From: an uncultured Atopobiaceae bacterium
Lineage (GTDB): Bacteria; Actinomycetota; Coriobacteriia; Coriobacteriales; Atopobiaceae
Direction of reading: 5' to 3'
Assembly: GCA_944321515.1 (NCBI GenBank)
Contig: CALULO010000004.1
Span: forward strand, 1-64,000
Length of the DNA: 64,000 nt
The translations under genes and the position numbers were made by a program. Below are positions 1-64,000 of the stretch, piece after piece. The notes beneath the pieces are model-generated. The model made no database searches and was not told the origin of the DNA. It worked only from the letters and a program-made list of their open reading frames with translations. The number at the start of each line of letters is the position of its first letter. The first letter of the stretch is position 1.

Positions 1-77
<77 letters not shown>

Positions 78-85
78 GAAAAGAC

Positions 86-115
86 AAGGCCAGGACTTCG
101 GTCCTGGCCTTTTTT
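86..115 (+). terminator. Rho-independent terminator of tRNA-Pro
   Basis: An 11-bp stem AAGGCCAGGAC / GTCCTGGCCTT closes a UUCG tetraloop (97-100) and runs into a T6 tract, 9 nt after the tRNA CCA end. This is a textbook intrinsic terminator. Confidence 0.95.
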
Positions 116-289
116 GTATCACGTTCCCCCGTCCGACCGCCCCCCTCTCTGCGAGCCCGTTAGCAACGTCTACCGAAGGCGGCTGGCTCGGCATCCGCCC
201 AGAGATTCGCTCGCCGAAAGGACGGCGCCGCACGGCAGGGCGAATCGTAGTATGAACCGGTCCACACCACAGTCTGAAAGGGGACTCAT

Positions 290-1048
290 ATGCTCAACCT
301 TGACTTCCACGGACGCGTGGCGCTCGTCACCGGCGCGTCCTCCGGCCTTGGGGTCGCCTTCGCCCACGCTCTCGCCGAGCAGGGCGCGGACGTCGCCATC
401 CTCGCCCGCCGGGCCGACCGCCTCGAGAAGGTCGCCGAGGAGTGCCGCGCCTTCGGAATGCGCTGCCTGCCAGTGTCGTGCGACGTCTCGAGCGAGGACT
501 CCATCAAGGCCGCGGTCGCACGCGTCAAGGACGAGTTCGGGCGCGTCGACATCCTTGTGAACAACGCCGGCGTCTGCGAGTACGCACCCCTCGAGGAGCA
601 CACGACGGAGCAGTGGAACAAGGTGATCGCGACCGACCTCTCGAGCGTGTTCCTCATGACGCGCGAGGTGGCGCCCCTCTTCCGCGAGCAGGGCTACGGG
701 CGCGTCGTGAACATCGCCTCGGTCGGCGCAATACAAGCCGGGACCCTGCAGATCGGCTACTTCGCCGCAAAGGGAGCCGTGCTCCAGGTCACCCGCGCCC
801 TCGCCGCCGAGCTGGCGCCGTACGGCGTCCTCGTGAACGCCATCGCCCCCGGCGTCTTCGACACCGAGATGACCCACGACGCCCTTGAGGCGGAGGGCTC
901 GCTCGTCCTCAAGAACCGAACCGTGCTCAAGCGCTTCGCCGACCCCGTCGAGCTCGTTCCTCAGATGCTCGTCTTTGCGAGCGAGGAGAACACCTACTGC
1001 ACCGGACAGACCATCTACGTTGACGGCGGGCTCACCTCGCAGCTGTAG
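290..1048 (+). CDS. SDR family oxidoreductase (gluconate 5-dehydrogenase-like)
   Basis: This 252-aa protein is a classical short-chain dehydrogenase/reductase. The N-terminal Rossmann motif TGASSGLG lies at residues 14-21 and NNAG at 91-94. The catalytic Ser144-Tyr157-x3-Lys161 set is present, and the C-terminal YVDGG motif is typical of the family. The ATG is preceded by an AAAGGGG ribosome site. The closest flavour is the gluconate 5-dehydrogenase / 3-oxoacyl-reductase group, and NAD(P)-linked oxidation of a sugar acid or polyol is plausible. The substrate cannot be read from sequence, and the gene stands alone between two terminators. Confidence 0.9.
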   Translation: MLNLDFHGRVALVTGASSGLGVAFAHALAEQGADVAILARRADRLEKVAEECRAFGMRCLPVSCDVSSEDSIKAAVARVKDEFGRVDILVNNAGVCEYAPLEEHTTEQWNKVIATDLSSVFLMTREVAPLFREQGYGRVVNIASVGAIQAGTLQIGYFAAKGAVLQVTRALAAELAPYGVLVNAIAPGVFDTEMTHDALEAEGSLVLKNRTVLKRFADPVELVPQMLVFASEENTYCTGQTIYVDGGLTSQL

Positions 1049-1055
1049 CCCTCAC

Positions 1056-1090
1056 GCCCGTCGCCGCCGGGAGGCGGGGCGGCGGCGGGC
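1056..1090. terminator. Bidirectional terminator hairpin
   Basis: A 13-bp GC stem (1056-1068 with 1078-1090, one G-U pair) with a 9-nt loop sits between the convergent SDR gene (ends 1048) and the minus-strand lipoprotein gene (ends 1104). It has no long T tract. Its position between convergent stops supports a terminator role. Confidence 0.6.
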
Positions 1091-1103
1091 GCTCGCCCCG
1101 TGG

Positions 1104-1637
1104 TCATGCCAGGGAGAGAGTTAGCTCCACCCCGCCAGCGCCGAGCGCCTCGGCCCACCCGTCCAGGTCTTTCACGCTTGCAAGGCGGGTGTAGGGCCAC
1201 GTGTTTGACCCATAGAACGCGACAAGCTGGTCACCCTGATACAGAACGATGTCCCCCGGTCGCGCAGTCGTCCGCACGTCGTCAGACGGCAGTGCGAAGC
1301 CAAGGGCCCCGACCTTCTCGAAGCCGCCATAGTCACTCAGCAAGACGATGAGCGGCCCCTCCGCCAGCCTCTCGGCGAGCGCCTCCGCAGCCGAGTTGTC
1401 CTCGAGCGCCGCGGCGAAGGTCCTTCCTCCCACCTGGACCTCGACCTCCCTCGCCTCAATTTCGTTCCCGCTCATGCTGGTCCCATCCTCCCTGGACTCG
1501 CTAACCGTGCCGCACTCGCCCTCAGCAGGCCCGTCGGTCCGTGCGCCGCCGGCACGCGCGCACGATGCGCAGAGCAGGATGATGCAAAGCGCACCGGCGA
1601 TATGCGCTCCCAGCTCGCACGCCCTACGCGCACGCAC
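1104..1637 (-). CDS. Cyclophilin-like fold lipoprotein
   Basis: The C-terminal ~110 residues match the small cyclophilin-like domain family (Cyclophil_like type). The recognisable blocks are SDYGGFEKVGALGF, then RPGDIVLYQGDQLVAFYGS and YTRLASVKD. The N-terminus has a hydrophobic stretch GALCIILLCASC, which can act as a lipoprotein signal with lipidated Cys. I chose GTG at 1637 (177 aa): it starts just before that signal and overlaps the end of the upstream DUF3737 gene by 14 nt, suggesting coupling. Peptidyl-prolyl isomerase activity is not assured, because this family lacks many active-site residues of true cyclophilins. A longer in-frame start exists but would lie inside the neighbouring gene. 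Confidence 0.75.
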   Translation of the reverse strand: MRARRACELGAHIAGALCIILLCASCARAGGARTDGPAEGECGTVSESREDGTSMSGNEIEAREVEVQVGGRTFAAALEDNSAAEALAERLAEGPLIVLLSDYGGFEKVGALGFALPSDDVRTTARPGDIVLYQGDQLVAFYGSNTWPYTRLASVKDLDGWAEALGAGGVELTLSLA

Positions 1638-2487
1638 CGGCCCAGTCCCCGCCAGTCTCGACGACGCCGTCGGCGCCCTCAATGTCGCGTATGACCTCGC
1701 CGACCGCCGGCGCCGTGACGAAGCTCCCCGCAAGCGGGTTCTTTACGCTCACGATGGGCGTGGTCACCTCGGCCTGAACGTGACTGCGCTCGAAGGCGAG
1801 GTCGCAGTCGATCATCTTGCAGCCAACGAGGCGCAGGTCACGGCAGTAGCACAGCGGCTGGGTGCCTATGATCGTGCACCGCTCGAAGGTGACGTTTTGG
1901 CTGTACCAGCCCAGATACTCACCCTTGACCACCGAGTCGCGCACCACGACGTTGCGGGCATGCCAGAAGGCGTCCTTGGTGTCGAGCTCGCAGTGCTCGA
2001 TGACGGCGTCCTCCACGTACTGGAACGAGTACTTGCCCTGGAAGCGAACATCGCGGAAGCGTAGGCCGCTGGACCGCATCATGAAGTACTCGCTCTGGAC
2101 GGAGCAGTCGGTCATCTCGCAGCCGCACGTTGACCAGCCGAACTCCGGGGAGACTATGTCGCAGCGCGTGAGACTGGCGTCGGAGCACTCGCGGAGGGCC
2201 TTGATGCCATGGAGGGCCGTGTCGCCTATCTCCACGTGGTCGGAGTACCAGAGGGCTGCCCGGCACAGCTCGGTCATCTCGGACCCTGAGATGGTGAGGC
2301 CGTGGTCGTGCCAGAAGGGATAGCGCAGGTTGAGGAAGGCGCGTTCTACGACCACGTCGGAGCACTCCTTGAAGGCGCTCTCGCCGTCAGCCGGGCCGTC
2401 GAAGCGGCAGCCTCGCACGACGACGTCGTGGACGCCGTAGAACGCGCGCTCCTCGTCGTGCGTCTCGTTCTCGATGATGATGGGCAT
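1624..2487 (-). CDS. DUF3737 family beta-helix protein
   Basis: This 287-aa protein matches the DUF3737 family. It has repeated right-handed-helix-like turns rich in Cys, Asp and aromatic residues (for example VVVRGCRFDG, LRYPFWHDHG, TKDAFWHARN). The function is unknown; the family resembles pectate-lyase-like solenoids but has no recognised catalytic set. No signal peptide is seen, so it is probably cytoplasmic. The ATG has an upstream GAGAAAGGAACGGG ribosome site. It forms a minus-strand cluster with the coiled-coil gene upstream and the cyclophilin-like lipoprotein downstream. Confidence 0.85.
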   Translation of the reverse strand: MPIIIENETHDEERAFYGVHDVVVRGCRFDGPADGESAFKECSDVVVERAFLNLRYPFWHDHGLTISGSEMTELCRAALWYSDHVEIGDTALHGIKALRECSDASLTRCDIVSPEFGWSTCGCEMTDCSVQSEYFMMRSSGLRFRDVRFQGKYSFQYVEDAVIEHCELDTKDAFWHARNVVVRDSVVKGEYLGWYSQNVTFERCTIIGTQPLCYCRDLRLVGCKMIDCDLAFERSHVQAEVTTPIVSVKNPLAGSFVTAPAVGEVIRDIEGADGVVETGGDWAGACA

Positions 2488-2520
2488 GGCCCGTTCCTTT
2501 CTCCGATGGGGCTTAGCCCC

Positions 2521-2742
2521 CTACATCTCGGTCGACACTCGGTGCAGCAGGTGGTCGATGGAGTCAATGCCGCGCTGCGTGGCGCGCATCGCCTCCACCA
2601 GCCTCTGACGCTCGTCCAGGAGGGCGCGCTTGGTCTCGCGCACGCGCCCCTCCTCGCACGAGCACCGCGCCAACCTGGCGTGCTCTGCGTCGCAGGCGCA
2701 CTCGCACAGGCACCGCTCTATGTCACGCGTCAGTTCTCCCAA
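2521..2742 (-). CDS. Small Cys-rich coiled-coil protein (MerR C-terminus-like)
   Basis: A 73-aa product (ending DHLLHRVSTEM) has a run of Cys residues near the N-terminus (RCLCECACDAEH). A predicted amphipathic helix KRALLDERQRLVEAM follows and resembles the dimerisation helix of MerR-type regulators, without any DNA-binding domain. I chose the TTG at 2742 because it follows GAGGAGG by 6 nt; the ATG at 2769 has no good ribosome site. It could be a remnant of a regulator or a small regulatory partner of the DUF3737 gene 33 bp downstream. The function is unknown. Confidence 0.5.
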   Translation of the reverse strand: MGELTRDIERCLCECACDAEHARLARCSCEEGRVRETKRALLDERQRLVEAMRATQRGIDSIDHLLHRVSTEM

Positions 2743-3001
2743 AGCGGCCCTCCTCTCACTAGGGCCCATCCTAGGGATGAGGGGTCTCTATGTAAAAGAC
2801 CTATAGCGCATATCATCCCATGCAGAATTTGAATGAGTGGGGACAACTTAGAGGCGACCCCGCCGCCCGGGCGGGCCCGAGAGCGCGCCTTGGCTGGGCG
2901 CAGGGCGCGTCGGGCCGAAGCCCGCCCCGCGCGTGCCCCCCCGTTGCGAGAGGGCCCCTCTGGCGAGGGCACTTCTCTACGGCACGCGCGCCCGCAAGCG
3001 C

Positions 3002-3032
3002 TATCATGGTAAGGTTTTTTAACATGATTCAA
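3002..3032 (+). promoter_or_regulatory. Promoter/operator region of the activase operon
   Basis: A TATCAT -10-like hexamer (3002-3007) is followed by TTAACATGATTCAA (3019-3032), which resembles a CRP/FNR-type operator (TTGAT-N4-ATCAA, 7 of 10 positions). The start codon at 3046 follows AAAAAAGGAGG. No convincing -35 is seen. The rest of the 276-bp gap from 2770 holds only GC-rich sequence without an identifiable gene. Confidence 0.35.
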
Positions 3033-3045
3033 AAAAGGAGGTCCG

Positions 3046-4065
3046 ATGCCCTCAGACAGGAAGCGCACGGCCCGTCCGCCACGGGGGGAGCACCTCGCGG
3101 ACGTGCGCGTCATAGGTCTACCGCGCGCCCTCATGTACTACCGGCTCGGCACCAAGTGGCGCGCCTTCTTTGAGGCGCTCGGTCGAGAGGTCCAGGTGAG
3201 CAGGCCCACCGACCGCTCGATCTTCGAGCGCGGGGAGGCTCTTTCGGTTGACGAGTGCTGCCTCGCCTCAAAGCTCTATCTCGGTCACGTCGACGAGCTC
3301 GCCTCGCACGTGGACGCCGTGTTCTGCCCGAGCTTCGCCAAGCCCGGGGCATTTCGCGCCTACTGCACCAAGTTCCAGGCCCTGCCGGACCTCGTGACCA
3401 ACGCCTTCGCACTCGCCGAACGCCCGGTGACCGTGCTCTCCGAGCTCCTCTGGGAGGGCGGCGCCGAGAAGGAGGAGCGAGAGTCCTACGTCCGCCTGGC
3501 CGCGACGCTCGGGGCGTCGCGAAAGGAGGGCGTCGCCGCCTGGAAAAGAGCCCGTCGGGCGCAGGAGGACCACGATGGCCAGCTCGCCCGCGCCCAGGCG
3601 GACCTCACGCGCTCGGCGTCTCGTCTCCCCGAGGAGGCGCGGCCGCTTTCCATCCTCGTGGCGGCCCACCCCTACGTGGCCCACGACCCATACGTGGGGG
3701 GCATCGTAACCGACGCGCTGCGAGCAAATGGCGCAACGGTGCTCTTTGCCGACGAGTTCGACCACGAGCGCGCCTACCGACGCTCGCAGGACTTCTCGCC
3801 GTCCCTGCCGTGGGTGGTCAACCGCGAGCTCGTCGGTGCCATCCTCTCCCTTCACGACGAGGTTGACGGCGTCGTGCTCATCAGCGCCTTCCCGTGCGGG
3901 CCGGACTCCATGACAGACGACGCCATATCGCGCTGCGTGCACGGTCGGCCGCTGCTCACGCTCACTGTGGACGCGCAGAGCGGCACGGCCGGCGTGGAGA
4001 CGCGCGTGGAGAGCTTCGTCGACATCCTCTCGTACCAGCGCAAGGGAGGCTACCTCAATGGGTGA
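3046..4065 (+). CDS. 2-hydroxyacyl-CoA dehydratase activase-related protein (DUF2229), first copy
   Basis: This 339-aa protein matches the DUF2229 / activase-related domain. The family pattern is clear: IGLPRALMYYRLGTKWRAFF at the N-terminus, then VDECCLASKLYLGHV with a Cys pair, VDAVFCPSFA and FRAYCTKFQALPDL. The conserved cysteines suggest Fe-S or metal binding related to HgdB-type dehydratase subunits. A strong AGGAGG lies just upstream of the ATG. It is the first gene of a three-gene operon and overlaps the next gene by 8 nt. In many anaerobes equivalent domains are fused in one very large polypeptide with the activase; here they are separate. The substrate is unknown. Confidence 0.85.
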   Translation: MPSDRKRTARPPRGEHLADVRVIGLPRALMYYRLGTKWRAFFEALGREVQVSRPTDRSIFERGEALSVDECCLASKLYLGHVDELASHVDAVFCPSFAKPGAFRAYCTKFQALPDLVTNAFALAERPVTVLSELLWEGGAEKEERESYVRLAATLGASRKEGVAAWKRARRAQEDHDGQLARAQADLTRSASRLPEEARPLSILVAAHPYVAHDPYVGGIVTDALRANGATVLFADEFDHERAYRRSQDFSPSLPWVVNRELVGAILSLHDEVDGVVLISAFPCGPDSMTDDAISRCVHGRPLLTLTVDAQSGTAGVETRVESFVDILSYQRKGGYLNG

Positions 4066-5245
4066 GATTCGCGAGGTCCGACAGTCAGACGCCCCGCGTG
4101 CCAGCGTTACGGTGAGCGCGGGAGGCGCGCGCCCGACGCTGCTGCCAAGAAAGCGTCGCAGGCGTGACCGCCACTCCCGCAAGAAGGTCGCGTTTTTCCA
4201 CTACGCCTACTATGACGTGGCGTTCCAGTTCTTCGTCGAGCACGTGCTTGACGCCGACTACGTGCGCCTCCCAAGGCCAACGCGCCGCACGCTCGAGATC
4301 GGCTCAGAGCACAGCACCGACTACGTGTGCGCCCCGTTCAAGCACATCCTCGGCGGCTACGTCGAGGCCCTCGAGGCCGGGGCCAACGTCCTCGTGCAGT
4401 TCACCGGCTTCTGCCGGCTCACCTACTACGGCGAGCTCCAGGAGATGATCCTGCGCGACATGGGCTACGACGACTTCGAGATGCTCAACTTCTCCATGGT
4501 GGCCGACCACCCCTTCAAGGACTACGTCAGCTACTGCAAGAGAGTCGTGAACCCAAGCCTGTCCGTGCCAAAGGGCGTCGCCAACATGGTGGCCCTCCTA
4601 CGCATGGTCGAGCTCCTGGACGCCTACAACGACTACTACCTCGCCAACGCCGGCTTCGAGGTGGAGCCCGGCTCCTTCGAGCGCGCCCGGGAGGCCTTCT
4701 TCGACGACATGCGCTGCGCCACCGGCCGCTCGGAGATCAACCAGGCGTACCGCCACGGCATGGACGTGCTGAGGGGCCTCCCCGTCAACAAGCCCGCCCA
4801 CCCCGTGCGCGTGGGCCTCACCGGGGAGTTCTACACGGCCATCGACCCCATAAGCAACTTGGAGCTTGAGAAGAAGCTCCTCTCCATGCACGTGGAGCTC
4901 CACCGCGCGGTCAACCTCACCAACCGCATCCTGCACTACAGCGAGGAGAACACGCGCCGCTCCATAGCCGACTACGTGAGCTACGAGATGGGCCCCACCT
5001 CAAGCCTCACCATCGCCTCGGCGAAGCGCTACATGGAGGAGGGCTTTGACGGCGTGGTCCACTCCAAGTCCTCCGGCTGCACGCCGGAGATCGACTGCAT
5101 GCCCGTACTGCAGCGGCTGAGCCGGGACTTCCACGTGCCGACGCTCTTCCTGAGCTTCGACTCGCAGACCTCCGACACCGGCCTCGACACCCGCCTCGAG
5201 GCGTTCTACGACATGATCTCCATGAGGAAGGGGAGGACCCTATGA
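4058..5245 (+). CDS. 2-hydroxyacyl-CoA dehydratase activase-related protein, second component
   Basis: This 395-aa protein resembles the C-terminal part of large activase/dehydratase fusion proteins. Visible blocks are FFHYAYYDVAFQFF, DYVCAPFKHILGGYVEAL, VLVQFTGFCRLTYYGELQ, VGLTGEFYTAIDPISN and SSGCTPEIDCMPVLQRL. The spaced single cysteines (CAPFK, GFCR, GCTPEIDC) look like cluster ligands, as in HgdA/HgdB-like proteins. The ATG overlaps the previous gene by 8 nt, and the stop overlaps the next start (ATGA), so all three are translationally coupled. The first ~40 residues are basic and non-conserved. It probably partners the first DUF2229 protein and is re-energised by the activase. Confidence 0.82.
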   Translation: MGEIREVRQSDAPRASVTVSAGGARPTLLPRKRRRRDRHSRKKVAFFHYAYYDVAFQFFVEHVLDADYVRLPRPTRRTLEIGSEHSTDYVCAPFKHILGGYVEALEAGANVLVQFTGFCRLTYYGELQEMILRDMGYDDFEMLNFSMVADHPFKDYVSYCKRVVNPSLSVPKGVANMVALLRMVELLDAYNDYYLANAGFEVEPGSFERAREAFFDDMRCATGRSEINQAYRHGMDVLRGLPVNKPAHPVRVGLTGEFYTAIDPISNLELEKKLLSMHVELHRAVNLTNRILHYSEENTRRSIADYVSYEMGPTSSLTIASAKRYMEEGFDGVVHSKSSGCTPEIDCMPVLQRLSRDFHVPTLFLSFDSQTSDTGLDTRLEAFYDMISMRKGRTL

Positions 5246-6228
5246 CCGCAGGCACACCCAGCAGAAAGCGCGCCTTTCTCGGCGTCGACACCGGCTCGAT
5301 CTCCACGAAGGGCGTAGTCATTGACGAGGGGGGCAAGATCCTCGCCCGCTCCTACCTCTGGACCGAGGGCGCCCCGACCAACGCCGCGCGGCGCGTGGTC
5401 GACGAGCTCGCCTCCCAGCTGGACCGAGACCGCTACGAGGTGGTCTCGGTGGGTACCACCGGCTCCGCCCGTCGCCTGGTGGGCGCGATGCTCGGCGCAC
5501 AGGTGATCAAGAACGAGATCACCGCCCACGCCGTGGGCACCACCTTCCTGCACCCAGATGTCCGCACGATCCTGGAGATCGGCGGGCAGGACTCTAAGAT
5601 CATCCTCGTCGAGAACGGCGTCGCGGTGGACTACGCCATGAACACGCTCTGCGCGGCCGGCACGGGGTCGTTCCTGTCAAGCCAGGCGCACCGTCTCGGG
5701 GTGGAGGTGGAGCAGTTCGGCGACATAGCGGCCACCTCAAAGCACCCGGCGAACATCGCCGCGCGCTGCACCGTCTTTGCCGAGAGCGACCTCGTCCACA
5801 AGCTTCAGGTGGGCTACGAGAAGAACGACGTCATCGCGGGGCTGTGCCGTGCGGTGGCCACCAACTACCTCAACAACGTCGGCAAGGGCAAGAAGATCCA
5901 GGCGCCCGTGGTCTTCCAGGGCGGCGTCTCCAAGAACTCGGGCGTGGTGCGCGCCTTCGAGGACGAGCTCGGCATGGAGGTCCTCGTTGACCCCGACGGC
6001 CACCTCATGGGCGCCTTTGGCGCGGCGCTTCTCGCCGCCGACACGCCGGCCGCCGAGCGACGGACCTTCTCCTGGGACGTCGACGACTTCGAGTTCCGCA
6101 CGCGCGAGGTGGTCTGCGGACGCTGCGCCAACCACTGCGAGGTCGTCTGTGTCTACAAGGACGACGAGCTCATCGACTCATGGGGCAACCGCTGCGAGCG
6201 AGGCGCAGTCAGGCCGAAGGCACGCTAG
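5242..6228 (+). CDS. Acyl-CoA dehydratase activase (BadF/BadG/BcrA/BcrD ATPase)
   Basis: This 328-aa protein belongs to the ASKHA ATPase family that activates 2-hydroxyacyl-CoA dehydratases by ATP-driven electron injection. The phosphate-binding FLGVDTGSISTKGVV starts the domain. GGQDSKII, the cluster-binding TLCAAGTGSFL and ARCTVFAESDLVH follow, with VFQGGVSKN near the end. The conserved Cys residues in the AAGTG and ARC blocks would bridge a [4Fe-4S] cluster in a homodimer. The C-terminal ~35 residues add four to five Cys (CGRCANHCEVVC, NRCERG), an extension usually seen in the fused versions. It starts in an ATGA overlap with the upstream gene. Confidence 0.9.
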   Translation: MTAGTPSRKRAFLGVDTGSISTKGVVIDEGGKILARSYLWTEGAPTNAARRVVDELASQLDRDRYEVVSVGTTGSARRLVGAMLGAQVIKNEITAHAVGTTFLHPDVRTILEIGGQDSKIILVENGVAVDYAMNTLCAAGTGSFLSSQAHRLGVEVEQFGDIAATSKHPANIAARCTVFAESDLVHKLQVGYEKNDVIAGLCRAVATNYLNNVGKGKKIQAPVVFQGGVSKNSGVVRAFEDELGMEVLVDPDGHLMGAFGAALLAADTPAAERRTFSWDVDDFEFRTREVVCGRCANHCEVVCVYKDDELIDSWGNRCERGAVRPKAR

Positions 6229-6251
6229 GGCCAGGGGCTCGCTCCCGCAGC

Positions 6252-6290
6252 CGGCCCCCGCACGTGCGGCCCTCGCTCGTGCGGGGGCCG
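6252..6290 (+). terminator. Hairpin after activase operon
   Basis: A perfect 13-bp GC stem CGGCCCCCGCACG / CGTGCGGGGGCCG with a 13-nt loop lies 24 bp after the activase stop. It lacks a T tract, so terminator function is likely rather than certain. A TATCAT hexamer at 6341-6346 may be the -10 of serC. Confidence 0.55.
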
Positions 6291-6382
6291 CGTCATGTGT
6301 CCCCTGCGTTTCGGTCCCGTCGGCAGCGCGGGACACGGTCTATCATGTGCTCCACTGCATCCAACTAAAGCAGGAGGGCGAT

Positions 6383-7468
6383 ATGGCACGAGTCTTTAAC
6401 TTCTCCGCCGGGCCCGCCGTGCTTCCCGAGGAGGTCCTCGGCAAGTGCGCGGACGAGATGCTCGATTATGCCGGCTGCGGCATGAGCGTCATGGAGATGA
6501 GCCACCGATCGTCCGAGTTTCGCGCCATCGTCGAGGGGGCGGAGGCGCGCCTTCGCTCCCTCATGGGAATTCCGGAGAACTACAAGGTGATCTTCACGCA
6601 GGGCGGTGACTCGCTGCTGTTTGCCACCGTCTTCATGAACCTCGCGACAAACGGCAAGGCCGACTACGTGATCACCGGCAACTGGGCCAAGAAGGCCTTC
6701 CAGGAGGCGCAGATCCTCGGCGACGCCAAGGCCGTGGCCTCCTCAGCGGACAAGAACTTCTCCTACATTCCGGACTGCTCCGACCTGCCCATCCGCGAGG
6801 ACGCGAGCTACCTCTACATCTGCGAGAACAACACCATCTACGGCACTCGCTTCTGGGAGCTGCCCAACACCAAGGGGCACGTGCTCGTCTCCGACCAGTC
6901 CTCGATGTTCCTGTCCGGCCCGGTCGACGTCTCCCGCTACGGGCTCATCCACGCAGGCGTGCAGAAGAACGTCGGCCCAGCGGGCGTGCAGACCGTGATC
7001 GTCCGCGAGGACCTCATCCCGGAGGACCTGCCCGGAGTGCCCACGATGCTTAGGCTCAAGACCCAGGCCGACGCCGGCTCGCTCTACAACACCCCCAACT
7101 GCTGGGGCATCTACGTCTGCGGGCTCGTCTTCGAGTGGCTCGAGCGGATGGGCGGCCTCACAGCAATGGGGGAGAGGAACGCTGAGAAGGCCCGCCTGCT
7201 CTACGACTTCCTCGACTCCTCCGACCTTTTCTCGTCCACCGTGGAGCCACGCGACCGCTCCTACATGAACGTCCCCTTCGTCACCGGCGACAAGGACCTC
7301 GACGCCGAGTTCGTCTCTGCGGCAGCCGCCGCCGGGCTCGTCAACCTCAAGGGTCACCGCACGGTCGGCGGCATGCGCGCCTCGATCTACAACGCGATGC
7401 CCATCGAGGGCGTCGAGGCACTCGTAAGCTTCATGAAGGACTTCGAGGCGCGCCACGCGGCGCGCTAG
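6383..7468 (+). CDS. serC: Phosphoserine aminotransferase
   Basis: A 361-aa fold-type I PLP enzyme, the usual SerC length, begins with the characteristic RVFNFSAGPAVLPEEVL. It also has MSVMEMSHRSSEF, TQGGDSLLF and the PLP-lysine region HAGVQKNVGPAG. It converts 3-phosphohydroxypyruvate and glutamate into phosphoserine, the second step of serine synthesis. The ATG is set 7 nt after CAGGAGGG. An in-frame extension reaches far upstream through the activase 3' end but has no conserved residues. serA follows 9 bp downstream, so the two form a serine operon. Confidence 0.96.
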   Translation: MARVFNFSAGPAVLPEEVLGKCADEMLDYAGCGMSVMEMSHRSSEFRAIVEGAEARLRSLMGIPENYKVIFTQGGDSLLFATVFMNLATNGKADYVITGNWAKKAFQEAQILGDAKAVASSADKNFSYIPDCSDLPIREDASYLYICENNTIYGTRFWELPNTKGHVLVSDQSSMFLSGPVDVSRYGLIHAGVQKNVGPAGVQTVIVREDLIPEDLPGVPTMLRLKTQADAGSLYNTPNCWGIYVCGLVFEWLERMGGLTAMGERNAEKARLLYDFLDSSDLFSSTVEPRDRSYMNVPFVTGDKDLDAEFVSAAAAAGLVNLKGHRTVGGMRASIYNAMPIEGVEALVSFMKDFEARHAAR

Positions 7469-7477
7469 GGAGGCGCC

Positions 7478-8653
7478 ATGCACCGCATCCACTGCATGAA
7501 CAACATCTCCACCGTCGGCACCGACCGGCTCGCAGCGGCGGGCTACGCCTTCACCGATGACGCCGCCGACGCCGACGCATGGCTCGTGCGCAGCGCAAAC
7601 CTCCACGAGATCGAGCTGCCCGAGGGGCTTCTCGCCGTGGCGCGCGCCGGCGCCGGCGTCAACAACATCCCCGTCCAGCGGTGCGCCGAGCGTGGCGTCG
7701 TGGTCTTCAACACGCCGGGCGCGAACGCCAACGCGGTCAAGGAGCTCGTCATCTGCGGCATGCTGCTCGCCTGCCGTGACGTCATCGGCGGCGCCGAGTG
7801 GGTCCACGCCAACAGCGATGACCCCGAGATCGCAAAGAAGGCCGAGAAGGCCAAGAAGCGCTTCGGAGGGTTCGAGCTGGCCGGGCGGCGCGTGGGCGTG
7901 ATCGGCCTCGGCGCCATCGGTGCCAAGGTGGCGGACGCCCTCATCGCGCTGGGGGCCGAGGTCATGGGCTACGACCCTTACCTCTCCATCAACGCCGCCT
8001 GGGGTCTTGACCGTCGCATCGAGCACGTGACTGACCTCAACCAGCTTCTCACCTCCTGCGACTTCGTGACGCTGCACGTACCCGCCACCGACTCCACACG
8101 TGGGATGATCTCGGCCGAGGCCATCTCCCAGATGCGTCACGGGGCGGTGCTGCTCAATTGCGCCCGAGACGTCTTGGTGGACGAGCAGGCCCTTGCCGAG
8201 GCGCTCGACGACGGCAAGATCGCGCGCTACGTGACCGACTTCGCCAACCCGGCGAGCGCCAACATGAGAAACGCCATCGTCCTGCCGCACCTCGGCGCCT
8301 CCACCGGCGAGGCCGAGGACAACTGCGCGATCATGGCCGTCGGTCAGCTGCGCGACTACCTAGAGAACGGCAACATCGCCAACTCGGTCAACTACGGGCG
8401 CGTCGACCTGGGCCCGCTTGTTGAGGGCTCTCGCCTGGCACTCTTCCACGAGAACGTCCAGGGCGTCATCGGGCGCGTCTCGCAGGTTGTGGCCGACTCC
8501 GGCCTCAACATTGAGAACATGAGCAACGTAAGCCGAGGCGCCAACGCCTACACCCTCATCGAGGTCACCGGAGCGGTGTCACCCGAGGTGAGCAGCGCCC
8601 TGACGGCCCTCCCCGACATCCGACGGGTACGCGTCATAACGCCTGCCCCCTAG
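7478..8653 (+). CDS. serA: D-3-phosphoglycerate dehydrogenase with ACT domain
   Basis: This 391-aa 2-hydroxyacid dehydrogenase has the substrate-side AGAGVNNIPVQ, the Rossmann motif GVIGLGAIGAKVADAL (~residues 137-152), catalytic Arg in LLNCARDVLVD, and catalytic His in LPHLGASTGEAE. The last ~75 residues form an ACT domain (GVIGRVSQVVADSGLNIENM), consistent with feedback control by serine. It oxidises 3-phosphoglycerate in the first step of serine synthesis. Where many family members have an acidic residue after DVF, this protein reads TDFANPA. GGAGG precedes the ATG, and serC is immediately upstream. Confidence 0.93.
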   Translation: MHRIHCMNNISTVGTDRLAAAGYAFTDDAADADAWLVRSANLHEIELPEGLLAVARAGAGVNNIPVQRCAERGVVVFNTPGANANAVKELVICGMLLACRDVIGGAEWVHANSDDPEIAKKAEKAKKRFGGFELAGRRVGVIGLGAIGAKVADALIALGAEVMGYDPYLSINAAWGLDRRIEHVTDLNQLLTSCDFVTLHVPATDSTRGMISAEAISQMRHGAVLLNCARDVLVDEQALAEALDDGKIARYVTDFANPASANMRNAIVLPHLGASTGEAEDNCAIMAVGQLRDYLENGNIANSVNYGRVDLGPLVEGSRLALFHENVQGVIGRVSQVVADSGLNIENMSNVSRGANAYTLIEVTGAVSPEVSSALTALPDIRRVRVITPAP

Positions 8654-8676
8654 GAGGCGGCGAGAAGAGCCACAGG

Positions 8677-8705
8677 CCGCCCGGCTGGTTCCGTCCGCCG
8701 GGCGG
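8677..8705 (+). terminator. Terminator-like hairpin after serA
   Basis: A 9-bp GC stem CCGCCCGGC / GCCGGGCGG with an 11-nt loop lies 24 bp after the serA stop and is followed by TCTCGTAT. The T tract is weak. The following 174 bp to the next start contain a possible promoter (TAGTAT near 8830) but no gene. Confidence 0.55.
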
Positions 8706-8879
8706 TCTCGTATGCCGCGGCTTGCCGAGGCCTTCGCCGCTCGCGCACCCGTTGCCGGGCGGGATGCATCTTGCGTTAACATCCCTGCGCGTTGTGCGGA
8801 GGCATCCAAGGCTTGGTTTCGAATTGCGATAGTATGGGTAACTTGGATGGCAGCCGTATCCGTCCGGAGGACCCATAAC

Positions 8880-9614
8880 GTGTCAGAGAGAAGCGAGCGC
8901 ACCAAGACACTCATCAAGAGCATCGCAGACGCCGACGCCGCAGAGCGCCAGGCCTCTGGACGCTCGGACGTCCCCGTGGGGACGTCCGGCAATCCGTCCA
9001 CGCAGATTCTCACCGTGGCCAACGTCATCACGTTCTGTCGTCTAGCCCTCACGATCATCTTCCTCGTGCTCTTTGCGGGCGGCGAGCACCGCTACGAGGC
9101 CCTTGCCTGCTACGTCGTGGCAGCCACCACCGACTTTCTCGACGGGCAGATAGCCCGCCGCACGCAGACCGTGAGCTGGCTCGGCAAGATCATGGACCCG
9201 ATTATGGACCGCGTCCTGCTGTTCACGGGAGTTCTCGGCCTGCTCATCGTGGGTGAGCTGCCGGTCTGGGTGCCCGTCTTCGTCATAGGCCGTGACGTCT
9301 ACCTCGCCCTCGGCGGCATGATCTTGCAGCGCTTCCGTCGCCGCCCCATCGACGTCGCCTACGTGGGCAAGGCGGCCACGGCCCTGCTCATGTTCGGCTT
9401 CTGTGACCTTCTCCTCGGCCTGCCCGAGATGCCGGGCCTGGGCCTGACGGACGCGACCTGGCTGCCGGGGCTCAACGCGGTGCCGAGCGCCCTTGGCATC
9501 CTCTTCGTCTACGCAGGCGTCATCTGCTCCTTTGCGACCGCGGTCGTCTACACGTACCGCGGCGTTCGAATCGTGCGCGAAAGTCGCGCGGGCCGGGCGG
9601 AGGGCGCTCGATGA
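8880..9614 (+). CDS. CDP-alcohol phosphatidyltransferase (CDP-diacylglycerol-glycerol-3-phosphate type)
   Basis: A multi-pass membrane enzyme of 244 aa with the family signature D-G-x2-A-R-x8-G-x3-D-x3-D, read here as DGQIARRTQTVSWLGKIMDPIMD. About five hydrophobic segments follow an N-terminal soluble region of ~45 residues. It transfers a phosphatidyl group from CDP-diacylglycerol to an alcohol acceptor such as glycerol-3-phosphate. I chose GTG at 8880 after CGGAGGACC; an upstream ATG at 8712 adds non-conserved sequence. A second family member (pgsA, 32405) is in the window, so the acceptor here may differ. The stop overlaps the next start. Confidence 0.85.
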   Translation: MSERSERTKTLIKSIADADAAERQASGRSDVPVGTSGNPSTQILTVANVITFCRLALTIIFLVLFAGGEHRYEALACYVVAATTDFLDGQIARRTQTVSWLGKIMDPIMDRVLLFTGVLGLLIVGELPVWVPVFVIGRDVYLALGGMILQRFRRRPIDVAYVGKAATALLMFGFCDLLLGLPEMPGLGLTDATWLPGLNAVPSALGILFVYAGVICSFATAVVYTYRGVRIVRESRAGRAEGAR

Positions 9615-10465
9615 ACGCGCCGCGCAGGGGTGTGCTCCACAACGAGCACGTGCTTCTCGGTGCGCGGTTCAGCGAGGATGATGAGGTCGAGACGCCCCAC
9701 GTGACCTCCTACGCAAACGAGGTGACGCCTGGGGAGGGACTGGAGGGGGCTCTGCTCGCCGACCTCACGGGATGCGCCTACCTGCTTGTAAGCGGCACGT
9801 CCGCCGAGGCGTTTGGGCGCGCGATGCTTGCCGGGCGCAATCTTGCCGTGGGGGACGCGTCGTTCGAGGCGGTGCTTACCGGCGACGGCTCCGTCTGCTC
9901 GGTACCCCTTGCGCTGCGCACGGGAGACACCGAGCTCGTCCTCCTCGACCCCACCGCGCGTGGCGCCGCGCTCGAGGGCTGGGCGCGCTTTCTTGCAAGC
10001 GTGAGCCAGGGCGACGGAGCGCCCCTCGCCGGGGTCGAGGTGGAAGACGCGGGCGACATGCTCGTGCCCCTGCTACTCGCAGGGGCGGCCGCGGAAACGG
10101 TGCTCGCCGACTACGTAGGCTCGCCCGCCGACTTGCCGGTCCCAGGCAGGGTCTCCTCGCTGCATCTTGATGCCATCCCCGCCGTGGTGGCGCGCCTCCC
10201 GCGCGTCGGCGCGACGGCACCTGCCTTCCTCGTGCTCGTTCCGCCGACAAGCGCAAGGATTCTCTGGCGCAGTCTCCTCTCGTTCAGGGAGGTGAGCCCC
10301 GTGGGCTCCGAGGCCGTCCGGGCGCTTACCGAGGGGCTGCCGTGGGGGAGCCTGCTCTTGGGCGAGGGCCCCGCCCGCGCCACGTCGGAAGAGCTCGCTG
10401 GCTGGGGGCTGCTGCGCGCCGGCGAGGGCTATGTGGGCGCGCGCGGGCTTGCGGGACGCGGTTAG
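9611..10465 (+). CDS. GcvT/YgfZ-like folate-binding family protein
   Basis: This 284-aa protein is distantly related to glycine cleavage T-protein and YgfZ. The N-terminus LHNEHVLLGARFSED mimics the T-protein entry (EHxxLGARF), and YLLVSGTSAEAFGRAML matches the conserved VxGxDAxxFL block. The length is shorter than true GcvT (~360 aa), and the second half is weakly conserved, so aminomethyltransferase activity is doubtful. It may instead bind folate in Fe-S maintenance. ATGA overlap with the phosphatidyltransferase gene shows tight translational coupling, an unusual pairing. No other gcv genes are present. Confidence 0.6.
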   Translation: MNAPRRGVLHNEHVLLGARFSEDDEVETPHVTSYANEVTPGEGLEGALLADLTGCAYLLVSGTSAEAFGRAMLAGRNLAVGDASFEAVLTGDGSVCSVPLALRTGDTELVLLDPTARGAALEGWARFLASVSQGDGAPLAGVEVEDAGDMLVPLLLAGAAAETVLADYVGSPADLPVPGRVSSLHLDAIPAVVARLPRVGATAPAFLVLVPPTSARILWRSLLSFREVSPVGSEAVRALTEGLPWGSLLLGEGPARATSEELAGWGLLRAGEGYVGARGLAGRG

Positions 10466-10523
10466 CGCAGGGCTCGTCACCCTTCTCGCCCACCAGGCGA
10501 GAGAGCCCGGGAAGGGAGCAACG

Positions 10524-10904
10524 ATGAAGTACTCTATCAACGCGAAAGACGTGCCGGACGCCTTCGGCCCCTACTCGCAGGGGACCACGGCCGGGCGGCT
10601 TGTCTTTGCGTCCGGTCAGCTCCCGATCTCCCCGCGGGACAGCCACGCCCTGGTGGAGGGCGGGATAGCCGAGCAGACCGAGCGCGTCATAGACATCATC
10701 GAGTCAATTCTCTCCGAGGTGGGCTGCACGCTCGCCGACGTGGCCCAGACCACGGTCTACCTCGCGAGCCTCGCGGACATGGACGCCATGAACGAGGTCT
10801 ATGCGCGCCGCTTCACCACGCCGGCTCCCGCCCGCGCGGTGGTTGGCGTCTCGGAGCTGCCGCTCGGCGCGCTCATCGAGATGGACTGCGTCGCGTGCCG
10901 CTGA
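10524..10904 (+). CDS. ridA: RidA family enamine/imine deaminase
   Basis: This 126-aa protein of the RidA/YjgF/YER057c family has AFGPYSQG, VFASGQLPISP and the C-terminal PARAVVGVSELPLGALIEMDCVA, which includes the conserved Arg and the E/D of the active site. It hydrolyses reactive 2-aminoacrylate-type enamines released by PLP enzymes and so protects amino-acid metabolism. The size is typical. The ATG follows GGGAAGGGAG. It lies 58 bp after the GcvT-like gene and ahead of a probable promoter for the next operon. Confidence 0.92.
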   Translation: MKYSINAKDVPDAFGPYSQGTTAGRLVFASGQLPISPRDSHALVEGGIAEQTERVIDIIESILSEVGCTLADVAQTTVYLASLADMDAMNEVYARRFTTPAPARAVVGVSELPLGALIEMDCVACR

Positions 10905-10912
10905 GGCGCGCT

Positions 10913-10932
10913 ATTATCTAGTGAGTGACTCA
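10913..10932 (+). promoter_or_regulatory. Probable promoter with palindromic operator before the FHA gene
   Basis: A TATTAT -10 element (10913-10918) is followed by TGAGTGACTCA (10922-10932), an 11-bp palindrome that would cover the transcription start. The site sits in the 45-bp gap between ridA and the FHA/MerR operon. No good -35 is visible. The palindrome suggests repressor binding, possibly autoregulation by the downstream MerR-like protein; that is inference. Confidence 0.4.
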
Positions 10933-10949
10933 ATGACGAGGGGAGAGAC

Positions 10950-11375
10950 ATGCCCAATCCCAACACCGGCTCCGGGGCCACAGAGATCTTCCGGATGCCC
11001 GCCGCAGACTCCACGGTGCCCGACCTCATGGGCTCCGCGCGGCCCGCGCACCCCACGCTTACCATTGTGAAGGGGCCGCAGATAGGGGAGACCTTCGAGC
11101 TTGACTCCCGAGAGATCACGCTCGGCCGCGACCCCAAGAACAGCGTCTTCCTGAACGACATGACCGTCTCGCGCCACCACGCCCGCATGGACCTCGCGGG
11201 CGTGTCCGCCGGCATGGCCACAATCGAGGACCTTGGCTCGCTCAACGGCACCTGGGTCGACGGTGCCATCACCTCGCGCGCGAGCCTCAAGGACGGGTCC
11301 ACCATCCAGATCGGCACCTTCCGCATGGTCTTCCACACCAACCAGCGGCCGCGTCGGATAGACACCGAGGCGTAG
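10950..11375 (+). CDS. FHA-domain protein, GarA/OdhI-like
   Basis: A 141-aa protein with one FHA domain (~residues 36-130) containing ITLGRDPKNSVFLNDMTVSRHHARM, the Arg, Ser and His residues that bind phosphothreonine, and LGSLNGTWVDG. The disordered N-terminus has GATEIFRMP with Thr11, which looks like the phospho-acceptor segment of GarA/OdhI (T-x-x-F-R). In actinobacteria such proteins switch 2-oxoglutarate and glutamate enzymes under PknG-type kinases. The immediate downstream neighbour is the FtsR-like MerR gene, which is also the actinobacterial arrangement. GAGGGGAGAG precedes the ATG. Confidence 0.87.
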   Translation: MPNPNTGSGATEIFRMPAADSTVPDLMGSARPAHPTLTIVKGPQIGETFELDSREITLGRDPKNSVFLNDMTVSRHHARMDLAGVSAGMATIEDLGSLNGTWVDGAITSRASLKDGSTIQIGTFRMVFHTNQRPRRIDTEA

Positions 11376-11379
11376 GCTC

Positions 11380-12141
11380 ATGGCCGATGCCGGATACCTG
11401 ACCATCGGCAAGGTCGTCAAGAAGCTGCAGCAGCAGTACCCGGACCTCTCGATTTCCAAGGTGCGCTACCTCCAGGACGAGGGGCTGCTCAACCCCTCGC
11501 GCACGCCGAGCGGCTACCGCCTCTACTCGCAGAGGGACGTTCGCCGCCTCGAGACGATCCTCTACCTGCAGAAGACCCGCTTCCTGCCGCTCTCGGTCAT
11601 CAAGGAGGAGCTCGAGCGCGCCGACTCCGGCCAGACGCCGCTCGAGGCAGTCGGCGCAGGCCTCGGCGCAGACGCCCTCACGCTCGCCTCCGACGACGAG
11701 GAGACCGCCGGCAAGCTCCACCCAATCGACCGCATGCCCGAGCTCCTGGGGGCCTCGGTGAGCTTCGTCCGTCAGCTCTCCGAGGCGGGCGTCATCTCGC
11801 TCACGCGCTCGCCGCACGGACGCGACCTCGTCGACGGGCACGACTTTCCGCTCATCCGCGTCTGTGACGAGCTGCGCCACTTTGGCATCGGCCCCAAGAA
11901 CCTGCGCCAGTACGTCATAGCCGCCAACCGAGAGTCCTCGATGTTCGAACAGGCCCTCGTGGTCTTTGCCCGCAAGGGGGGCGGCGTCGAGATCGAGGAT
12001 ACCGAGGCTGCGCGCCAGCGCTTCGACCAGGCGTTCTCCCGGATGCTCAGCCTCACCAACGCCGTGCGTGACGAGCTCATCGCACGGCGCGTGAAGGAGC
12101 CCTTCGGCAACAATGGAAACGACGACAAGCGCGGCGCATAG
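11380..12141 (+). CDS. ftsR: MerR family regulator, FtsR-like
   Basis: A 253-aa MerR-type protein with the N-terminal winged helix LTIGKVVKKLQQQYPDLSISKVRYLQDEGLLNPSRTPSGYRLYSQRDVRRLETIL. It lacks the Cys metal site of metal sensors. Length, motif LSISKVRYLQDEGL and location 4 bp after a GarA-like FHA gene match the FtsR/Rv1828 group, which in corynebacteria activates cell-division genes. The C-terminal half has a second helical domain with IGPKNLRQYVIAANRE. The orthology call is from context and motif, not a search. It probably forms an operon with apt downstream. Confidence 0.82.
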   Translation: MADAGYLTIGKVVKKLQQQYPDLSISKVRYLQDEGLLNPSRTPSGYRLYSQRDVRRLETILYLQKTRFLPLSVIKEELERADSGQTPLEAVGAGLGADALTLASDDEETAGKLHPIDRMPELLGASVSFVRQLSEAGVISLTRSPHGRDLVDGHDFPLIRVCDELRHFGIGPKNLRQYVIAANRESSMFEQALVVFARKGGGVEIEDTEAARQRFDQAFSRMLSLTNAVRDELIARRVKEPFGNNGNDDKRGA

Positions 12142-12159
12142 GCCCCGCGCAGAAAGTGA

Positions 12160-12702
12160 GTGAGCAGCGTGTCCAGCTTTGACTTCGAGAGCCGCATTGT
12201 CGACATCCCCGACTACCCCGAGCCCGGCGTGGTGTTCAAGGACATCACGCCCCTCTTCGACGACGCGGACGCCCTGCGCGCCGTGGTCGAAGAGCTCTCT
12301 GCGCACTTCGAGGGCGCCGGCATCACCAAGGTCGTCGGCGCCGAGGCGCGCGGGTTCCTCGTGGGCGTCCCGGTGGCCTACCGCCTTGGCTGCGGCTTTG
12401 TGCCCGCTCGCAAGCCCGGCAAGCTCCCGCGCGAGGTCTACTCCGAGACCTACTCGCTTGAGTACGGTACCGACGAGCTGCAGATTCACCGAGACGCCCT
12501 GACGCCGGAGGACCGCGTGCTCATCGTTGACGACCTCGTAGCCACCGGCGGCACCGCCGTCGCCACGGCTCGGCTCGTGGAGCAGTCCGGGGCCGAGGTG
12601 GTCGGCTTTGCCTTCATTCTCGAGCTCACCTTCCTGAACCCGCGCGAGACGATAGCCAAGGAGTGCCCGCAGGAGGTCTTCACCCTCGTCAAGGTGGACT
12701 AG
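12160..12702 (+). CDS. apt: Adenine phosphoribosyltransferase
   Basis: This 180-aa enzyme has the PRPP-binding motif VLIVDDLVATGGTA (~residues 123-136). It also has the APRT-specific entry IVDIPDYPEPGVVFKDITPL and GAEARGFLVGVPVAYRLGCGFVPARKPGKLP. It salvages adenine with PRPP to AMP. The GTG at 12160 gives the full length; a second GTG at 12169 is an alternative with a similar ribosome site. It follows the MerR gene by 18 bp and ends at a strong terminator. Confidence 0.93.
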   Translation: MSSVSSFDFESRIVDIPDYPEPGVVFKDITPLFDDADALRAVVEELSAHFEGAGITKVVGAEARGFLVGVPVAYRLGCGFVPARKPGKLPREVYSETYSLEYGTDELQIHRDALTPEDRVLIVDDLVATGGTAVATARLVEQSGAEVVGFAFILELTFLNPRETIAKECPQEVFTLVKVD

Positions 12703-12737
12703 TCCGCCCGTGGCCGAAGCCGGTCCGACGCGCAGGC

Positions 12738-12769
12738 GGGGCACGCGACAGATGGCGCGTGCCCCTTTC
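12738..12769 (+). terminator. Intrinsic terminator after apt
   Basis: A 10-bp stem GGGGCACGCG / CGCGTGCCCC with an 8-nt loop is followed by TTTCT, 35 bp after the apt stop. Confidence 0.8.
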
Positions 12770-12865
12770 TGTCCGGCTTGGTATCATGGCCTTCGTATGA
12801 ACGTCCCCAGGAGCCGAGAGACGCCGCTTAGAATTAACCACAGGCTTTCGAAAGGACACGTCCAC

Positions 12866-14062
12866 ATGACGCTAAGACACAGAGTCGTTTCCGCAGGGCT
12901 CGTGGCGCTTCTTGCAGCCGGCCCCGCCGTCATTTCACTTGCTCCGTCCGGGGTGGCCATGGCCGACCCGCAGTCAGACCTCGACCAGGCCGCCGCCCAG
13001 CTTGACGCGCTTGGGGCGGAGCTCGCCGGCTACCAGGAGCAGCTCGCGGCAGCCACCACCACCCTGGAGGGCACCGACGTCGAGATTGCCGACAAGCAGG
13101 CGCAGATCGAGCAGACCTCCCAGCAGCTTGAGCAGAAGCGCTCCGAGCTCGGTGCGAACATGAGCAGCTCGTACAAGTCCGGCTCCGAGGGCCTGCTCGA
13201 GTTCATCCTCGGTTCCACGAGCGCCGAGGAGCTCGTGAGCCGCATCTACTACCTCGACAAGGTCTCCGAGCAGCAGGCCGCCAACATTCAGGAGGTTCAG
13301 AGCCTCGCCAGCCAGCTGGAGCAGGAGATGGCCGAGCTCGAGGAGCGCCAGAACACCCAGCAGCAGCAGGTGAGCGACCTCGAGGCCCAGGTGAGCGATT
13401 ACCAGGCACGCGTTGCCGAGGCCACGAGCTACTATGACTCCCTCGATGAGCAGGTGCGCGAGCAGCTCGCCGCCGAGCAGGAGGCCAACTCCAACATCTC
13501 CACCGCCGTCAGCGCCGTGGAGACCAGCCGCGAGCAGCAGGCCGCGACCGAACAGGCCAGCTCTGACTCTGGCGCACAGGCCGGAAGCACGAACGGCGGC
13601 TCCCCAGCAGCCGACTCCACCCAGCAGGAGGAGCCCGCACAGGAGCCCTCTGGCGGCAACGCGAGCACGGGCGGCAGCACGACCGGCGGATCGGGCGGCA
13701 GCCCCTCCTCCGGCAGCAGCGTAGGGTCCGGCCAGGGACTGGCCACCGCCTACGCGCAGATTGGCAAGCCCTACGTCTATGGAGCCACGGGCCCCAACGC
13801 CTTTGACTGCTCGGGCCTCGTCTGCTACTCCTACGGCTACGCCCGTGGGCGAACCACCACCGCCATGATCTCCTCGCTGAAGGCGAGCGGCGACTGGGTG
13901 ACGGACATGAGCCAGCTCCAGGTGGGCGACCTCGTGTTCCCCAACTCCGGGCATGTTGGCATCTACGTGGGCAACGGCAGGATGGTCCACGCGGCCAACC
14001 CCGCCATCGGCGTGGTCGAGGCGCCGGTCTACAGCTTCATCGGCGGCGGATCCTACTACTAG
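12866..14062 (+). CDS. Secreted NlpC/P60 peptidoglycan hydrolase with coiled-coil domain
   Basis: A 398-aa exported protein. A signal peptide with hydrophobic core VVSAGLVALLAAGPAVISL is cut after GVAMA. Long coiled coils rich in Gln and Glu follow (~residues 32-235), then a Ser/Gly/Thr linker. The C-terminal NlpC/P60 domain has catalytic Cys315 in FDCSGLV, His363 in GHVGIYVG and His375. This layout matches PcsB/RipA-like DL-endopeptidases that split daughter cells, with the coiled coil gating activity. The ATG at 12866 has GAAAGGA upstream. TATCAT at 12782-12787 may be its -10. The ClC gene starts 15 bp after the stop. Confidence 0.93.
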   Translation: MTLRHRVVSAGLVALLAAGPAVISLAPSGVAMADPQSDLDQAAAQLDALGAELAGYQEQLAAATTTLEGTDVEIADKQAQIEQTSQQLEQKRSELGANMSSSYKSGSEGLLEFILGSTSAEELVSRIYYLDKVSEQQAANIQEVQSLASQLEQEMAELEERQNTQQQQVSDLEAQVSDYQARVAEATSYYDSLDEQVREQLAAEQEANSNISTAVSAVETSREQQAATEQASSDSGAQAGSTNGGSPAADSTQQEEPAQEPSGGNASTGGSTTGGSGGSPSSGSSVGSGQGLATAYAQIGKPYVYGATGPNAFDCSGLVCYSYGYARGRTTTAMISSLKASGDWVTDMSQLQVGDLVFPNSGHVGIYVGNGRMVHAANPAIGVVEAPVYSFIGGGSYY

Positions 14063-14077
14063 CGGGCGAGCGCCGCA

Positions 14078-15670
14078 GTGGGTGACTCAGAGCAGGGCTC
14101 TGTCGAGAAGAGCCAGGGCCAGGTGGCGCGACGCCTCTCGCGGCGCTTCCAGGTGGCCCTTGTAGGCGAGGGTGCGCTTGTTGGGCTAGCCGCCGGGGCC
14201 GTGGTCACCCTCTACCGTCTGGCGCTCTCTGGTGCAGAGGGTCTGCTGAGGTCCATAACGGCCGCGGCATCGGGACACCCTCTTGCCGTGGCCGGCTGGT
14301 TTATTGTGCTCGCAGTTCTTCTCGCTGTCGTTGGGAGGCTCGTACGCTGGGAGCCCGCTACGTCCGGCTCCGGCATCCCACAGGTTGACGCAGAGGTGGC
14401 GGGCCGCTACGACGCCCCGTGGGCCCGCGTGCTGCCCGCGAAGTTCGCCGAGGGGACGCTTGGCGCGCTCGCAGGCCTCTCGCTGGGCCGCGAGGGCCCC
14501 TCAGTGCAGCTCGGCGGCATGTCCGGCAAGGCGGTCTCGTGTGCCCTCGGGCGCAGAAGGGGAGAGGAGCGGCTGCTTGTCACCTGCGGTGCCGCCGCGG
14601 GCATGTCTGCGGCGTTCCACGCTCCCTTCACCGGCGTCCTCTTTGCCCTCGAGGAGATTCACCGCGAGTTCACCGCGCCCCTCATCATCTCCGTCATGTG
14701 CTCCGCCGTCGTCTCTGACCTCGTCGTGTCCGAGGCCCTCGGCATTCAGCCCGTGATGGCGCTCGCCTTCTCCGCCGACCTCCCGCACCCTGACTACCCG
14801 TTCGTGATCGCGCTGGGACTTGCCTGTGGCGTGCTTGGGGCGCTCCACAACCGCGGCATGTTCATGGCGCAGGACCTCTTCTCCCGCGTGCGCGGTCACG
14901 TGCCCGAGGCTCGTCTCGCGCTCCCGTTCCTGCTTGCCGGCGTCGCGGCCTTTGCGTGGCCGCAGCTCATGTGCGGCGGCGACGCCATCCTCAAGGCCCT
15001 TCTCGCCCCGTCCGCACCCGCCCTCGGCGGCGTGCTCGTGCTGCTTGCGGGAAAGTACGTCTTCACCGCGGTGTGCTTTGGCTCAGGCGCCCCGGGCGGC
15101 ACCCTGTTTCCGCTCGTGGTCATGGGCGGACTCGTAGGAGGGGCCTTTGCGCACGTGTCCGGGCTTGCGCCCGCCTACTTCGCCAACTTCGTAGCGCTTG
15201 GTGTGGCCGGGCTCTTCTCGGGCGTGGTGCGTGCGCCAGTGACCGCGGTGGTTCTCGTCTTCGAGCTCACCGGGTCGCTTGACGCGCTGCTCTCCGTCTC
15301 CATCGTCTCCATCGTGGCCTACGTCACCTCAAGCCTCACGCGCACGGACGCCTTCTACGAGCACCTTCTTGCAGGCCTGCTCGGACGGGAGGGCAACGAT
15401 GCCGCGAAGGCCGAGCGCGGCCGTGGGAAAGAGCTCGGGACCGTGCGGGTCGGCGCGGGAAGCCACCTCGAGGGAATGCTCGTGCGTGAGGTGCCCTGGC
15501 CGGACGGCGCGCGTCTGCTCACGATCGAGCGCGCCGGCACCGAGCTTGCGCCGACGGGGGAGACGCAACTCGACGCCCTTGACGAGCTGCTCTTCATCGT
15601 TGACGCAGACGCCGCGGCCGACGCGAGGCTCAAGCTGCGCCTCATGGGCGAGCCGCGAGCGCGCACGTGA
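14078..15670 (+). CDS. ClC family chloride channel/antiporter with TrkA-C-like domain
   Basis: This 530-aa membrane protein has the three ClC selectivity blocks: GSGIPQV (97-103), GREGPSVQLGG (137-147, with the gating Glu139) and GSGAPGGTLFPLVVMGG. Ten or more hydrophobic helices are expected. The C-terminal ~80 residues (LGTVRVGAGSHLEGMLVREVPWPDGARLLTIERAG) resemble a TrkA-C/RCK_C ligand-binding domain. The gating Glu suggests H+/Cl- exchange rather than a passive channel. The GTG start at 14078 has a weak ribosome site, so the N-terminus is uncertain. It ends upstream of a bidirectional terminator and the candidate dif. Confidence 0.9.
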   Translation: MGDSEQGSVEKSQGQVARRLSRRFQVALVGEGALVGLAAGAVVTLYRLALSGAEGLLRSITAAASGHPLAVAGWFIVLAVLLAVVGRLVRWEPATSGSGIPQVDAEVAGRYDAPWARVLPAKFAEGTLGALAGLSLGREGPSVQLGGMSGKAVSCALGRRRGEERLLVTCGAAAGMSAAFHAPFTGVLFALEEIHREFTAPLIISVMCSAVVSDLVVSEALGIQPVMALAFSADLPHPDYPFVIALGLACGVLGALHNRGMFMAQDLFSRVRGHVPEARLALPFLLAGVAAFAWPQLMCGGDAILKALLAPSAPALGGVLVLLAGKYVFTAVCFGSGAPGGTLFPLVVMGGLVGGAFAHVSGLAPAYFANFVALGVAGLFSGVVRAPVTAVVLVFELTGSLDALLSVSIVSIVAYVTSSLTRTDAFYEHLLAGLLGREGNDAAKAERGRGKELGTVRVGAGSHLEGMLVREVPWPDGARLLTIERAGTELAPTGETQLDALDELLFIVDADAAADARLKLRLMGEPRART

Positions 15671-15746
15671 CGGGCAGCCTTGCCTGAGTAATTGGGACGA
15701 CGGACCTGAGGCGAAGGGCCTCTGCATCCGTCATGCCACGTGCGCG

Positions 15747-15785
15747 AAAAAGGAGGGGCCGCTCCGTCAAGGCTAGAGCGGCCCC
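15747..15785. terminator. Bidirectional terminator between ClC gene and trxB
   Basis: A 10-bp stem GGGGCCGCTC (15755-15764) / GAGCGGCCCC (15776-15785) with an 11-nt loop. On the minus strand it is followed by TCCTTTTT, giving a good T tract for trxB; on plus it is followed by CGTTTGTG. It lies between convergent genes. Confidence 0.8.
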
Positions 15786-15835
15786 CGTTTGTGTCTTGGG
15801 CCTTCACTGGCCCTTTTGTAGATGAGAATGGCTCT

Positions 15836-15863
15836 ACTTTACATAAGATATATTATCACGGAT
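15836..15863 (-). other. dif: Candidate chromosomal dif site (XerC/XerD recombination)
   Basis: A 28-bp AT-rich element stands out from GC-rich surroundings. On plus it reads XerD-side arm ACTTTACATAA (15836-15846), central GATATA (15847-15852), XerC-side arm TTATCACGGAT (15853-15863). On minus the XerD arm is TTATGTAAAGT, nearly the arm of B. subtilis dif (TTATGTAAACT) and the actinobacterial form (TTATGTCAAGT). The other arm ends in GATAA, as in many dif sites. It lies between convergent genes exactly where gene orientation switches from mostly plus to mostly minus, as expected at the terminus. Comparison sequences are recalled, not searched. Confidence 0.78.
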
Positions 15864-15925
15864 TTGCAGGGGAGCTGAGCGAGGGAAATACCCAGGCTGA
15901 AAGCCGGTTACCATCAGGGAGCACG

Positions 15926-16882
15926 CTAGCCCTCAACCGGTCGGCCGAGATATGCCGCCGCACTCGTCGCCGCCACCGCACCATCGGCCGCGGCAGTCAC
16001 GATCTGACGAAGCGGTTTCTCGCGTACGTCACCCGCCACGAAGAGCCCCGGCGTGCTTGTGGCCATCCGCTCGTCGGTCACCACGTAGCCGGCCTCATCA
16101 AGGTCCACGAGCCCGTCGACGAGCCCGGTCTCGGGCACGCGGCCCACAAAGACGAAGACTCCAAAGGAGCCTTCGTCGTAGGTCTCCTCGTAGGTATTTC
16201 CGGTGGCGTTGTCGCGCAGCGTGAGCCTCGAGGGAAGCTCGCCGCCGTCAACCGCCACAAGGCTTGTGAGCAGGCGCACCTCGACCTTGTCGTTCTCATC
16301 GAGCTCTTGGACAAGTGCAGACTGCGCCCGGAGATGGTCCTTGCGGACAAGCAGCGTCACCTTGCTCGCGAAGCGCGTGAGGAACAGCGCCTCCTCGGCG
16401 GCAGAGTTCCCTCCCCCGATTACAAACACCTGTTTGCCCCTATAGAACATGCCGTCGCACGTGGCGCAGTACGAGACGCCATGACCGGCAAAGCGCTCCT
16501 CGCCCTTGAAGCCGGCGCGACGCGGCTGCGCGCCTGCCGCCACGATGACCGCGGCGGCGTCATAGGACGTGGTGGCGGTGCGTACCAAGAGCCGCCCCGT
16601 CGACTCGTCGCGATCTATTGCCTCGACGGGGTCCATTGCGACCTCCGCGCCGAGCTCGGTCGCCTGGCGCTGCATGGCGTCCACGAGAGAGAAGCCGTCT
16701 GCGTTGGGCACGCCAGGGTAGTTGTCTATCTCGTTCGTGAGGATGACCTGGCCGCCGAGCGCCTCACGCTCAAGCGTCACGGCGTCGAGCAGCGAGCGCT
16801 GGGCGTAGATCGCAGCTGAGAGCCCGGCCGGCCCCCCGCCGACGATGACCAGGTCCTTCTTGACAGCAACAGCCTGAGACAT
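15926..16882 (-). CDS. trxB: Thioredoxin reductase
   Basis: This 318-aa FAD flavoprotein has the N-terminal dinucleotide motif VIVGGGPAGLSAA (~12-24), the redox-active C139-A-T-C142 in SYCATCDG, the NADPH motif VIGGGNSAAEEA, and the C-terminal FVAGDVREKPLRQIVTAAADGAVAA. It reduces thioredoxin with NADPH. The length is standard. The start is fixed by GAGGAAGGGAG upstream. A TATAAG -10-like hexamer on minus lies at 16908-16913. No thioredoxin gene adjoins it. It is the first minus-strand gene right of the candidate dif. Confidence 0.95.
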   Translation of the reverse strand: MSQAVAVKKDLVIVGGGPAGLSAAIYAQRSLLDAVTLEREALGGQVILTNEIDNYPGVPNADGFSLVDAMQRQATELGAEVAMDPVEAIDRDESTGRLLVRTATTSYDAAAVIVAAGAQPRRAGFKGEERFAGHGVSYCATCDGMFYRGKQVFVIGGGNSAAEEALFLTRFASKVTLLVRKDHLRAQSALVQELDENDKVEVRLLTSLVAVDGGELPSRLTLRDNATGNTYEETYDEGSFGVFVFVGRVPETGLVDGLVDLDEAGYVVTDERMATSTPGLFVAGDVREKPLRQIVTAAADGAVAATSAAAYLGRPVEG

Positions 16883-16943
16883 GTCCGTCTCCCTTCCTCT
16901 TAGTCGCCTTATAAGGGGGATACCCCTCTCTCCCCCGCCCTAA

Positions 16944-16978
16944 CGCCAAAATGAGAGCCGGACGCTCACATTTTGGCG
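16944..16978 (-). terminator. Hairpin between uraA and trxB
   Basis: Inverted repeat CGCCAAAATG (16944-16953) / CATTTTGGCG (16969-16978) with a further short inner stem lies 45 bp downstream of the uracil permease stop and upstream of trxB. No T tract follows, so it may be a weak terminator or an mRNA 3'-end structure. Confidence 0.55.
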
Positions 16979-17023
16979 CCCGGCTCGTCGTGCGAGGCCC
17001 CCAGCTCCTGCGCGAGAGACGTA

Positions 17024-18334
17024 CTAGCCCTCGCTTGCGCCTGAGACGCCCTCGTCACCCGCCGTCGGCGTGGACCCCTCGGGCGAGCGTGGCAGAATGA
17101 GGTTCAAAACGATGCCGACGAGCGTGGAGGTGGCCATGCCGGGCAGCGTGTAGTCACCGATGGGGATGGATATCCCGGAGGTCTCCATGCCGACGCCGAG
17201 GATGATGACGACCGATGCGATCATCAGGTTGCGGTTGACGTCGAAGTCAACGCGGTTGGAGACGAGCATGCGCAGGCCGTTGGAGGCGATGAGGCCGAAG
17301 AGAAGGAGGCTCACGCCGCCCATGACCGGGCTTGGTATCGACTGGATGAGCGCCGCAAGCTTGGGGCAGAACCCGCCCACCACAAGGGCAAAGCCGGCTG
17401 CGTACCAGAAAATCTGCGTGGCGTAGACGCGCGTGACGCTCATGACCCCGATGTTCTCAGCGTAGGTCGTGGTAGGGGGGCCGCCGAGGAAGCCGGAGAT
17501 GCAGGTGGAGATGCCGTCGCCGGCAAGCGAGCGCGGGAGCATGGGGCGATAGTCCTTGCCCACGATCTCGCCGACGGCGAGCAGGTGGCCGATGTGCTCG
17601 ATGACCACGACCACGGCAACGGGGGCCACCAGTGCGATGGCGCCAGGGTCGAAGGTGGGCATCGAGACATGCGGAAGGCCCACCCACGCCGCTTCGGCCG
17701 CCGGGGCAAAGTCAACGAGGCCGAGGGCGAGCGAGAGCACGTAGCCGACGATGATGGCGAGCAGCACCGGGACTGTCCCGATGATGCCGCCCATGCTGGA
17801 GAAGACCACCGCAGCCACAAGCGTGACGGCGGCGACTGCGGTGCCGACGCCGAAGAAGGTCGTTGAACCGTCAGCCGCCGTAGTCGTAAAGGCCATCTCG
17901 GCGGCCGTGGCCGAGAGGCCGACGCCGATCACGACCATGACCGAGGCCACGAGCACCGGAGGCAGGAGGCGATCGAGCCAGCCGGTGCCGACGAGCTTGA
18001 TGATGCCAGCCACGGCGAGAAACACCAGGCCCGCGACGATGACGCCGGACATGGCCGCGTCAAGGCCACGCGTGGCGCCTACCGCGATGATCGGGCTGAT
18101 GAAGGCGAACGAGCTGCCGAGGTAGCTTGGAATCTTGTTCCCGGTGACGAGCAGATAGCAGATGGTGCCGATGCCCGAGCACATGATGGCAACGTTGGGG
18201 TCGAGCCCCGTGAGGACGGGGACGAGCACCGTGGAGCCGAACATGCTCATCATGTGCTGGATGCCGAGCGGAATGGCGCGGCCGACCGAGACGCGGTCGT
18301 CAACGCCGATAAGCTCGCGCTCGTGTGCACTCAT
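17024..18334 (-). CDS. uraA: NCS2 family uracil/xanthine permease
   Basis: This 436-aa transporter of the nucleobase-cation symporter-2 family has LGIQHMMSMFGSTVLVPVLTGLDP near the start (UraA-like QHxxxMFGxTVLVP), GSSFAFISPI, and FLGGPPTTTYAENIGVMSVT, the conserved scaffold segment, with about 14 hydrophobic stretches. It imports uracil, possibly also xanthine. GAGAGAAGGGAG precedes the ATG. A strong terminator of the upstream purine permease lies only ~36 bp before the start, so transcription either reads through or starts in that short gap. Confidence 0.9.
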   Translation of the reverse strand: MSAHERELIGVDDRVSVGRAIPLGIQHMMSMFGSTVLVPVLTGLDPNVAIMCSGIGTICYLLVTGNKIPSYLGSSFAFISPIIAVGATRGLDAAMSGVIVAGLVFLAVAGIIKLVGTGWLDRLLPPVLVASVMVVIGVGLSATAAEMAFTTTAADGSTTFFGVGTAVAAVTLVAAVVFSSMGGIIGTVPVLLAIIVGYVLSLALGLVDFAPAAEAAWVGLPHVSMPTFDPGAIALVAPVAVVVVIEHIGHLLAVGEIVGKDYRPMLPRSLAGDGISTCISGFLGGPPTTTYAENIGVMSVTRVYATQIFWYAAGFALVVGGFCPKLAALIQSIPSPVMGGVSLLLFGLIASNGLRMLVSNRVDFDVNRNLMIASVVIILGVGMETSGISIPIGDYTLPGMATSTLVGIVLNLILPRSPEGSTPTAGDEGVSGASEG

Positions 18335-18370
18335 GGGAGCTCCCTTCTCTCCTCCGACGAAAGCCGTTGA

Positions 18371-18402
18371 AAAAAAGGCCCGGGCGCAAGCGCCCGGGCC
18401 CG
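18371..18402 (-). terminator. Strong intrinsic terminator after the purine permease gene
   Basis: On minus, a near-perfect GC palindrome GGCCCGGGC / GCCCGGGCC runs straight into TTTTTTT (18371-18377), 10 bp after the stop of the gene ending at 18413. Confidence 0.9.
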
Positions 18403-18412
18403 GAGGGCAGCG

Positions 18413-19732
18413 CTAGGCCACCAAGAAGTAGATCAGGAAGGCGATCGCCGCAACCCACATGAGCGGACGGACCTTCTTGAGCTGGCCGGTCACGACGGCG
18501 GTGACCACATAGGAGATGAAGCCGAGGCCGATGCCGGCGGAAATCGAGTAGGTCATGCAGATGCCCGCGACGATCATGAACGCAGGGAAGCCCTCGAGCA
18601 GGTCGGACCAGTCGATGCCGGTGACGTCGCCAATCATGAGGTAGCCCACGTAGACGAGGGCACCGCAGGTGGCGGCAGAGCTCACGCACGCAATGAGCGG
18701 CGAGAAGAACGCAGCGAGCAGGAAGAGCACGCCCGTGGTAACGGAGGTCAGGCCAGAGCGGCCGCCGTCGGCAGCGCCAGAGGTGGACTCGACGAAGGTA
18801 GTGATCGAGGAGGCGCCGACGAAGCCACCGACCGCAGCGGCAGCGGAGTCGACGATGAGGATCTCGCGGATGTCCTCGACGTTGCCGTCCTCGGTCAGGA
18901 AGTCACCCTGCTTGGCAACGGCCATCGCGGTGCCCATGGTGTCAAAGAAGTCGGACATCATGAGGGAGAAGGCGAGCACGAGCAGCGTGGGGTTCGTGAC
19001 GACCTTGGCGACGCCCATGACGCCGTTGGCGTCGGTCTGGAAGGGGGCGCCGAAGGTGGCGAAGTCCAGGGTGGAGACGATGCCCGTGGGGGCCTGGGTG
19101 ACGCCGAGCGGGATACCGCAGATGACGGCGATCACGATGCCGAGCAGGATGGAGCCCTTCACGTGGAAGGCCTCGAGAACCACGGTGACGATGATGGAGA
19201 TGATGCCGACGATGAAGGTGGCGTTGGTCACGTCGCCGAGGGCGAGTAGGGTGCCCGCGTCGTTGACGATGATGCCGGCGTTGGAGAGGCCGATCATGGC
19301 GATGAAGAGGCCGAGGCCAACCGAGATGGCGTGACGCAGGGAGACGGGGATCGCGTCCATGATGGCCTCGCGCAGACCGCAGAGGACCAGGATGAGAATC
19401 GCGACGCCCTCGACGAAGATGACGCCCATGGCGGCGTGCCAGTCACCGCCGCAGACACCGGTGGCGGCGACGGCGATCATCGAGTTGACGCCGAGTCCCG
19501 AGGCACAGGCCAGCGGCCTGTTAGCGATGAGGCCCATCAGGATGGTCATGATGGCGGCACCCACGCAGGTACCCGTCACGATGGCGCCGTAGGACACGTC
19601 CGGCATCGCAACGCTCAGGATGGAGGGGTTGACGATGATGATGTAGGCCATCGCCAGGAACGTCGTGAGACCGGCGCGCAGCTCAGTGCCCGCAGACGTC
19701 CCCCTCTCGGCAAGGTGGAAGAACTTGTTCAT
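18413..19732 (-). CDS. AzgA/PbuG-type purine (guanine/hypoxanthine) permease
   Basis: This 439-aa NCS2-type transporter of the AzgA subgroup starts NKFFHLAERGTSAGTELRAGLTTFLAMAYIIIVNP, the diagnostic entry of PbuG/PbuO/AzgA proteins. It also has GLGVNSMIA, FFDTMGTAMAVAKQ and SSITTFVESTSGAADGGRSGLTSV. It imports guanine, hypoxanthine or adenine by proton symport. The ATG at 19732 is chosen over an upstream in-frame ATG because the family N-terminus begins here; the ribosome site (GAAGAGG) is about 12 nt away. No purine riboswitch is seen in the short leader. Confidence 0.9.
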   Translation of the reverse strand: MNKFFHLAERGTSAGTELRAGLTTFLAMAYIIIVNPSILSVAMPDVSYGAIVTGTCVGAAIMTILMGLIANRPLACASGLGVNSMIAVAATGVCGGDWHAAMGVIFVEGVAILILVLCGLREAIMDAIPVSLRHAISVGLGLFIAMIGLSNAGIIVNDAGTLLALGDVTNATFIVGIISIIVTVVLEAFHVKGSILLGIVIAVICGIPLGVTQAPTGIVSTLDFATFGAPFQTDANGVMGVAKVVTNPTLLVLAFSLMMSDFFDTMGTAMAVAKQGDFLTEDGNVEDIREILIVDSAAAAVGGFVGASSITTFVESTSGAADGGRSGLTSVTTGVLFLLAAFFSPLIACVSSAATCGALVYVGYLMIGDVTGIDWSDLLEGFPAFMIVAGICMTYSISAGIGLGFISYVVTAVVTGQLKKVRPLMWVAAIAFLIYFLVA

Positions 19733-19763
19733 GCTTTTGGTACCTCTTCTCCGCTTGCGGCAT

Positions 19764-19790
19764 ACAAATACGGGGACCCCGCGGGGCCCC
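19764..19790 (-). terminator. Terminator after dut
   Basis: On minus, a GC hairpin (GGGGCCCC ... GGGTCCCC, within 19772-19790) is followed by GTATTTGTAT, 25 bp after the dut stop and before the purine permease start. Confidence 0.65.
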
Positions 19791-19815
19791 ACTCAAACAG
19801 CGTGAGAGCGTGGGC

Positions 19816-20262
19816 TCAGACGCCGCTGGAGCCAAACCCTCCAGCGCCCCGGTCCGTCTCGTCAAGCTCGTCGACCTCGACGAGCCTGACCGTGGGAACG
19901 CGCTGGATGACGAGCTGGGCGATTCGCTCGCCGCGCTCGATGCTGATGGGGTGCTCATCGTCTAAGTTCACGGCGCAGACCTTAAGCTCCCCACGGTAGT
20001 GGGAGTCAACGAGCCCGGGCGTGTTGGCCATGGACAGGCCCTGTTTGAGAGCCAGCCCGCTCCGGGGCTGCACGAACCCGGCGAACCCCTCCGGTATGGC
20101 CACGGCAAGACCGGTTGAAATCAGGCGACGCTCATGCGGCGCAAGCGTCACGTCCTCGTTTGCGCGCAGGTCAAGTCCTGCGTCGCCGACGTAAGCGTAG
20201 GTGGGGAGCTCTACGGAGGGGTCAAGGCGCTTGATAGGGAGGTCAACTCTATCTTCAGTCAT
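19816..20262 (-). CDS. dut: dUTP diphosphatase
   Basis: This 148-aa trimeric dUTPase carries all five family motifs in order: AGLDLRA, PRSGLALKQG, NTPGLVDSHYRGEL (with the catalytic Asp), RGERIAQLVI and RGAGGFGSSG. It hydrolyses dUTP to dUMP, preventing uracil in DNA and feeding dTMP synthesis. The length is typical. It overlaps nrdR by 8 nt, so the two are co-translated, which pairs dUTP removal with control of ribonucleotide reductase. Confidence 0.95.
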   Translation of the reverse strand: MTEDRVDLPIKRLDPSVELPTYAYVGDAGLDLRANEDVTLAPHERRLISTGLAVAIPEGFAGFVQPRSGLALKQGLSMANTPGLVDSHYRGELKVCAVNLDDEHPISIERGERIAQLVIQRVPTVRLVEVDELDETDRGAGGFGSSGV

Positions 20263-20704
20263 TCAGACTCCTCAGCTCCTCGCTAAACTCGTCCACGTCC
20301 TTGAAGTCACGGTAGACGGAGGCAAAGCGCACGTAGGCGACCTTGTCAACTGAGACGAGGCGCTTGAGCACCATGCTGCCCAAATCGACCGAGGAGACCT
20401 CGGTACGGCCACCGTCGCGCAACGACGACTCGATGTCGTCAATCAGGCCCGACAGGGCCGACATAGGAACGTCACGCTTCACCGTGGCCGTGACAAGTCC
20501 GCGCATGAGCTTCTGCCGGTCGAAGGGCTCCTTGTGTCCGTCGCGCTTGATGACAACGAGGGGGACCTCCTCACAGCGCTCATAGGTGGTGAAGCGGAAG
20601 CCACAGCTCGTGCACTCACGACGGCGACGGATAGCGTCGTTGCTCTCTGAGGGCCTCGAGTCGACAACCTTCGACTCCTCGCAGCCACATTTGGGACAGC
20701 GCAT
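20255..20704 (-). CDS. nrdR: Transcriptional repressor NrdR
   Basis: This 149-aa regulator has an N-terminal zinc ribbon with CPKC and CTSC pairs and the hallmark RRRRECTSCGFRFTTYE. An ATP-cone follows (VVIKRDGHKEPFDRQKLMRGL). It binds NrdR boxes upstream of ribonucleotide reductase operons depending on ATP/dATP. The size is standard. GAGGAGG lies just upstream of the ATG. It is the first gene of the nrdR-dut pair. Confidence 0.96.
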   Translation of the reverse strand: MRCPKCGCEESKVVDSRPSESNDAIRRRRECTSCGFRFTTYERCEEVPLVVIKRDGHKEPFDRQKLMRGLVTATVKRDVPMSALSGLIDDIESSLRDGGRTEVSSVDLGSMVLKRLVSVDKVAYVRFASVYRDFKDVDEFSEELRSLND

Positions 20705-20804
20705 CTAACCTCCTCGTTGGAATGCAACAAAGAAGGTATCACAAAACGTTCAAATCTCGCCAGTTAAAGGCATCATGAAACCAACTGGAAAGAGCCGCGG
20801 CCGT

Positions 20805-21254
20805 TTAGCCAACCGTGCCAGGAACCACGAGGCTCTGCCCAGGCGTGAGCAAACCGCCCCCGAGCCCGTTTTCCGCCTCGATCCAGGAGACGAGCTCTGC
20901 GGTACCGACTCCCGCCGGGCCGCGCCCCTCCGCGATGCTCCAGAGAGAGTCCCCTTCTTGGACGAGGACCGTCTCGGTGGGCGCGGCCGAGAGCGCGTCG
21001 GCGACTGCGCGGTCACGAAGGACGTCAGCGACCAGGGAGGCAAGGGCGATTGCGATGACAAGGGCGATTCCGGAGGTCACGAGCAAGATGGACTGTCTCC
21101 GTGAGAGGGCCTGGGGGCTTGGTACGGGCGTGACGGCCCCCTCGTCGCTGCCGCCACCTTCAATGAGCACGAGACGGGGCCGGCCCGCGCGAGCAGCAAG
21201 GGCGGCGGTGCCATCGAAGGCGGGCGAGCAGGCCCTTGTGTTGAAGTTGTCCAT
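20805..21254 (-). CDS. Membrane-anchored LysM protein, YneA-like candidate SOS division inhibitor
   Basis: A 149-aa protein has a cytoplasmic ~50-residue start, one membrane helix (SILLVTSGIALVIAIALASLVADVL, ~54-78), and a C-terminal LysM domain (VLVQEGDSLWSIAEGRGP ... LTPGQSLVVPG). Size, single TM-plus-LysM layout and divergence from lexA across LexA-like boxes match YneA-type SOS cell-division suppressors of Bacillus and ChiZ/DivS of actinobacteria. The role is inferred; sequence similarity alone would only support a LysM membrane protein. The ATG follows AAAGGGGAC. Confidence 0.72.
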   Translation of the reverse strand: MDNFNTRACSPAFDGTAALAARAGRPRLVLIEGGGSDEGAVTPVPSPQALSRRQSILLVTSGIALVIAIALASLVADVLRDRAVADALSAAPTETVLVQEGDSLWSIAEGRGPAGVGTAELVSWIEAENGLGGGLLTPGQSLVVPGTVG

Positions 21255-21328
21255 CGCTGTCCCCTTTCGTTCGTCTGTGTTGGGACGTTTATATCGTGAC
21301 GACCGGACATAAATTCACGCCTCAGGCA

Positions 21329-21418
21329 GAACATCTGTACCTTATTATGATGGCACGTTTGTTCGTGTCAAGCGAAAACGAACAGATGTTTGCAGAATAT
21401 TGGGAAGTGTCGTATCAT
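21329..21418 (+). promoter_or_regulatory. lexA promoter with three LexA-like boxes (divergent control region)
   Basis: Boxes of the GAAC-N4-GTTC type occur at 21329-21340 (GAACATCTGTAC), at 21353-21364 on minus (GAACAAACGTGC) and at 21380-21391 (GAACAGATGTTT). The best promoter for lexA is TTGCAG (21390-21395), a 17-bp spacer, then TATCAT (21413-21418); the last box overlaps its -35. The region separates lexA from the divergent LysM gene, so both could be SOS-controlled. Confidence 0.75.
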
Positions 21419-21444
21419 GTGGGGCACAGGAAGAAGGAGGCACC

Positions 21445-22098
21445 ATGGCAAGAGGAAAGCTCGGCAAGCGTCAGATTGCTATCTACGACTTCATCCGCGC
21501 CTACTCAACCGAGCACGGCTACCCACCCTCGGTGCGCGAGATTGGGGCAGCCGTTGGCCTTGCCTCCCCTTCCACCGTCCACATGCACCTCAAGGTGCTT
21601 GAGGAGCAGGGTCTCATCAAGCGTGACTCCAAGAAGCCACGCACCATCGAGGTCATGGGAAAGCAGACGCCAAGCCCCGCGGACGAGGGAATTGCGAGCG
21701 TCTCGCAAGATGTGGATCGCAACGTCATCTCGCTTCCCCTTGTCGGGCGCGTGGCTGCGGGGACGCCCATTCTCGCGGAGCAGAACATCGAGGACACGCT
21801 CACCCTCCCGACCTCAATCGTCGGGGACTCGAGCTCCTTCATCCTTCGCGTTCGTGGAGAGTCGATGATCAACGCGGGGATTTTCGACGGTGACTACATC
21901 GTCGTAAAGGAGCAGCAGGATGCCCACGACGGCGAGATTGTCGTGGCCCTCATCGACGACTCCGCGACGGTCAAGACCTTCTATCGCGAGCAGGGGCGCA
22001 TCCGCCTGCAGCCGGAAAACGACACCATGGAGCCCATCTACGCGGACAACCCCACCATCCTTGGAAGGGTCACCGCACTCATCCGCTCCGTCTCGTAG
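21445..22098 (+). CDS. lexA: SOS response repressor LexA
   Basis: This 217-aa repressor has an N-terminal winged helix (RQIAIYDFIRAYSTEHGYPPSVREIGAAVGLASPSTVHMHL). The C-terminal S24 peptidase-like domain carries the self-cleavage bond Ala105-Gly106 in GRVAAGTP, nucleophile Ser140 in RGESMINAGI and Lys177 in TVKTFYRE. It represses SOS genes until RecA filaments trigger its cleavage. The ATG at 21445 follows AAGAAGGAGG. recA in this window carries a perfect LexA box. It is followed within 5 bp by a membrane protein gene. Confidence 0.97.
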   Translation: MARGKLGKRQIAIYDFIRAYSTEHGYPPSVREIGAAVGLASPSTVHMHLKVLEEQGLIKRDSKKPRTIEVMGKQTPSPADEGIASVSQDVDRNVISLPLVGRVAAGTPILAEQNIEDTLTLPTSIVGDSSSFILRVRGESMINAGIFDGDYIVVKEQQDAHDGEIVVALIDDSATVKTFYREQGRIRLQPENDTMEPIYADNPTILGRVTALIRSVS

Positions 22099-22102
22099 AC
22101 GC

Positions 22103-22909
22103 ATGGGTCAGGTTCTTCAAGCCTCAGGAGTTCGCACGCGCCGGGATGGCGAGGGCGCAGAGGCACGGACGGCCGGGCGCATTGGCGTCTTTGACGTGGT
22201 CCGCGGGTTCTCAGTCATATCGATGGTGCTCTTCCACTTCTGCTATGACTTGCGCTTCATCGCGGGCCTTCCCCTGCCCTGGTTCGCTCCCCCACTCCAG
22301 GACGTCTGGCGCGCAAGCATATCCTGGACGTTCCTCTTCGTGGCTGGCTGCATGTGCCCGCTCTCGCGCAGCAACCTGAGGCGCGGCCTCATATATTCTG
22401 GGGCTGCCCTTGGTATCTGGGCTGTCACGAGCATCGCGGACGTTGACACGCCCATATCGTTCGGAATCATCTACTGCATGGCAGCGTGCACGCTTGTTGC
22501 GTGGACGCTCGCACGCCTCGACGCTTTGCTCCGGGGTCGAGTGGCTGCAGCCGTGCTGGCCATTTTGTTCCTCTCCCTCCAAGGTCTGCCGCACGGCACA
22601 ATTGGCCTGGGGCCCTTCGTGCTGGAGCTCCCGAGCGCGCTCTACCAGACGCCCTGGCTCGCCTGGCTAGGGCTGCCCGGAGCTGGCTTTGCATCAGGGG
22701 ACTACTATCCGCTGCTCCCCTACCTCTGCATGTATCTGGCCGGCGCCGCCCTCGGCTGGAGATGGGCACGACGCGGCTATCCGGCCTGGGCGCGTGAGGC
22801 GCGTGTGAGGCTGCTGTCGCTTGTCGGACAGCGGGCCCTTCTGGTCTACGTTGTCCACCAGCCCGTCCTTCTCGTGATCGCCCTACTCGTCGCCGGGGCC
22901 CTCGGCTGA
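22103..22909 (+). CDS. DUF1624 / heparan-alpha-glucosaminide N-acetyltransferase-like membrane protein
   Basis: A 268-aa integral membrane protein of about seven helices begins GRIGVFDVVRGFSVISMVLFHFCYDLRF, the signature entry of DUF1624/HGSNAT-like acyltransferases (R-x-x-x-x-D-x-x-R-G-x-x-V, then His and Asp). The substrate is unknown; transfer of an acyl group across the membrane is the family expectation. The start lies 5 bp after the lexA stop, so it may be co-transcribed. Its 3' end overlaps the convergent hflX gene by 27 bp. Confidence 0.8.
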   Translation: MGQVLQASGVRTRRDGEGAEARTAGRIGVFDVVRGFSVISMVLFHFCYDLRFIAGLPLPWFAPPLQDVWRASISWTFLFVAGCMCPLSRSNLRRGLIYSGAALGIWAVTSIADVDTPISFGIIYCMAACTLVAWTLARLDALLRGRVAAAVLAILFLSLQGLPHGTIGLGPFVLELPSALYQTPWLAWLGLPGAGFASGDYYPLLPYLCMYLAGAALGWRWARRGYPAWAREARVRLLSLVGQRALLVYVVHQPVLLVIALLVAGALG

Positions 22910-24205
22910 GGCGCCTTCCAGCACCTCGTAGGGCTTGAGCGTGCGTGCCATGCGCTCGTCAGCCTTTACCGTGGCAAGCAGGCCGTCCTGGACGTAGCTC
23001 TCGCGCATCACCTGACAGCGTTCGTGGACCATCTTCATGAGCAGGCCCTTCTCGTAGGGCACGAGGACCGTCGTGGTAACGCTGCCGCTCGACGCCTCGC
23101 AGGCGATGCGATAGAGCAGCCCCCGAACGCCCGTGCCCTCGCGCGCCGAAATCACCTGTGCGTCCGGATGGGCGAGCGTGGCCGCCCGCAGAGCCTCCTC
23201 GTCGAGCAGGTCGCTCTTGTTGAGCACGGTCACGCAGCGAATCTCCGCAGCGGCAATGTCGGATAGAACCGAGCGAACCGCCTCGATCTCCAGCTCTCGA
23301 TGCGGGTCGGAGGCGTCCACCACCAGCAGAATAAGGTCTGCGGCACGCACCTCGGCAAGGGTGGACTTGAAGGACTCCACGAGCATGGTCGGCAGCTTCT
23401 GGATGAAGCCGACGGTGTCGGTGATGGTGATCTTTCTGCCCTCTTCGAGCTCCAGGGCACGCGTGGTGGGGTCGAGCGTCGCAAAGAGCTCGTCACGCAC
23501 GTAGACGTCAGCCCCGGTCAGACGGTTGAGGAGGGTGGACTTGCCGGCGTTGGTGTAGCCGACAAGCGCCACGCGAAAGACCCCCGAGTCCCATCGGGCC
23601 TTGCTCTGCACACCACGTCTGCGCTCCAGGCGCTCAAGCTCGCGCCTCAGGGTCGAGATGCGGGCGCGCACGAGTCTGCGGTCGACCTCGAGCTGGCTCT
23701 CGCCCTGCCCGAAGCGGCTTCCGATGCCGCCGCGCGTCTGCTCGCCCACCAGATGGCTCCACATTCCACGCAGGCGTGGGAGCACGTACTGCAGCTGAGC
23801 GAGCTGCACCTGGAGTCGCCCCTCATGCGTCTTTGCGTGCACGCCGAAGATGTCCAGGATGAGCGCCGTGCGATCAATGATCTTGACGGGCTCGCCAATG
23901 ATTCTCTCAAGGTTGGCCTGCTGTGAGGGCGTGAGCTCATCGTCGAAGATGACCACGTCGGCGCTGAGGTTGCGCACGTAGGAGCAGAGCTCCTCCACCT
24001 TGCCCTTGCCAATGAACGTCTTGGGGACGGGCGCCTCCAGGCGCTGAGTCATGGTGAGGACCACCTCGGCGCCGTCCGTCTCGGCCAGGCGCGCTAGCTC
24101 CGCGAGGGACTCCTCCACCCCCCACTCGGAGTGTCCGAGGTCGACCCCCACCAAGATGGCACGCTCCGGCACCGGCGCCGTGGACTGTGGCCTAAATCGT
24201 CCCAT
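22883..24205 (-). CDS. hflX: Ribosome-associated GTPase HflX
   Basis: This 440-aa protein has the N-terminal HflX domain (TFIGKGKVEEL, VIFDDELTPSQQANLE, DIFGVHAKTHEGRLQVQLAQLQYVLPRLRGMW, GGIGSRFGQGESQLE) and a GTPase domain with P-loop GYTNAGKSTLLNRL, DTVGFIQKLP and NKSD. It splits stalled or hibernating 70S ribosomes. The ATG at 24205 overlaps the miaA stop by 14 nt; longer in-frame starts lie inside miaA. It is the last gene of the spoVS-miaB-miaA-hflX operon. Confidence 0.94.
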   Translation of the reverse strand: MGRFRPQSTAPVPERAILVGVDLGHSEWGVEESLAELARLAETDGAEVVLTMTQRLEAPVPKTFIGKGKVEELCSYVRNLSADVVIFDDELTPSQQANLERIIGEPVKIIDRTALILDIFGVHAKTHEGRLQVQLAQLQYVLPRLRGMWSHLVGEQTRGGIGSRFGQGESQLEVDRRLVRARISTLRRELERLERRRGVQSKARWDSGVFRVALVGYTNAGKSTLLNRLTGADVYVRDELFATLDPTTRALELEEGRKITITDTVGFIQKLPTMLVESFKSTLAEVRAADLILLVVDASDPHRELEIEAVRSVLSDIAAAEIRCVTVLNKSDLLDEEALRAATLAHPDAQVISAREGTGVRGLLYRIACEASSGSVTTTVLVPYEKGLLMKMVHERCQVMRESYVQDGLLATVKADERMARTLKPYEVLEGASAEGPGDE

Positions 24206-25139
24206 TGGCAGGCCGCCTCCCCAGGTCAGAGCAGACGAGGTCCGCGGCATCCTCGAGACCCGTCTCGTCGAGGTCAATCCAGCGCACCCTGGCATCGTGA
24301 CGAAACCAGGAGAGCTGACGCTTGGCGTAGCGGCGTGTCCTACGTTTGATGAGCTCGACAGCCTCCTGCTCGGAGCAGCGCCCGGCAAGCGCGTCCAGCA
24401 CCTCCTTGTAGCCGATCGCCTGCCCGGCCGTGACGTCCACGGCGAGCCCCTCGTCCGTGAGGTGCCTCACCTCGTCGAAGAGCCCCGCGGCGACCATCGA
24501 GTCAACCCGGGCATCGATGCGCTCGTAGAGCCGGTCACGCGACATGGTGAGCCCCCAGACCCGCGCGTCGTAGTGCGCCGCGCGCTTGTGCAGGCCCTCG
24601 TGATGGGCTGCGTAGGAAACCCCCTCGTCAAGCATCTCAAGGGCGCGGACCACGCGTCGGACGTTGTTGGGGTGAATGAGGTCGGCGCTCCTTGGGTCGC
24701 GCTCGGCGAGCAGGGCGTGCAGCGCCTCAGCGCCGCGGGCGCGCGCAAGCGCCTCATAGGCATCTCGGCGGCCTCCTCCGCGCTCTCCAGCGGGAAACTC
24801 CATCTCGTCGATCACGGCGTTGAGGTAGAGCCCCGTCCCGCCGCAGAGCACCGGGGTGCGCCGACTGCCGAGCAGGGCGTCGACGCATGCACGAGCCTCG
24901 CCTTGGAATCTCTGGACGGAGTAGTCCTCGCCCACGTCGGCCACGTCCACCATGAGGAGGGGGACGCGGCGCTCGGCGACGGGCGTCTTTGCAGTACCGA
25001 CGTCCATGCCCCGGTAGACCTGCATCGCGTCCATCGAGACCACGGCGCTGCCGAGACGCTCGGCCACGAGCTCTGCCAGGGCGCTCTTGCCCGAGGCGGT
25101 GGGGCCGACGACGCAGACGACGGGGCCGGGGGCGCTCAT
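24192..25139 (-). CDS. miaA: tRNA dimethylallyltransferase
   Basis: This 315-aa enzyme has the P-loop VGPTASGKSALA near the N-terminus, SMDAMQVYRGMDVGTAKT, CGGTGLYLNAV, NNVRRVVRALE and QAIGYKEVL. It adds dimethylallyl to A37 of tRNAs reading UNN codons, the precursor of the MiaB product. The ATG at 25139 overlaps the miaB stop by 4 nt (ATGA), so the two successive enzymes of ms2i6A synthesis are translationally coupled. Confidence 0.95.
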   Translation of the reverse strand: MSAPGPVVCVVGPTASGKSALAELVAERLGSAVVSMDAMQVYRGMDVGTAKTPVAERRVPLLMVDVADVGEDYSVQRFQGEARACVDALLGSRRTPVLCGGTGLYLNAVIDEMEFPAGERGGGRRDAYEALARARGAEALHALLAERDPRSADLIHPNNVRRVVRALEMLDEGVSYAAHHEGLHKRAAHYDARVWGLTMSRDRLYERIDARVDSMVAAGLFDEVRHLTDEGLAVDVTAGQAIGYKEVLDALAGRCSEQEAVELIKRRTRRYAKRQLSWFRHDARVRWIDLDETGLEDAADLVCSDLGRRPANGTI

Positions 25140-26503
25140 CGCGGCTCGCCCTCCAGGCTGCCGCGCAAGTACCACGTCCGAGCCTCATCAACCCGCACGT
25201 CACAGATCTTGCCAACGAGCTCCTCGACGCTCCTCCCGTCCGGCAGGGCGAAGTGGACCGTCTGGTTCTTCTCACTGTGCCCCACCATGACGTCGCCGTC
25301 GCGCTTGGAGCTGCCCTCCACGAGCACGCTCGCAAGCGTCCCCAGGTCAGCCTGGTTGGCGTCATGGGCCTGTGCCGCCACCTGCTCGGCAAGTCGGTCG
25401 AAGCGCTCCTGGATAACCTCGTGCGGGGTGTCGTTGGCCATCTTGGCGGCCGGGGTCCCCGGACGGGGCGAGTAGATGAAGGTGTAGGCGGAGGAGAAGG
25501 CAGCCTCGCGGACGAGCGAGAGCGTGTCCTCGAAGTCCTCCTCGGTCTCGCCGGGGAAGCCGACGATTATGTCCGTGGAGAGGGCGAGGCCTGGCATCGC
25601 GGCATGCAGTCGCCCAACGAGGTCAAGGTAGCCCTCGCGCGTGTAGCTACGGTTCATTGCCTTGAGAACCCGCGTGGAACCGCTCTGGACCGCGAGGTGC
25701 AGGTGGGGCATCACGTTGGGCAGCTCCGCCATCGCGGCGATGGTGTCGTCGGAGAGGTCCTTGGGGTTCGAGGAGGTAAAGCGGATGCGCTCCACGCCCG
25801 TGGCCGAGACAGCTCGCAGCAGCTCGGCAAAGCGGGGCTCCCCATAGATGTTGCGGCCGTAGGAGTTGACATTCTGGCCGAGCAGCGTTACCTCGCGCAC
25901 ACCATCGGCGACGAGCTTCTCAACCTCTGCGACGACGCTCTCGAGCGTCCGGCTCTTCTCGCGGCCGCGCACGTAGGGGACGATGCAGTAGGTGCAGAAG
26001 TTGTTGCACCCGGTCATGATGGGGACCCAGGCGTGGAAGGCGCTCGCGCGATGGCTCGGGAGGTCGGTCGAGAAGGGGCGCCCATCCTCCACGGTGTCGA
26101 CCTCGACCGCGCGCCCGTCTCCGGAAAACGCCTGTGCGAGGAGGTCCGGCAGGCTCGCGAGGGCGCTCGTCCCGAAGACGACATCGGCGCAGGCAATGTG
26201 CTCGCGGATCTTTTCGCCGTCACGCTGCGCGATGCAGCCGCCGATGGCCACCACCCGCCTGCCGGAGGGCGGCGTGGGGGCCGACACCATGGCCGAGGCC
26301 TGCCCATAGAGGCGCTGGTCGGCGTTCTCGCGAACACAGCAGGTCATGAAGACCACGATGTCGGCGTCTTCGGGCTCGGCCACGCAGATGCAGCCGCACT
26401 CGTCAAGGAGGCCGGCGACGCGCTCGGAGTCGTGAAGGTTCATCTGGCACCCAAAGGTGCGGACGCAGTAGGTCTTGCCGACCAGAATGGAGGGGTGGGT
26501 CAT
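25136..26503 (-). CDS. miaB: tRNA-2-methylthio-N6-dimethylallyladenosine synthase
   Basis: This 455-aa radical-SAM methylthiotransferase has the N-terminal cluster Cys in TFGCQMNLHDSE, MTCCVREN and IGGCIAQRDGE, the radical-SAM CxxxCxxC in GCNNFCTYCIVPYVRGRE, and a C-terminal TRAM region. It thiolates i6A37 in tRNA. The ATG at 26503 begins MTHPSILVGKTY just before the first conserved block. It lies 2 bp after the spoVS stop and overlaps miaA. Two paralogues (rimO, mtaB) are also in the window. Confidence 0.95.
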   Translation of the reverse strand: MTHPSILVGKTYCVRTFGCQMNLHDSERVAGLLDECGCICVAEPEDADIVVFMTCCVRENADQRLYGQASAMVSAPTPPSGRRVVAIGGCIAQRDGEKIREHIACADVVFGTSALASLPDLLAQAFSGDGRAVEVDTVEDGRPFSTDLPSHRASAFHAWVPIMTGCNNFCTYCIVPYVRGREKSRTLESVVAEVEKLVADGVREVTLLGQNVNSYGRNIYGEPRFAELLRAVSATGVERIRFTSSNPKDLSDDTIAAMAELPNVMPHLHLAVQSGSTRVLKAMNRSYTREGYLDLVGRLHAAMPGLALSTDIIVGFPGETEEDFEDTLSLVREAAFSSAYTFIYSPRPGTPAAKMANDTPHEVIQERFDRLAEQVAAQAHDANQADLGTLASVLVEGSSKRDGDVMVGHSEKNQTVHFALPDGRSVEELVGKICDVRVDEARTWYLRGSLEGEPR

Positions 26504-26505
26504 CT

Positions 26506-26823
26506 TCAGGCCTGCCTTGGGGTAGTGGTATCGTCGCCGGACGCGGTGGTCGGGGCTGGGATGCGGTGGACGTAGACGGCGATGCGGATAGCCGTGCGGC
26601 TCTCGCCGGAAATCTCGATGTCGGAGAACGTTGGCGCGCAGGAGATGTCGACACCGGTAGGGATGAGGAACCCGCGGGCAATGGCGATGGCCTTGATGGC
26701 CTGGTTGACCGCCCCGGCGCCTACGCACTGGATGTTGACGGGTACCCCATCCTTGACGAGTCCGGCGATGGCGCCGGCAACCGAGGCCGGCGAGGACTTG
26801 CTCGACACCTTCAGATAGTCCAT
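26506..26823 (-). CDS. spoVS: Stage V sporulation protein S-like (Alba-like) protein
   Basis: A 105-aa protein. Its first ~85 residues are a canonical SpoVS domain: LKVSSKSSPASVAGAIAGLV, VNIQCVGAGAVNQAIKAIAIARGFL, and ESRTAIRIAVYV. SpoVS has an Alba-like nucleic-acid-binding fold and affects sporulation in Bacillus; in non-sporulating lineages its role is unclear. The last ~18 residues are a Thr/Pro-rich tail. GGAGAAATGAC precedes the ATG. It heads the miaB-miaA-hflX operon. Confidence 0.93.
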   Translation of the reverse strand: MDYLKVSSKSSPASVAGAIAGLVKDGVPVNIQCVGAGAVNQAIKAIAIARGFLIPTGVDISCAPTFSDIEISGESRTAIRIAVYVHRIPAPTTASGDDTTTPRQA

Positions 26824-26937
26824 GTCATTTCTCCTGCTGCACGTTGCGTGAGCTGCTGCGTGTGTGGTTCGTGAGCTCCGGATGCATTCTACTGGCAAAG
26901 CATGGTTTTGAGAAGCGCCTCGGCGCTGGGGGGCGCG

Positions 26938-28023
26938 CTAGTCGCGCTCCTCAAGGTCGAAGGTGACCGTTATCTTGCCACGCCCCACGCGCACCTTGGG
27001 GTCAGCGGAGAGCGAGAGGTAGTAGCGGTCAGCGAGAAGCGAGAAGTCGCGCTCCATCGCGCGCGAAAACTCGTCGAGGTCGTCGGCAGAGAGTCGAAGC
27101 CCGCGCCTGTCACGCGCGAGATCAACCTCGCGCGGGGCGGCGGCATGCTGCGCCCCCTTGTGCGTAAGGCGCGCCACCACGCTGCGCAGCGGCTTGATCT
27201 GCCCGGAGACGATGCGGTGCGCAGTGCGCTCAGACATCTCCAGGCCGAGCGCGGACGCCTGTTCGCGCAGCTCGGAGGCGTCCGCGGCAGCGCGCAGGCG
27301 CTCGAGCACGGGAAGGTCCTCAAGGGAGTCTATGAACAGGAGGTCGGAACCGTCGACAGACTGGGCGGCCCGGGCGCGGGCGGTTGCCACCACCTCGGCG
27401 GGCGAGCCGAGGTAGACCTCGCAGGAGGAACGTTCCTCAAGGGCGAACTCGCAGCAGGTCCGAACGATGTTGTGCGGGCCCCGCGCGCAGGTGAGCGTTC
27501 CGTCCTCCCCCACCTCGACGGTCGGCCAGCTCGACTGGTCAGCGCGCTCCGAGAGCGAGCGGGCGTCGGTGACCACCCGGATGGAGGAGCCCTTGCCGGG
27601 AGCCGACGAGGCCACCTCGGCGCTCACCGCGTTCTCCCTCACCGAGAAGAGCGCCATGCCACGACCGTGGACGCCCCATCGGTCCATGTGGACGCTGTCG
27701 AGCTTGGAGGTGACGCGCGCCTCGAAGATGCGCTCCTGCATGTCGGACGGGATGCCCGAGCCGTCATCAAGCATCGTCGTGGTCCTCAGGTCGCCCTCGC
27801 GGCTCGTGGCAACGTAGATGTGGCGTGCCCCGGCATCGCGGGCGTTGCGCAGCATCTCGATGACGGCGTCCTCGACGCAGCGGACGTCATGCTTGGCCTG
27901 GCGGCGCTCGGCCTCCGCCACCCGCAGGCGAACGTAGCCCTCGCCAAGGTTCTCCTCGACGCGCAGGGCGCGCTCCCCGCCCATGGTGGAGACAAAGCTG
28001 ACGAGGTCGTTGCCCGCTAGCAT
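26938..28023 (-). CDS. GHKL-type ATP-binding protein of unknown function
   Basis: This 361-aa protein has an N-terminal GHKL (Hsp90/MutL/histidine-kinase-like) ATPase fold. The N-box Glu51 and Asn60 lie in EDAVIEMLRNARDAGA, the G1 box is DDGSGIP (86-92), and the G2-like lid is GVHGRGMALFSV (117-128). No His-phosphoacceptor, HAMP or membrane segment is seen, so it is not a sensor kinase. The C-terminal half (~150-361) matches nothing I recognise; it is charged and helical. It lies 10 bp after rny and upstream of spoVS, suggesting a link to RNA metabolism or a nucleic-acid transaction. Confidence 0.75.
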   Translation of the reverse strand: MLAGNDLVSFVSTMGGERALRVEENLGEGYVRLRVAEAERRQAKHDVRCVEDAVIEMLRNARDAGARHIYVATSREGDLRTTTMLDDGSGIPSDMQERIFEARVTSKLDSVHMDRWGVHGRGMALFSVRENAVSAEVASSAPGKGSSIRVVTDARSLSERADQSSWPTVEVGEDGTLTCARGPHNIVRTCCEFALEERSSCEVYLGSPAEVVATARARAAQSVDGSDLLFIDSLEDLPVLERLRAAADASELREQASALGLEMSERTAHRIVSGQIKPLRSVVARLTHKGAQHAAAPREVDLARDRRGLRLSADDLDEFSRAMERDFSLLADRYYLSLSADPKVRVGRGKITVTFDLEERD

Positions 28024-28033
28024 GGGCCCTCCG

Positions 28034-29587
28034 CTACTTGGCCACGTCGACGGCGCGCGACTCGCGAATCACCACAACGCGCACCTGGCCGGGGTACTCC
28101 ATCTCGTCCTCGATCTGCTTGGCGATGTCATGGGCGAGGACGGTGGCCTGTGCGTCGGAGATCTTCTCGGGCTCGACCATCACGTGAAGCTCGCGACCGG
28201 CCTGCATTGCGTAGGTGCGCTCGACGCCGTCGTGCGCGTTGGAGATCTTCTCGAGCTTCTCGAGTCGCTTGATGTAGTTCTCCGCAGACTCGCGACGCGC
28301 GCCGGGGCGGGCCGCAGAGATGGCGTCGGCAGCCTGGACGAGGACGTCGAGCACGGTGTCGGGATCGACGTCGGCGTGGTGGGCCTCGATGGCGTGGACG
28401 ATCTCGGGGCGCTCGCCGTAGCGGCGGGCAAGGTCGGCCCCGATTACGGCGTGCGGGCCCTCAACCTCGTGGTCGATGGCCTTCCCTAGGTCGTGGAGGA
28501 GGCCCGCGCGCTTGGCAGGAGCCTCGTCAAGCCCGAGCTCGGAGGCCATGATGCCGCAGAGGGCGGAGACCTGGACGGAGTGCGAGAGCACGTTCTGGCC
28601 GAAGGAGGTGCGGTAGCGCAGGGCGCCGAGGGTCTTCACGAGCTCGGGGTGCAGGTCGTGGATGCCGGCGTCGAAGGCGGCCTGCTCGCCGGCCTCGCGC
28701 ACGCGCTCGGCCACGAGCGCCTCGGCCTTCTTGTAGAGCTCCTCGATGCGCGCCGGGTGGATGCGGCCGTCGGCGATGAGGTTCTCCAGGGCGACGCGGG
28801 CGGTCTCGCGGCGCACCGGGTCGAAGCTCGAGAGCACAACGGTCTCAGGGGTGTCGTCAATCACGAGCGAGACGCCCGAGACCTGCTCGAAGGTGCGGAT
28901 GTTGCGGCCCTCTCGGCCGATGATACGGCCCTTGAGGTCGTCGGAGGGGATGTGGACCGAAGTCACCGTGATCTCGCCCGCCTGGTCTGCGGCGCAGCGC
29001 TGAATGGCCGTGGAGATGATCTCGCGCGCGGTCTTGTCAGCCTGCGCGCGGACGGACTGCTCCGCCTCGCGCAGGATCTGGGCCTCCTCGCGCACGGACT
29101 CGGCGCGGACGCGGGCGAGAAGCTCGTCGTGGGCCTCGTCGCTGGAAAGGCCGGCGATGCGCTCGAGCTCGCTCTGCTGGCGCGCCTCCATCTCGTCGAG
29201 GTCGCTCTTGCGGCGGTCAAGCTGCCCCTGTAGGCTCGAGAGCTGGTGCTCGCGACGGTCGAGCGCGTCGTTACGGTGGTCGAGGGACTCCTCGCGCTGC
29301 ATGATGCGGTTCTCCATGTTCTGGAGCTCCTGCTTGCGCTTCTTCTCCTCGGCCTCGGAGTTCTGCTTGAGCTGGAGGATCTCCTCCTTCGCCTCGAGGA
29401 CGGCCTCCTTCTTGGTGCTCTCCGCCTGGCGAGCCGCCTCAGAGGCGATGCGCTCGGCCTCGGTCTTGGCGGAATCAAGGTGGGACTGGGCCTCCTTGAG
29501 CCTCGAGCCGCTCTGGCCTGCTAGGACGAAGTAAACGACGGCTGCACCGACAACCAGGCAGACCGCCCCGACGATAACTAACTCCAT
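28034..29587 (-). CDS. rny: Ribonuclease Y
   Basis: This 517-aa membrane-anchored endoribonuclease starts with one TM helix ([21 protein letters not shown], ~4-24). A long coiled coil follows (~30-205), then a KH domain ([24 protein letters not shown]), and an HD domain with [17 protein letters not shown] and [12 protein letters not shown]. It starts mRNA decay at the membrane. Size and domain order are exactly those of the family. RNase J and PNPase are also encoded in this window. Confidence 0.97.
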
Positions 29588-29633
29588 GGCTGCTCCTCAG
29601 ATATGATGCGTTCCTGTTGCGTGGTTCTGGAGA

Positions 29634-29654
29634 CCATGGCGCCATGCGCCATGG
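29634..29654 (-). promoter_or_regulatory. rny leader hairpin
   Basis: A perfect 8-bp stem CCATGGCG / CGCCATGG with loop CCATG lies 47 bp upstream of the rny start, flanked by GGTTC/GAACC. The 249-bp recX-rny gap also holds two TGACAATC direct repeats (29725-29732, 29782-29789) in an AT-richer stretch, which is likely the rny promoter zone. A defined -35/-10 pair is not clear. Confidence 0.45.
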
Positions 29655-29836
29655 AACCCGCCATCGGAGATGCAGTCGTGGCGCCTATGCCGAGAGTGGT
29701 ACGTGTTCGACAGCTAACGTGACATGACAATCAAATATGGACATCAGCTGGCAGGCCAGCGAGAAATGCGCTCCAATAGCTTGACAATCGTAACGTTAAG
29801 GTAAGTGTCGTGTCAAACGCGCCCATGGTAGACGGT

Positions 29837-30508
29837 CTAGTTTCTCCCGCCTACGACCTCTCGGGCTACCTCGGCGGCAAGGCCGTAGGCAAAGCCGCGG
29901 CCGCAGAGGAAGCGCACCGTGCGCTCAAAGTCGTTCTTTCCCGTGAGCCGGCGGCGGGACGCAAGGCCAAGGGCGCGTGAGCGCTCCTCGTCCTCATCGA
30001 AGAACTCTTCGGGCCAGCCCACGACCTCCTCAGCCTCGATCCCCCGGCGAGCGAGCTCACGGGCTATCTTGGCGCGGCCCCAGCCCGCCGCCACCTTGGA
30101 GCGCACGAAGGCGGCGGCGTAGCGCCCGTCGTCCACCAGCCCGCAGGAGCTCGCCCGCTCCACGAGCTCATCGACCACCGAGCCGGGGTATCCCTCCCGC
30201 GAAAGGCGCCCGGCGAGCTCGTGCGCGGAGAAGTCCCGTCGTCCGACGAGTGCCTCAACGCGCTCGTGTCCACATGAGCGCGCGAGCTCCCCGACAAGGT
30301 AGAGGAGCTCGGCGCGCGAGGCCGGCTGGGCGCCATCGCCCTCGCGCACGCGCGCGAGGCGACGTCCCACGGCAACGGGAAGCTGGCGCCGCTCTTCACC
30401 GTGCTCCGGCGTGCTCACGCGCAGCGTGGCACGTGGGGGGCGACCGGAGAGGGAGCGCTCCCCGCGGGCGGGAAGGTCGACCCCCCAGTCGAGCTGGGCG
30501 TCGCTCAC
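29837..30508 (-). CDS. recX: Regulatory protein RecX
   Basis: A 223-aa protein with RecX three-helix repeats, seen in [58 protein letters not shown] and [19 protein letters not shown]. It modulates RecA filament growth. I chose GTG at 30508, which overlaps the recA stop (GTGA); the longer in-frame ATG would lie inside recA and reads as low-complexity Arg. The recA-recX pair is translationally coupled and therefore under the same LexA control. Confidence 0.88.
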
Positions 30509-31599
30509 AGCTCGGAGCCCTCGACGGAGCCGTCGACGACCTCGCCGACGCGCTCGTCCCCGAGCTCGAGCCCACACGCGACGCGAACCTTGTGGTCAAT
30601 CTCGTCACGCAGGTCAGGGTTGGAGGCGAGGAACTCCTTGGCGGCCTCGCGGCCCTGGCCGAGCCGCTCGGACTCGTAGGTGAACCAGGAGCCAGACTTG
30701 TTCACCACGTCATAGTCCACCGCCATGTCGAGGATCGAGCCCTCCTTGGAGATGCCCTGCCCGTACATGATGTCGAACTCGGCCTGCTTGAAGGGGGGAG
30801 CAACCTTGTTCTTGACCACCTTGACGCGCACGCGGCTGCCCACGGCCTCGCCGTTGACCTTGATGGTGTCGATGCGGCGGATGTCCATGCGCACCGAGGC
30901 GAAGAACTTGAGGGCACGGCCGCCCGGCGTGGTCTCCGGGTTGCCGAACATGATGCCGATCTTCTCGCGAAGCTGGTTGATGAAGATGCAGGTGGTGTTT
31001 GACTTGGAGAGCGAGCCGGCGAGCTTTCTCAGCGCCTGGCTCATGAGGCGGGCCTGAAGGCCGACCGTGGAGTCCCCTATCTCCCCCTCGATCTCTGCGC
31101 GGGGGGTGAGTGCCGCCACCGAGTCAACGACGACCACGTCGATGGCGCCAGAGCGTACGAGCATGTCGCAGATCTCAAGCGCCTGCTCGCCGGTGTCCGG
31201 CTGGGAGATGAGCACCTCGTCGATGTCCACCCCGATGCGTGCGGCATAGCCCGGGTCCAAGGCGTGCTCGGCGTCGATGAACGCGACGACGCCGCCCATG
31301 GCCTGGGCCTCGGCAAGAATCTCAAGGGAGAGCGTGGTCTTGCCCGAGGACTCCGGGCCGTAGATCTCAACTATGCGACCGCGCGGGACGCCGCCGATGC
31401 CGAGCGCGGCATCCAAGGCGATGGACCCGGTGGGGATGGCCTCCACCTCCATGCTCGGGCCGTCGTCACCAAACTTCATGATGGCGCCCTTGCCGAACTT
31501 CTTCTCTATCTCCTTGGTGGTCTCCTCAAGGACCTTGTCACGCTCCTCGCCCGTAGTGCGGGGATGAATCTCCTTGGTGATGCCCTTGCTCTTGGCCAT
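30505..31599 (-). CDS. recA: Recombinase RecA
   Basis: This 364-aa protein begins MAKSKG and has P-loop [44 protein letters not shown], loop regions [21 protein letters not shown] and [26 protein letters not shown], and an acidic C-terminus ([19 protein letters not shown]). It performs strand exchange and activates LexA self-cleavage. No intein is present. The first ~25 residues are a slightly extended basic start. The start at 31599 follows AGAGGGAG. Its promoter carries a LexA box. Confidence 0.98.
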
Positions 31600-31632
31600 G
31601 CTTACTCCCTCTGCTCCAAATCTATCGCCGAC

Positions 31633-31661
31633 ATGGTAGACGAACAACCGTTCTACGTCAA
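31633..31661 (-). promoter_or_regulatory. recA promoter with perfect LexA box
   Basis: On minus: TTGACG (31656-31661), a 17-bp spacer, then TACCAT (31633-31638). The spacer contains AGAACGGTTGTTCG, a perfect GAAC-N4-GTTC LexA operator (31642-31653), so LexA would block RNA polymerase directly. The recA start codon lies 34 bp beyond the -10. Confidence 0.88.
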
Positions 31662-31770
31662 GGCAGTCGTAGAGAGCGTAGCAGCCGGGACTTCCGGTGG
31701 GCTTGCGAGGGACTTACGGGAGGCGCGCGAAGCGCGCTCACATAGCCTCGGCAGGCACGCCCTCCCCACG

Positions 31771-32388
31771 TCAGCGGCCCGATTCGGCCTCATCCCGACC
31801 AGGCCCCACGTCAGCGGGGCCCGACGCATCCACAACACCTTCATGGAGCAGCTCCACTGCTCGGCGCACCGCTTCGAGGCGCACCGAAGCGCGATCTCCC
31901 GAGAACAGGTGGCACTCGGAATGGGTGCCGCGCGGCGTGGAGAGGCCCAGCCAGACGGTCCCCACCGGCTTGCCCGGCTCCTCACCGCCCGGCCCCGCTA
32001 TCCCCGTGACGGAGACCGCCACGTCGCTGCCGAGGACGCGGCGGGCCCCCTCAGCCATCTGCTCGGCGCACGCGCCCGAGACGACGCCCACGCCCGGGGT
32101 CTCGACCACCTCGTCGGTGACGCCGAGAACTGCCTGCTTGACGGGGATGGCATAGCTGACCACGCCCCCACGCACCACGGCGGAGGACCCGGGGACGGCG
32201 GTGAGGCACCCCGCCACGAGCCCGCCGGTGCACGACTCAGCGGTGCCAAGCGTCACGCCCGCCGCGCTCGCCAAACGGACGAGGGCGGCACACGCTTCGT
32301 AGAGCCCGGGGTCGACGGGAAGGATGACCCTCTCGCCGTCCTGCTCGCCAGAGGTACCACGCGTGACGTCATCGGGGCCCACGCCCAT
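31771..32388 (-). CDS. CinA C-terminal domain protein (nicotinamide-nucleotide amidase type)
   Basis: This 205-aa protein consists mainly of the CinA-C/PncC domain: LGTAESCTGGLVAGCLTAVPGSS, GGVVSYAIPVKQAVLGV, SGACAEQMAEGARRVLGSDVAVSVTGIAGPGG and GTVWLGLS. It deamidates NMN to nicotinate mononucleotide in NAD recycling. The N-terminal molybdopterin-binding domain of full CinA is absent. The ATG at 32388 gives ~40 extra N-terminal residues. The pgsA-cinA-recA order is widely conserved, and it lies 16 bp after pgsA. Confidence 0.9.
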   Translation of the reverse strand: MGVGPDDVTRGTSGEQDGERVILPVDPGLYEACAALVRLASAAGVTLGTAESCTGGLVAGCLTAVPGSSAVVRGGVVSYAIPVKQAVLGVTDEVVETPGVGVVSGACAEQMAEGARRVLGSDVAVSVTGIAGPGGEEPGKPVGTVWLGLSTPRGTHSECHLFSGDRASVRLEAVRRAVELLHEGVVDASGPADVGPGRDEAESGR

Positions 32389-32404
32389 GGAAGACCGCCT
32401 CCCC

Positions 32405-33046
32405 CTAGGCCCGGAACACGACGTGCCGGGCGTTCCAGAAGTACTGGGCGCCGGAGACCACGGTGAGGACCACCGCGGCCACCATGAGCGCCCACGACAC
32501 GAGCGAGATGAGCTCGCCGAGCTCAAGCAGCCCCGCAGCCGCCAGGAAGAACGAGAGGTAGTAGCCGCACAGCGACACCATGGTCACGGCGGTCTTTGCC
32601 TTTCCGAGCGCGTCGGCTGCGATGACCTCGCCGTTGGCGCTCGCCACCATGCGCAGCGCGCTCACGAGGAACTCTCGCAGCAGGATGACGAAGACGGCCC
32701 AGACGCTCACGTGGTTCTCCTGCAGGAGCAGGAGCAGCGCCGAGAAGACGAGGAGCTTGTCGGCGATTGGGTCGAGGAACTTGCCGAAGTCGGTGATCTC
32801 GCCGCGAGAGCGGGCGAGGTGGCCGTCCACCTTGTCCGTTGCCGAGAGTGCGGCGTAGAGCACGAAGGCGAGTCCCGCGAGCAGGGGGTCGGCGTCGGCG
32901 AGCACGCCCGATGCGGGCGCGGCGAGAGTCGCGACGACCATGAAGAGGGGGATGAACGCGATCCTCACGCACGTCACGACGTTGGCGGGCGTCCAGATGC
33001 TTGCCGCGACGCGAGTCTCTCCGCAGCCGCCCTTAGCCTCGCTCAT
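32405..33046 (-). CDS. pgsA: CDP-diacylglycerol-glycerol-3-phosphate 3-phosphatidyltransferase
   Basis: A 213-aa membrane enzyme has the CDP-alcohol phosphatidyltransferase motif read as DKVDGHLARSRGEITDFGKFLDPIADK, preceded by NVVTCVRIAFIPLF, the typical PgsA entry. It makes phosphatidylglycerol phosphate, the first committed step to phosphatidylglycerol and cardiolipin. The ATG at 33046 overlaps the rimO stop by 14 nt. The rimO-pgsA-cinA-recA order supports the PgsA assignment over the second family member at 8880. Confidence 0.93.
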   Translation of the reverse strand: MSEAKGGCGETRVAASIWTPANVVTCVRIAFIPLFMVVATLAAPASGVLADADPLLAGLAFVLYAALSATDKVDGHLARSRGEITDFGKFLDPIADKLLVFSALLLLLQENHVSVWAVFVILLREFLVSALRMVASANGEVIAADALGKAKTAVTMVSLCGYYLSFFLAAAGLLELGELISLVSWALMVAAVVLTVVSGAQYFWNARHVVFRA

Positions 33047-34424
33047 GTCGATCGCCCTCTCCCTCTTCCACGATCTCACCGACCATCTCGTAGCAGAACG
33101 AGTCAACGAGGTCCACGGTCACGATGTCGCCCACGGCGGCCTCGCCCGCGGCGATGTGGACCGCACCGTCGCTGTCGGGCGCCTGGAACCAGGCGTGACC
33201 GATGAGCTCGGGACCGTCCTCGCCCTCCTCAACGCCGTCGATGATCACGCGCACGCGCTCCCCGACGTGCGAGGCCGTGGCCGCGAAGCCGAGCTGCTCG
33301 GTAAGGTCCACGAGGCGCTGGGTACGCTCGAGCTTCACGTCCTCGTCCACCTGGCCCTCCATCGCCGCGGCTCGGGTGCCCTCCTCGCGGGAGTAGGCGA
33401 AGACGGAGCAGTAGTCGAACTCCTGCTCGGCGATGAAGTCGTAGAGCTCGTCGGCCTCCTCGTCCGTCTCGCCGGGGAAGCCCGCCATGCCGGTGCTGCG
33501 CAGGACCATGCCGGGAATCTCGGTGCGCAGGCGAGAGAAGAGCGCGCGGAACTCGTCAGGGGAACCGGAGCGTCCCATGGCCTTGAGCACGCGCTCGGAG
33601 CAGTGCTGGATGGGGATGTCGATGTAGGGCAGGACCTCGTCCACGTCTCGAATGGTCGCGATAAGCTCGTCCGTCATGCCCTCGGGCTGCAGGTAGAGCA
33701 CGCGCACCCAGCCGTGGTAGGGCCTCACGGCCTCAGCCACGAGGCGCAGGAGGGACGCGAGCGTCTGCCCGTCGCCGAGGTCGCTGCCCCAGATGCCGGT
33801 GTCCTGGCCGATGAGCACCACCTCGCGCACGCCCCCGGCCATGAGGGCCTTGACCTCCGAGACCACCTCGTCGGCCGGGCGAGAGTGGTAACGCCCGCGG
33901 ATGTAGGGGATTGCGCAGAAGGTGCAGAAGCGGTCGCAGCCCTCCGAGATCTTCACGAAGGCGCTCGCCCCCTCTATGGTGCGAAGGGTGCCCGCAGGCG
34001 ACGCCTGCGCGGCCGCGGACGGCATGCCGAGCACGTCACGCACCACGCCCGCGATGCCGTCCTCGTCCTCGGCACGCACGAAGGCGGCCACCTCGGGGAG
34101 CTCGGTCGCAAGCGCGTCGCCATAGCGCGAGGGCACGCAGCCGCACATCACGATCGGGCAGGCACGGACGCCGCCGGCCGCCTGCTCGGCAAGCTCGAGG
34201 GTGGCCTCCACCGACTCCTCGGTAGCGCTGGCGAGAAACGAGCACGTGTTGACGATCGCCACGTCCGCCTCGGCGGCGTCCGCGGCCTCGGCGAAGCCGT
34301 CCGCGAGCAGCAGCGCGCGCATGCGGTCGGTGTCCACCTCGTTCTTGGCACAGCCGAGCGTCACAAAGAGGACGCTCGGGGTCTCGGTACTAGCGGTAGT
34401 TGACGAACTGCAGGGGCTGGCCAT
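33033..34424 (-). CDS. rimO: Ribosomal protein S12 methylthiotransferase
   Basis: This 463-aa radical-SAM enzyme has N-terminal cluster Cys in TLGCAKNEVDTDRM, VNTCSFL and MCGCVPSR. The radical-SAM motif is GCDRFCTFCAIPYIRGRYHSR, and a TRAM region at the end includes a distinctive FQAPDSDGAVHI. It thiomethylates the S12 aspartate. I chose the ATG at 34424 because AAGGAG lies 7 nt upstream; a GTG at 34430 would be too close. The start overlaps the yajQ 3' end by 35 nt. Confidence 0.94.
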   Translation of the reverse strand: MASPCSSSTTASTETPSVLFVTLGCAKNEVDTDRMRALLLADGFAEAADAAEADVAIVNTCSFLASATEESVEATLELAEQAAGGVRACPIVMCGCVPSRYGDALATELPEVAAFVRAEDEDGIAGVVRDVLGMPSAAAQASPAGTLRTIEGASAFVKISEGCDRFCTFCAIPYIRGRYHSRPADEVVSEVKALMAGGVREVVLIGQDTGIWGSDLGDGQTLASLLRLVAEAVRPYHGWVRVLYLQPEGMTDELIATIRDVDEVLPYIDIPIQHCSERVLKAMGRSGSPDEFRALFSRLRTEIPGMVLRSTGMAGFPGETDEEADELYDFIAEQEFDYCSVFAYSREEGTRAAAMEGQVDEDVKLERTQRLVDLTEQLGFAATASHVGERVRVIIDGVEEGEDGPELIGHAWFQAPDSDGAVHIAAGEAAVGDIVTVDLVDSFCYEMVGEIVEEGEGDRHERG

Positions 34425-34887
34425 AGTCACGCTCCTTGAGCGACGCGATCACGGACTGGAGGACGTCCTTGGAGGCGGAGCTCACGCGGAGCTTGTCTCC
34501 TTCGATGGTTGCCTTCGCCTTCACCTTGAGGTCGCGGACGTCCTTGGCGATCCTCTTGGCAGTGTCGGCGTCGATGCCCTGGACCACCGTGCCCGTCTGG
34601 CGCACCGTCATGCCCGAGGCGCCCTGCGGCTCGGCCCAGCGCACGGCCGTGAGGTCGATCCCCCGGCGCGTGAGCTTGGTGGCGAGCACGTCACGCACCT
34701 GGCTGGCCACGAACTCCGAGGGGGCCTCGATCTTGAAGGAGCCTTCCTTCTTTGAGAGCTCGAGCGTGGCGCCCGTGCCCTTGAGGTCGTAGCGCTGTGT
34801 GAGCTCTCGCGCGGCTTGCTGGTATGCGTTGTCGACCTCCTGCATGTCCACCACGGACACGACGTCGAAGCTTGATTCCTTGGCCAT
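34390..34887 (-). CDS. YajQ family nucleotide-binding protein
   Basis: This 165-aa YajQ/DUF520 protein starts MAKESSFDVVSVVDMQEVDNAYQQAARELTQRYDLKG, the diagnostic N-terminus, and ends FVNYR. In some bacteria members bind c-di-GMP or nucleic acids; the role here is not known. AAAGGAGGC precedes the ATG. Its end overlaps rimO. GC-rich inverted repeats in the 75-bp gap upstream (around 34910-34955) may end the RodZ-like transcript. Confidence 0.93.
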   Translation of the reverse strand: MAKESSFDVVSVVDMQEVDNAYQQAARELTQRYDLKGTGATLELSKKEGSFKIEAPSEFVASQVRDVLATKLTRRGIDLTAVRWAEPQGASGMTVRQTGTVVQGIDADTAKRIAKDVRDLKVKAKATIEGDKLRVSSASKDVLQSVIASLKERDYGQPLQFVNYR

Positions 34888-34962
34888 GCCGCCTCCTTTC
34901 CCCGGCGCCCCGCGGCGCCTCCGTTGCGGGCGGCGCCCAGCGGCGCCGCGTCTGTCAGCTTG

Positions 34963-36591
34963 CTACTGCCCGGTGTTCCCCGTGGTGCCGGTGGAAGAAC
35001 CGCTGGCGGTGGCCCCGTCGGCCGCGGCGTCCTCGGGAAGGGGCGTCCCCTCGATGGTGAGGGAGCCGAGACCGCCCACGCGTGAGGAGAACTCGCGCTT
35101 CTCGCCGTTCTCCGTCACCGTGATGGCGGAGAAGTTGTCCGCCTGCACCGTGAGGGTATCGTGCACCGTGTAGGACTCGCTCCACGGGCCGGTCACGTTC
35201 TGGGCGACCTCGGAGACCCCGTCGCAGACGATCTCCACCCAGGAGACCTCCCCGCTCGCCACCGAGACCTTCACGACGGTCTCCTCCGGCTCGTCGGAGG
35301 CCGCGTCGCCGGACTGTTGGTCAGTGGACGCGTCGGTCTCGTCGCCCGCAGAGGCGGCCGCGTCGGAGCCCGTGTCAGAGCTGGTGCCGGAGTCCGCCTT
35401 CGAGGTGTCGCCCGTCCCCTCGTCCGAGGAGTCGGACGTGTCTTCGCTGGAGGACCCGGTGGCGTTTACCTGCACCGTCTGGCCGGACTGTGGTCCCTGG
35501 ACGTCACGGTTCACGCACGAGCTCACCGAGAACAGCAGGATGGCCGTCAGCACCACGGCGAGGAGCAGGATGAGGGCGAGGAGGGGCCGACGGGGGTCGG
35601 CGAAGAACGAGTCGAGGACTCCGGCAAGGCCCGGGCGCCTAGGCCTGCGGCCCCGACCTGAGGGGGCCCCAGAGCGGCTGCGGGCCGCGCGCCGCTGGAC
35701 GTTGGGGCGCTCCACGCTCGCGATGTTGCGAGAGGAGCGGCGCCCGGAGAGCGTCGAGGCCGGCGCATAGGGGTTGGCACGGTCGTCGTAGCGCAGGTCG
35801 TCGGTGTACTCGCCCGACCCCACGCGACGGGTGCTCACGTCGTCGCGACGATAGAGCCGCCCGGTATGCGCACGGCTGCGCCCGCCGTCGCGCTCCCCCG
35901 CGTAGGAGCGCTGCTGGCCCTCGTAGAGCAGACGGCTCGCCTGGTCGTCGGGGCGCCGACGTCGGTTGGCGGAGCGCCGGCGAGCCGTGCTCGCGGGGGC
36001 GTGTCCGGAGGGGGCGGCGGTGTTGTACGGGTGGCCGGCGGCACGGTCGTGCGCGGCGCCGTCATAGGACGACGAGGGGTAGGCAGACCCGTAGGCGCCG
36101 CGGGTGCCGGGAGCCCCGGGGCCCACGCCGGCCAGCGGCACCGAGGCGCGCGGGCGGGCGGGGGCGGTGGTGGCAAAGACGCCCATGTCTCCGGCAGGCC
36201 CGCCTGACGTGGGAAGCAGCGGGCGATACTCCACGTAGGCCTTCGGACGCGAGCCGGCCTCGTTTACCACGTCGTAGCCGGACATGCCGTGCCCCGACTG
36301 CGTCTGGCGGGTACGGCGCCTCAGCTCGTGGGAGGATGTGCCGTGACGGTGCTGGTAGAGGTCCTCTTGGAAGAGGTCGACGATCTCACGGGCATTGAGT
36401 CCGAGGTAGCGAGCATAGCTGGAGAGCATCCCCTGGGCGTAGCCGCTCTGGGGCATGTGGTCGTAGTCACCCTCCTCAAAGGCTATGAGCACGTCCTCGC
36501 GCAGCCTGAGGATGCGCGAGGCCTGAGAGACCGAGAGGCCGAGCTCGTGACGACGGGTCACGAGCGCCTCGCTGAACCGCGGGCGAGCCAT
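34963..36591 (-). CDS. RodZ-like helix-turn-helix membrane protein
   Basis: A 542-aa protein. The N-terminal Xre-type HTH (LVTRRHELGLSVSQASRILRLREDVLIAFEEGDYDHMP) matches the HTH_25 domain of RodZ. A long Arg/Ser/Tyr-rich disordered region follows (~120-330), then one TM helix (PLLALILLLAVVLTAILLFSV, ~335-357). An extracellular Ser/Thr/Asp-rich linker leads to a beta domain like DUF4115 (VVKVSVASGEVSWVEIVCDG). In RodZ the HTH binds MreB. Here the cytoplasmic linker is much longer than usual. It starts 1 bp after the ftsK stop. Confidence 0.82.
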   Translation of the reverse strand: MARPRFSEALVTRRHELGLSVSQASRILRLREDVLIAFEEGDYDHMPQSGYAQGMLSSYARYLGLNAREIVDLFQEDLYQHRHGTSSHELRRRTRQTQSGHGMSGYDVVNEAGSRPKAYVEYRPLLPTSGGPAGDMGVFATTAPARPRASVPLAGVGPGAPGTRGAYGSAYPSSSYDGAAHDRAAGHPYNTAAPSGHAPASTARRRSANRRRRPDDQASRLLYEGQQRSYAGERDGGRSRAHTGRLYRRDDVSTRRVGSGEYTDDLRYDDRANPYAPASTLSGRRSSRNIASVERPNVQRRAARSRSGAPSGRGRRPRRPGLAGVLDSFFADPRRPLLALILLLAVVLTAILLFSVSSCVNRDVQGPQSGQTVQVNATGSSSEDTSDSSDEGTGDTSKADSGTSSDTGSDAAASAGDETDASTDQQSGDAASDEPEETVVKVSVASGEVSWVEIVCDGVSEVAQNVTGPWSESYTVHDTLTVQADNFSAITVTENGEKREFSSRVGGLGSLTIEGTPLPEDAAADGATASGSSTGTTGNTGQ

Positions 36592-36592
36592 G

Positions 36593-39094
36593 TCACTGCA
36601 CCTCCCTGTAGGCGGCCTCGGCCGCCTGGAGCCCCTCGAGGGCCTCCTTGTCCAGGAGCACCTCACGGGGCTTGGAACCGTTGGCCGGGCCGACGACGCC
36701 CTTTGCCTCGAGCATGTCCATGATGCGACCGGCGCGGGCGTAGCCCACCGAGAGGGCCCGCTGCAGGCCGGAGGTGGACCCGAGCTGGGAGTCTACCACG
36801 ATGCGCGCAGCCTCCCAGACGAGCGGGTCATCTTCCTTGGGGGCCGTCGGGTCGGCGGCCCCGGGGGCGGTGGGCACGACGGCCGTAAGGATGTCCTCGT
36901 GGTAGTCGGCCGCCACCTGGCCGCAGATGAACTTCACCGTCTGCTCGATCTCCTCGTCGGAGACCCAACAGCCCTGTGCGCGGCGCGGCTTCTTGCCGCG
37001 GAGCTTGACGAGCATGTCTCCCCTGCCCAGCAGCTGCTCGGCGCCCTTCTGGTCGAGGATGATGCGCGAGTTGATGGAGTTGTCCACCGAGAGCGCCACA
37101 CGGTTGTCGATGTTGGCGCGGATGAGGCCGGTGACGACGTCGGCCGAGGGGCGCTGCGTTGCCACGATGAGGTGGATGCCGGCGGCACGGCCGAGCTGCG
37201 CGATGCGGACGATGGAGGACTCGACGTCCTTGCCGGCCACCATCATGAGGTCGGCGAGCTCGTCGATCACGATGACGAAGTACGGCATGTGCTTGGGCGG
37301 GTTCTCCATGTCTGCGTACTTGTCGCCGTCGACGTTGCCGTTGAAGGTCTTGATGTCTCGCACCTTGTAGTGCTCGAAGACCTTGAGGCGACGCTCCATC
37401 TCCGTCACGCCCCACTGCAGGGCCGAGGCCGCCTGGCGCGGCTCGGTGACCACGGGGACGTAAAGGTGTGGCAGGCCCGCGTAGCCCGTGAACTCCACGC
37501 GCTTGGGGTCAACCATGATCAGGCGCACCTGCTCGGGCGTGGCGCGCATGAGCATGGACATGATGATTGCGTTGAGCAGCACGGACTTGCCCGAGCCGGT
37601 GGTGCCCGCCACGAGGAGGTGCGGCAGGCCGGCCAGGTCGACCACGATGGGGTTGCCCTCGGAGTCGCGCCCGAAGGCGCAGTCGAGCGGCCCACCCGTG
37701 GCGAAGGGCAGCACGTCGGAGAGGAAGACCGGCTGGGGCTTCTCGTTGGGAATCTCGATGCCCACCAGCGACGTCCCCGGGATGGGCGCGAAGATGCGCA
37801 CCGACTTTGCGGCAAGCGAAAGCGCGATGTCGTCCTCGAGGTTGACGATCTTGTTGACGCGCTCGCCCTCGCCCATGGAGATCTTGAACGTGGTCACCGA
37901 CGGGCCGGCGATCCAGCCCTCCACCCGCGAGGTGAGTCCGAACTCCTCGAGAGTGGCCTGGAGCTTAGCGGCCGTGGACGCGAGCTCGCCCTCGTTGGCA
38001 TAGGAGCCCGAGGCGTCGGGGTTCTCCCGGAGAATCGAGAGGGGCGGCAGCTCGTAGGTCTCGTCGTCGTCGCCGGGACGGCGAATGGTGGCCGGGGCGA
38101 CGGAGGCGCGCGCCTCCCCCTTGGGCGAGCGGCGCTTGGGGGCCTTGTCGGCGCCCGCGCCCTTCTCGCCGGGGCCTCCGAGAAAGGCCGGGACGGCGGA
38201 GGCCGCGGCCCTCGCCGACTTGCCCGCCTTGGGGGCCCGGTCGAGCAGCGTGGTCTTGGCAGGCTGCTCCGGGACCTCGATGAGCGTGGTGGGGGCCTCT
38301 CCCCCGCCCTCGGCAGACGCCGAGCGGGCCCTTCCCGCGCGACGCAGGACGGAGGTCTTACGGTTGCCGATGAAGGTGGTCCCCGAGACACCGCCCTCGT
38401 CAAAGAGGGACCCCTGCGCGGCGGGCTCGGGGTCGTCGTCCGCCACGGCGTCGATGATGCGCTGCTCGCGGCGCTCGCGAACGCGCTCCTCGCGGGTCTG
38501 GGCCGCCTCCGCGATGCGCTCGCGGGCGCTCGCCACCGCACCGGAGACGGAGAAGCCGCAGACGACGACGCCCGCCGCAATCACGCCGACGAGGACGACG
38601 TTGCCCACGACCGGGCCCACGAGCTCGAGCAGCGCGTAGGCGATGGCACCGCCCACGTATCCGCCGGCGCGCTCTGCCACCGCGACGCCGAAGACCGACG
38701 CAGGGTCGGCCGCGGCCGTCGGCAGGTTGAGCGAGACCAGCGCAAGCACGGCCAGCACGATGAGCGTGAGCCCCAGGGCCACACGCCCGGAGACGGGCTC
38801 GTCCCCGCCGAGGAAGAAGGTCATGGCGAAGGCGAACAGGGCCACCGGAACGAGCGGGGCGGCCGCGCCGAAGGAGAGCGCCAGGAAGTCGTGGACGGCG
38901 CTCGTCACCACGGCCTGCGTAGGAAACACGAGCGCGGCGAGAAGGGCCACGGCTAGCACCGCCACCACCACGCCGAGGATGTCCCCCTGCGCCGTGCCGA
39001 CGAGGCTCGCCGAGGCCGCCTGACGCCCGCGCACGGCGGCGCGGGGCTTGGACTTTGACCGTTTTGCTGCGTTTGAGGTGCGTTTGGCCGGCAT
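36593..39094 (-). CDS. ftsK: DNA translocase FtsK/SpoIIIE
   Basis: An 833-aa protein has four to five TM helices in the first ~190 residues, a variable linker (~190-360), the alpha/beta motor with Walker A GTTGSGKS (~494-501) and Walker B VIVIDELADLMM, and the C-terminal gamma winged helix (WEAARIVVDSQLGSTSGLQRALSVGYARAGRIMDMLE), which reads KOPS-like polarity signals. It pumps chromosomes to dif and activates XerD at division. It is adjacent to rnj (stop and start abut at 39094/39095). The candidate dif is 21 kb away in the same window. Confidence 0.96.
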   Translation of the reverse strand: MPAKRTSNAAKRSKSKPRAAVRGRQAASASLVGTAQGDILGVVVAVLAVALLAALVFPTQAVVTSAVHDFLALSFGAAAPLVPVALFAFAMTFFLGGDEPVSGRVALGLTLIVLAVLALVSLNLPTAAADPASVFGVAVAERAGGYVGGAIAYALLELVGPVVGNVVLVGVIAAGVVVCGFSVSGAVASARERIAEAAQTREERVRERREQRIIDAVADDDPEPAAQGSLFDEGGVSGTTFIGNRKTSVLRRAGRARSASAEGGGEAPTTLIEVPEQPAKTTLLDRAPKAGKSARAAASAVPAFLGGPGEKGAGADKAPKRRSPKGEARASVAPATIRRPGDDDETYELPPLSILRENPDASGSYANEGELASTAAKLQATLEEFGLTSRVEGWIAGPSVTTFKISMGEGERVNKIVNLEDDIALSLAAKSVRIFAPIPGTSLVGIEIPNEKPQPVFLSDVLPFATGGPLDCAFGRDSEGNPIVVDLAGLPHLLVAGTTGSGKSVLLNAIIMSMLMRATPEQVRLIMVDPKRVEFTGYAGLPHLYVPVVTEPRQAASALQWGVTEMERRLKVFEHYKVRDIKTFNGNVDGDKYADMENPPKHMPYFVIVIDELADLMMVAGKDVESSIVRIAQLGRAAGIHLIVATQRPSADVVTGLIRANIDNRVALSVDNSINSRIILDQKGAEQLLGRGDMLVKLRGKKPRRAQGCWVSDEEIEQTVKFICGQVAADYHEDILTAVVPTAPGAADPTAPKEDDPLVWEAARIVVDSQLGSTSGLQRALSVGYARAGRIMDMLEAKGVVGPANGSKPREVLLDKEALEGLQAAEAAYREVQ

Positions 39095-40759
39095 CTAGAC
39101 CTCCATCACCACCGGGATGATCATCGGCCGCGTGTGCGTCTTGTTCCAGAGCAGGTTGGAGAGGGAGTTGCGGACGCCCCGCCTGAGCGCGTCGATGCTG
39201 GCACCGTCACCGGAGGCGAGCTTGCCCACCTGCGCGCGCACCGCGTCAGCGGCGTCGGAGAGCAGCAGCTCGTCGGTCGAGGAGGAGACGCCACGGCCGG
39301 AGACCTCGACGGCCTCCACGCGACGGCTGCGCTTGGAGACCACGACGGTGCAGGTGACCACGCCGTCGGACCCGAGCTTCTGGCGGTCGCGCAGGACCAT
39401 CGGGTTCGCCTCGGTCACGGTGCCGCCGTCCACGTAGACAACGCCGGACTCCGCGGCACGGCCGCGACGGACCTTGTGGCGCACCATCTCGAGCGAGTCG
39501 CCATTGTCCAGCACGAAGATGCGGTTCTCCGGCACGCCCATCTGCTTCGCGAGCTCGGCGTGGGCGCGCAGGTGCTGCGCCTCGCCGTGGACGGGCATGA
39601 AGTAGCGCGGCTTGGCCATGGCGAGCATGAGCTTGAGCTCCTCCTGGCTCGCGTGGCCGGAGACGTGGACGAGCCCCTTGCTCTTGTCGTAGATCTCGCA
39701 CCCGATCTTGGAGAGCGAGTTGATGATCCCCTGGACGCTCTTCTCGTTGCCGGGGATGGGGTTGGCGGAGATGATCACCGTGTCGCTCTCGTGGATGGAG
39801 AGCGACTTGTGCTCGCCGTTGGCCATGCGGGCAAGCGCCGAGAGAGGCTCGCCCTGGCTTCCGGTGCACAGCACGACGATCTTCTCGTCGGGAATTCGGT
39901 CGACGTCGTAGGCGTCGATGATGTTCTCGTCGTCGATGTTCAGGTAGCCGAGCTCGCGGGCGACCTTGGTGTTGGTCACCATCGAGCGGCCCGTCACCAC
40001 GACCTTGCGCCCGCACGCCACCGACGCGTCACAGATCTGCTGCAGGCGGTGGATGTGGCTCGAGAAGGACGCGACGAAGACGCGGCCGCGCGCGTTCTTG
40101 ATGACGTGGCGCAGGTCACGGCCGACGGCGGCCTCGGAGAGGGTGAAGCCGGGGCGCGTGGCGTTGGTCGAGTCGGAGAGCAGCAGGTCGACGCCCTGGG
40201 AGCCGAACTTGTTGATGGCGTGGAAGTTGGGGCGGCGTCCGTCGATAGGCGTCTGGTCGAACTTGAAGTCGCCGGTGTGCATGACGGTGCCGGCCGGCGT
40301 GGAGATGAACACGCCGAAGGCGGCCGGGATGGAGTGCGTCATCGAGAAGAACGTGACGTTGAAGGCGCCGAGCGTGATCGTGGAGCCGTCGTTGACCTCG
40401 CGGGTCTTGGGGTTTCTGATGTTGTGCTCGTCAAACTTGCCCTGGATGATGCCGAGGGTGAGCTTGCTCGAGTAGATGGGCACCTTGCGCGTGAGGTCCT
40501 GCAGCAGGTACGGCAGGGCGCCGGTGTGGTCCTCGTGGCCGTGGGTGATGATGATGCCGCGGAGCTTCTCCTCGTTCTCCAGGACGTAGGTGTAGTCGGG
40601 CAGGATGAGGTCGATGCCAGGCTGCCCCTCATCCGGGAACATCAGGCCCGCGTCGACGAGGATCATGTCCCCGCCGTACTCGAAGGCCGTCATGTTCTTG
40701 CCGATGCCGTCCAGGCCACCGAGGGGGATGATCTTGAGTGCTATGTCTTTCTTGGGCAT
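39095..40759 (-). CDS. rnj: Ribonuclease J
   Basis: This 554-aa metallo-beta-lactamase/beta-CASP ribonuclease has IIPLGGLDGIGKNMTAFEY at the start, metal ligands in ITHGHEDHTGALPYLL, MHTGDFKFDQTP, SDSTNATRPGFTLSE, the beta-CASP block VTGRSMVTNTKVARELGYL, and VHVSGHASQEELKLML. It combines 5'-exo and endo activity in mRNA decay. The length is standard. The ATG follows GAAAGGAACC. It lies directly upstream of ftsK. Confidence 0.96.
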   Translation of the reverse strand: MPKKDIALKIIPLGGLDGIGKNMTAFEYGGDMILVDAGLMFPDEGQPGIDLILPDYTYVLENEEKLRGIIITHGHEDHTGALPYLLQDLTRKVPIYSSKLTLGIIQGKFDEHNIRNPKTREVNDGSTITLGAFNVTFFSMTHSIPAAFGVFISTPAGTVMHTGDFKFDQTPIDGRRPNFHAINKFGSQGVDLLLSDSTNATRPGFTLSEAAVGRDLRHVIKNARGRVFVASFSSHIHRLQQICDASVACGRKVVVTGRSMVTNTKVARELGYLNIDDENIIDAYDVDRIPDEKIVVLCTGSQGEPLSALARMANGEHKSLSIHESDTVIISANPIPGNEKSVQGIINSLSKIGCEIYDKSKGLVHVSGHASQEELKLMLAMAKPRYFMPVHGEAQHLRAHAELAKQMGVPENRIFVLDNGDSLEMVRHKVRRGRAAESGVVYVDGGTVTEANPMVLRDRQKLGSDGVVTCTVVVSKRSRRVEAVEVSGRGVSSSTDELLLSDAADAVRAQVGKLASGDGASIDALRRGVRNSLSNLLWNKTHTRPMIIPVVMEV

Positions 40760-40801
40760 TCCTAAGCGGTTCCTTTCGTGGAGCTTGTCGTTTCATATAA
40801 G

Positions 40802-40862
40802 ACGGCCGGGCGTCGCTGACACGTCCGGCCGTAGCCTTTGCGCATTCGGACTGTATATTGTA
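40802..40862 (-). promoter_or_regulatory. rnj promoter and leader hairpin
   Basis: On minus, TACAAT (40857-40862) is a good -10; the -35 is weak. The transcribed leader of ~95 nt would contain a hairpin with 8-bp stem ACGGCCGG / CCGGCCGT (40802-40809 with 40825-40832). It could stabilise the mRNA or act in RNase J autoregulation, which is inferred. Confidence 0.45.
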
Positions 40863-41004
40863 GACGAGAAGGACAGGCGCCCGCAGAGGCCCACGAGAGT
40901 TTCATCTGTGCGGGTCGGGCGCAGGCGAGCTGCGCCGACGGCACGAGAGGGGCGAGAGATACGGCGAGCTCGCCACGAGAGCCCCGGCCGTAGGGTCGAC
41001 GCGC

Positions 41005-41134
41005 GCTTACGGAACGGTGGCCGTGTGTGCGCGAGTCCACGGCACGCTTACGCTCATGAGGCTGGCGTCGAGGACGCGCGCCGTGCGCTTACGGTTTCGC
41101 GGCCGGTGCGTCAGACGGCGCCGTGCGCGCTTAC
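41005..41134 (-). repeat. Phased ~41-bp repeat array, orientation A (4 units)
   Basis: The hexamer GTAAGC (on minus) occurs at 41134-41129, 41092-41087, 41051-41046 and 41010-41005, spaced 42, 41 and 41 bp. Downstream bases are mostly GCGC/GCAC, and ACCGGCC-like blocks precede the next hexamer. Units are diverged but share register. The spacing is not a multiple of three, and no long frame survives, so the DNA is non-coding. The neighbouring sequence 40863-41004 shows nothing recognisable. Confidence 0.8.
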
Positions 41135-41190
41135 GTAATTGAGGCCGATGCACTGCGAGCGTCCTTCTCGCCTGCAATGGTCCTGATTTC

Positions 41191-41396
41191 GTAAGCCCCA
41201 CTGTGTCCAAAAGGGCATCGAGTGCCGTTTCGTAAGCAAAGGCATTCTGAGCGTAGGAATCAGCCGGCATTCTGTAAGCGCTACGCGCTGGGTGCACGCA
41301 TCAACCGGCATTCTGTAAGCGCCACACGCTGAGAGGGCGCATCGGTCGGCGTTCCCAAAGCGCCGCACGCCCCCAAGCCCCGCTCTGAGCCCGGCT
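41191..41396 (+). repeat. Phased ~41-bp repeat array, orientation B (5 units)
   Basis: GTAAGC on plus occurs at 41191, 41232, 41274 and 41315, with a degenerate CAAAGC at 41356, spaced 41, 42, 41 and 41 bp. Units 3 and 4 share GTAAGCGC, ACGCTG/GCGCTG, CGCATC, and CGGCATTCT or CGGCGTTCC before the next hexamer. The unit is the same as array A but inverted, with a 57-bp junction between the arrays (41134-41191). Confidence 0.82.
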
Positions 41397-41463
41397 GCGC
41401 GCCGAGCAGGTGGCCCGGCGGCAAGGCGCACCTACGCCTGACGGAGGCCGGGAGGGAAACCAC

Positions 41464-41571
41464 GCGGCCACGCGGGACAGTGCAACCGCACAGGACAGCG
41501 CGGCCACGCGGGACAGTGCAACCGCACAGGACAGCGCGGCCACGCGGGACAGCGCGGCCGCCACGGACCGG
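41464..41571 (+). repeat. 36-bp tandem repeat (two 18-bp halves), three copies
   Basis: The unit starts GCGGCCACGCGGGACAGT and continues GCAACCGCACAGGACAGC. Full copies begin at 41464 and 41500, and a third begins at 41536 with a diverged second half. Both strands read as simple peptide repeats only because 18 is a multiple of three; no start context or conserved protein supports coding. It lies just upstream of the EamA gene. Confidence 0.85.
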
Positions 41572-41619
41572 GCACGTCCGCGCACGAGAGGGGTAGCATG
41601 AGCCGTGGGGTGATGGGGA

Positions 41620-42507
41620 ATGTGGCTTCTCTTTGCGCTCGGCTCGGCGCTCTTCTCGGGCCTCACGGCGGTCCTCGGCAAGCGGGGGATCCGTACCACG
41701 GACTCGACCGTGGCCACGGCCATTCGCACGGCGGTTGTGCTCGTCTTTGCGTGGGCGGTGGCCCTTGTGGGGAGCTCGACGGGCGGCATTGGACAGATCA
41801 CGCCTTCCACCTGGGCGTTTCTCACCCTCTCGGGGCTCGCCACCGGCGCCTCGTGGCTCTGCTACTTCCGCGCCCTCTCCCTCGGCGACGTCATGCGAGT
41901 GGCGCCGGTGGACAAGTCGAGCACCGCGCTCACGGTGCTCCTGGCCCTCGTGGTGCTCGGTGAAGGCGTCACGTGGAGGAGCGCCGTGGCCTGCGCCCTC
42001 ATCCTGGCCGGGGCCCTCGTCATGGCGCGCCCGCAAGGCGGCGAGAAGAGCGGGGCGGCGAGCGGCAAAGGGGGCCCGTCTCACGCGTGGCTCCCCTGGG
42101 CGGTTGGCTCGGCCGTCTTCGCGAGCCTCACGGCGATCCTCGGCAAGGTGGGCATCGAGGGCGTCGACTCCAACCTCGGCACCGCCGTCCGCACGTGCGT
42201 GGTGCTCGTGATGGCATGGGCGATGGTGGCCGTGGAGGGCAAGGGCCCCCAGGTCCGCTCCGTTCCGCGCGACGAGCTCGGCTGGATAGCGCTCTCCGGC
42301 GTGGCGACGGGGGCCGCATGGCTCTGCTACTGGCGGGCCCTCCAGGAGGGGCCGGCGAGCGTCGTGGCGCCGGTGGACCGGCTGAGCATAGTGGTGACGG
42401 CCGTCCTATCCCGTGCCCTGCTCGGCGAGCGGGCCTCTCGCCGCGACGTTGCCGGGCTGACTCTCAGCGTGCTCGGCACCGTGCTGATGGCCCTCCCCGC
42501 CCTATAA
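41620..42507 (+). CDS. EamA/DMT family transporter
   Basis: This 295-aa protein with ten predicted TM helices is built as two EamA halves. Each has the same motif set: ALFSGLTAVLGKRGI ... GLATGASWLCYFRAL in the first half and AVFASLTAILGKVGI ... GVATGAAWLCYWRAL in the second. Members export amino acids or metabolites. The ATG at 41620 follows GATGGGGA. It is one of few plus-strand genes right of the candidate dif and is bracketed by repeats and terminators, so it may be an insertion relative to the rnj-pnp neighbourhood. Confidence 0.9.
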   Translation: MWLLFALGSALFSGLTAVLGKRGIRTTDSTVATAIRTAVVLVFAWAVALVGSSTGGIGQITPSTWAFLTLSGLATGASWLCYFRALSLGDVMRVAPVDKSSTALTVLLALVVLGEGVTWRSAVACALILAGALVMARPQGGEKSGAASGKGGPSHAWLPWAVGSAVFASLTAILGKVGIEGVDSNLGTAVRTCVVLVMAWAMVAVEGKGPQVRSVPRDELGWIALSGVATGAAWLCYWRALQEGPASVVAPVDRLSIVVTAVLSRALLGERASRRDVAGLTLSVLGTVLMALPAL

Positions 42508-42581
42508 GCACCCCCGGCACTTCCGCAATCCCACAAGCCCAGCCAGCGGACTGGCAAGCGCACCGGCGGACGTATATGGAA

Positions 42582-42639
42582 CGGCCCGGACGTCCCGTGA
42601 GCTCCGAGGGGAGCCTCTCTCTGGGGAACGTCCGGGCCG
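42582..42639. terminator. Long hairpin between convergent EamA gene and pnp
   Basis: A 12-bp stem CGGCCCGGACGT (42582-42593) / ACGTCCGGGCCG (42628-42639) encloses a shorter inner TCCC/GGGA stem. It sits between the EamA stop (42507) and the pnp stop (42687). No T tract is visible on either side, so it may also act as an exonuclease-blocking 3' structure. Confidence 0.65.
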
Positions 42640-42686
42640 AATCAGCTCAGGAACGTCAGATGCCGTACGTCAGGCGCCGTCCGGGG

Positions 42687-44930
<2,244 letters not shown>

Positions 44931-45043
44931 TTCTTTTCCCTTATCTCCGCCTGCCCCGTTGCAGGCGGGCCGTCTGGGCGGCCGTGCCTGGCCGCCGTGC
45001 GGGCCGGATGCCCGCGGTGCGCCTCCGCTTGTCTCGGGCGCAC

Positions 45044-45067
45044 AGAGAAGGGCGCCCGCAGGCGCCC
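45044..45067 (-). terminator. Terminator/processing hairpin between rpsO and pnp
   Basis: On minus, GGGCGCC (45061-45067) and GGCGCCC (45050-45056) form a 7-bp GC stem with loop TGCG, followed by TTCTCT, 14 bp after the rpsO stop. As in other bacteria, it probably partly uncouples rpsO from pnp. Confidence 0.7.
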
Positions 45068-45081
45068 TCCGAAGTACCCAC

Positions 45082-45360
45082 TTACTGGATGTTGTCGCGG
45101 ATGCCGAGGCTCTTGATGAGCGCACGGTACTGCTCGATGTCGCGCGCCTTGATGTAGGACAGCAGGCGACGACGCTTGCCGACCAGCATCAGAAGGCCGC
45201 GGCGGGTGTGGAAGTCCTTGGGGTGCGTCTTCATGTGCTCGGTGAGGCCCTTGATGCGCTCGGTGAGCAGGGCGACCTGGACGTCGGCGGAGCCGGAGTC
45301 CTTCTCATCCTTGCCGTACTTGGCCACGAGCTCGGCCTTGCGCTCCTTGGTGACTGCCAT
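45082..45360 (-). CDS. rpsO: 30S ribosomal protein S15
   Basis: This 92-aa protein has the conserved blocks [68 protein letters not shown]. It binds 16S rRNA at the three-way junction early in 30S assembly. The ATG at 45360 follows GAAGGGAG. The 278 bp upstream to 45638 contain no gene; TAAACT near 45451 on minus may be the -10. Confidence 0.97.
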
Positions 45361-45638
45361 GCTAAAACTCCCTTCACATAGATTCGCCCCGAACTGGGAT
45401 GGCCGTCTGGCAGCGGCGGACCTCCAGGTACGGGGTACTGACCTGCGGTAGTTTAGCACAAGGCGGCGACAAGGTCCCTCTCGGCGGAAAATCCACGAGT
45501 CCTGCGCGACCGACGACGAGCTGCGCCCGGGCCGCGACGGCACGCTTGCCGTCCCGCACCGCGACGGCCCGCTTGCCACACCGGCGGAGGAGGGCGCTCC
45601 CCCGGCAGGCTGCGGCCGCGCCGTTACGCCTGTGCCCG

Positions 45639-46358
45639 TTACGCCCGCGCCGCGTCCACGAGCGCCGAGAAGATCCTTCGGCTCGGCTCGTCAACCTTGT
45701 GGGCGAACTCCGGGTGCCACTGCACCGCCCAGAGGAAGCGCGAGGCGGGCCTCCACACGGCCTCGACCACGCCGTCAGGCGCCTGGGCCATGACGGAGAG
45801 GCTCGGCGCCACGTCGCGCAGCGCCTGGTGGTGGTAGCTGTTCACGGCGAGCTCGCCGGGGCCCACGCAGGCGGCAAGCGGCGTGCCCGCGAGCACCTCG
45901 ACCGTGTGGACCGGCTGGTCGTAGGGCGGCCTTCCATGGTGCTCCACGGACGAGGGGCGCTGGCGAGGCAGGTCCTGCCAGAGCGTCCCGCCGAGCACGG
46001 CGTTGATCGCCTGGATGCCGCGGCAGATGCCGAGCGTGGGGACGTCGCGCTCCACGAGGGCGGGCACGAGCAGCGCCTCCATCGCGTCGCGCTCGCGGCA
46101 GAGCTCGCCGCAGAGGGCCGCAGCGGCCGTGTCCTTCTCGCCGTAGAGGGCCGGGTCCACGTCCTGGCCGCCTGTCACCACCACGCCGTCGACGACGTCC
46201 AGGGCGCGGGAGAGCACGTCGGCGTCCGAGGTCAGCGGCAGCATGAGGGGGACGCCCCCGGCCTCGGCGACCCCGTCGAAGTAGCCGGGCAGCATCCACA
46301 GGCTCTCGAGCCTATGGTCGACGAGCGGCACGACACCTATGACGGGCCTTGCTGGCAT
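45639..46358 (-). CDS. Gamma-glutamyl-gamma-aminobutyrate hydrolase family protein (peptidase C26)
   Basis: This 239-aa class I glutamine-amidotransferase-like hydrolase has GVVPLVD at the start, [17 protein letters not shown], nucleophile Cys112 in [22 protein letters not shown], and the His-Pro-Glu in VQWHPEFAH. This pattern is the PuuD/YvdE-like group, which cleaves gamma-glutamyl bonds. The physiological substrate is unknown. The ATG at 46358 follows AAGGGGAGGG; an earlier in-frame ATG adds 13 residues with a poorer site. It stands alone between repeat-bearing gaps. Confidence 0.9.
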
Positions 46359-46465
46359 GGGGCCCTCCCCTTCACGACGGTTCTCCCGGCAGCCCATTAT
46401 GCCCCAACTGGGGACACGCAGGTGAGAAGGACCTCAGGCAGGCGCTCAATACGGGGCCCTCTTCT

Positions 46466-46555
46466 GCTTGAGGCCACGCCGTTCAGGGCCGCACCACTCG
46501 GGGCTGCACCGCTCGGGGCTAAGCCACTCGGGGCTGCGCCACGCGAGGTTACGTA
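46466..46555 (-). repeat. 15-bp tandem repeat in the 46.36-46.81 kb intergenic gap
   Basis: Units such as ACTCGGGGCTGCACC (46496), GCTCGGGGCTAAGCC (46511) and ACTCGGGGCTGCGCC (46526) are flanked by diverged copies (46466, 46481, 46541). Read on minus they give an Ala-Pro-Ser-Gly pentapeptide pattern, but nothing else supports a gene. Downstream (46556-46665) the DNA is AT-richer, with TTGACG and a possible -10 on plus, but no gene follows. Confidence 0.75.
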
Positions 46556-46672
46556 TGCAAGGGGTTCAACCAAACCATGCACAAGCACGGTTCTTCTCGC
46601 CAAGTTGACGGCTTTGAGTAGGTTGCGCGTTATGTGGTTGCATTACTTGCATGCACAACCTCGTAAGGAGAG

Positions 46673-46721
46673 AGGCAACGCGCCGCGGGCGCCTCAGGCA
46701 ACGCGCCTCAGGCAACGCGCC
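46673..46721 (+). repeat. 14-bp tandem repeat
   Basis: GGCAACGCGCC occurs at 46673, 46697 and 46711; the last two are exact 14-bp tandem copies (CAGGCAACGCGCCT). It lies in GC-rich spacer sequence downstream of recO with no recognisable gene. Confidence 0.7.
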
Positions 46722-46811
46722 TCGGGCGCCGCAGGGCACCGCGCACAACGCCGCGCAGGCAAGCCGCCGCGGGCAGCGCGCCACACGTCGCCGGGCACCG
46801 CGGGCCGGCCG

Positions 46812-47561
46812 TCACGCGCCGGCGAGGAACTCCATCGCGCGCAGGCGGGCGTCGAGGTGGGTGGCGGCCCAGGAGTGCGCGAGCGCGAGCAGGAGCGCGG
46901 CGGTCTGGGCGTCGACCTCCGCGGCGAGAAGCTCGTCGAAGGTGCACCCCAGGAGCGCGCGCAGCCAGGCCATCTCCCCCGCGGAGAGCTCCTGCGCGCC
47001 TGCGACCTCGCGGGCGCAGCTCGCGCAGAGCGCCCCTCCCGCCAAGGCCGAGAAGTACGTCACGTCGGCGTCCCCGCAGGCGCAGCAGCCTCCCAGCTCG
47101 GGCCGCCAGCCGCCGTGCGCGAGGACCTTCCAGGCATAGGCCGCCGCCACAAGGTCGAGATGCGCCTGGTCGGAGGCCTGCTCGCAGGCCGTGAGAGCCC
47201 GGGAGCAGATGGGAAAGAGGAATCCGTCCGGTGCGTCCTCGTAACAGGTGAGGCGGGCCACCTCGGCCACGGCGCTCGCCGCGGCCACGCGCTCGTAGTC
47301 CCCGCGCAGCCTCGCGTGGGGCTCGACGAGCGAGGCCTCGCTCACCACGTCGAGCGAGCGGCCCGCGGCCAGCAGGAAGTCCGTCTCGCAGAAGAGCTCG
47401 ACGCGCCCCGCGAGCCGGCCGCCCGGCTTGCGGGCGCCCTTGGCCACCGCGCGGCGCTCGGAGCCGTCGGCGGCGAGAAGCGACAGGATGAGGTCCGTCT
47501 CGCCGAGCTTGGTGCGGTCGAGCACGACGGCGCGGGTTCGGTAGGTGCGCCGGCCGGCCAC
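46812..47561 (-). CDS. recO: DNA repair protein RecO
   Basis: This 249-aa protein has an N-terminal OB fold (YRTRAVVLDRTKLGETDLILSLLAADGSERRAVAKGARKPGGRLAG) and a C-terminal zinc-ribbon-like segment with Cys in GGCCACGDADVTYFSALAGGALCASCA. It loads RecA with RecF/RecR in gap repair and anneals SSB-coated DNA. The GTG at 47561 lies 1 bp after the era stop, with GAGGAGG 6 nt upstream; upstream in-frame codons lie inside era. The gene is coupled to era. Confidence 0.92.
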   Translation of the reverse strand: MAGRRTYRTRAVVLDRTKLGETDLILSLLAADGSERRAVAKGARKPGGRLAGRVELFCETDFLLAAGRSLDVVSEASLVEPHARLRGDYERVAAASAVAEVARLTCYEDAPDGFLFPICSRALTACEQASDQAHLDLVAAAYAWKVLAHGGWRPELGGCCACGDADVTYFSALAGGALCASCAREVAGAQELSAGEMAWLRALLGCTFDELLAAEVDAQTAALLLALAHSWAATHLDARLRAMEFLAGA

Positions 47562-47562
47562 G

Positions 47563-48513
47563 CTAGTCCTCCTCGACCCCGTAGCCGAGCCGGCGGATCT
47601 CGCGCTCGTCGCGCCTCCACTGCGGGGCCACTCGCACCGTGAGCTCGAGGTAGACCTTGCGGCCGAGCAGGCGCTCGATGTCACGGCGCGCCTCGATGCC
47701 CACGCGCTTGATCATCTGCCCGCCACGGCCGAGCACGATGGCCTTCTGCCCCTCGCGCTCCACGAGGATCGTGGCGTCGATGGAGGCGTGCCCGTCGTCC
47801 GCCACCTCGATGCCCTCGCAGAGCACGCCCACCGAGTGCGGCAGCTCCTGGCGAAGGTGCAGGAAGAGCTTCTCGCGCACGAACTCAGCGACCAGGTCCT
47901 CGGGCGTGGCGTCCACGTCCATGCCGTCCGGGAACCACTTGGGGCCCTCCGGCAGGTGGGCGGAGACCAGCTCCACGAAGGTGTCCACGTTGAAGCCCTC
48001 GGTGGCCGAGACCACGAGCTCGTCGTCAAAGGTCGCGAGGGCGCGCGCCGCCTCGAGCTGGGCGGCAACCTGCTCGGGCCCGGCGATGTCCGCCTTGGTG
48101 AGCACGAGGAGCTTGTAGTCGGCCTCGGCCTTCTCCACGTGGCGCGCGACCCACTCATCTCCACGCCCCACCGGCTTGGTGGCGTCCACGAGAAGCGCCA
48201 CCGCGTCGGCGTCGGCAAGCTCGCCGAGCGCGGCGCGGTTGAGCTCGCTGCCCAGCGCGTCCTTGGGCTTGTGCAGGCCCGGCGTGTCGATGATCACCAG
48301 CTGGGAGCGGTCTGTGTTGATGACGGCCCTCATGCGCCGGCGGGTGGTCTGCGCCACCGGGCTCGTAATGGCCACCTTCTCGCCCATGCAGGCGTTGAGC
48401 AGCGTCGACTTGCCGGCGTTGGGCCGGCCCACCAGCGCCACGAAGCCGCTCCTGAAGGTCGGCTCGTCCTTCTCGCCGTGGTCGGGGGCGAGCCCCGCGT
48501 ACTTGTCGCTCAT
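47563..48513 (-). CDS. era: GTPase Era
   Basis: This 316-aa protein has a GTPase domain with VALVGRPNAGKSTLLNACMGEKVAITSPVAQTTRRR, IIDTPGLHKPKDALGSELN and LTKAD. It has a C-terminal KH domain (ILVEREGQKAIVLGRGGQMIKRVGIEARRDIERLLGRKVYLELTVRV). It assists 16S rRNA 3' maturation and 30S assembly. The first ~22 residues are a short non-conserved leader. The start at 48513 follows GGGAGG. Neighbours dgkA, ybeY and recO match the classical order. Confidence 0.97.
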   Translation of the reverse strand: MSDKYAGLAPDHGEKDEPTFRSGFVALVGRPNAGKSTLLNACMGEKVAITSPVAQTTRRRMRAVINTDRSQLVIIDTPGLHKPKDALGSELNRAALGELADADAVALLVDATKPVGRGDEWVARHVEKAEADYKLLVLTKADIAGPEQVAAQLEAARALATFDDELVVSATEGFNVDTFVELVSAHLPEGPKWFPDGMDVDATPEDLVAEFVREKLFLHLRQELPHSVGVLCEGIEVADDGHASIDATILVEREGQKAIVLGRGGQMIKRVGIEARRDIERLLGRKVYLELTVRVAPQWRRDEREIRRLGYGVEED

Positions 48514-48563
48514 GGAAAACCTCCCGGGGCCCTTGCGGCCCAGACGATCGGGCGCGCGGCCCG

Positions 48564-48938
48564 CTAGTTGAGAATCGCGTTGGCGAATACGAGAACCCCC
48601 ACCACCGCCACCAGCAGCGTCAGCACCCACACGGCGGCGGCGGCGATGTCCTTGGCGCGGCCCGCGAGCGGGTGGAACTCCGGCGACACCAGGTCCACAA
48701 CCGTCTCCACCGCGGTGTTGAGCAGCTCCGCGGTAATGACCGCGCCGCAGCAGAGCAGGATTATCGCCCAGCTCATGAGGTCGATCTGCAGGGCGAGGCC
48801 CGCCACCACCGCGCAGGCGCCCACGGCGAGCATCACCTTGATGTTGCGCTCGGTCGCCACCGCGGTGCGGAAGCCCTGGATCGCAAAGAGGAAGCTCTTG
48901 CGGAAGTCGGGGTGGTCGCTGTTGGAGCCGGGAATCAC
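48564..48938 (-). CDS. dgkA: Diacylglycerol/undecaprenol kinase family protein
   Basis: A small 124-aa membrane kinase of the DgkA family has RKSFLFAIQGFRTAVATERNIKVMLAVGACAVV and the catalytic signature AELLNTAVETVVDLV, followed by HPLAGRAKDIAAAAVWV. Three TM helices are predicted. In Gram-positive bacteria this family phosphorylates undecaprenol for cell-wall lipid recycling. The GTG at 48938 overlaps the ybeY stop (GTGA). Confidence 0.93.
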   Translation of the reverse strand: MIPGSNSDHPDFRKSFLFAIQGFRTAVATERNIKVMLAVGACAVVAGLALQIDLMSWAIILLCCGAVITAELLNTAVETVVDLVSPEFHPLAGRAKDIAAAAVWVLTLLVAVVGVLVFANAILN

Positions 48939-49468
48939 TCGTCCACCCCCTCCCGGTGCCGCGTGAGGACGACGCGGTCGATGGGGGCGTCGCAGCCCAT
49001 GCCGGCGAGAAGGGCCTCCTCGCGCGCCTCCATCGCCTCGGCCTCCGCCTCGTCGAGGTGGTCGTAGCCCAGAAGGTGCATGAGGCCGTGGGTGAGCAGC
49101 AGCCGGCACTCGTCGGCGAAGGTGGTGCCGAAGGCGGCCGCCTGGCGCTCGATGTAGCTCGGCGCCAGGACAACGTCGCCGAGCTCGCAGGGCTCGCCCG
49201 GGGCGAGCGCCGGGTCGTCCGGGCGCTCACACTCCAGGGAGATCACGTCCGTCGCGCGGTCCACGCCCCGCCACTCGGCGTTGAGCTCGCGGATGCGCGG
49301 CTCACCGACGAAGGAGATCGACACCATGCACGGGCGGGCGACGCCCTCCTCGGCGAGCACGTGGTCGCAGCAGGCGAAGACCTGCTCGTCGGTGAGCGGG
49401 CTGGAGGCGCCCTCCTCAAAGGAGATGTCGTACTCGTGGGTAGGCGTGGCCGACTCGGTACTAGGCAT
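48935..49468 (-). CDS. ybeY: Endoribonuclease YbeY
   Basis: This 177-aa metalloprotein has the zinc motif HGLMHLLGYDH (H-x3-H-x5-H), preceded by ELGDVVLAPSYIE and VSISFVGEPRIRELNAEWRGVDRATDVISLE. It acts in 16S rRNA 3' end processing and ribosome quality control. The ATG at 49468 overlaps the phoH stop by 8 nt, and the stop overlaps dgkA. The ~20-residue N-terminus is acidic and variable. Confidence 0.95.
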   Translation of the reverse strand: MPSTESATPTHEYDISFEEGASSPLTDEQVFACCDHVLAEEGVARPCMVSISFVGEPRIRELNAEWRGVDRATDVISLECERPDDPALAPGEPCELGDVVLAPSYIERQAAAFGTTFADECRLLLTHGLMHLLGYDHLDEAEAEAMEAREEALLAGMGCDAPIDRVVLTRHREGVDE

Positions 49469-50426
49469 GGTTCTCCCCCCTCGACGCGGCGTCGCGCGCG
49501 TAGGCGTCCACGATACGGGCCACGAGCGCGTGTCGCACGATGTCGTTTCTGTCCAGGTCAACGAAGGCCACGTCGTCCATGCCCTCCAGGACGCGACGAG
49601 CCGAGTCCAGGCCGGACGTGCCGGAGAGGTCGCGCTGGGAGGCGTCGCCGGTGATGACGAACTTGGACGAGAAGCCCAGGCGCGTGAGGAACATCTTCAT
49701 CTGCTCGGGCGTGGTGTTCTGCGCCTCGTCCAGGATGACGAAGGCGTCGTTGAAGGTGCGCCCGCGCATGAAGGCGAGCGGCGCGATCTCGATGACCCCC
49801 TGCTCGATGAGGGCGTTGCCCTTCTCCATGTCCGTCATGTCGAAGAGCGCGTCGTAGAGCGGGCGCACGTAGGGGTCAAGCTTCTCCTGGAGGGTCCCGG
49901 GCAGGTAGCCCAGGGACTCGCCCGCCTCCACCACCGGGCGCGCAAGCACGATGCGCCCCACCTCGCGGCGTTTAAGGGCCGCCACGGCCATCGCCATCGC
50001 CAGATAGGTCTTGCCGGTGCCCGCCGGCCCGACGCCGAAGGTGATGGTGTTCGCGCGGATGCCGGCCACGTAGCGCTTCTGGCCGGCCGTCTTGGGGCGC
50101 AGCGCGCGCCCGCGGTAGGTGAGCAGGATGTCGTCAGAGCCGAGGTCCAGCCGGGCGGCGCCGTGGCGCACGTGGTCCACCACGAGGTCGACGTCGGCCG
50201 CGGTGGGCGACTCCCCCGCCTCGACCAGGCGGATGAGGCGCGAGAAGACCGAGGTGAGCTGGTCGACCACGTCGGTCGGGCCGGAGAGCGTCACCTGGTT
50301 GCCCCGCACCGAGATCATCGCGTCGAAGGCCGCCTCCACGCGACGCAGCAGGGAGTCGGCCGGCCCCATGAGGGTAGTCGGGTCGACCGAGTCCGGGATG
50401 GTGAGACGAACCTGGGTGGGCTCCAT
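49461..50426 (-). CDS. phoH: PhoH-like ATPase
   Basis: This 321-aa protein has the PhoH ATPase domain: Walker A FGVGPAGTGKTYLAMAMAV (~130-148), VLARPVVEAGESLGYLPG, Walker B FVILDEAQNTTPEQMKMFLTRLGFSSKFVITGD. An N-terminal ~110-residue KH-like region (VDPTTLMGPADSLLRRVEAAFDAMISVRGNQVTLSG) is usual for the YbeZ subgroup, which works with YbeY. It overlaps ybeY by 8 nt, supporting a joint role in rRNA maturation. Confidence 0.95.
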   Translation of the reverse strand: MEPTQVRLTIPDSVDPTTLMGPADSLLRRVEAAFDAMISVRGNQVTLSGPTDVVDQLTSVFSRLIRLVEAGESPTAADVDLVVDHVRHGAARLDLGSDDILLTYRGRALRPKTAGQKRYVAGIRANTITFGVGPAGTGKTYLAMAMAVAALKRREVGRIVLARPVVEAGESLGYLPGTLQEKLDPYVRPLYDALFDMTDMEKGNALIEQGVIEIAPLAFMRGRTFNDAFVILDEAQNTTPEQMKMFLTRLGFSSKFVITGDASQRDLSGTSGLDSARRVLEGMDDVAFVDLDRNDIVRHALVARIVDAYARDAASRGENHA

Positions 50427-50511
50427 GCTCCTCCTGTGACGACGTGTCGTGCGCTCCCCCCGATGATAGCCGATGCCGGCCGCGGCCGAGCGGCTGGCGG
50501 GGCGGGCGAGG

Positions 50512-51816
50512 CTAGAGCGCCTCCCCAACGAGGGTGGCGTCGTCGCGGACCCCCGTAAGGCGCACGCGCACGAGCGAGTCCAGCGGCAGCGAGGGGTCAA
50601 CGGCCACGTCGAAGAGCCCGCCGGAGACGCCGCGGCCGGGATACTGGACGACCACGAGGTCCTCCCCACCCACCAGCGCGCGTGCCTCGGCCAGGCGCAG
50701 CTCGTCGGCAAGCTCGCGGGCACGGCGGGAGCGCTCGGCCATCACGTGCGGGTCCACCTGACCCGCCATGGTCGCGGCGGGCGTGCCGGGACGTCGCGAG
50801 TAGCGGAAGACGTGCATCTTGGCGAAGCGCATCTCCCGGCAGAAGGCAAGCGAGCGCTCGAACTCCTCGTCGGTCTCGCCGGGGAAGCCCACGATGAGGT
50901 CGGTCCCCAGGGCGAGCCCCGGCACGAGGGAGTGCGCCGTCTCCACCGCGCGGCGGAAGAGGTCCGTGCGGTAGACGCGTGCCATGCGACGAAGCGTCTC
51001 GTCGCAGCCCGACTGCAGGCAGACGTGCAGGAAGGGAGCCACGCGGCCGGCCGAGGCCGCCATGACCCGACAGAGCTCGGGGGTGACGTCGGGCGGCTCT
51101 ATGGAGGAGAGTCGCAGCCGCTCCACGCCCGTCTCGGCGAGAAGGACCTCTATGAGCCCGGGCAGCTCGAGGGGGCGCCCGGAGGCGTCCTGCGCGCGGT
51201 AGCTGCCGAGGTTGATGCCCGTGAGCACGACCTCGTGGGCGCCGCGGGACATGGCGGCGCGCACCTCGGAGACGACGTGCTCCGGGGCCTCCGAGCGCCC
51301 CGCGCCACGCGCCTTCCAGACGATGCAGTACGTGCAGCGGTTGTCGCAGCCGTCCTGGATCTTGACTCCGGGGCGGGTGCGACCGGTGGGCGTGGGGCTG
51401 GCCACGAGGACGCCCGCGTCGTCGACGCCGCCCTCGGGCAGCCCGAGCGCCTCGAGCACGCGCGCCGCCACGCGGGCCTTGTCACGCTCCACCACCACGT
51501 TGGGGGCTATGGCCGAGAGCTCGTCGGCAAAGAGGTTGGCCACGCAGCCGGTGGCCACCACCGTCGGGACGGCGGGAAGGCAGGCGGCGCGGCGGACCGC
51601 CTTCCGCGTCTTGGCCTCGGCCTCGCCGGTCACCGCACAGGTGTTGACGACCACCACGGACGCCTCGCGCTCGTCCAGGAGCGGGACGCCTGCGCGCTCG
51701 AGCTCGGTCGCCATGAGGTCGAGCTCCGCGCGGTTAACGCGACACCCCAGGTTGACGAGGGCCACACCGGGGGCCTGGGGGCCACCCGGTACGCCCGCGG
51801 CCAGGGCGTCGCTCAT
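50512..51816 (-). CDS. mtaB: tRNA (N6-threonylcarbamoyladenosine37) methylthiotransferase
   Basis: This 434-aa radical-SAM methylthiotransferase has NLGCRVNRAELD, VVNTCAVTGEAEAKTRKAVRRA and ATGCVANL for the auxiliary cluster, and the radical-SAM motif DGCDNRCTYCIVWKARG. The CRVNRAE and NTCAVT signatures place it in the MtaB (YqeV) subgroup, converting t6A37 to ms2t6A37. The ATG at 51816 overlaps the dnaJ stop; a GTG 3 nt upstream is an alternative. The dnaJ-mtaB order is conserved in Firmicutes. Confidence 0.93.
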   Translation of the reverse strand: MSDALAAGVPGGPQAPGVALVNLGCRVNRAELDLMATELERAGVPLLDEREASVVVVNTCAVTGEAEAKTRKAVRRAACLPAVPTVVATGCVANLFADELSAIAPNVVVERDKARVAARVLEALGLPEGGVDDAGVLVASPTPTGRTRPGVKIQDGCDNRCTYCIVWKARGAGRSEAPEHVVSEVRAAMSRGAHEVVLTGINLGSYRAQDASGRPLELPGLIEVLLAETGVERLRLSSIEPPDVTPELCRVMAASAGRVAPFLHVCLQSGCDETLRRMARVYRTDLFRRAVETAHSLVPGLALGTDLIVGFPGETDEEFERSLAFCREMRFAKMHVFRYSRRPGTPAATMAGQVDPHVMAERSRRARELADELRLAEARALVGGEDLVVVQYPGRGVSGGLFDVAVDPSLPLDSLVRVRLTGVRDDATLVGEAL

Positions 51817-53069
51817 CACTTGCGCCCGCCCTTGAACGGGTTCTTCGGCGCGCGCCAGCGCTCCTTCCCGAAGTGCTCCCCGGCGGCACGGGCGCCGGCG
51901 CCCTTCTCGCCGTGGGCGGAGCCCCTCTCGCCGGCCGGGGCGTCCTTCTCGCCGGAGGGGGCGTCCGCGACGGCGGCCGCGTCGTCGAGGGAGCGCTCGG
52001 CCACGATGCCGGCGATGTCGAGAAGCTGCTTCTTGGTGAGGTCGCGCGGGACCTCGACCTGCACCACCGCGACGAGGTTGCCGCGCGCGATCATGCCCAT
52101 GCGCGGCATGCCACGGCGCTCCACCACAACCTGCTGGCCGAACTGGCAGCCGGCCGGGACCTCAACGGTGACGCGCTCCCCCTCCATGATGCCGTCGATG
52201 GTGACCGTGGTCCCGAGGATGGCCTGCAGCGCGTCCACCTGGACGGTGCAGTAGAGGTCGTCGCCCCGGCGCTCGAAGCGATCGCTGTCGGCCACCTCGA
52301 CGCTCACGATGAGGCTGCCGCAGGCGTCCCCGCGCAGGCCGGCCTCGCCCTTGCCCTCCACCGTGATCGTCTGGCCGGAGTGGACGCCGGCGGGCACCTG
52401 CACCTCGACCTTCTCGCGCGAGGGGGCTCGGCCCTGGCCCTCGCAGGTCTCGCAGGGGTGGTCGATGACCTGGCCCTGGCCCTGGCAGGCCGGGCAGGTG
52501 GTCTGGGTCTGCATCTGCCCGAAGATCGTGCGCTGCACCTCCACGACGCGGCCCGTGCCGTGGCAGCGGTCGCAGGTGTGCATGTGGCCGCCCTCGGCCG
52601 CGCCCGAGCCACCGCAGTCCTCGCAGGGGGCGAGGCGCGTGTAGGCCACGGTCTTGGTGCAGCCGCTCGCCGCCTCCTCGAGCGTGATGGTGAGGCGGAT
52701 GCCCATGTCGCGCCCGCGGGTGCGCTGTGCGGCGCCGCCGCGACCGGCCCCGCCGCCGAAGAAGGAGTCGAAGATGTCGCCGAAGCCGAACCCGCCCCCG
52801 CCGAAGATGTCGGAGACGTCGACGTAGTCGGAGCCGAAGCCCGTCGGGCCGTTCGGGTCGCCGTAGCGGTCGTAGTTGGCGCGCTTCTGGTCGTCGGAGA
52901 GCACCGTGTAGGCCTCGTTGACCTCCTTGAACCTCTCCTCGGCGTCAGGCGCGTCGGAGACGTCCGGGTGGAGCTTTCGCGCCTTCTTCAGGAATGCGCG
53001 CTTGATGGTCTTTGCGTCGGCGTCACGAGGCACCTCGAGCACCTCGTAGTAGTCCTTCTTTGGTTCCAC
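51816..53069 (-). CDS. dnaJ: Chaperone DnaJ (canonical)
   Basis: A 417-aa protein has a J domain with HPD ([32 protein letters not shown]), a Gly/Phe region ([21 protein letters not shown]), and four zinc repeats [24 protein letters not shown] and CETCEGQG. Both C-terminal substrate domains follow, then an unusual ~45-residue hydrophilic tail ([17 protein letters not shown]) in place of a short end. It is the DnaK co-chaperone. I chose the GTG at 53069; in-frame codons upstream are not conserved. dnaK, grpE and hrcA are not in the window. Confidence 0.93.
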
Positions 53070-53183
53070 GTTCCCAATCTCCCCAGACACACGTTGTTGT
53101 ACTTCCACAGGGCCCGCCGGCCCCGTCCCGGGCATCTCGCCCCCTCAGACGAGGCTTCAGAAACCTTGACGCGCCCGCCCCGC

Positions 53184-53211
53184 AAAAAGCGCGCGGAACG
53201 ATCCCGCGCGC
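53184..53211 (-). terminator. Intrinsic terminator after the membrane DnaJ gene
   Basis: On minus, stem GCGCGCGG / CCGCGCGC with an internal loop runs into TTTTT (53184-53188), 27 bp after the stop at 53238. The remaining ~115 bp up to the dnaJ start hold its presumed promoter, which I could not define. Confidence 0.85.
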
Positions 53212-53237
53212 AGGTTGCCGGACGGCCGCTGGCTGCG

Positions 53238-54341
53238 CTAGAAGTAGCGGTAGCCCATATACCCTCTCATACCCAGTCCCGTGGTGCACGAGAACAGCAT
53301 CACGAAGAGGACGGCGATCATAAGGCCGTTTGAAGCCCCGTTCGCCAGGGCCACGCCGGCGTTTCTCCACCAGCGCCGGCTCCAACGCACGCCGTCGCGC
53401 ACCACGAGGTAGGCGCCCAGCACCACTGGCACCACCACGATCAGCGCGAGGGAGGCCAGCGTCTGCGTGATGAGCCCCAGCACCAGGAAGGGCAGGGCGA
53501 ATCCGATGAAGTTGAAGCCGTTGGCCTGCAGACGGGTGAGGCGCTCCTCGGGCACGCAGATGCGGCACACGAAGTCTCCCGGCGTGGACCCGTTGGTGCC
53601 GGCGTTGCCCATGCCAGCCACGCGCACCACGTCGCCGTCGTGGCTGCCGGCCGGGACCTCGACCACGACCTCGCTGGCCGTGAGCGTACGACCGGAGCCG
53701 CCGCAGGCCCGGCAGGGGTCGGCCACCACCTTGCCGGTGCCCTCGCACTCCGGGCAGGTCATCGCCATGACGCCGAAGAGGCCGGTGTCCACGGTGATGT
53801 GGCCGCGGCCGCCGCAGGTCGGGCAGGTCTCGGCGTGCTCGGAGACCACCGAGCCCGAGCCGTGACAGACGTCGCAGGGGGCGTAGCGCTGGTAGGTGAC
53901 GCCGCGGCGCGCACCCGCGGCGGCCGTCTGGGCGTCCATGGTGAGCTCGTAGACCACGTCGGCGCCGGCGCGCGGGTTGTAGGCGCGCGACTGGCGGCGC
54001 CGGGCGGTGCCGCCGAAGCCGGAACCGAAGGGGCCCCAGCCGAAGGGGCTCCCCCCGCCGAAGGGGTCGGCGTAGCCGCCCTGCGGGTTGGTCGGCGCGC
54101 CGTAGCCGCCGAAGGGCGAGCCGGAGCGCATGGCGTCGTAGCGCTTGCGCTTGTCGGCGTCGGAGAGCACGGCGTAGGCCTCGGAGACCTCCTTGAACCT
54201 CTCCTCGGCGTCCGGCGCCTTGTTGACGTCAGGGTGCAGCTTGCGCGCCTTGGCCTGGAACGCCTTGCGAATCTCGTCCGCGGAGGCGTCCTCCTTCACG
54301 CCGAGTATCGCGTAGTAGTCCTTGTCGTTCATCGATGCCAT
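53238..54341 (-). CDS. Membrane-anchored DnaJ-like protein
   Basis: A 367-aa paralogue of DnaJ. It has the J domain with HPD ([21 protein letters not shown] ... [36 protein letters not shown]), a Gly-rich region, and four zinc repeats ([32 protein letters not shown]). One partial C-terminal domain follows ([21 protein letters not shown]). The second substrate domain and dimerisation end are replaced by two to three TM helices ([46 protein letters not shown]). It would present the J and zinc domains at the membrane. The ATG at 54341 follows GGAAGAGAG; a second ATG at 54332 is possible. Confidence 0.85.
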
Positions 54342-54384
54342 CTGGCAGCTCTCTTCCGATCGGCGGCGGTGCACAGATGGATTG

Positions 54385-54390
54385 ATTATA
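54385..54390 (-). promoter_or_regulatory. -10 element of the membrane DnaJ gene
   Basis: A consensus TATAAT on minus lies 43 bp upstream of the ATG at 54341. The -35 is poor (GGTTAG-like at 17 bp spacing). No CIRCE or HAIR heat-shock operator is seen. Confidence 0.55.
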
Positions 54391-54401
54391 TCCAGGCACG
54401 G

Positions 54402-54417
54402 GCCGGGCTAACCCGGC
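54402..54417 (-). terminator. Short hairpin after dCMP deaminase
   Basis: GCCGGG (54402-54407) and CCCGGC (54412-54417) form a 6-bp stem with a 4-nt loop, 37 bp downstream of the deaminase stop. The T tract is absent and the call is weak. Confidence 0.4.
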
Positions 54418-54453
54418 GTACGACGCGTCCGCGCACTCCACAAAGCCCGGGGC

Positions 54454-54927
54454 CTACTCGGCGTCCAGCTTCACCTGCCGGTAGGAGACGCCGCAGCGGT
54501 CCAGGATGTTCTTCGAGATGAGGTTGTCCTCGGTGCCGTCGTACTTGTCGTCAAGGTAGACGACCTCGCCGACCCCGGCCTGGACGAGGGTCTTGGCGCA
54601 CTCGTGGCACGGGAAGAGCGTCACGTAGACCGTGGCCCCCGTCATGTCCTTGAGCGAGCCGCGGTAGTTGAGGATGGCGTTGGCCTCGGCGTGGATGACG
54701 TAGTTGTGCTTGTCGTAGAGCGGGTTCTCGGCGGTCCCCCAGGGGAACTCGTCGTCCTCGAGCCCGCGCGGCGTGCCGTTGTAGCCCACGGACAGGATGC
54801 GGTGGTTCGTGTCGGCTATGCAGGCTCCCACCTGCGTTTTGGGGTCCTTGCTGCGCAGGCTCGCCGCGATCGCGGCGCGCATGAAGAACTCGTCCCAGCT
54901 GATAACGTCAGTACGCTTGCCCGGCAT
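54454..54927 (-). CDS. Deoxycytidylate deaminase (ComEB-like)
   Basis: This 157-aa zinc deaminase has the motif HAEANAIL and TLFPCHECAKTLVQAGV, which provide the His and two Cys ligands and catalytic Glu. The N-terminus SWDEFFMRAAIAASLRSKDPKTQVGACIAD is typical of dCMP deaminases. It turns dCMP into dUMP for dTMP synthesis; in Bacillus the homologue is comEB of the late competence operon. Here it is away from comEA/comEC, on its own 165 bp after hemW. Confidence 0.93.
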   Translation of the reverse strand: MPGKRTDVISWDEFFMRAAIAASLRSKDPKTQVGACIADTNHRILSVGYNGTPRGLEDDEFPWGTAENPLYDKHNYVIHAEANAILNYRGSLKDMTGATVYVTLFPCHECAKTLVQAGVGEVVYLDDKYDGTEDNLISKNILDRCGVSYRQVKLDAE

Positions 54928-54970
54928 GGGCCCTCCTTCGTACGGTGTTCACGCCGCTAGCATCGCTCAA

Positions 54971-55001
54971 CCGGGGCCCGCGCGCAAGGGGCGGGCCCCG
55001 G
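54971..55001 (-). terminator. Terminator hairpin after hemW
   Basis: An 11-bp GC stem CCGGGGCCCGC (54971-54981) / GCGGGCCCCGG (54991-55001) with a 9-nt loop lies downstream of the hemW stop (55094) and is followed on minus by TTGAGCG. It has a strong stem and a weak T tract. Confidence 0.65.
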
Positions 55002-55093
55002 GACGAGTCTCAGGCGGCGCGCCGCGAGCAGAGGCCGGCAACGAGGCCCGCGGGCGGCAGGGGGCGGCGAGAAGGTCCCTCGCGCGTGCCTCC

Positions 55094-56335
55094 TCAGGCG
55101 TCGTCGGCGGCGAGGTCCCACATGAGGCCGTAGAGCTCGTTGCCGAGAAGCCACCCGCACTCGGTGGGGACGAGGCGCCCTCCAGACCAGGCGGCGAGCC
55201 CCGTGGCCACGGCCTCCCCCACCGCGGCTTCGAGACGGCCCGCAGGGACCGTCTCGCGCGCCCGGGCGAGCAGGCCGGGGCCCACCCCGCTCGTCATGCG
55301 CATGGCGAGCATGAGGTCCTCGGCGACGGCCTCCCGGTGGCTCAGGAACTCGGTCGAGAACGAGAGCGCGGCGATGCGGGGGTCGGCGGCGACCTCGGCG
55401 CGGGTCGTCTCGACCGTGAGGCGCACGCGCGCGGCGGACGAAGGGGGCTCCGGCAGGCTGGGGCAGGCCTGGGAGAGCCTCAGGTACTGCTTGAGGTTGA
55501 GCATGCTTGAGGCTCCGGTCCCAAGTCCTAGGTACGTGACGCCCGTCCAGTAGGCGATGTTGTGACGGCACTGCCTGCCTGCGGCGGCATAGCTGGCGAC
55601 CTCGTAGCGCACGAGTCCGGAACCCTCAAGCACTGCTTGAGCCTGCTTCATCCTCGACGCCTGGACGTCGCCGTCGTTCCAGGCCGGGTCCTCGTGGCGC
55701 CAGAGCTCGCCGAGCGCGGTCCCCTCCTCGATCTGCAGGGGGTAGACGCTCACGTGGCCCACGCCGAGCGAAAGCGCGCCCGCGAGCGTGGACGCCCAGG
55801 ACGCGTCGGTCTGCCCCGGCGTGGCGCACATCAGGTCTACCGAGACGTCAAGGCCGCTCGCCACCGCCGCACGGACCCGCTCCCTGGCACAGGCGGCGTC
55901 GTGCAGGCGCCCCAGCTCGGCGAGCTCCCCGTCATCGAGGCTCTGAACCCCGACGGAGAGCCGCGTTGCGCCGGCCGCGCGGGCCGCGTCCAGCACGTCG
56001 TCAGTCAGGGAGTCCGGGTTGGCCTCGCAGGTGAGCTCGGAGGGCGCCGCGAGCCGCGCGACCCTCTCTACGAGGGAGCCCAAGCGGTCGGCCCCCAGGA
56101 GCGTCGGCGTGCCGCCGCCCACGTAGGCCGTCTCGCACCCCTCAAGCAGCCCCATCCCCGCGACCTCGTCGAGCTGCGCCTCGAGCGCCCGCGAGTAGGA
56201 CCCCATGAGCGGGTCGCCCGTCGGGGTAGCCCATGAGGCGAAGTCACAGTAGGCGCACTTCCGCGCGCAGAACGGCACGTGCAGGTACAGCGCGCCGACC
56301 CCCGGGGCGGCGCCTCGCTGGCCCTCAGCAGACAT
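55094..56335 (-). CDS. hemW: HemW-type radical SAM heme chaperone
   Basis: A 413-aa radical-SAM protein. The cluster motif CxxxCxxC is read in HVPFCARKCAYCDF, followed by YVGGGTPTLL, LTCEANPDSLTDDVLDAARAAGATRLSVGVQSLDDGELAELGRLHD and VSVDLMCATPGQT. The HemN-type extra N-terminal residues are absent, so heme insertion into respiratory enzymes (HemW) fits better than coproporphyrinogen dehydrogenation. It overlaps dusB by 11 nt. lepA-dusB-hemW form an operon. Confidence 0.92.
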   Translation of the reverse strand: MSAEGQRGAAPGVGALYLHVPFCARKCAYCDFASWATPTGDPLMGSYSRALEAQLDEVAGMGLLEGCETAYVGGGTPTLLGADRLGSLVERVARLAAPSELTCEANPDSLTDDVLDAARAAGATRLSVGVQSLDDGELAELGRLHDAACARERVRAAVASGLDVSVDLMCATPGQTDASWASTLAGALSLGVGHVSVYPLQIEEGTALGELWRHEDPAWNDGDVQASRMKQAQAVLEGSGLVRYEVASYAAAGRQCRHNIAYWTGVTYLGLGTGASSMLNLKQYLRLSQACPSLPEPPSSAARVRLTVETTRAEVAADPRIAALSFSTEFLSHREAVAEDLMLAMRMTSGVGPGLLARARETVPAGRLEAAVGEAVATGLAAWSGGRLVPTECGWLLGNELYGLMWDLAADDA

Positions 56336-57382
56336 GGGCGCGGACCTCGTCGGCCACCGCGAGGAACTCCTCTGCGCTGACGCAGCCCATGGCCGCGTTC
56401 CTCCACCGGGCGGCGTCCGGCATGCCCTTGAAGTACCAGCCGGCGAGGCTGCGGGCGCGCTTGAGGTGGGCGCCCGTGGCCTCGAGCAGACGCACGTGGC
56501 AGGCGAAGGCGTCCACGCGCTGGGCGGGCGTCGGCGCAGGGGCGTCCTCCCCCGCGAGCAGGGCGCGCGCGGCCGAGAAGACCCATGGGTTGCCGTAGCT
56601 GCCCCGCGCCACCATCACGGCCGTGGCGGGCGTCTCTGAGAGCATGCGGGCGGCAGCCTCGGGCCCCTCCACGTCGCCGGAGCCGATGACCGGGACGCTC
56701 ACGGCCTCGGCCACGCGCGCCACCACCGACCAGTCCGCCTCGCCGTGGTACATCTGCGTGGCGAAGCGGCCGTGGACGGCCACCGCGGCGGCCCCAGCAT
56801 CCTCCATAGCCCGTGCGAACTCCGGAGCCACCTCGTTCCCCATGTAGCGGCCGCGACGGATCTTCACCGTCACGTCCACGCCCGGCGCGCCCGCCCGGCA
56901 CGCCCGCACGATGGCGGCGGCCTTCTCGGGGTCCTCCATGAGGGCCGAGCCCTCGCCCTTGCGCGTCACCTTGGGCACCGGGCAGGCCATGTTCACGTCG
57001 ATGAGCGCCAGGCGCTCCCCCAGCCGCTCGACTGTGCGCTCGGCGGCCTCCCGGAAGAGCTCCGGCCTGCTGCCGAAGAGCTGCACGGCGAGGTCCGGCT
57101 CGCCCTCGCCCGGCTCGGCGAGCTCCCAGCTCTTCTCGCCGTAGTGGAGCCCGGCCACGGACACCATCTCCGAGTAGGCCAGGTCCGCCCCGCCGGCGCG
57201 CGCCATCATGCGGTAGGCCGCGTCGGTCACGCCGGCCATCGGGGCCATGAGCAGCGGGTGCGCGGCGAGGCGCTCCGCGAGGGGGAGGTCCTTCTCGCCG
57301 CCGGCAAACGGGGGCACGCTCGGCTTGAGCCCGGCCGCCGGGCCGTACGCGGCCAGGACCGCGGACGGGCTCATCGGATCGC

Positions 57383-57386
<4 letters not shown>
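56325..57386 (-). CDS. dusB: tRNA-dihydrouridine synthase
   Basis: A 353-aa FMN TIM-barrel enzyme has [31 protein letters not shown], the catalytic Cys in [45 protein letters not shown] and [16 protein letters not shown]. It reduces uridine in tRNA D-loops. I chose the GTG at 57386, which overlaps the lepA stop (GTGA) and has AAGGTGG upstream; an ATG at 57374 is possible. The extended C-terminus ([26 protein letters not shown]) is the tRNA-binding helical domain. Confidence 0.93.
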
Positions 57387-59194
<1,808 letters not shown>

Positions 59195-59225
59195 AGGGAG
59201 AATGATAGCGAAGTCGGAACTGACA

Positions 59226-59234
59226 TGCTATACT
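59226..59234 (+). promoter_or_regulatory. Extended -10 promoter of rpsT
   Basis: TGCTATACT (59226-59234) is an extended -10 (TGn-TATACT), 72 bp upstream of the rpsT start, with no clear -35. The 111-bp lepA/rpsT intergenic region must also hold the lepA promoter. Confidence 0.65.
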
Positions 59235-59305
59235 TCCCGATTGTTGACCTCGCCGTGTCTCAGCACAGAGGCCTCAGACATTGTAAGAACCGAAAGGAAC
59301 TGCAC

Positions 59306-59569
59306 GTGGCTAACATCAAGTCTCAGAAGAAGCGCATCATCACCGCTGAGAAGGCGCGTCAGCGCAACCGCGCGGTCCGCTCCGAGCTCAAGACCTACGT
59401 CAAGAAGGTCCACGCCGCCGTCGAGGCCGGCGACGCCGAGGCCGCTCAGAACGCCGCCAACCAGGCCAACCGCCTGCTCGACAAGGCCGCTTCCAAGGGC
59501 ATCATCCACAAGAACCAGGCTGCCAAGCGCAAGAGCGGCGTCCAGAAGCTCGTGAACACCATCAAGTAG
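59306..59569 (+). CDS. rpsT: 30S ribosomal protein S20
   Basis: An 87-aa protein reads ANIKSQKKRIITAEKARQRNRAVRSELKT, the signature S20 start, and ends with KGIIHKNQAAKRKSGVQKLVNTIK. It binds 16S rRNA. The GTG at 59306 is preceded by GAAAGGAAC. It is transcribed opposite to its neighbours lepA and holA, as in Bacillus, and has its own promoter and terminator. An upstream in-frame ATG at 59225 lies inside the promoter. Confidence 0.96.
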   Translation: MANIKSQKKRIITAEKARQRNRAVRSELKTYVKKVHAAVEAGDAEAAQNAANQANRLLDKAASKGIIHKNQAAKRKSGVQKLVNTIK

Positions 59570-59592
59570 CTTCTGTCTCACACAAAACAGAG

Positions 59593-59629
59593 AAAGCGGA
59601 CCCGAGGTGCTGCCCGGGTCCGCTTTTTT
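59593..59629 (+). terminator. Intrinsic terminator of rpsT
   Basis: A 12-bp stem AAAGCGGACCCG / CGGGTCCGCTTT with a 10-nt loop ends in a T6 tract (59624-59629), 23 bp after the rpsT stop. Confidence 0.93.
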
Positions 59630-59684
59630 CATGCGTTGAGGGACGGCGAGAAGGACCTCCAGGCGCTCGCCTCCCGCCAGAGGC

Positions 59685-60647
59685 CTACGCGGCCCCGCAG
59701 ACCCTGGCGATGAGCCGCACCATCTCCGTGTCCGGGTCCGCCCCGTGCTTGAGGGCGCGCTCGGCCTCGGCACAGGCGCCGAGCAGGGCCTCGAGCTCCC
59801 CGTCGGCGAAGGAGCGCGCCCAGCGGACGTGGTTTCTCACCTGCCAGTCCTGCTTCTTGAGCTCCCCGGCCAGCGCGTGGGCCTGGCCGCGCGCCGCGAG
59901 CGAGCGGGCGCACACGAGCTCGCGCAGGCGACCCGTGACCAGCGAGAGCAGCCCGAGAGCCGAGCCGTCGAGGAGGCGGTAGAGCGCGAGGGCGCGATGG
60001 GTGTCGCGCTCGGAGAGACGGTCGAGGAACTCCCACGGCTTGACCTCAGCCACGCGGGCCACGTTGGCCTCGACGAAGGGGCGCGTGATGGTACCCACCC
60101 CGCCAAGAAGCGCCGCGAGCGTGGCTATCTGGGTGTCGAGCATCGTGGTGGACTCGCCGACGCGCGCCACGAGCTCGCGGGCGGCGTCCGTGGCGATGGA
60201 GACCCCATGGGACCCGGCGAGCTTCTGGACGTAGGGAGGCAGGTCGCGGCCCTTCTTTGCCGCGCACTCGATGACGGTGCGCGGTCCCACTTTGGCGACG
60301 GCCTTGTAGAGGCGCGTGGACTTGGCGAGGCTTGCCGCCACGAGCGCGAGCGTGCAGCTCTCGTTGGGGCTCGCGAGATAGCCCACGATCGCCTCAGAGA
60401 CGGTCTTGGGGAGCTTCTCGGCAGACTCTATGACCACCACGCGACGGTCGCCGCCCATAGGCAGCGTGTTGAGCGAGGCAAGCACCGAGACCGGGTCGAG
60501 GTCGGCCGAGGCGACGAGCTCCTCGAGGTTGAACGCCGCAAAGGGGCCGTCCACGCGGGCCTTGAGCCGCGCGAGCGCCTGCCTGCGCTTGAGCTCGTCG
60601 GGGCCCACGATGAGGTAGGCCGCGAGCAGCGTCGGCTTGTCCGCCAT
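59685..60647 (-). CDS. holA: DNA polymerase III subunit delta
   Basis: This 320-aa protein fits HolA: LLAAYLIVGPDELKRRQALARLKARV at the start (the VGPDxLLxxxA pattern), GGDRRVVVIESAEKLPK, a central ATPase-like fold without a functional P-loop, and the C-terminal helical collar (SALGLLSLVTGRLRELVCARSL). Delta opens the sliding clamp in the clamp loader. It follows comEC by 144 bp; that gap is GC-rich with only weak inverted repeats near 60735-60753 and no gene. Confidence 0.92.
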   Translation of the reverse strand: MADKPTLLAAYLIVGPDELKRRQALARLKARVDGPFAAFNLEELVASADLDPVSVLASLNTLPMGGDRRVVVIESAEKLPKTVSEAIVGYLASPNESCTLALVAASLAKSTRLYKAVAKVGPRTVIECAAKKGRDLPPYVQKLAGSHGVSIATDAARELVARVGESTTMLDTQIATLAALLGGVGTITRPFVEANVARVAEVKPWEFLDRLSERDTHRALALYRLLDGSALGLLSLVTGRLRELVCARSLAARGQAHALAGELKKQDWQVRNHVRWARSFADGELEALLGACAEAERALKHGADPDTEMVRLIARVCGAA

Positions 60648-60791
60648 GTCCCCACCCTCCTGCGGCCAGGGCGGCCGCGCGTAGTCCTGCCTGCCGTGAG
60701 GGACGCACGACGGGGCGCCCCGGGCGCGCCCGACGGCTCAGGGGCTGAGCCCCTTGCGCCCGCGGGCCATGGCCGGGCCCCAGTGTAGCAC

Positions 60792-63128
60792 TCACGGCAT
60801 CCCCCTCGAACAGCTGACGACGGGGCCGCGCACGCCCGGCTCCACGCAGACGTCACCGACGTCCTTGGTGCAGAGAAACGTCGAGCCGGCCCCCTCGAGG
60901 GTCTCCACGCACTCAGGAGCGGGGTGCCCGTAGCGGTTGCCCTCCCCCGCGCTCGCCACGCTGACCTCCGGCGCGAGGGCCGCGGCCGAGGCGGCGTCGA
61001 CGGAGGGTGCCGACCCGTGATGGCCGACCTTGAGGAAGTCCACGTCGCCGACCTCGTCGCGCTCGATGGCGGCCGCCGTCTCCTCCCGCTCGGCGTCCCC
61101 GGCGAGCAGCCCCGTGAGGTGGCAGGCCCCGTCGTCGAAGGAGAGCAGCAGCTCGAGGGAGTCCTCGTTGTCTTCCCCGTCAACCGGGCCGGTCGGCGAC
61201 ACCACGGTGAGCACGAAGCGCCCGACGGAGATCTTGTCGCCGTGGGAGAGCTCGCCCACCTCGCAAGACGCGGCGTCGGGCGGGGCTACCCCCTCTGCGA
61301 CGAGCACGAGCGGCGCGCCCGTAACGGAGATAGCCCCCGCGAGCCCTCCCACGTGGTCCTCGTGCAGATGAGTCAGCACGATGGCGTCAAGATGGAAGAC
61401 ACGGGCCCTCGCAAGGGCCTCGACAACCGCGTCGCCGGGCCCCGTGTCCACCAGCACCGCGGACGACCCGTCCGTCACGAGGATTGCGTCCCCCTGGCCG
61501 ACGTCGAGCACGCGCACGCAGGCCGGGGCAAAGAGCCGCCAGCGCAGCGCCCACGCGAGGGCGCAGGTGCAGGCGACGCCGTACGCCGTGGCGAGACCGC
61601 GACGCGAGACGGCCGGCCACCAGAGCAGGAAGGCGGCGAGGAGGGCCCCGAGGGCGGCGAGCGCCGGCCCCTCCTCCACGCTCACCGCCACTGACGCCAG
61701 CGGGAGCGAGGAAAGCACCCGGGCGGACGCCACGAGCGCGGAGCCGACCGCGTCAGCCGACGCCAGCACCACCATCTGGGCGGGAGGGGCCCAGACAAGC
61801 GCCGCCGCCGCGAGGCCGAGCGCGAGGAGCGCCGAGAAGAGCGGCGCGAGGGCCACGTTCGCGAGCGGGGCGACGAGGGAGAGCTGCGAGAACGCCGAGC
61901 AGGTGACAGGTGCCGTCACGATCTGGGAGACGAGGGTGAGCGCCAGCGCGTCCTGCGCGGGCCCCGCAAGCGCCGGGAGGGCGCGGGCGAGACGTCGGCG
62001 CGGGGCGGGGGCCTCGGGGAGAAGCATGCGCACCGCGTAGCGCGCCCAGCCGCCAAAGGCACAGATGCCGCAGACGCACAGGACCGAGAGCAGGTAGCCG
62101 AGCTGCCCGGTCACCCCAGGCTCCGCGAGCGCCATCGCGAGCGCCGCGACGCTCGCCGCCGACAGAGGGTGCGAGCGCCGCCCGACGAGTGCGGAGAGCT
62201 GCGAGACGAGCGACATCGCCCACGCGCGGACCGCAGAGGGCGGGGCCCCGCAGAAGACGACGAAGGCTCCCGTCGCGACGAGCAGCAGCCCGATGCGGGC
62301 CGCCGGACGCAGCCCGGCGCGCCTGAGCGCCGCGCCCACGACCGCCGCCACGAGCACGAGATGGCCGCCCGAGACCGCCACGAGGTGGGAGACGCCACAC
62401 TTGGCGAAGAGCTCGTCGAGCCCGCGGCCGTCCATCGCCCCGGTGGAGCCGCAGACGGCGCCGGCCAGCAGCGCGCGTGCGTCTGAGGAGGGGGCGTCGA
62501 GGCTCTTGAGGACAAGGGACCGCACGGAGAGCACGGCGCCGACGAGGCCGCCCGCCGGCCGGCGCTCCAGCACGCGCACCGCGCGCACGGTGCCGGCGAG
62601 GCCCTGTGAGCGGGAGCTCGCGCCCCACTCGTCGTCCGCGCTCGGCTCGAACCTCCCGACGCAGCGGACGGTCTCCCCCGCCGGGAGCTCCTCGTCCGAG
62701 AGCAGCCAGACCGCCCCGCGCTCCTCCCCGCCGAGCAGCGCCCTCGCCCTGCCGCGCCAGCCGCTCGCCCCCTCGGCCATGTCCCCCTCGAGTGCGAACT
62801 CCCAGACGGAGACAGGGCTCGAGCCAAGGGCGTCCGCGAGGGCCGCCTGCCTTGAGAGCTCGCGCGCCGAGACCGCGCAGGAGCAGGCAAGCGCCGCTCC
62901 CAGGACCAGGGCAAGCGGGGCGACCGGCACGCGCCGCGGGTGCCAGAGCGCAAGCGCGACCGCACCGCACGTCACGGCCACGCCGAGCGAGAGGGCGAGC
63001 AGGCGCGCCGGCTCGACGCCCGTCCTCAGCGCGACGCGCATGCAGAGGAGCGTCGCCACGAGAGCCCAGAAGGCCGCCGGCAGCAGCGGGCGGTCGGGCC
63101 GCTGCCGTCGCGGGTCGCGATCAGACAC
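60792..63128 (-). CDS. comEC: DNA uptake channel protein ComEC
   Basis: A 778-aa polytopic protein. It has N-terminal TM helices, an extracellular OB-like region (~90-190), and the Competence domain with LDELFAKCGVSHLVAVSGGHLVLVAAVVGAAL, followed by several more TM helices. The C-terminal metallo-beta-lactamase-like domain has VLDVGQGDAILV, VLTHLHEDHVGGLAG and KVGHHGSA. It forms the channel for single-stranded DNA entry, and the lactamase-like domain may be the nuclease for the second strand. It overlaps comEA by 8 nt. Confidence 0.95.
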   Translation of the reverse strand: MSDRDPRRQRPDRPLLPAAFWALVATLLCMRVALRTGVEPARLLALSLGVAVTCGAVALALWHPRRVPVAPLALVLGAALACSCAVSARELSRQAALADALGSSPVSVWEFALEGDMAEGASGWRGRARALLGGEERGAVWLLSDEELPAGETVRCVGRFEPSADDEWGASSRSQGLAGTVRAVRVLERRPAGGLVGAVLSVRSLVLKSLDAPSSDARALLAGAVCGSTGAMDGRGLDELFAKCGVSHLVAVSGGHLVLVAAVVGAALRRAGLRPAARIGLLLVATGAFVVFCGAPPSAVRAWAMSLVSQLSALVGRRSHPLSAASVAALAMALAEPGVTGQLGYLLSVLCVCGICAFGGWARYAVRMLLPEAPAPRRRLARALPALAGPAQDALALTLVSQIVTAPVTCSAFSQLSLVAPLANVALAPLFSALLALGLAAAALVWAPPAQMVVLASADAVGSALVASARVLSSLPLASVAVSVEEGPALAALGALLAAFLLWWPAVSRRGLATAYGVACTCALAWALRWRLFAPACVRVLDVGQGDAILVTDGSSAVLVDTGPGDAVVEALARARVFHLDAIVLTHLHEDHVGGLAGAISVTGAPLVLVAEGVAPPDAASCEVGELSHGDKISVGRFVLTVVSPTGPVDGEDNEDSLELLLSFDDGACHLTGLLAGDAEREETAAAIERDEVGDVDFLKVGHHGSAPSVDAASAAALAPEVSVASAGEGNRYGHPAPECVETLEGAGSTFLCTKDVGDVCVEPGVRGPVVSCSRGMP

Positions 63129-63828
63129 AGATAAGCCCCTCGAGCTTTGCGAACTTCTTCTCGCCTATCCCAGAGACCCTCATGAGGTCCTCGGGCGTGG
63201 TGAAGGGGCCGTTGCGGTCCCGGTCCTCAACGATGGCAGCGGCGGTGGCCTCCCCGACCCCCGGGAGCTCGTCAAGCTCCGCCGCGCTCGCGACGTTGAT
63301 GTTGACGAGCCCTCCCGCGCCCTGCGCGGCATCGTCCCCGAGCCCCGCCCCGGTCTCGACAGCCTTCTCGCCCTCAAAGGGAACGTGAACCTTCTCCCCG
63401 TCCAAGACCGTCGCGGCAAGGTTGAGCGAGGCGGTGTCCGCGCCCTCCGCGAGCCCACCGGCCGCGAGCACGGCGTCGTTCACCCTGGAGCCCTCGGGCA
63501 GCTCATAGACGCCCGGGGCGGTCACGGCGCCGTCGACGTGCACCACCACCGTAGCCGAGGCGGCCCCGGCACCCAGCGGCTCCCCCTCATCGACGTAGCC
63601 CCCGGCTCCGTCGCCATCCACGGCAACGGGAGCCGAGGCCTCAGCGGGGGCCTCCTCCGGCGCCGACCCGTCCGCGCGCTGGATGGAGACGCCTCCCCCG
63701 CCGCTGAGCAGGGCCACGACCGCGACGCCCGCCAAGACCACGACGAGGGCCGCGACCGCGGCGACCCTCCCCGCACCGCCGTAGCGCGCCACAAGCCTCC
63801 TGGTCCTTCTCGCCCGCTCCTGAGCCAC
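63121..63828 (-). CDS. comEA: DNA receptor ComEA
   Basis: A 235-aa protein has a basic cytoplasmic start, one TM helix (VAAVAALVVVLAGVAVVALL), and an acidic Ala/Gly linker. An SLBB domain follows (VVVHVDGAVTAPGVYELPEGSRVNDAVLAAGG). The C-terminal helix-hairpin-helix pair is VNINVASAAELDELPGVGEATAAAIVEDRDRNGPFTTPEDLMRVSGIGEKKFAKLE. It binds incoming DNA outside the membrane and hands it to ComEC. I chose the GTG at 63828, 7 nt after AAGGGGGG; the ATG at 63852 adds 8 residues with a poorer site. Confidence 0.93.
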   Translation of the reverse strand: MAQERARRTRRLVARYGGAGRVAAVAALVVVLAGVAVVALLSGGGGVSIQRADGSAPEEAPAEASAPVAVDGDGAGGYVDEGEPLGAGAASATVVVHVDGAVTAPGVYELPEGSRVNDAVLAAGGLAEGADTASLNLAATVLDGEKVHVPFEGEKAVETGAGLGDDAAQGAGGLVNINVASAAELDELPGVGEATAAAIVEDRDRNGPFTTPEDLMRVSGIGEKKFAKLEGLICV

Positions 63829-63936
63829 GCGACCACCCCCCTTCACCAGCATCCGCCCAGAGGGGGCCGAGGGCGGCGCGAAGGAGACAAAGTCAGTCGC
63901 GGACCTTGCGCCAACCTTCCGCGGGGCGGGTACGCA

Positions 63937-63971
63937 GAAAGGGACGCCCTGCTCAGCAGGACGTCCCTTTC
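63937..63971. terminator. Terminator-like hairpin at the right edge
   Basis: A 10-bp stem GAAAGGGACG (63937-63946) / CGTCCCTTTC (63962-63971) with an inner CCTGCT/AGCAGG stem. It lies upstream of comEA and directly beside the window edge, probably ending a minus-strand gene that lies beyond base 64000. In one minus frame the last ~28 bases read as a short open stretch ending in TGA at 63973-63975. Confidence 0.6.
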
Positions 63972-64000
63972 ATCAAGAGGTGAATTGGCCTCTGCCGCCC

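Follow-up and report, generated by a model that had tools for sequence, protein, structure and literature searches.

The 28-bp AT-rich element at 15836-15863 of the window (the whole stretch of DNA analysed, 64,000 nucleotides long) raises the question of whether it is the chromosome's single XerC/XerD dif site, and of what else might have kept such an element in place. It is almost certainly that site, a call based on the element itself, its copy number, its conservation and its position opposite dnaA in relatives, together with its protein partners, the switch of a polar motif at dif and the joint absence of dif and XerC/XerD from one genus. The 28-mer is an ordinary dif of known kind, to which the analysis adds a candidate guide motif, a repair of the GC skew signal and the case of that related genus (represented by G022).

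On the plus strand the element reads ACTTTACATAA GATATA TTATCACGGAT, two 11-bp arms around a 6-bp centre, and the AT-rich 28-bp element with 11-6-11 layout described in the initial annotation is present where it was claimed. The convergent intergenic setting was likewise borne out, dif being housed in the 255 bp that separate a ClC-type chloride transporter gene (clc) from a thioredoxin-reductase-like gene (trxR-like), and the reported switch in gene orientation is real, with 13 genes on the plus and one on the minus strand to the left of dif and four on the plus and 33 on the minus strand to its right in a codon-position-aware ORF set for the window. The features at the site are as follows.

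14078 to 15670, plus strand: ClC-type chloride transporter gene, left of dif; 32 of 49 loci in the family have it nearby
15755 to 15785, strand not applicable: hairpin GGGGCCGCTC / GAGCGGCCCC resembling a terminator, located between clc and dif and read from the sequence
15836 to 15863, minus strand: the 28-bp element read as dif, ATCCGTGATAA-TATATC-TTATGTAAAGT
15836 to 15846, minus strand: XerD-side arm TTATGTAAAGT, nearly invariant
15847 to 15852, minus strand: central hexamer TATATC (GATATA on plus), differing among genera
15853 to 15863, minus strand: XerC-side arm ATCCGTGATAA, inner GATAA invariant and outer half variable in the family
15926 to 16882, minus strand: thioredoxin-reductase-like gene, right of dif; 33 of 49 loci in the family have it nearby

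In common with the XerCD-dif systems of E. coli, B. subtilis and actinobacteria, the element has 28 bp in an 11-6-11 layout, occurs once opposite the origin, has a conserved XerD arm (nine or 10 of 11 positions identical) and is accompanied by two recombinases and an FtsK with a gamma domain, differing from them in detail in the letters of arms and centre, in its Atopobiaceae host and in the closeness of ftsK to dif. The XerD arm is identical at 10 of 11 positions to that of B. subtilis dif and at nine of 11 to that of E. coli dif. It also matches the F. alni dif at 10 of 11 positions, the comparison sequence being that given in PMC3025954, and the likeness of the arm to B. subtilis and actinobacterial dif is as the initial annotation had noted. 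A more conserved XerD arm is part of the dif signature in general (PMC3025954). The statement that dif sites of this lineage had gone undescribed may hold in part, no description of a Coriobacteriales dif having been found by literature search, but a survey predicts dif in 66 of the 66 actinobacterial genomes examined, which may include Coriobacteriia (PMC3025954).

The bacterium's own genome contained a single match at up to three mismatches in 24 positions, with none for a reversed-pattern control, while a scan of the family found matches in 110 of 140 genomes, 106 of them with exactly one site, the reversed-pattern control again giving none. On these counts the match at 15836-15863 is not due to chance, and the single copy per chromosome that the initial annotation had expected was found in the own genome and in these 106 family genomes. 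The expected conservation was also seen beyond the family, with the arms kept at no more than one mismatch in 193 of 217 genomes of the order (completeness floor of 95%, own genome included), such that the arm pattern finds dif throughout Coriobacteriales. Seventeen of the 30 family genomes without a match carry exact arms around another central hexamer, most of them belonging to genus g31 and others to g15. Loci of these two genera have invariant arms and a centre that differs by species (CTGCGA, CAACGA, GTGCGA, TATCGA and others), a drift suggesting that the central hexamer is free to change. Some family genomes having XerC/XerD gave no detectable dif at all (G012, for example), which could mean that the site falls in a gap of the draft or has diverged.

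Alignment of 45 distinct loci confined the conservation approximately to the 28-mer and one or two flanking bases. The XerD arm is near invariant and the GATAA of the XerC side invariant, with variation in the centre and in the outer part of the XerC arm. Because the loci were found via their arms, the arm columns are partly selected, more so than those of the centre and outer part. The centre GATATA was present in 20 of the 45. The same 22-mer is also present in contigs whose labels include Atribacteria, Solincola and Acidobacteria, and the arms are therefore not specific to this lineage.

An intergenic, AT-rich 28-mer could equally be pictured as a promoter, operator or other regulatory element conserved for transcription, but the genes on either side converge, so that a promoter is not expected in the gap, and the arms persist despite changes of the centre and the replacement of flanking genes (about 16 of 49 loci are without clc or trxR beside dif). 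With the 28-mer absent in addition from the genus that has no XerC/XerD (G022), a transcriptional role is an exceedingly improbable explanation of its conservation.

As a dif site, the 28-mer marks where the replication terminus region lies in this Atopobiaceae lineage. In closed or near-closed relatives the distance from dnaA to dif is 0.46-0.55 of the chromosome, as in G088, a member of the same genus, in which dnaA lies at 179 and dif at 1,077,271 in a length of 2,163,714 (0.498). Since the own genome is a draft in 16 contigs, its terminus position was assigned by synteny with relatives, and on this footing the proposal that the window spans the replication terminus was upheld.

The expectation that a GC-skew extremum would fall near the site failed for raw skew. 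Raw GC skew in the window is negative to the left of dif and mostly positive to the right, a pattern opposite to that of a terminus, and in the pieced-together G088 chromosome the maximum of the raw cumulative skew lies at 1,695,483, with dif at 1,077,271; raw cumulative skew was rejected as a terminus locator, its extremum being 0.6 Mb off dif. Third codon positions are C-rich on the coding strand in both the window and the G088 chromosome, with a GC3 skew in G088 of -0.17 for leading and -0.21 for lagging genes, and it is because of this that the raw skew is weak and locally reversed in sign. Subtraction of the mean coding bias before cumulation gave a gene-strand-corrected GC3 skew for G088 with its maximum at 1,065,161, 12 kb from dif, and its minimum close to dnaA, at 28,634. 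In the intergenic DNA of G088 the skew also switches sign.

A second marker of the terminus is provided by the heptamer GGGGGAG, which was the most consistently polar heptamer in G088 when strata were formed by gene orientation and came first by amplitude in a heptamer search blind to dif. In G088, 512 of 624 copies point from origin to dif and the switch, at 1,076,686-1,078,039 (1.35 kb), encloses dif. The same polarity is seen in the window, where the copies are distributed as follows.

3084 to 15562, plus strand: four GGGGGAG (3084, 7168, 10344 and 15556) directed toward dif, none opposed left of dif
16411 to 63699, minus strand: 24 GGGGGAG directed toward dif, only two opposed (30794 and 57281)

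The switch in the window is thus the gap 15556-16411, with dif inside it (Fisher p = 5e-4). In other genomes, GGGGGAG at 115 dif loci was directed toward dif in 233 cases to 21, made up of 205:16 at the 96 loci classed as Coriobacteriia by title and 28:5 at the remaining loci, while in G059 the shorter GGGGAG switches at 864,590-865,787, an interval that holds dif (865,256). Polarity toward dif and a switch at dif are the behaviour of KOPS (PMC13342612, PMC3025954), and GGGGGAG is a KOPS candidate for which polarity and switch are observed and binding by FtsK is putative. It resembles KOPS/SRS, including the E. coli GGGNAGGG, in being a short, G-rich polar motif that runs from origin to dif and switches there, with the difference that GGGGGAG, a heptamer, performs best here and that GGGNAGGG is only weakly polar in G088 (302:193). 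The known guide motifs tried in G088, namely GGGNAGGG, GAGAAGGG and GAAGAAG, had weak or no polarity and were rejected.

The polarity of GGGGGAG might alternatively arise secondarily, from mutation on the leading strand or from codon bias, an explanation that touches the guide-motif claim and leaves dif itself aside. CAAGGAG and other heptamers do have a codon-linked leading-strand bias and likewise switch near dif, but the bias of GGGGGAG in G088 is alike in genes of the leading strand (250:53), genes of the lagging strand (189:38) and intergenic DNA (73:21), its amplitude exceeds that of every other heptamer and its GGGGAG core is contained in a form of the KOPS of E. coli, GGGNAGGG, such that a secondary origin seems unlikely. 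Read as a guide motif, GGGGGAG is a candidate for the signal followed by FtsK, and its switch is a terminus locator usable where raw GC skew fails.

The switch also bears on whether the 28-mer could be an attP or attL site, belonging to a mobile element that makes use of Xer recombination, and not the chromosomal dif. Relatives do have dif-like sites by tyrosine recombinase genes, but the 28-mer is single-copy, retains the same housekeeping neighbours in many genera, lies opposite dnaA in relatives and at the motif switch, and has no phage or integrase gene seen beside it; this reading is mostly refuted by the synteny in relatives and has a negligible probability. The second dif-like sites of relatives, in which the arms are good and the centres odd, are G065:C23:97758, G065:C36:24262, G115:C9:557804, G135:C9:7833, G136:C186:26420, G137:C19:508, G018:C2:115866 and G021:C2:176635. 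Both of the G065 sites have tyrosine recombinase matches a few hundred bases away and are probably mobile elements exploiting Xer.

The partners of a chromosomal dif are in place: the own genome has a pair of XerC/XerD genes (G000:C5:23148 and C7:42441), nearly every family genome has exactly two, and an FtsK gamma domain is encoded in 136 of 140 family genomes. The ftsK gene itself lies in the window.

36593 to 39094, minus strand: ftsK, encoding 4TM, alpha, motor and gamma (PF09397) domains; it lies some 20 kb away from dif, with transcription running toward dif

In the 100 genomes where ftsK and dif share a contig, the median distance from one to the other was 20.7 kb, 92 of these genomes falling within 13-26 kb. 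In the survey, xerC is mostly near dif with ftsK further away, between xerC and xerD (PMC3025954), and for this reason the tight linkage looks like synteny of this lineage.

Xer binding, strand exchange and activation at the 28-mer would follow by analogy with the established XerCD-FtsK model. When sister chromosomes have become a dimer, the septal translocase FtsK would load on polar motifs, for which GGGGGAG is the candidate, and would pump both chromosome arms toward dif, bringing two copies of dif together. The gamma domain of FtsK would then activate XerD, with a single exchange within the central hexamer restoring two monomer chromosomes.

Among 274 genomes of the order (completeness floor of 90%), G022 is the sole one without XerC/XerD at E <= 1e-60. 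Its dif is missing too, none being found genome-wide at two mismatches to the arm pattern or at eight mismatches in 24 positions in 182 kb around ftsK, and this joint absence of dif and XerC/XerD supports the view that the 28-mer of the window serves XerC/XerD. Gene order around the G022 region is largely as in the window, its FtsK retains the gamma domain and GGGGGAG switches at 557,454-564,399, with 20:1 on the left and 0:21 on the right. Within the switch interval and straight after apt, G022:C1 encodes a tyrosine recombinase of 339 residues (561,766-562,785) with the R, K, HxxR, H and Y catalytic residues in place. A perfect 13-6-13 inverted repeat, ATTTCTTGTGCCG-TCACGT-CGGCACAAGAAAT, starts at its stop codon and occurs once in the G022 genome, recombinase and repeat together spanning G022:C1:561766-562816 (L312:1766-2816). 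Two more inverted repeats, of 16-1-16 and 13-8-13, lie nearby, and the 13-6-13 repeat is probably, of the three, the site of the adjacent recombinase. No relatives of the repeat or the recombinase were found in viral contigs, and no matching repeat was found with homologues of the recombinase at 35-43% identity, a set with no close relative among them.

We would give an even chance to the reading, resting on this one genome, that XerC, XerD and dif were lost in G022 and replaced in the same neighbourhood by a single plasmid-derived recombinase with an adjacent symmetric site, FtsK and the guide motifs being kept. Single tyrosine recombinases with the site beside the gene are known as XerS and XerH (PMC5357621), and the XerL of Coxiella is plasmid-borne (PMC9765430). 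G022 is like XerS/difSL, XerH/difH and XerL/dif in having one tyrosine recombinase instead of two and unlike them in that its recombinase is nearer to plasmid recombinases and its candidate site is a 13-6-13 repeat of unrelated sequence. If true, the replacement would be an independent origin of chromosome dimer resolution by one recombinase and would allow one to ask how a gamma-bearing FtsK works with a foreign recombinase. The nearest relatives in a plasmid collection come from streptococcal, lactobacillar and staphylococcal plasmids, the plasmid tyrosine recombinases being 33-41% identical to that of G022 and some of them adjoining replication helicase or ParA genes. In a comparison of profiles, the G022 recombinase was closer to the XerC/XerD profiles than to the XerS profile.
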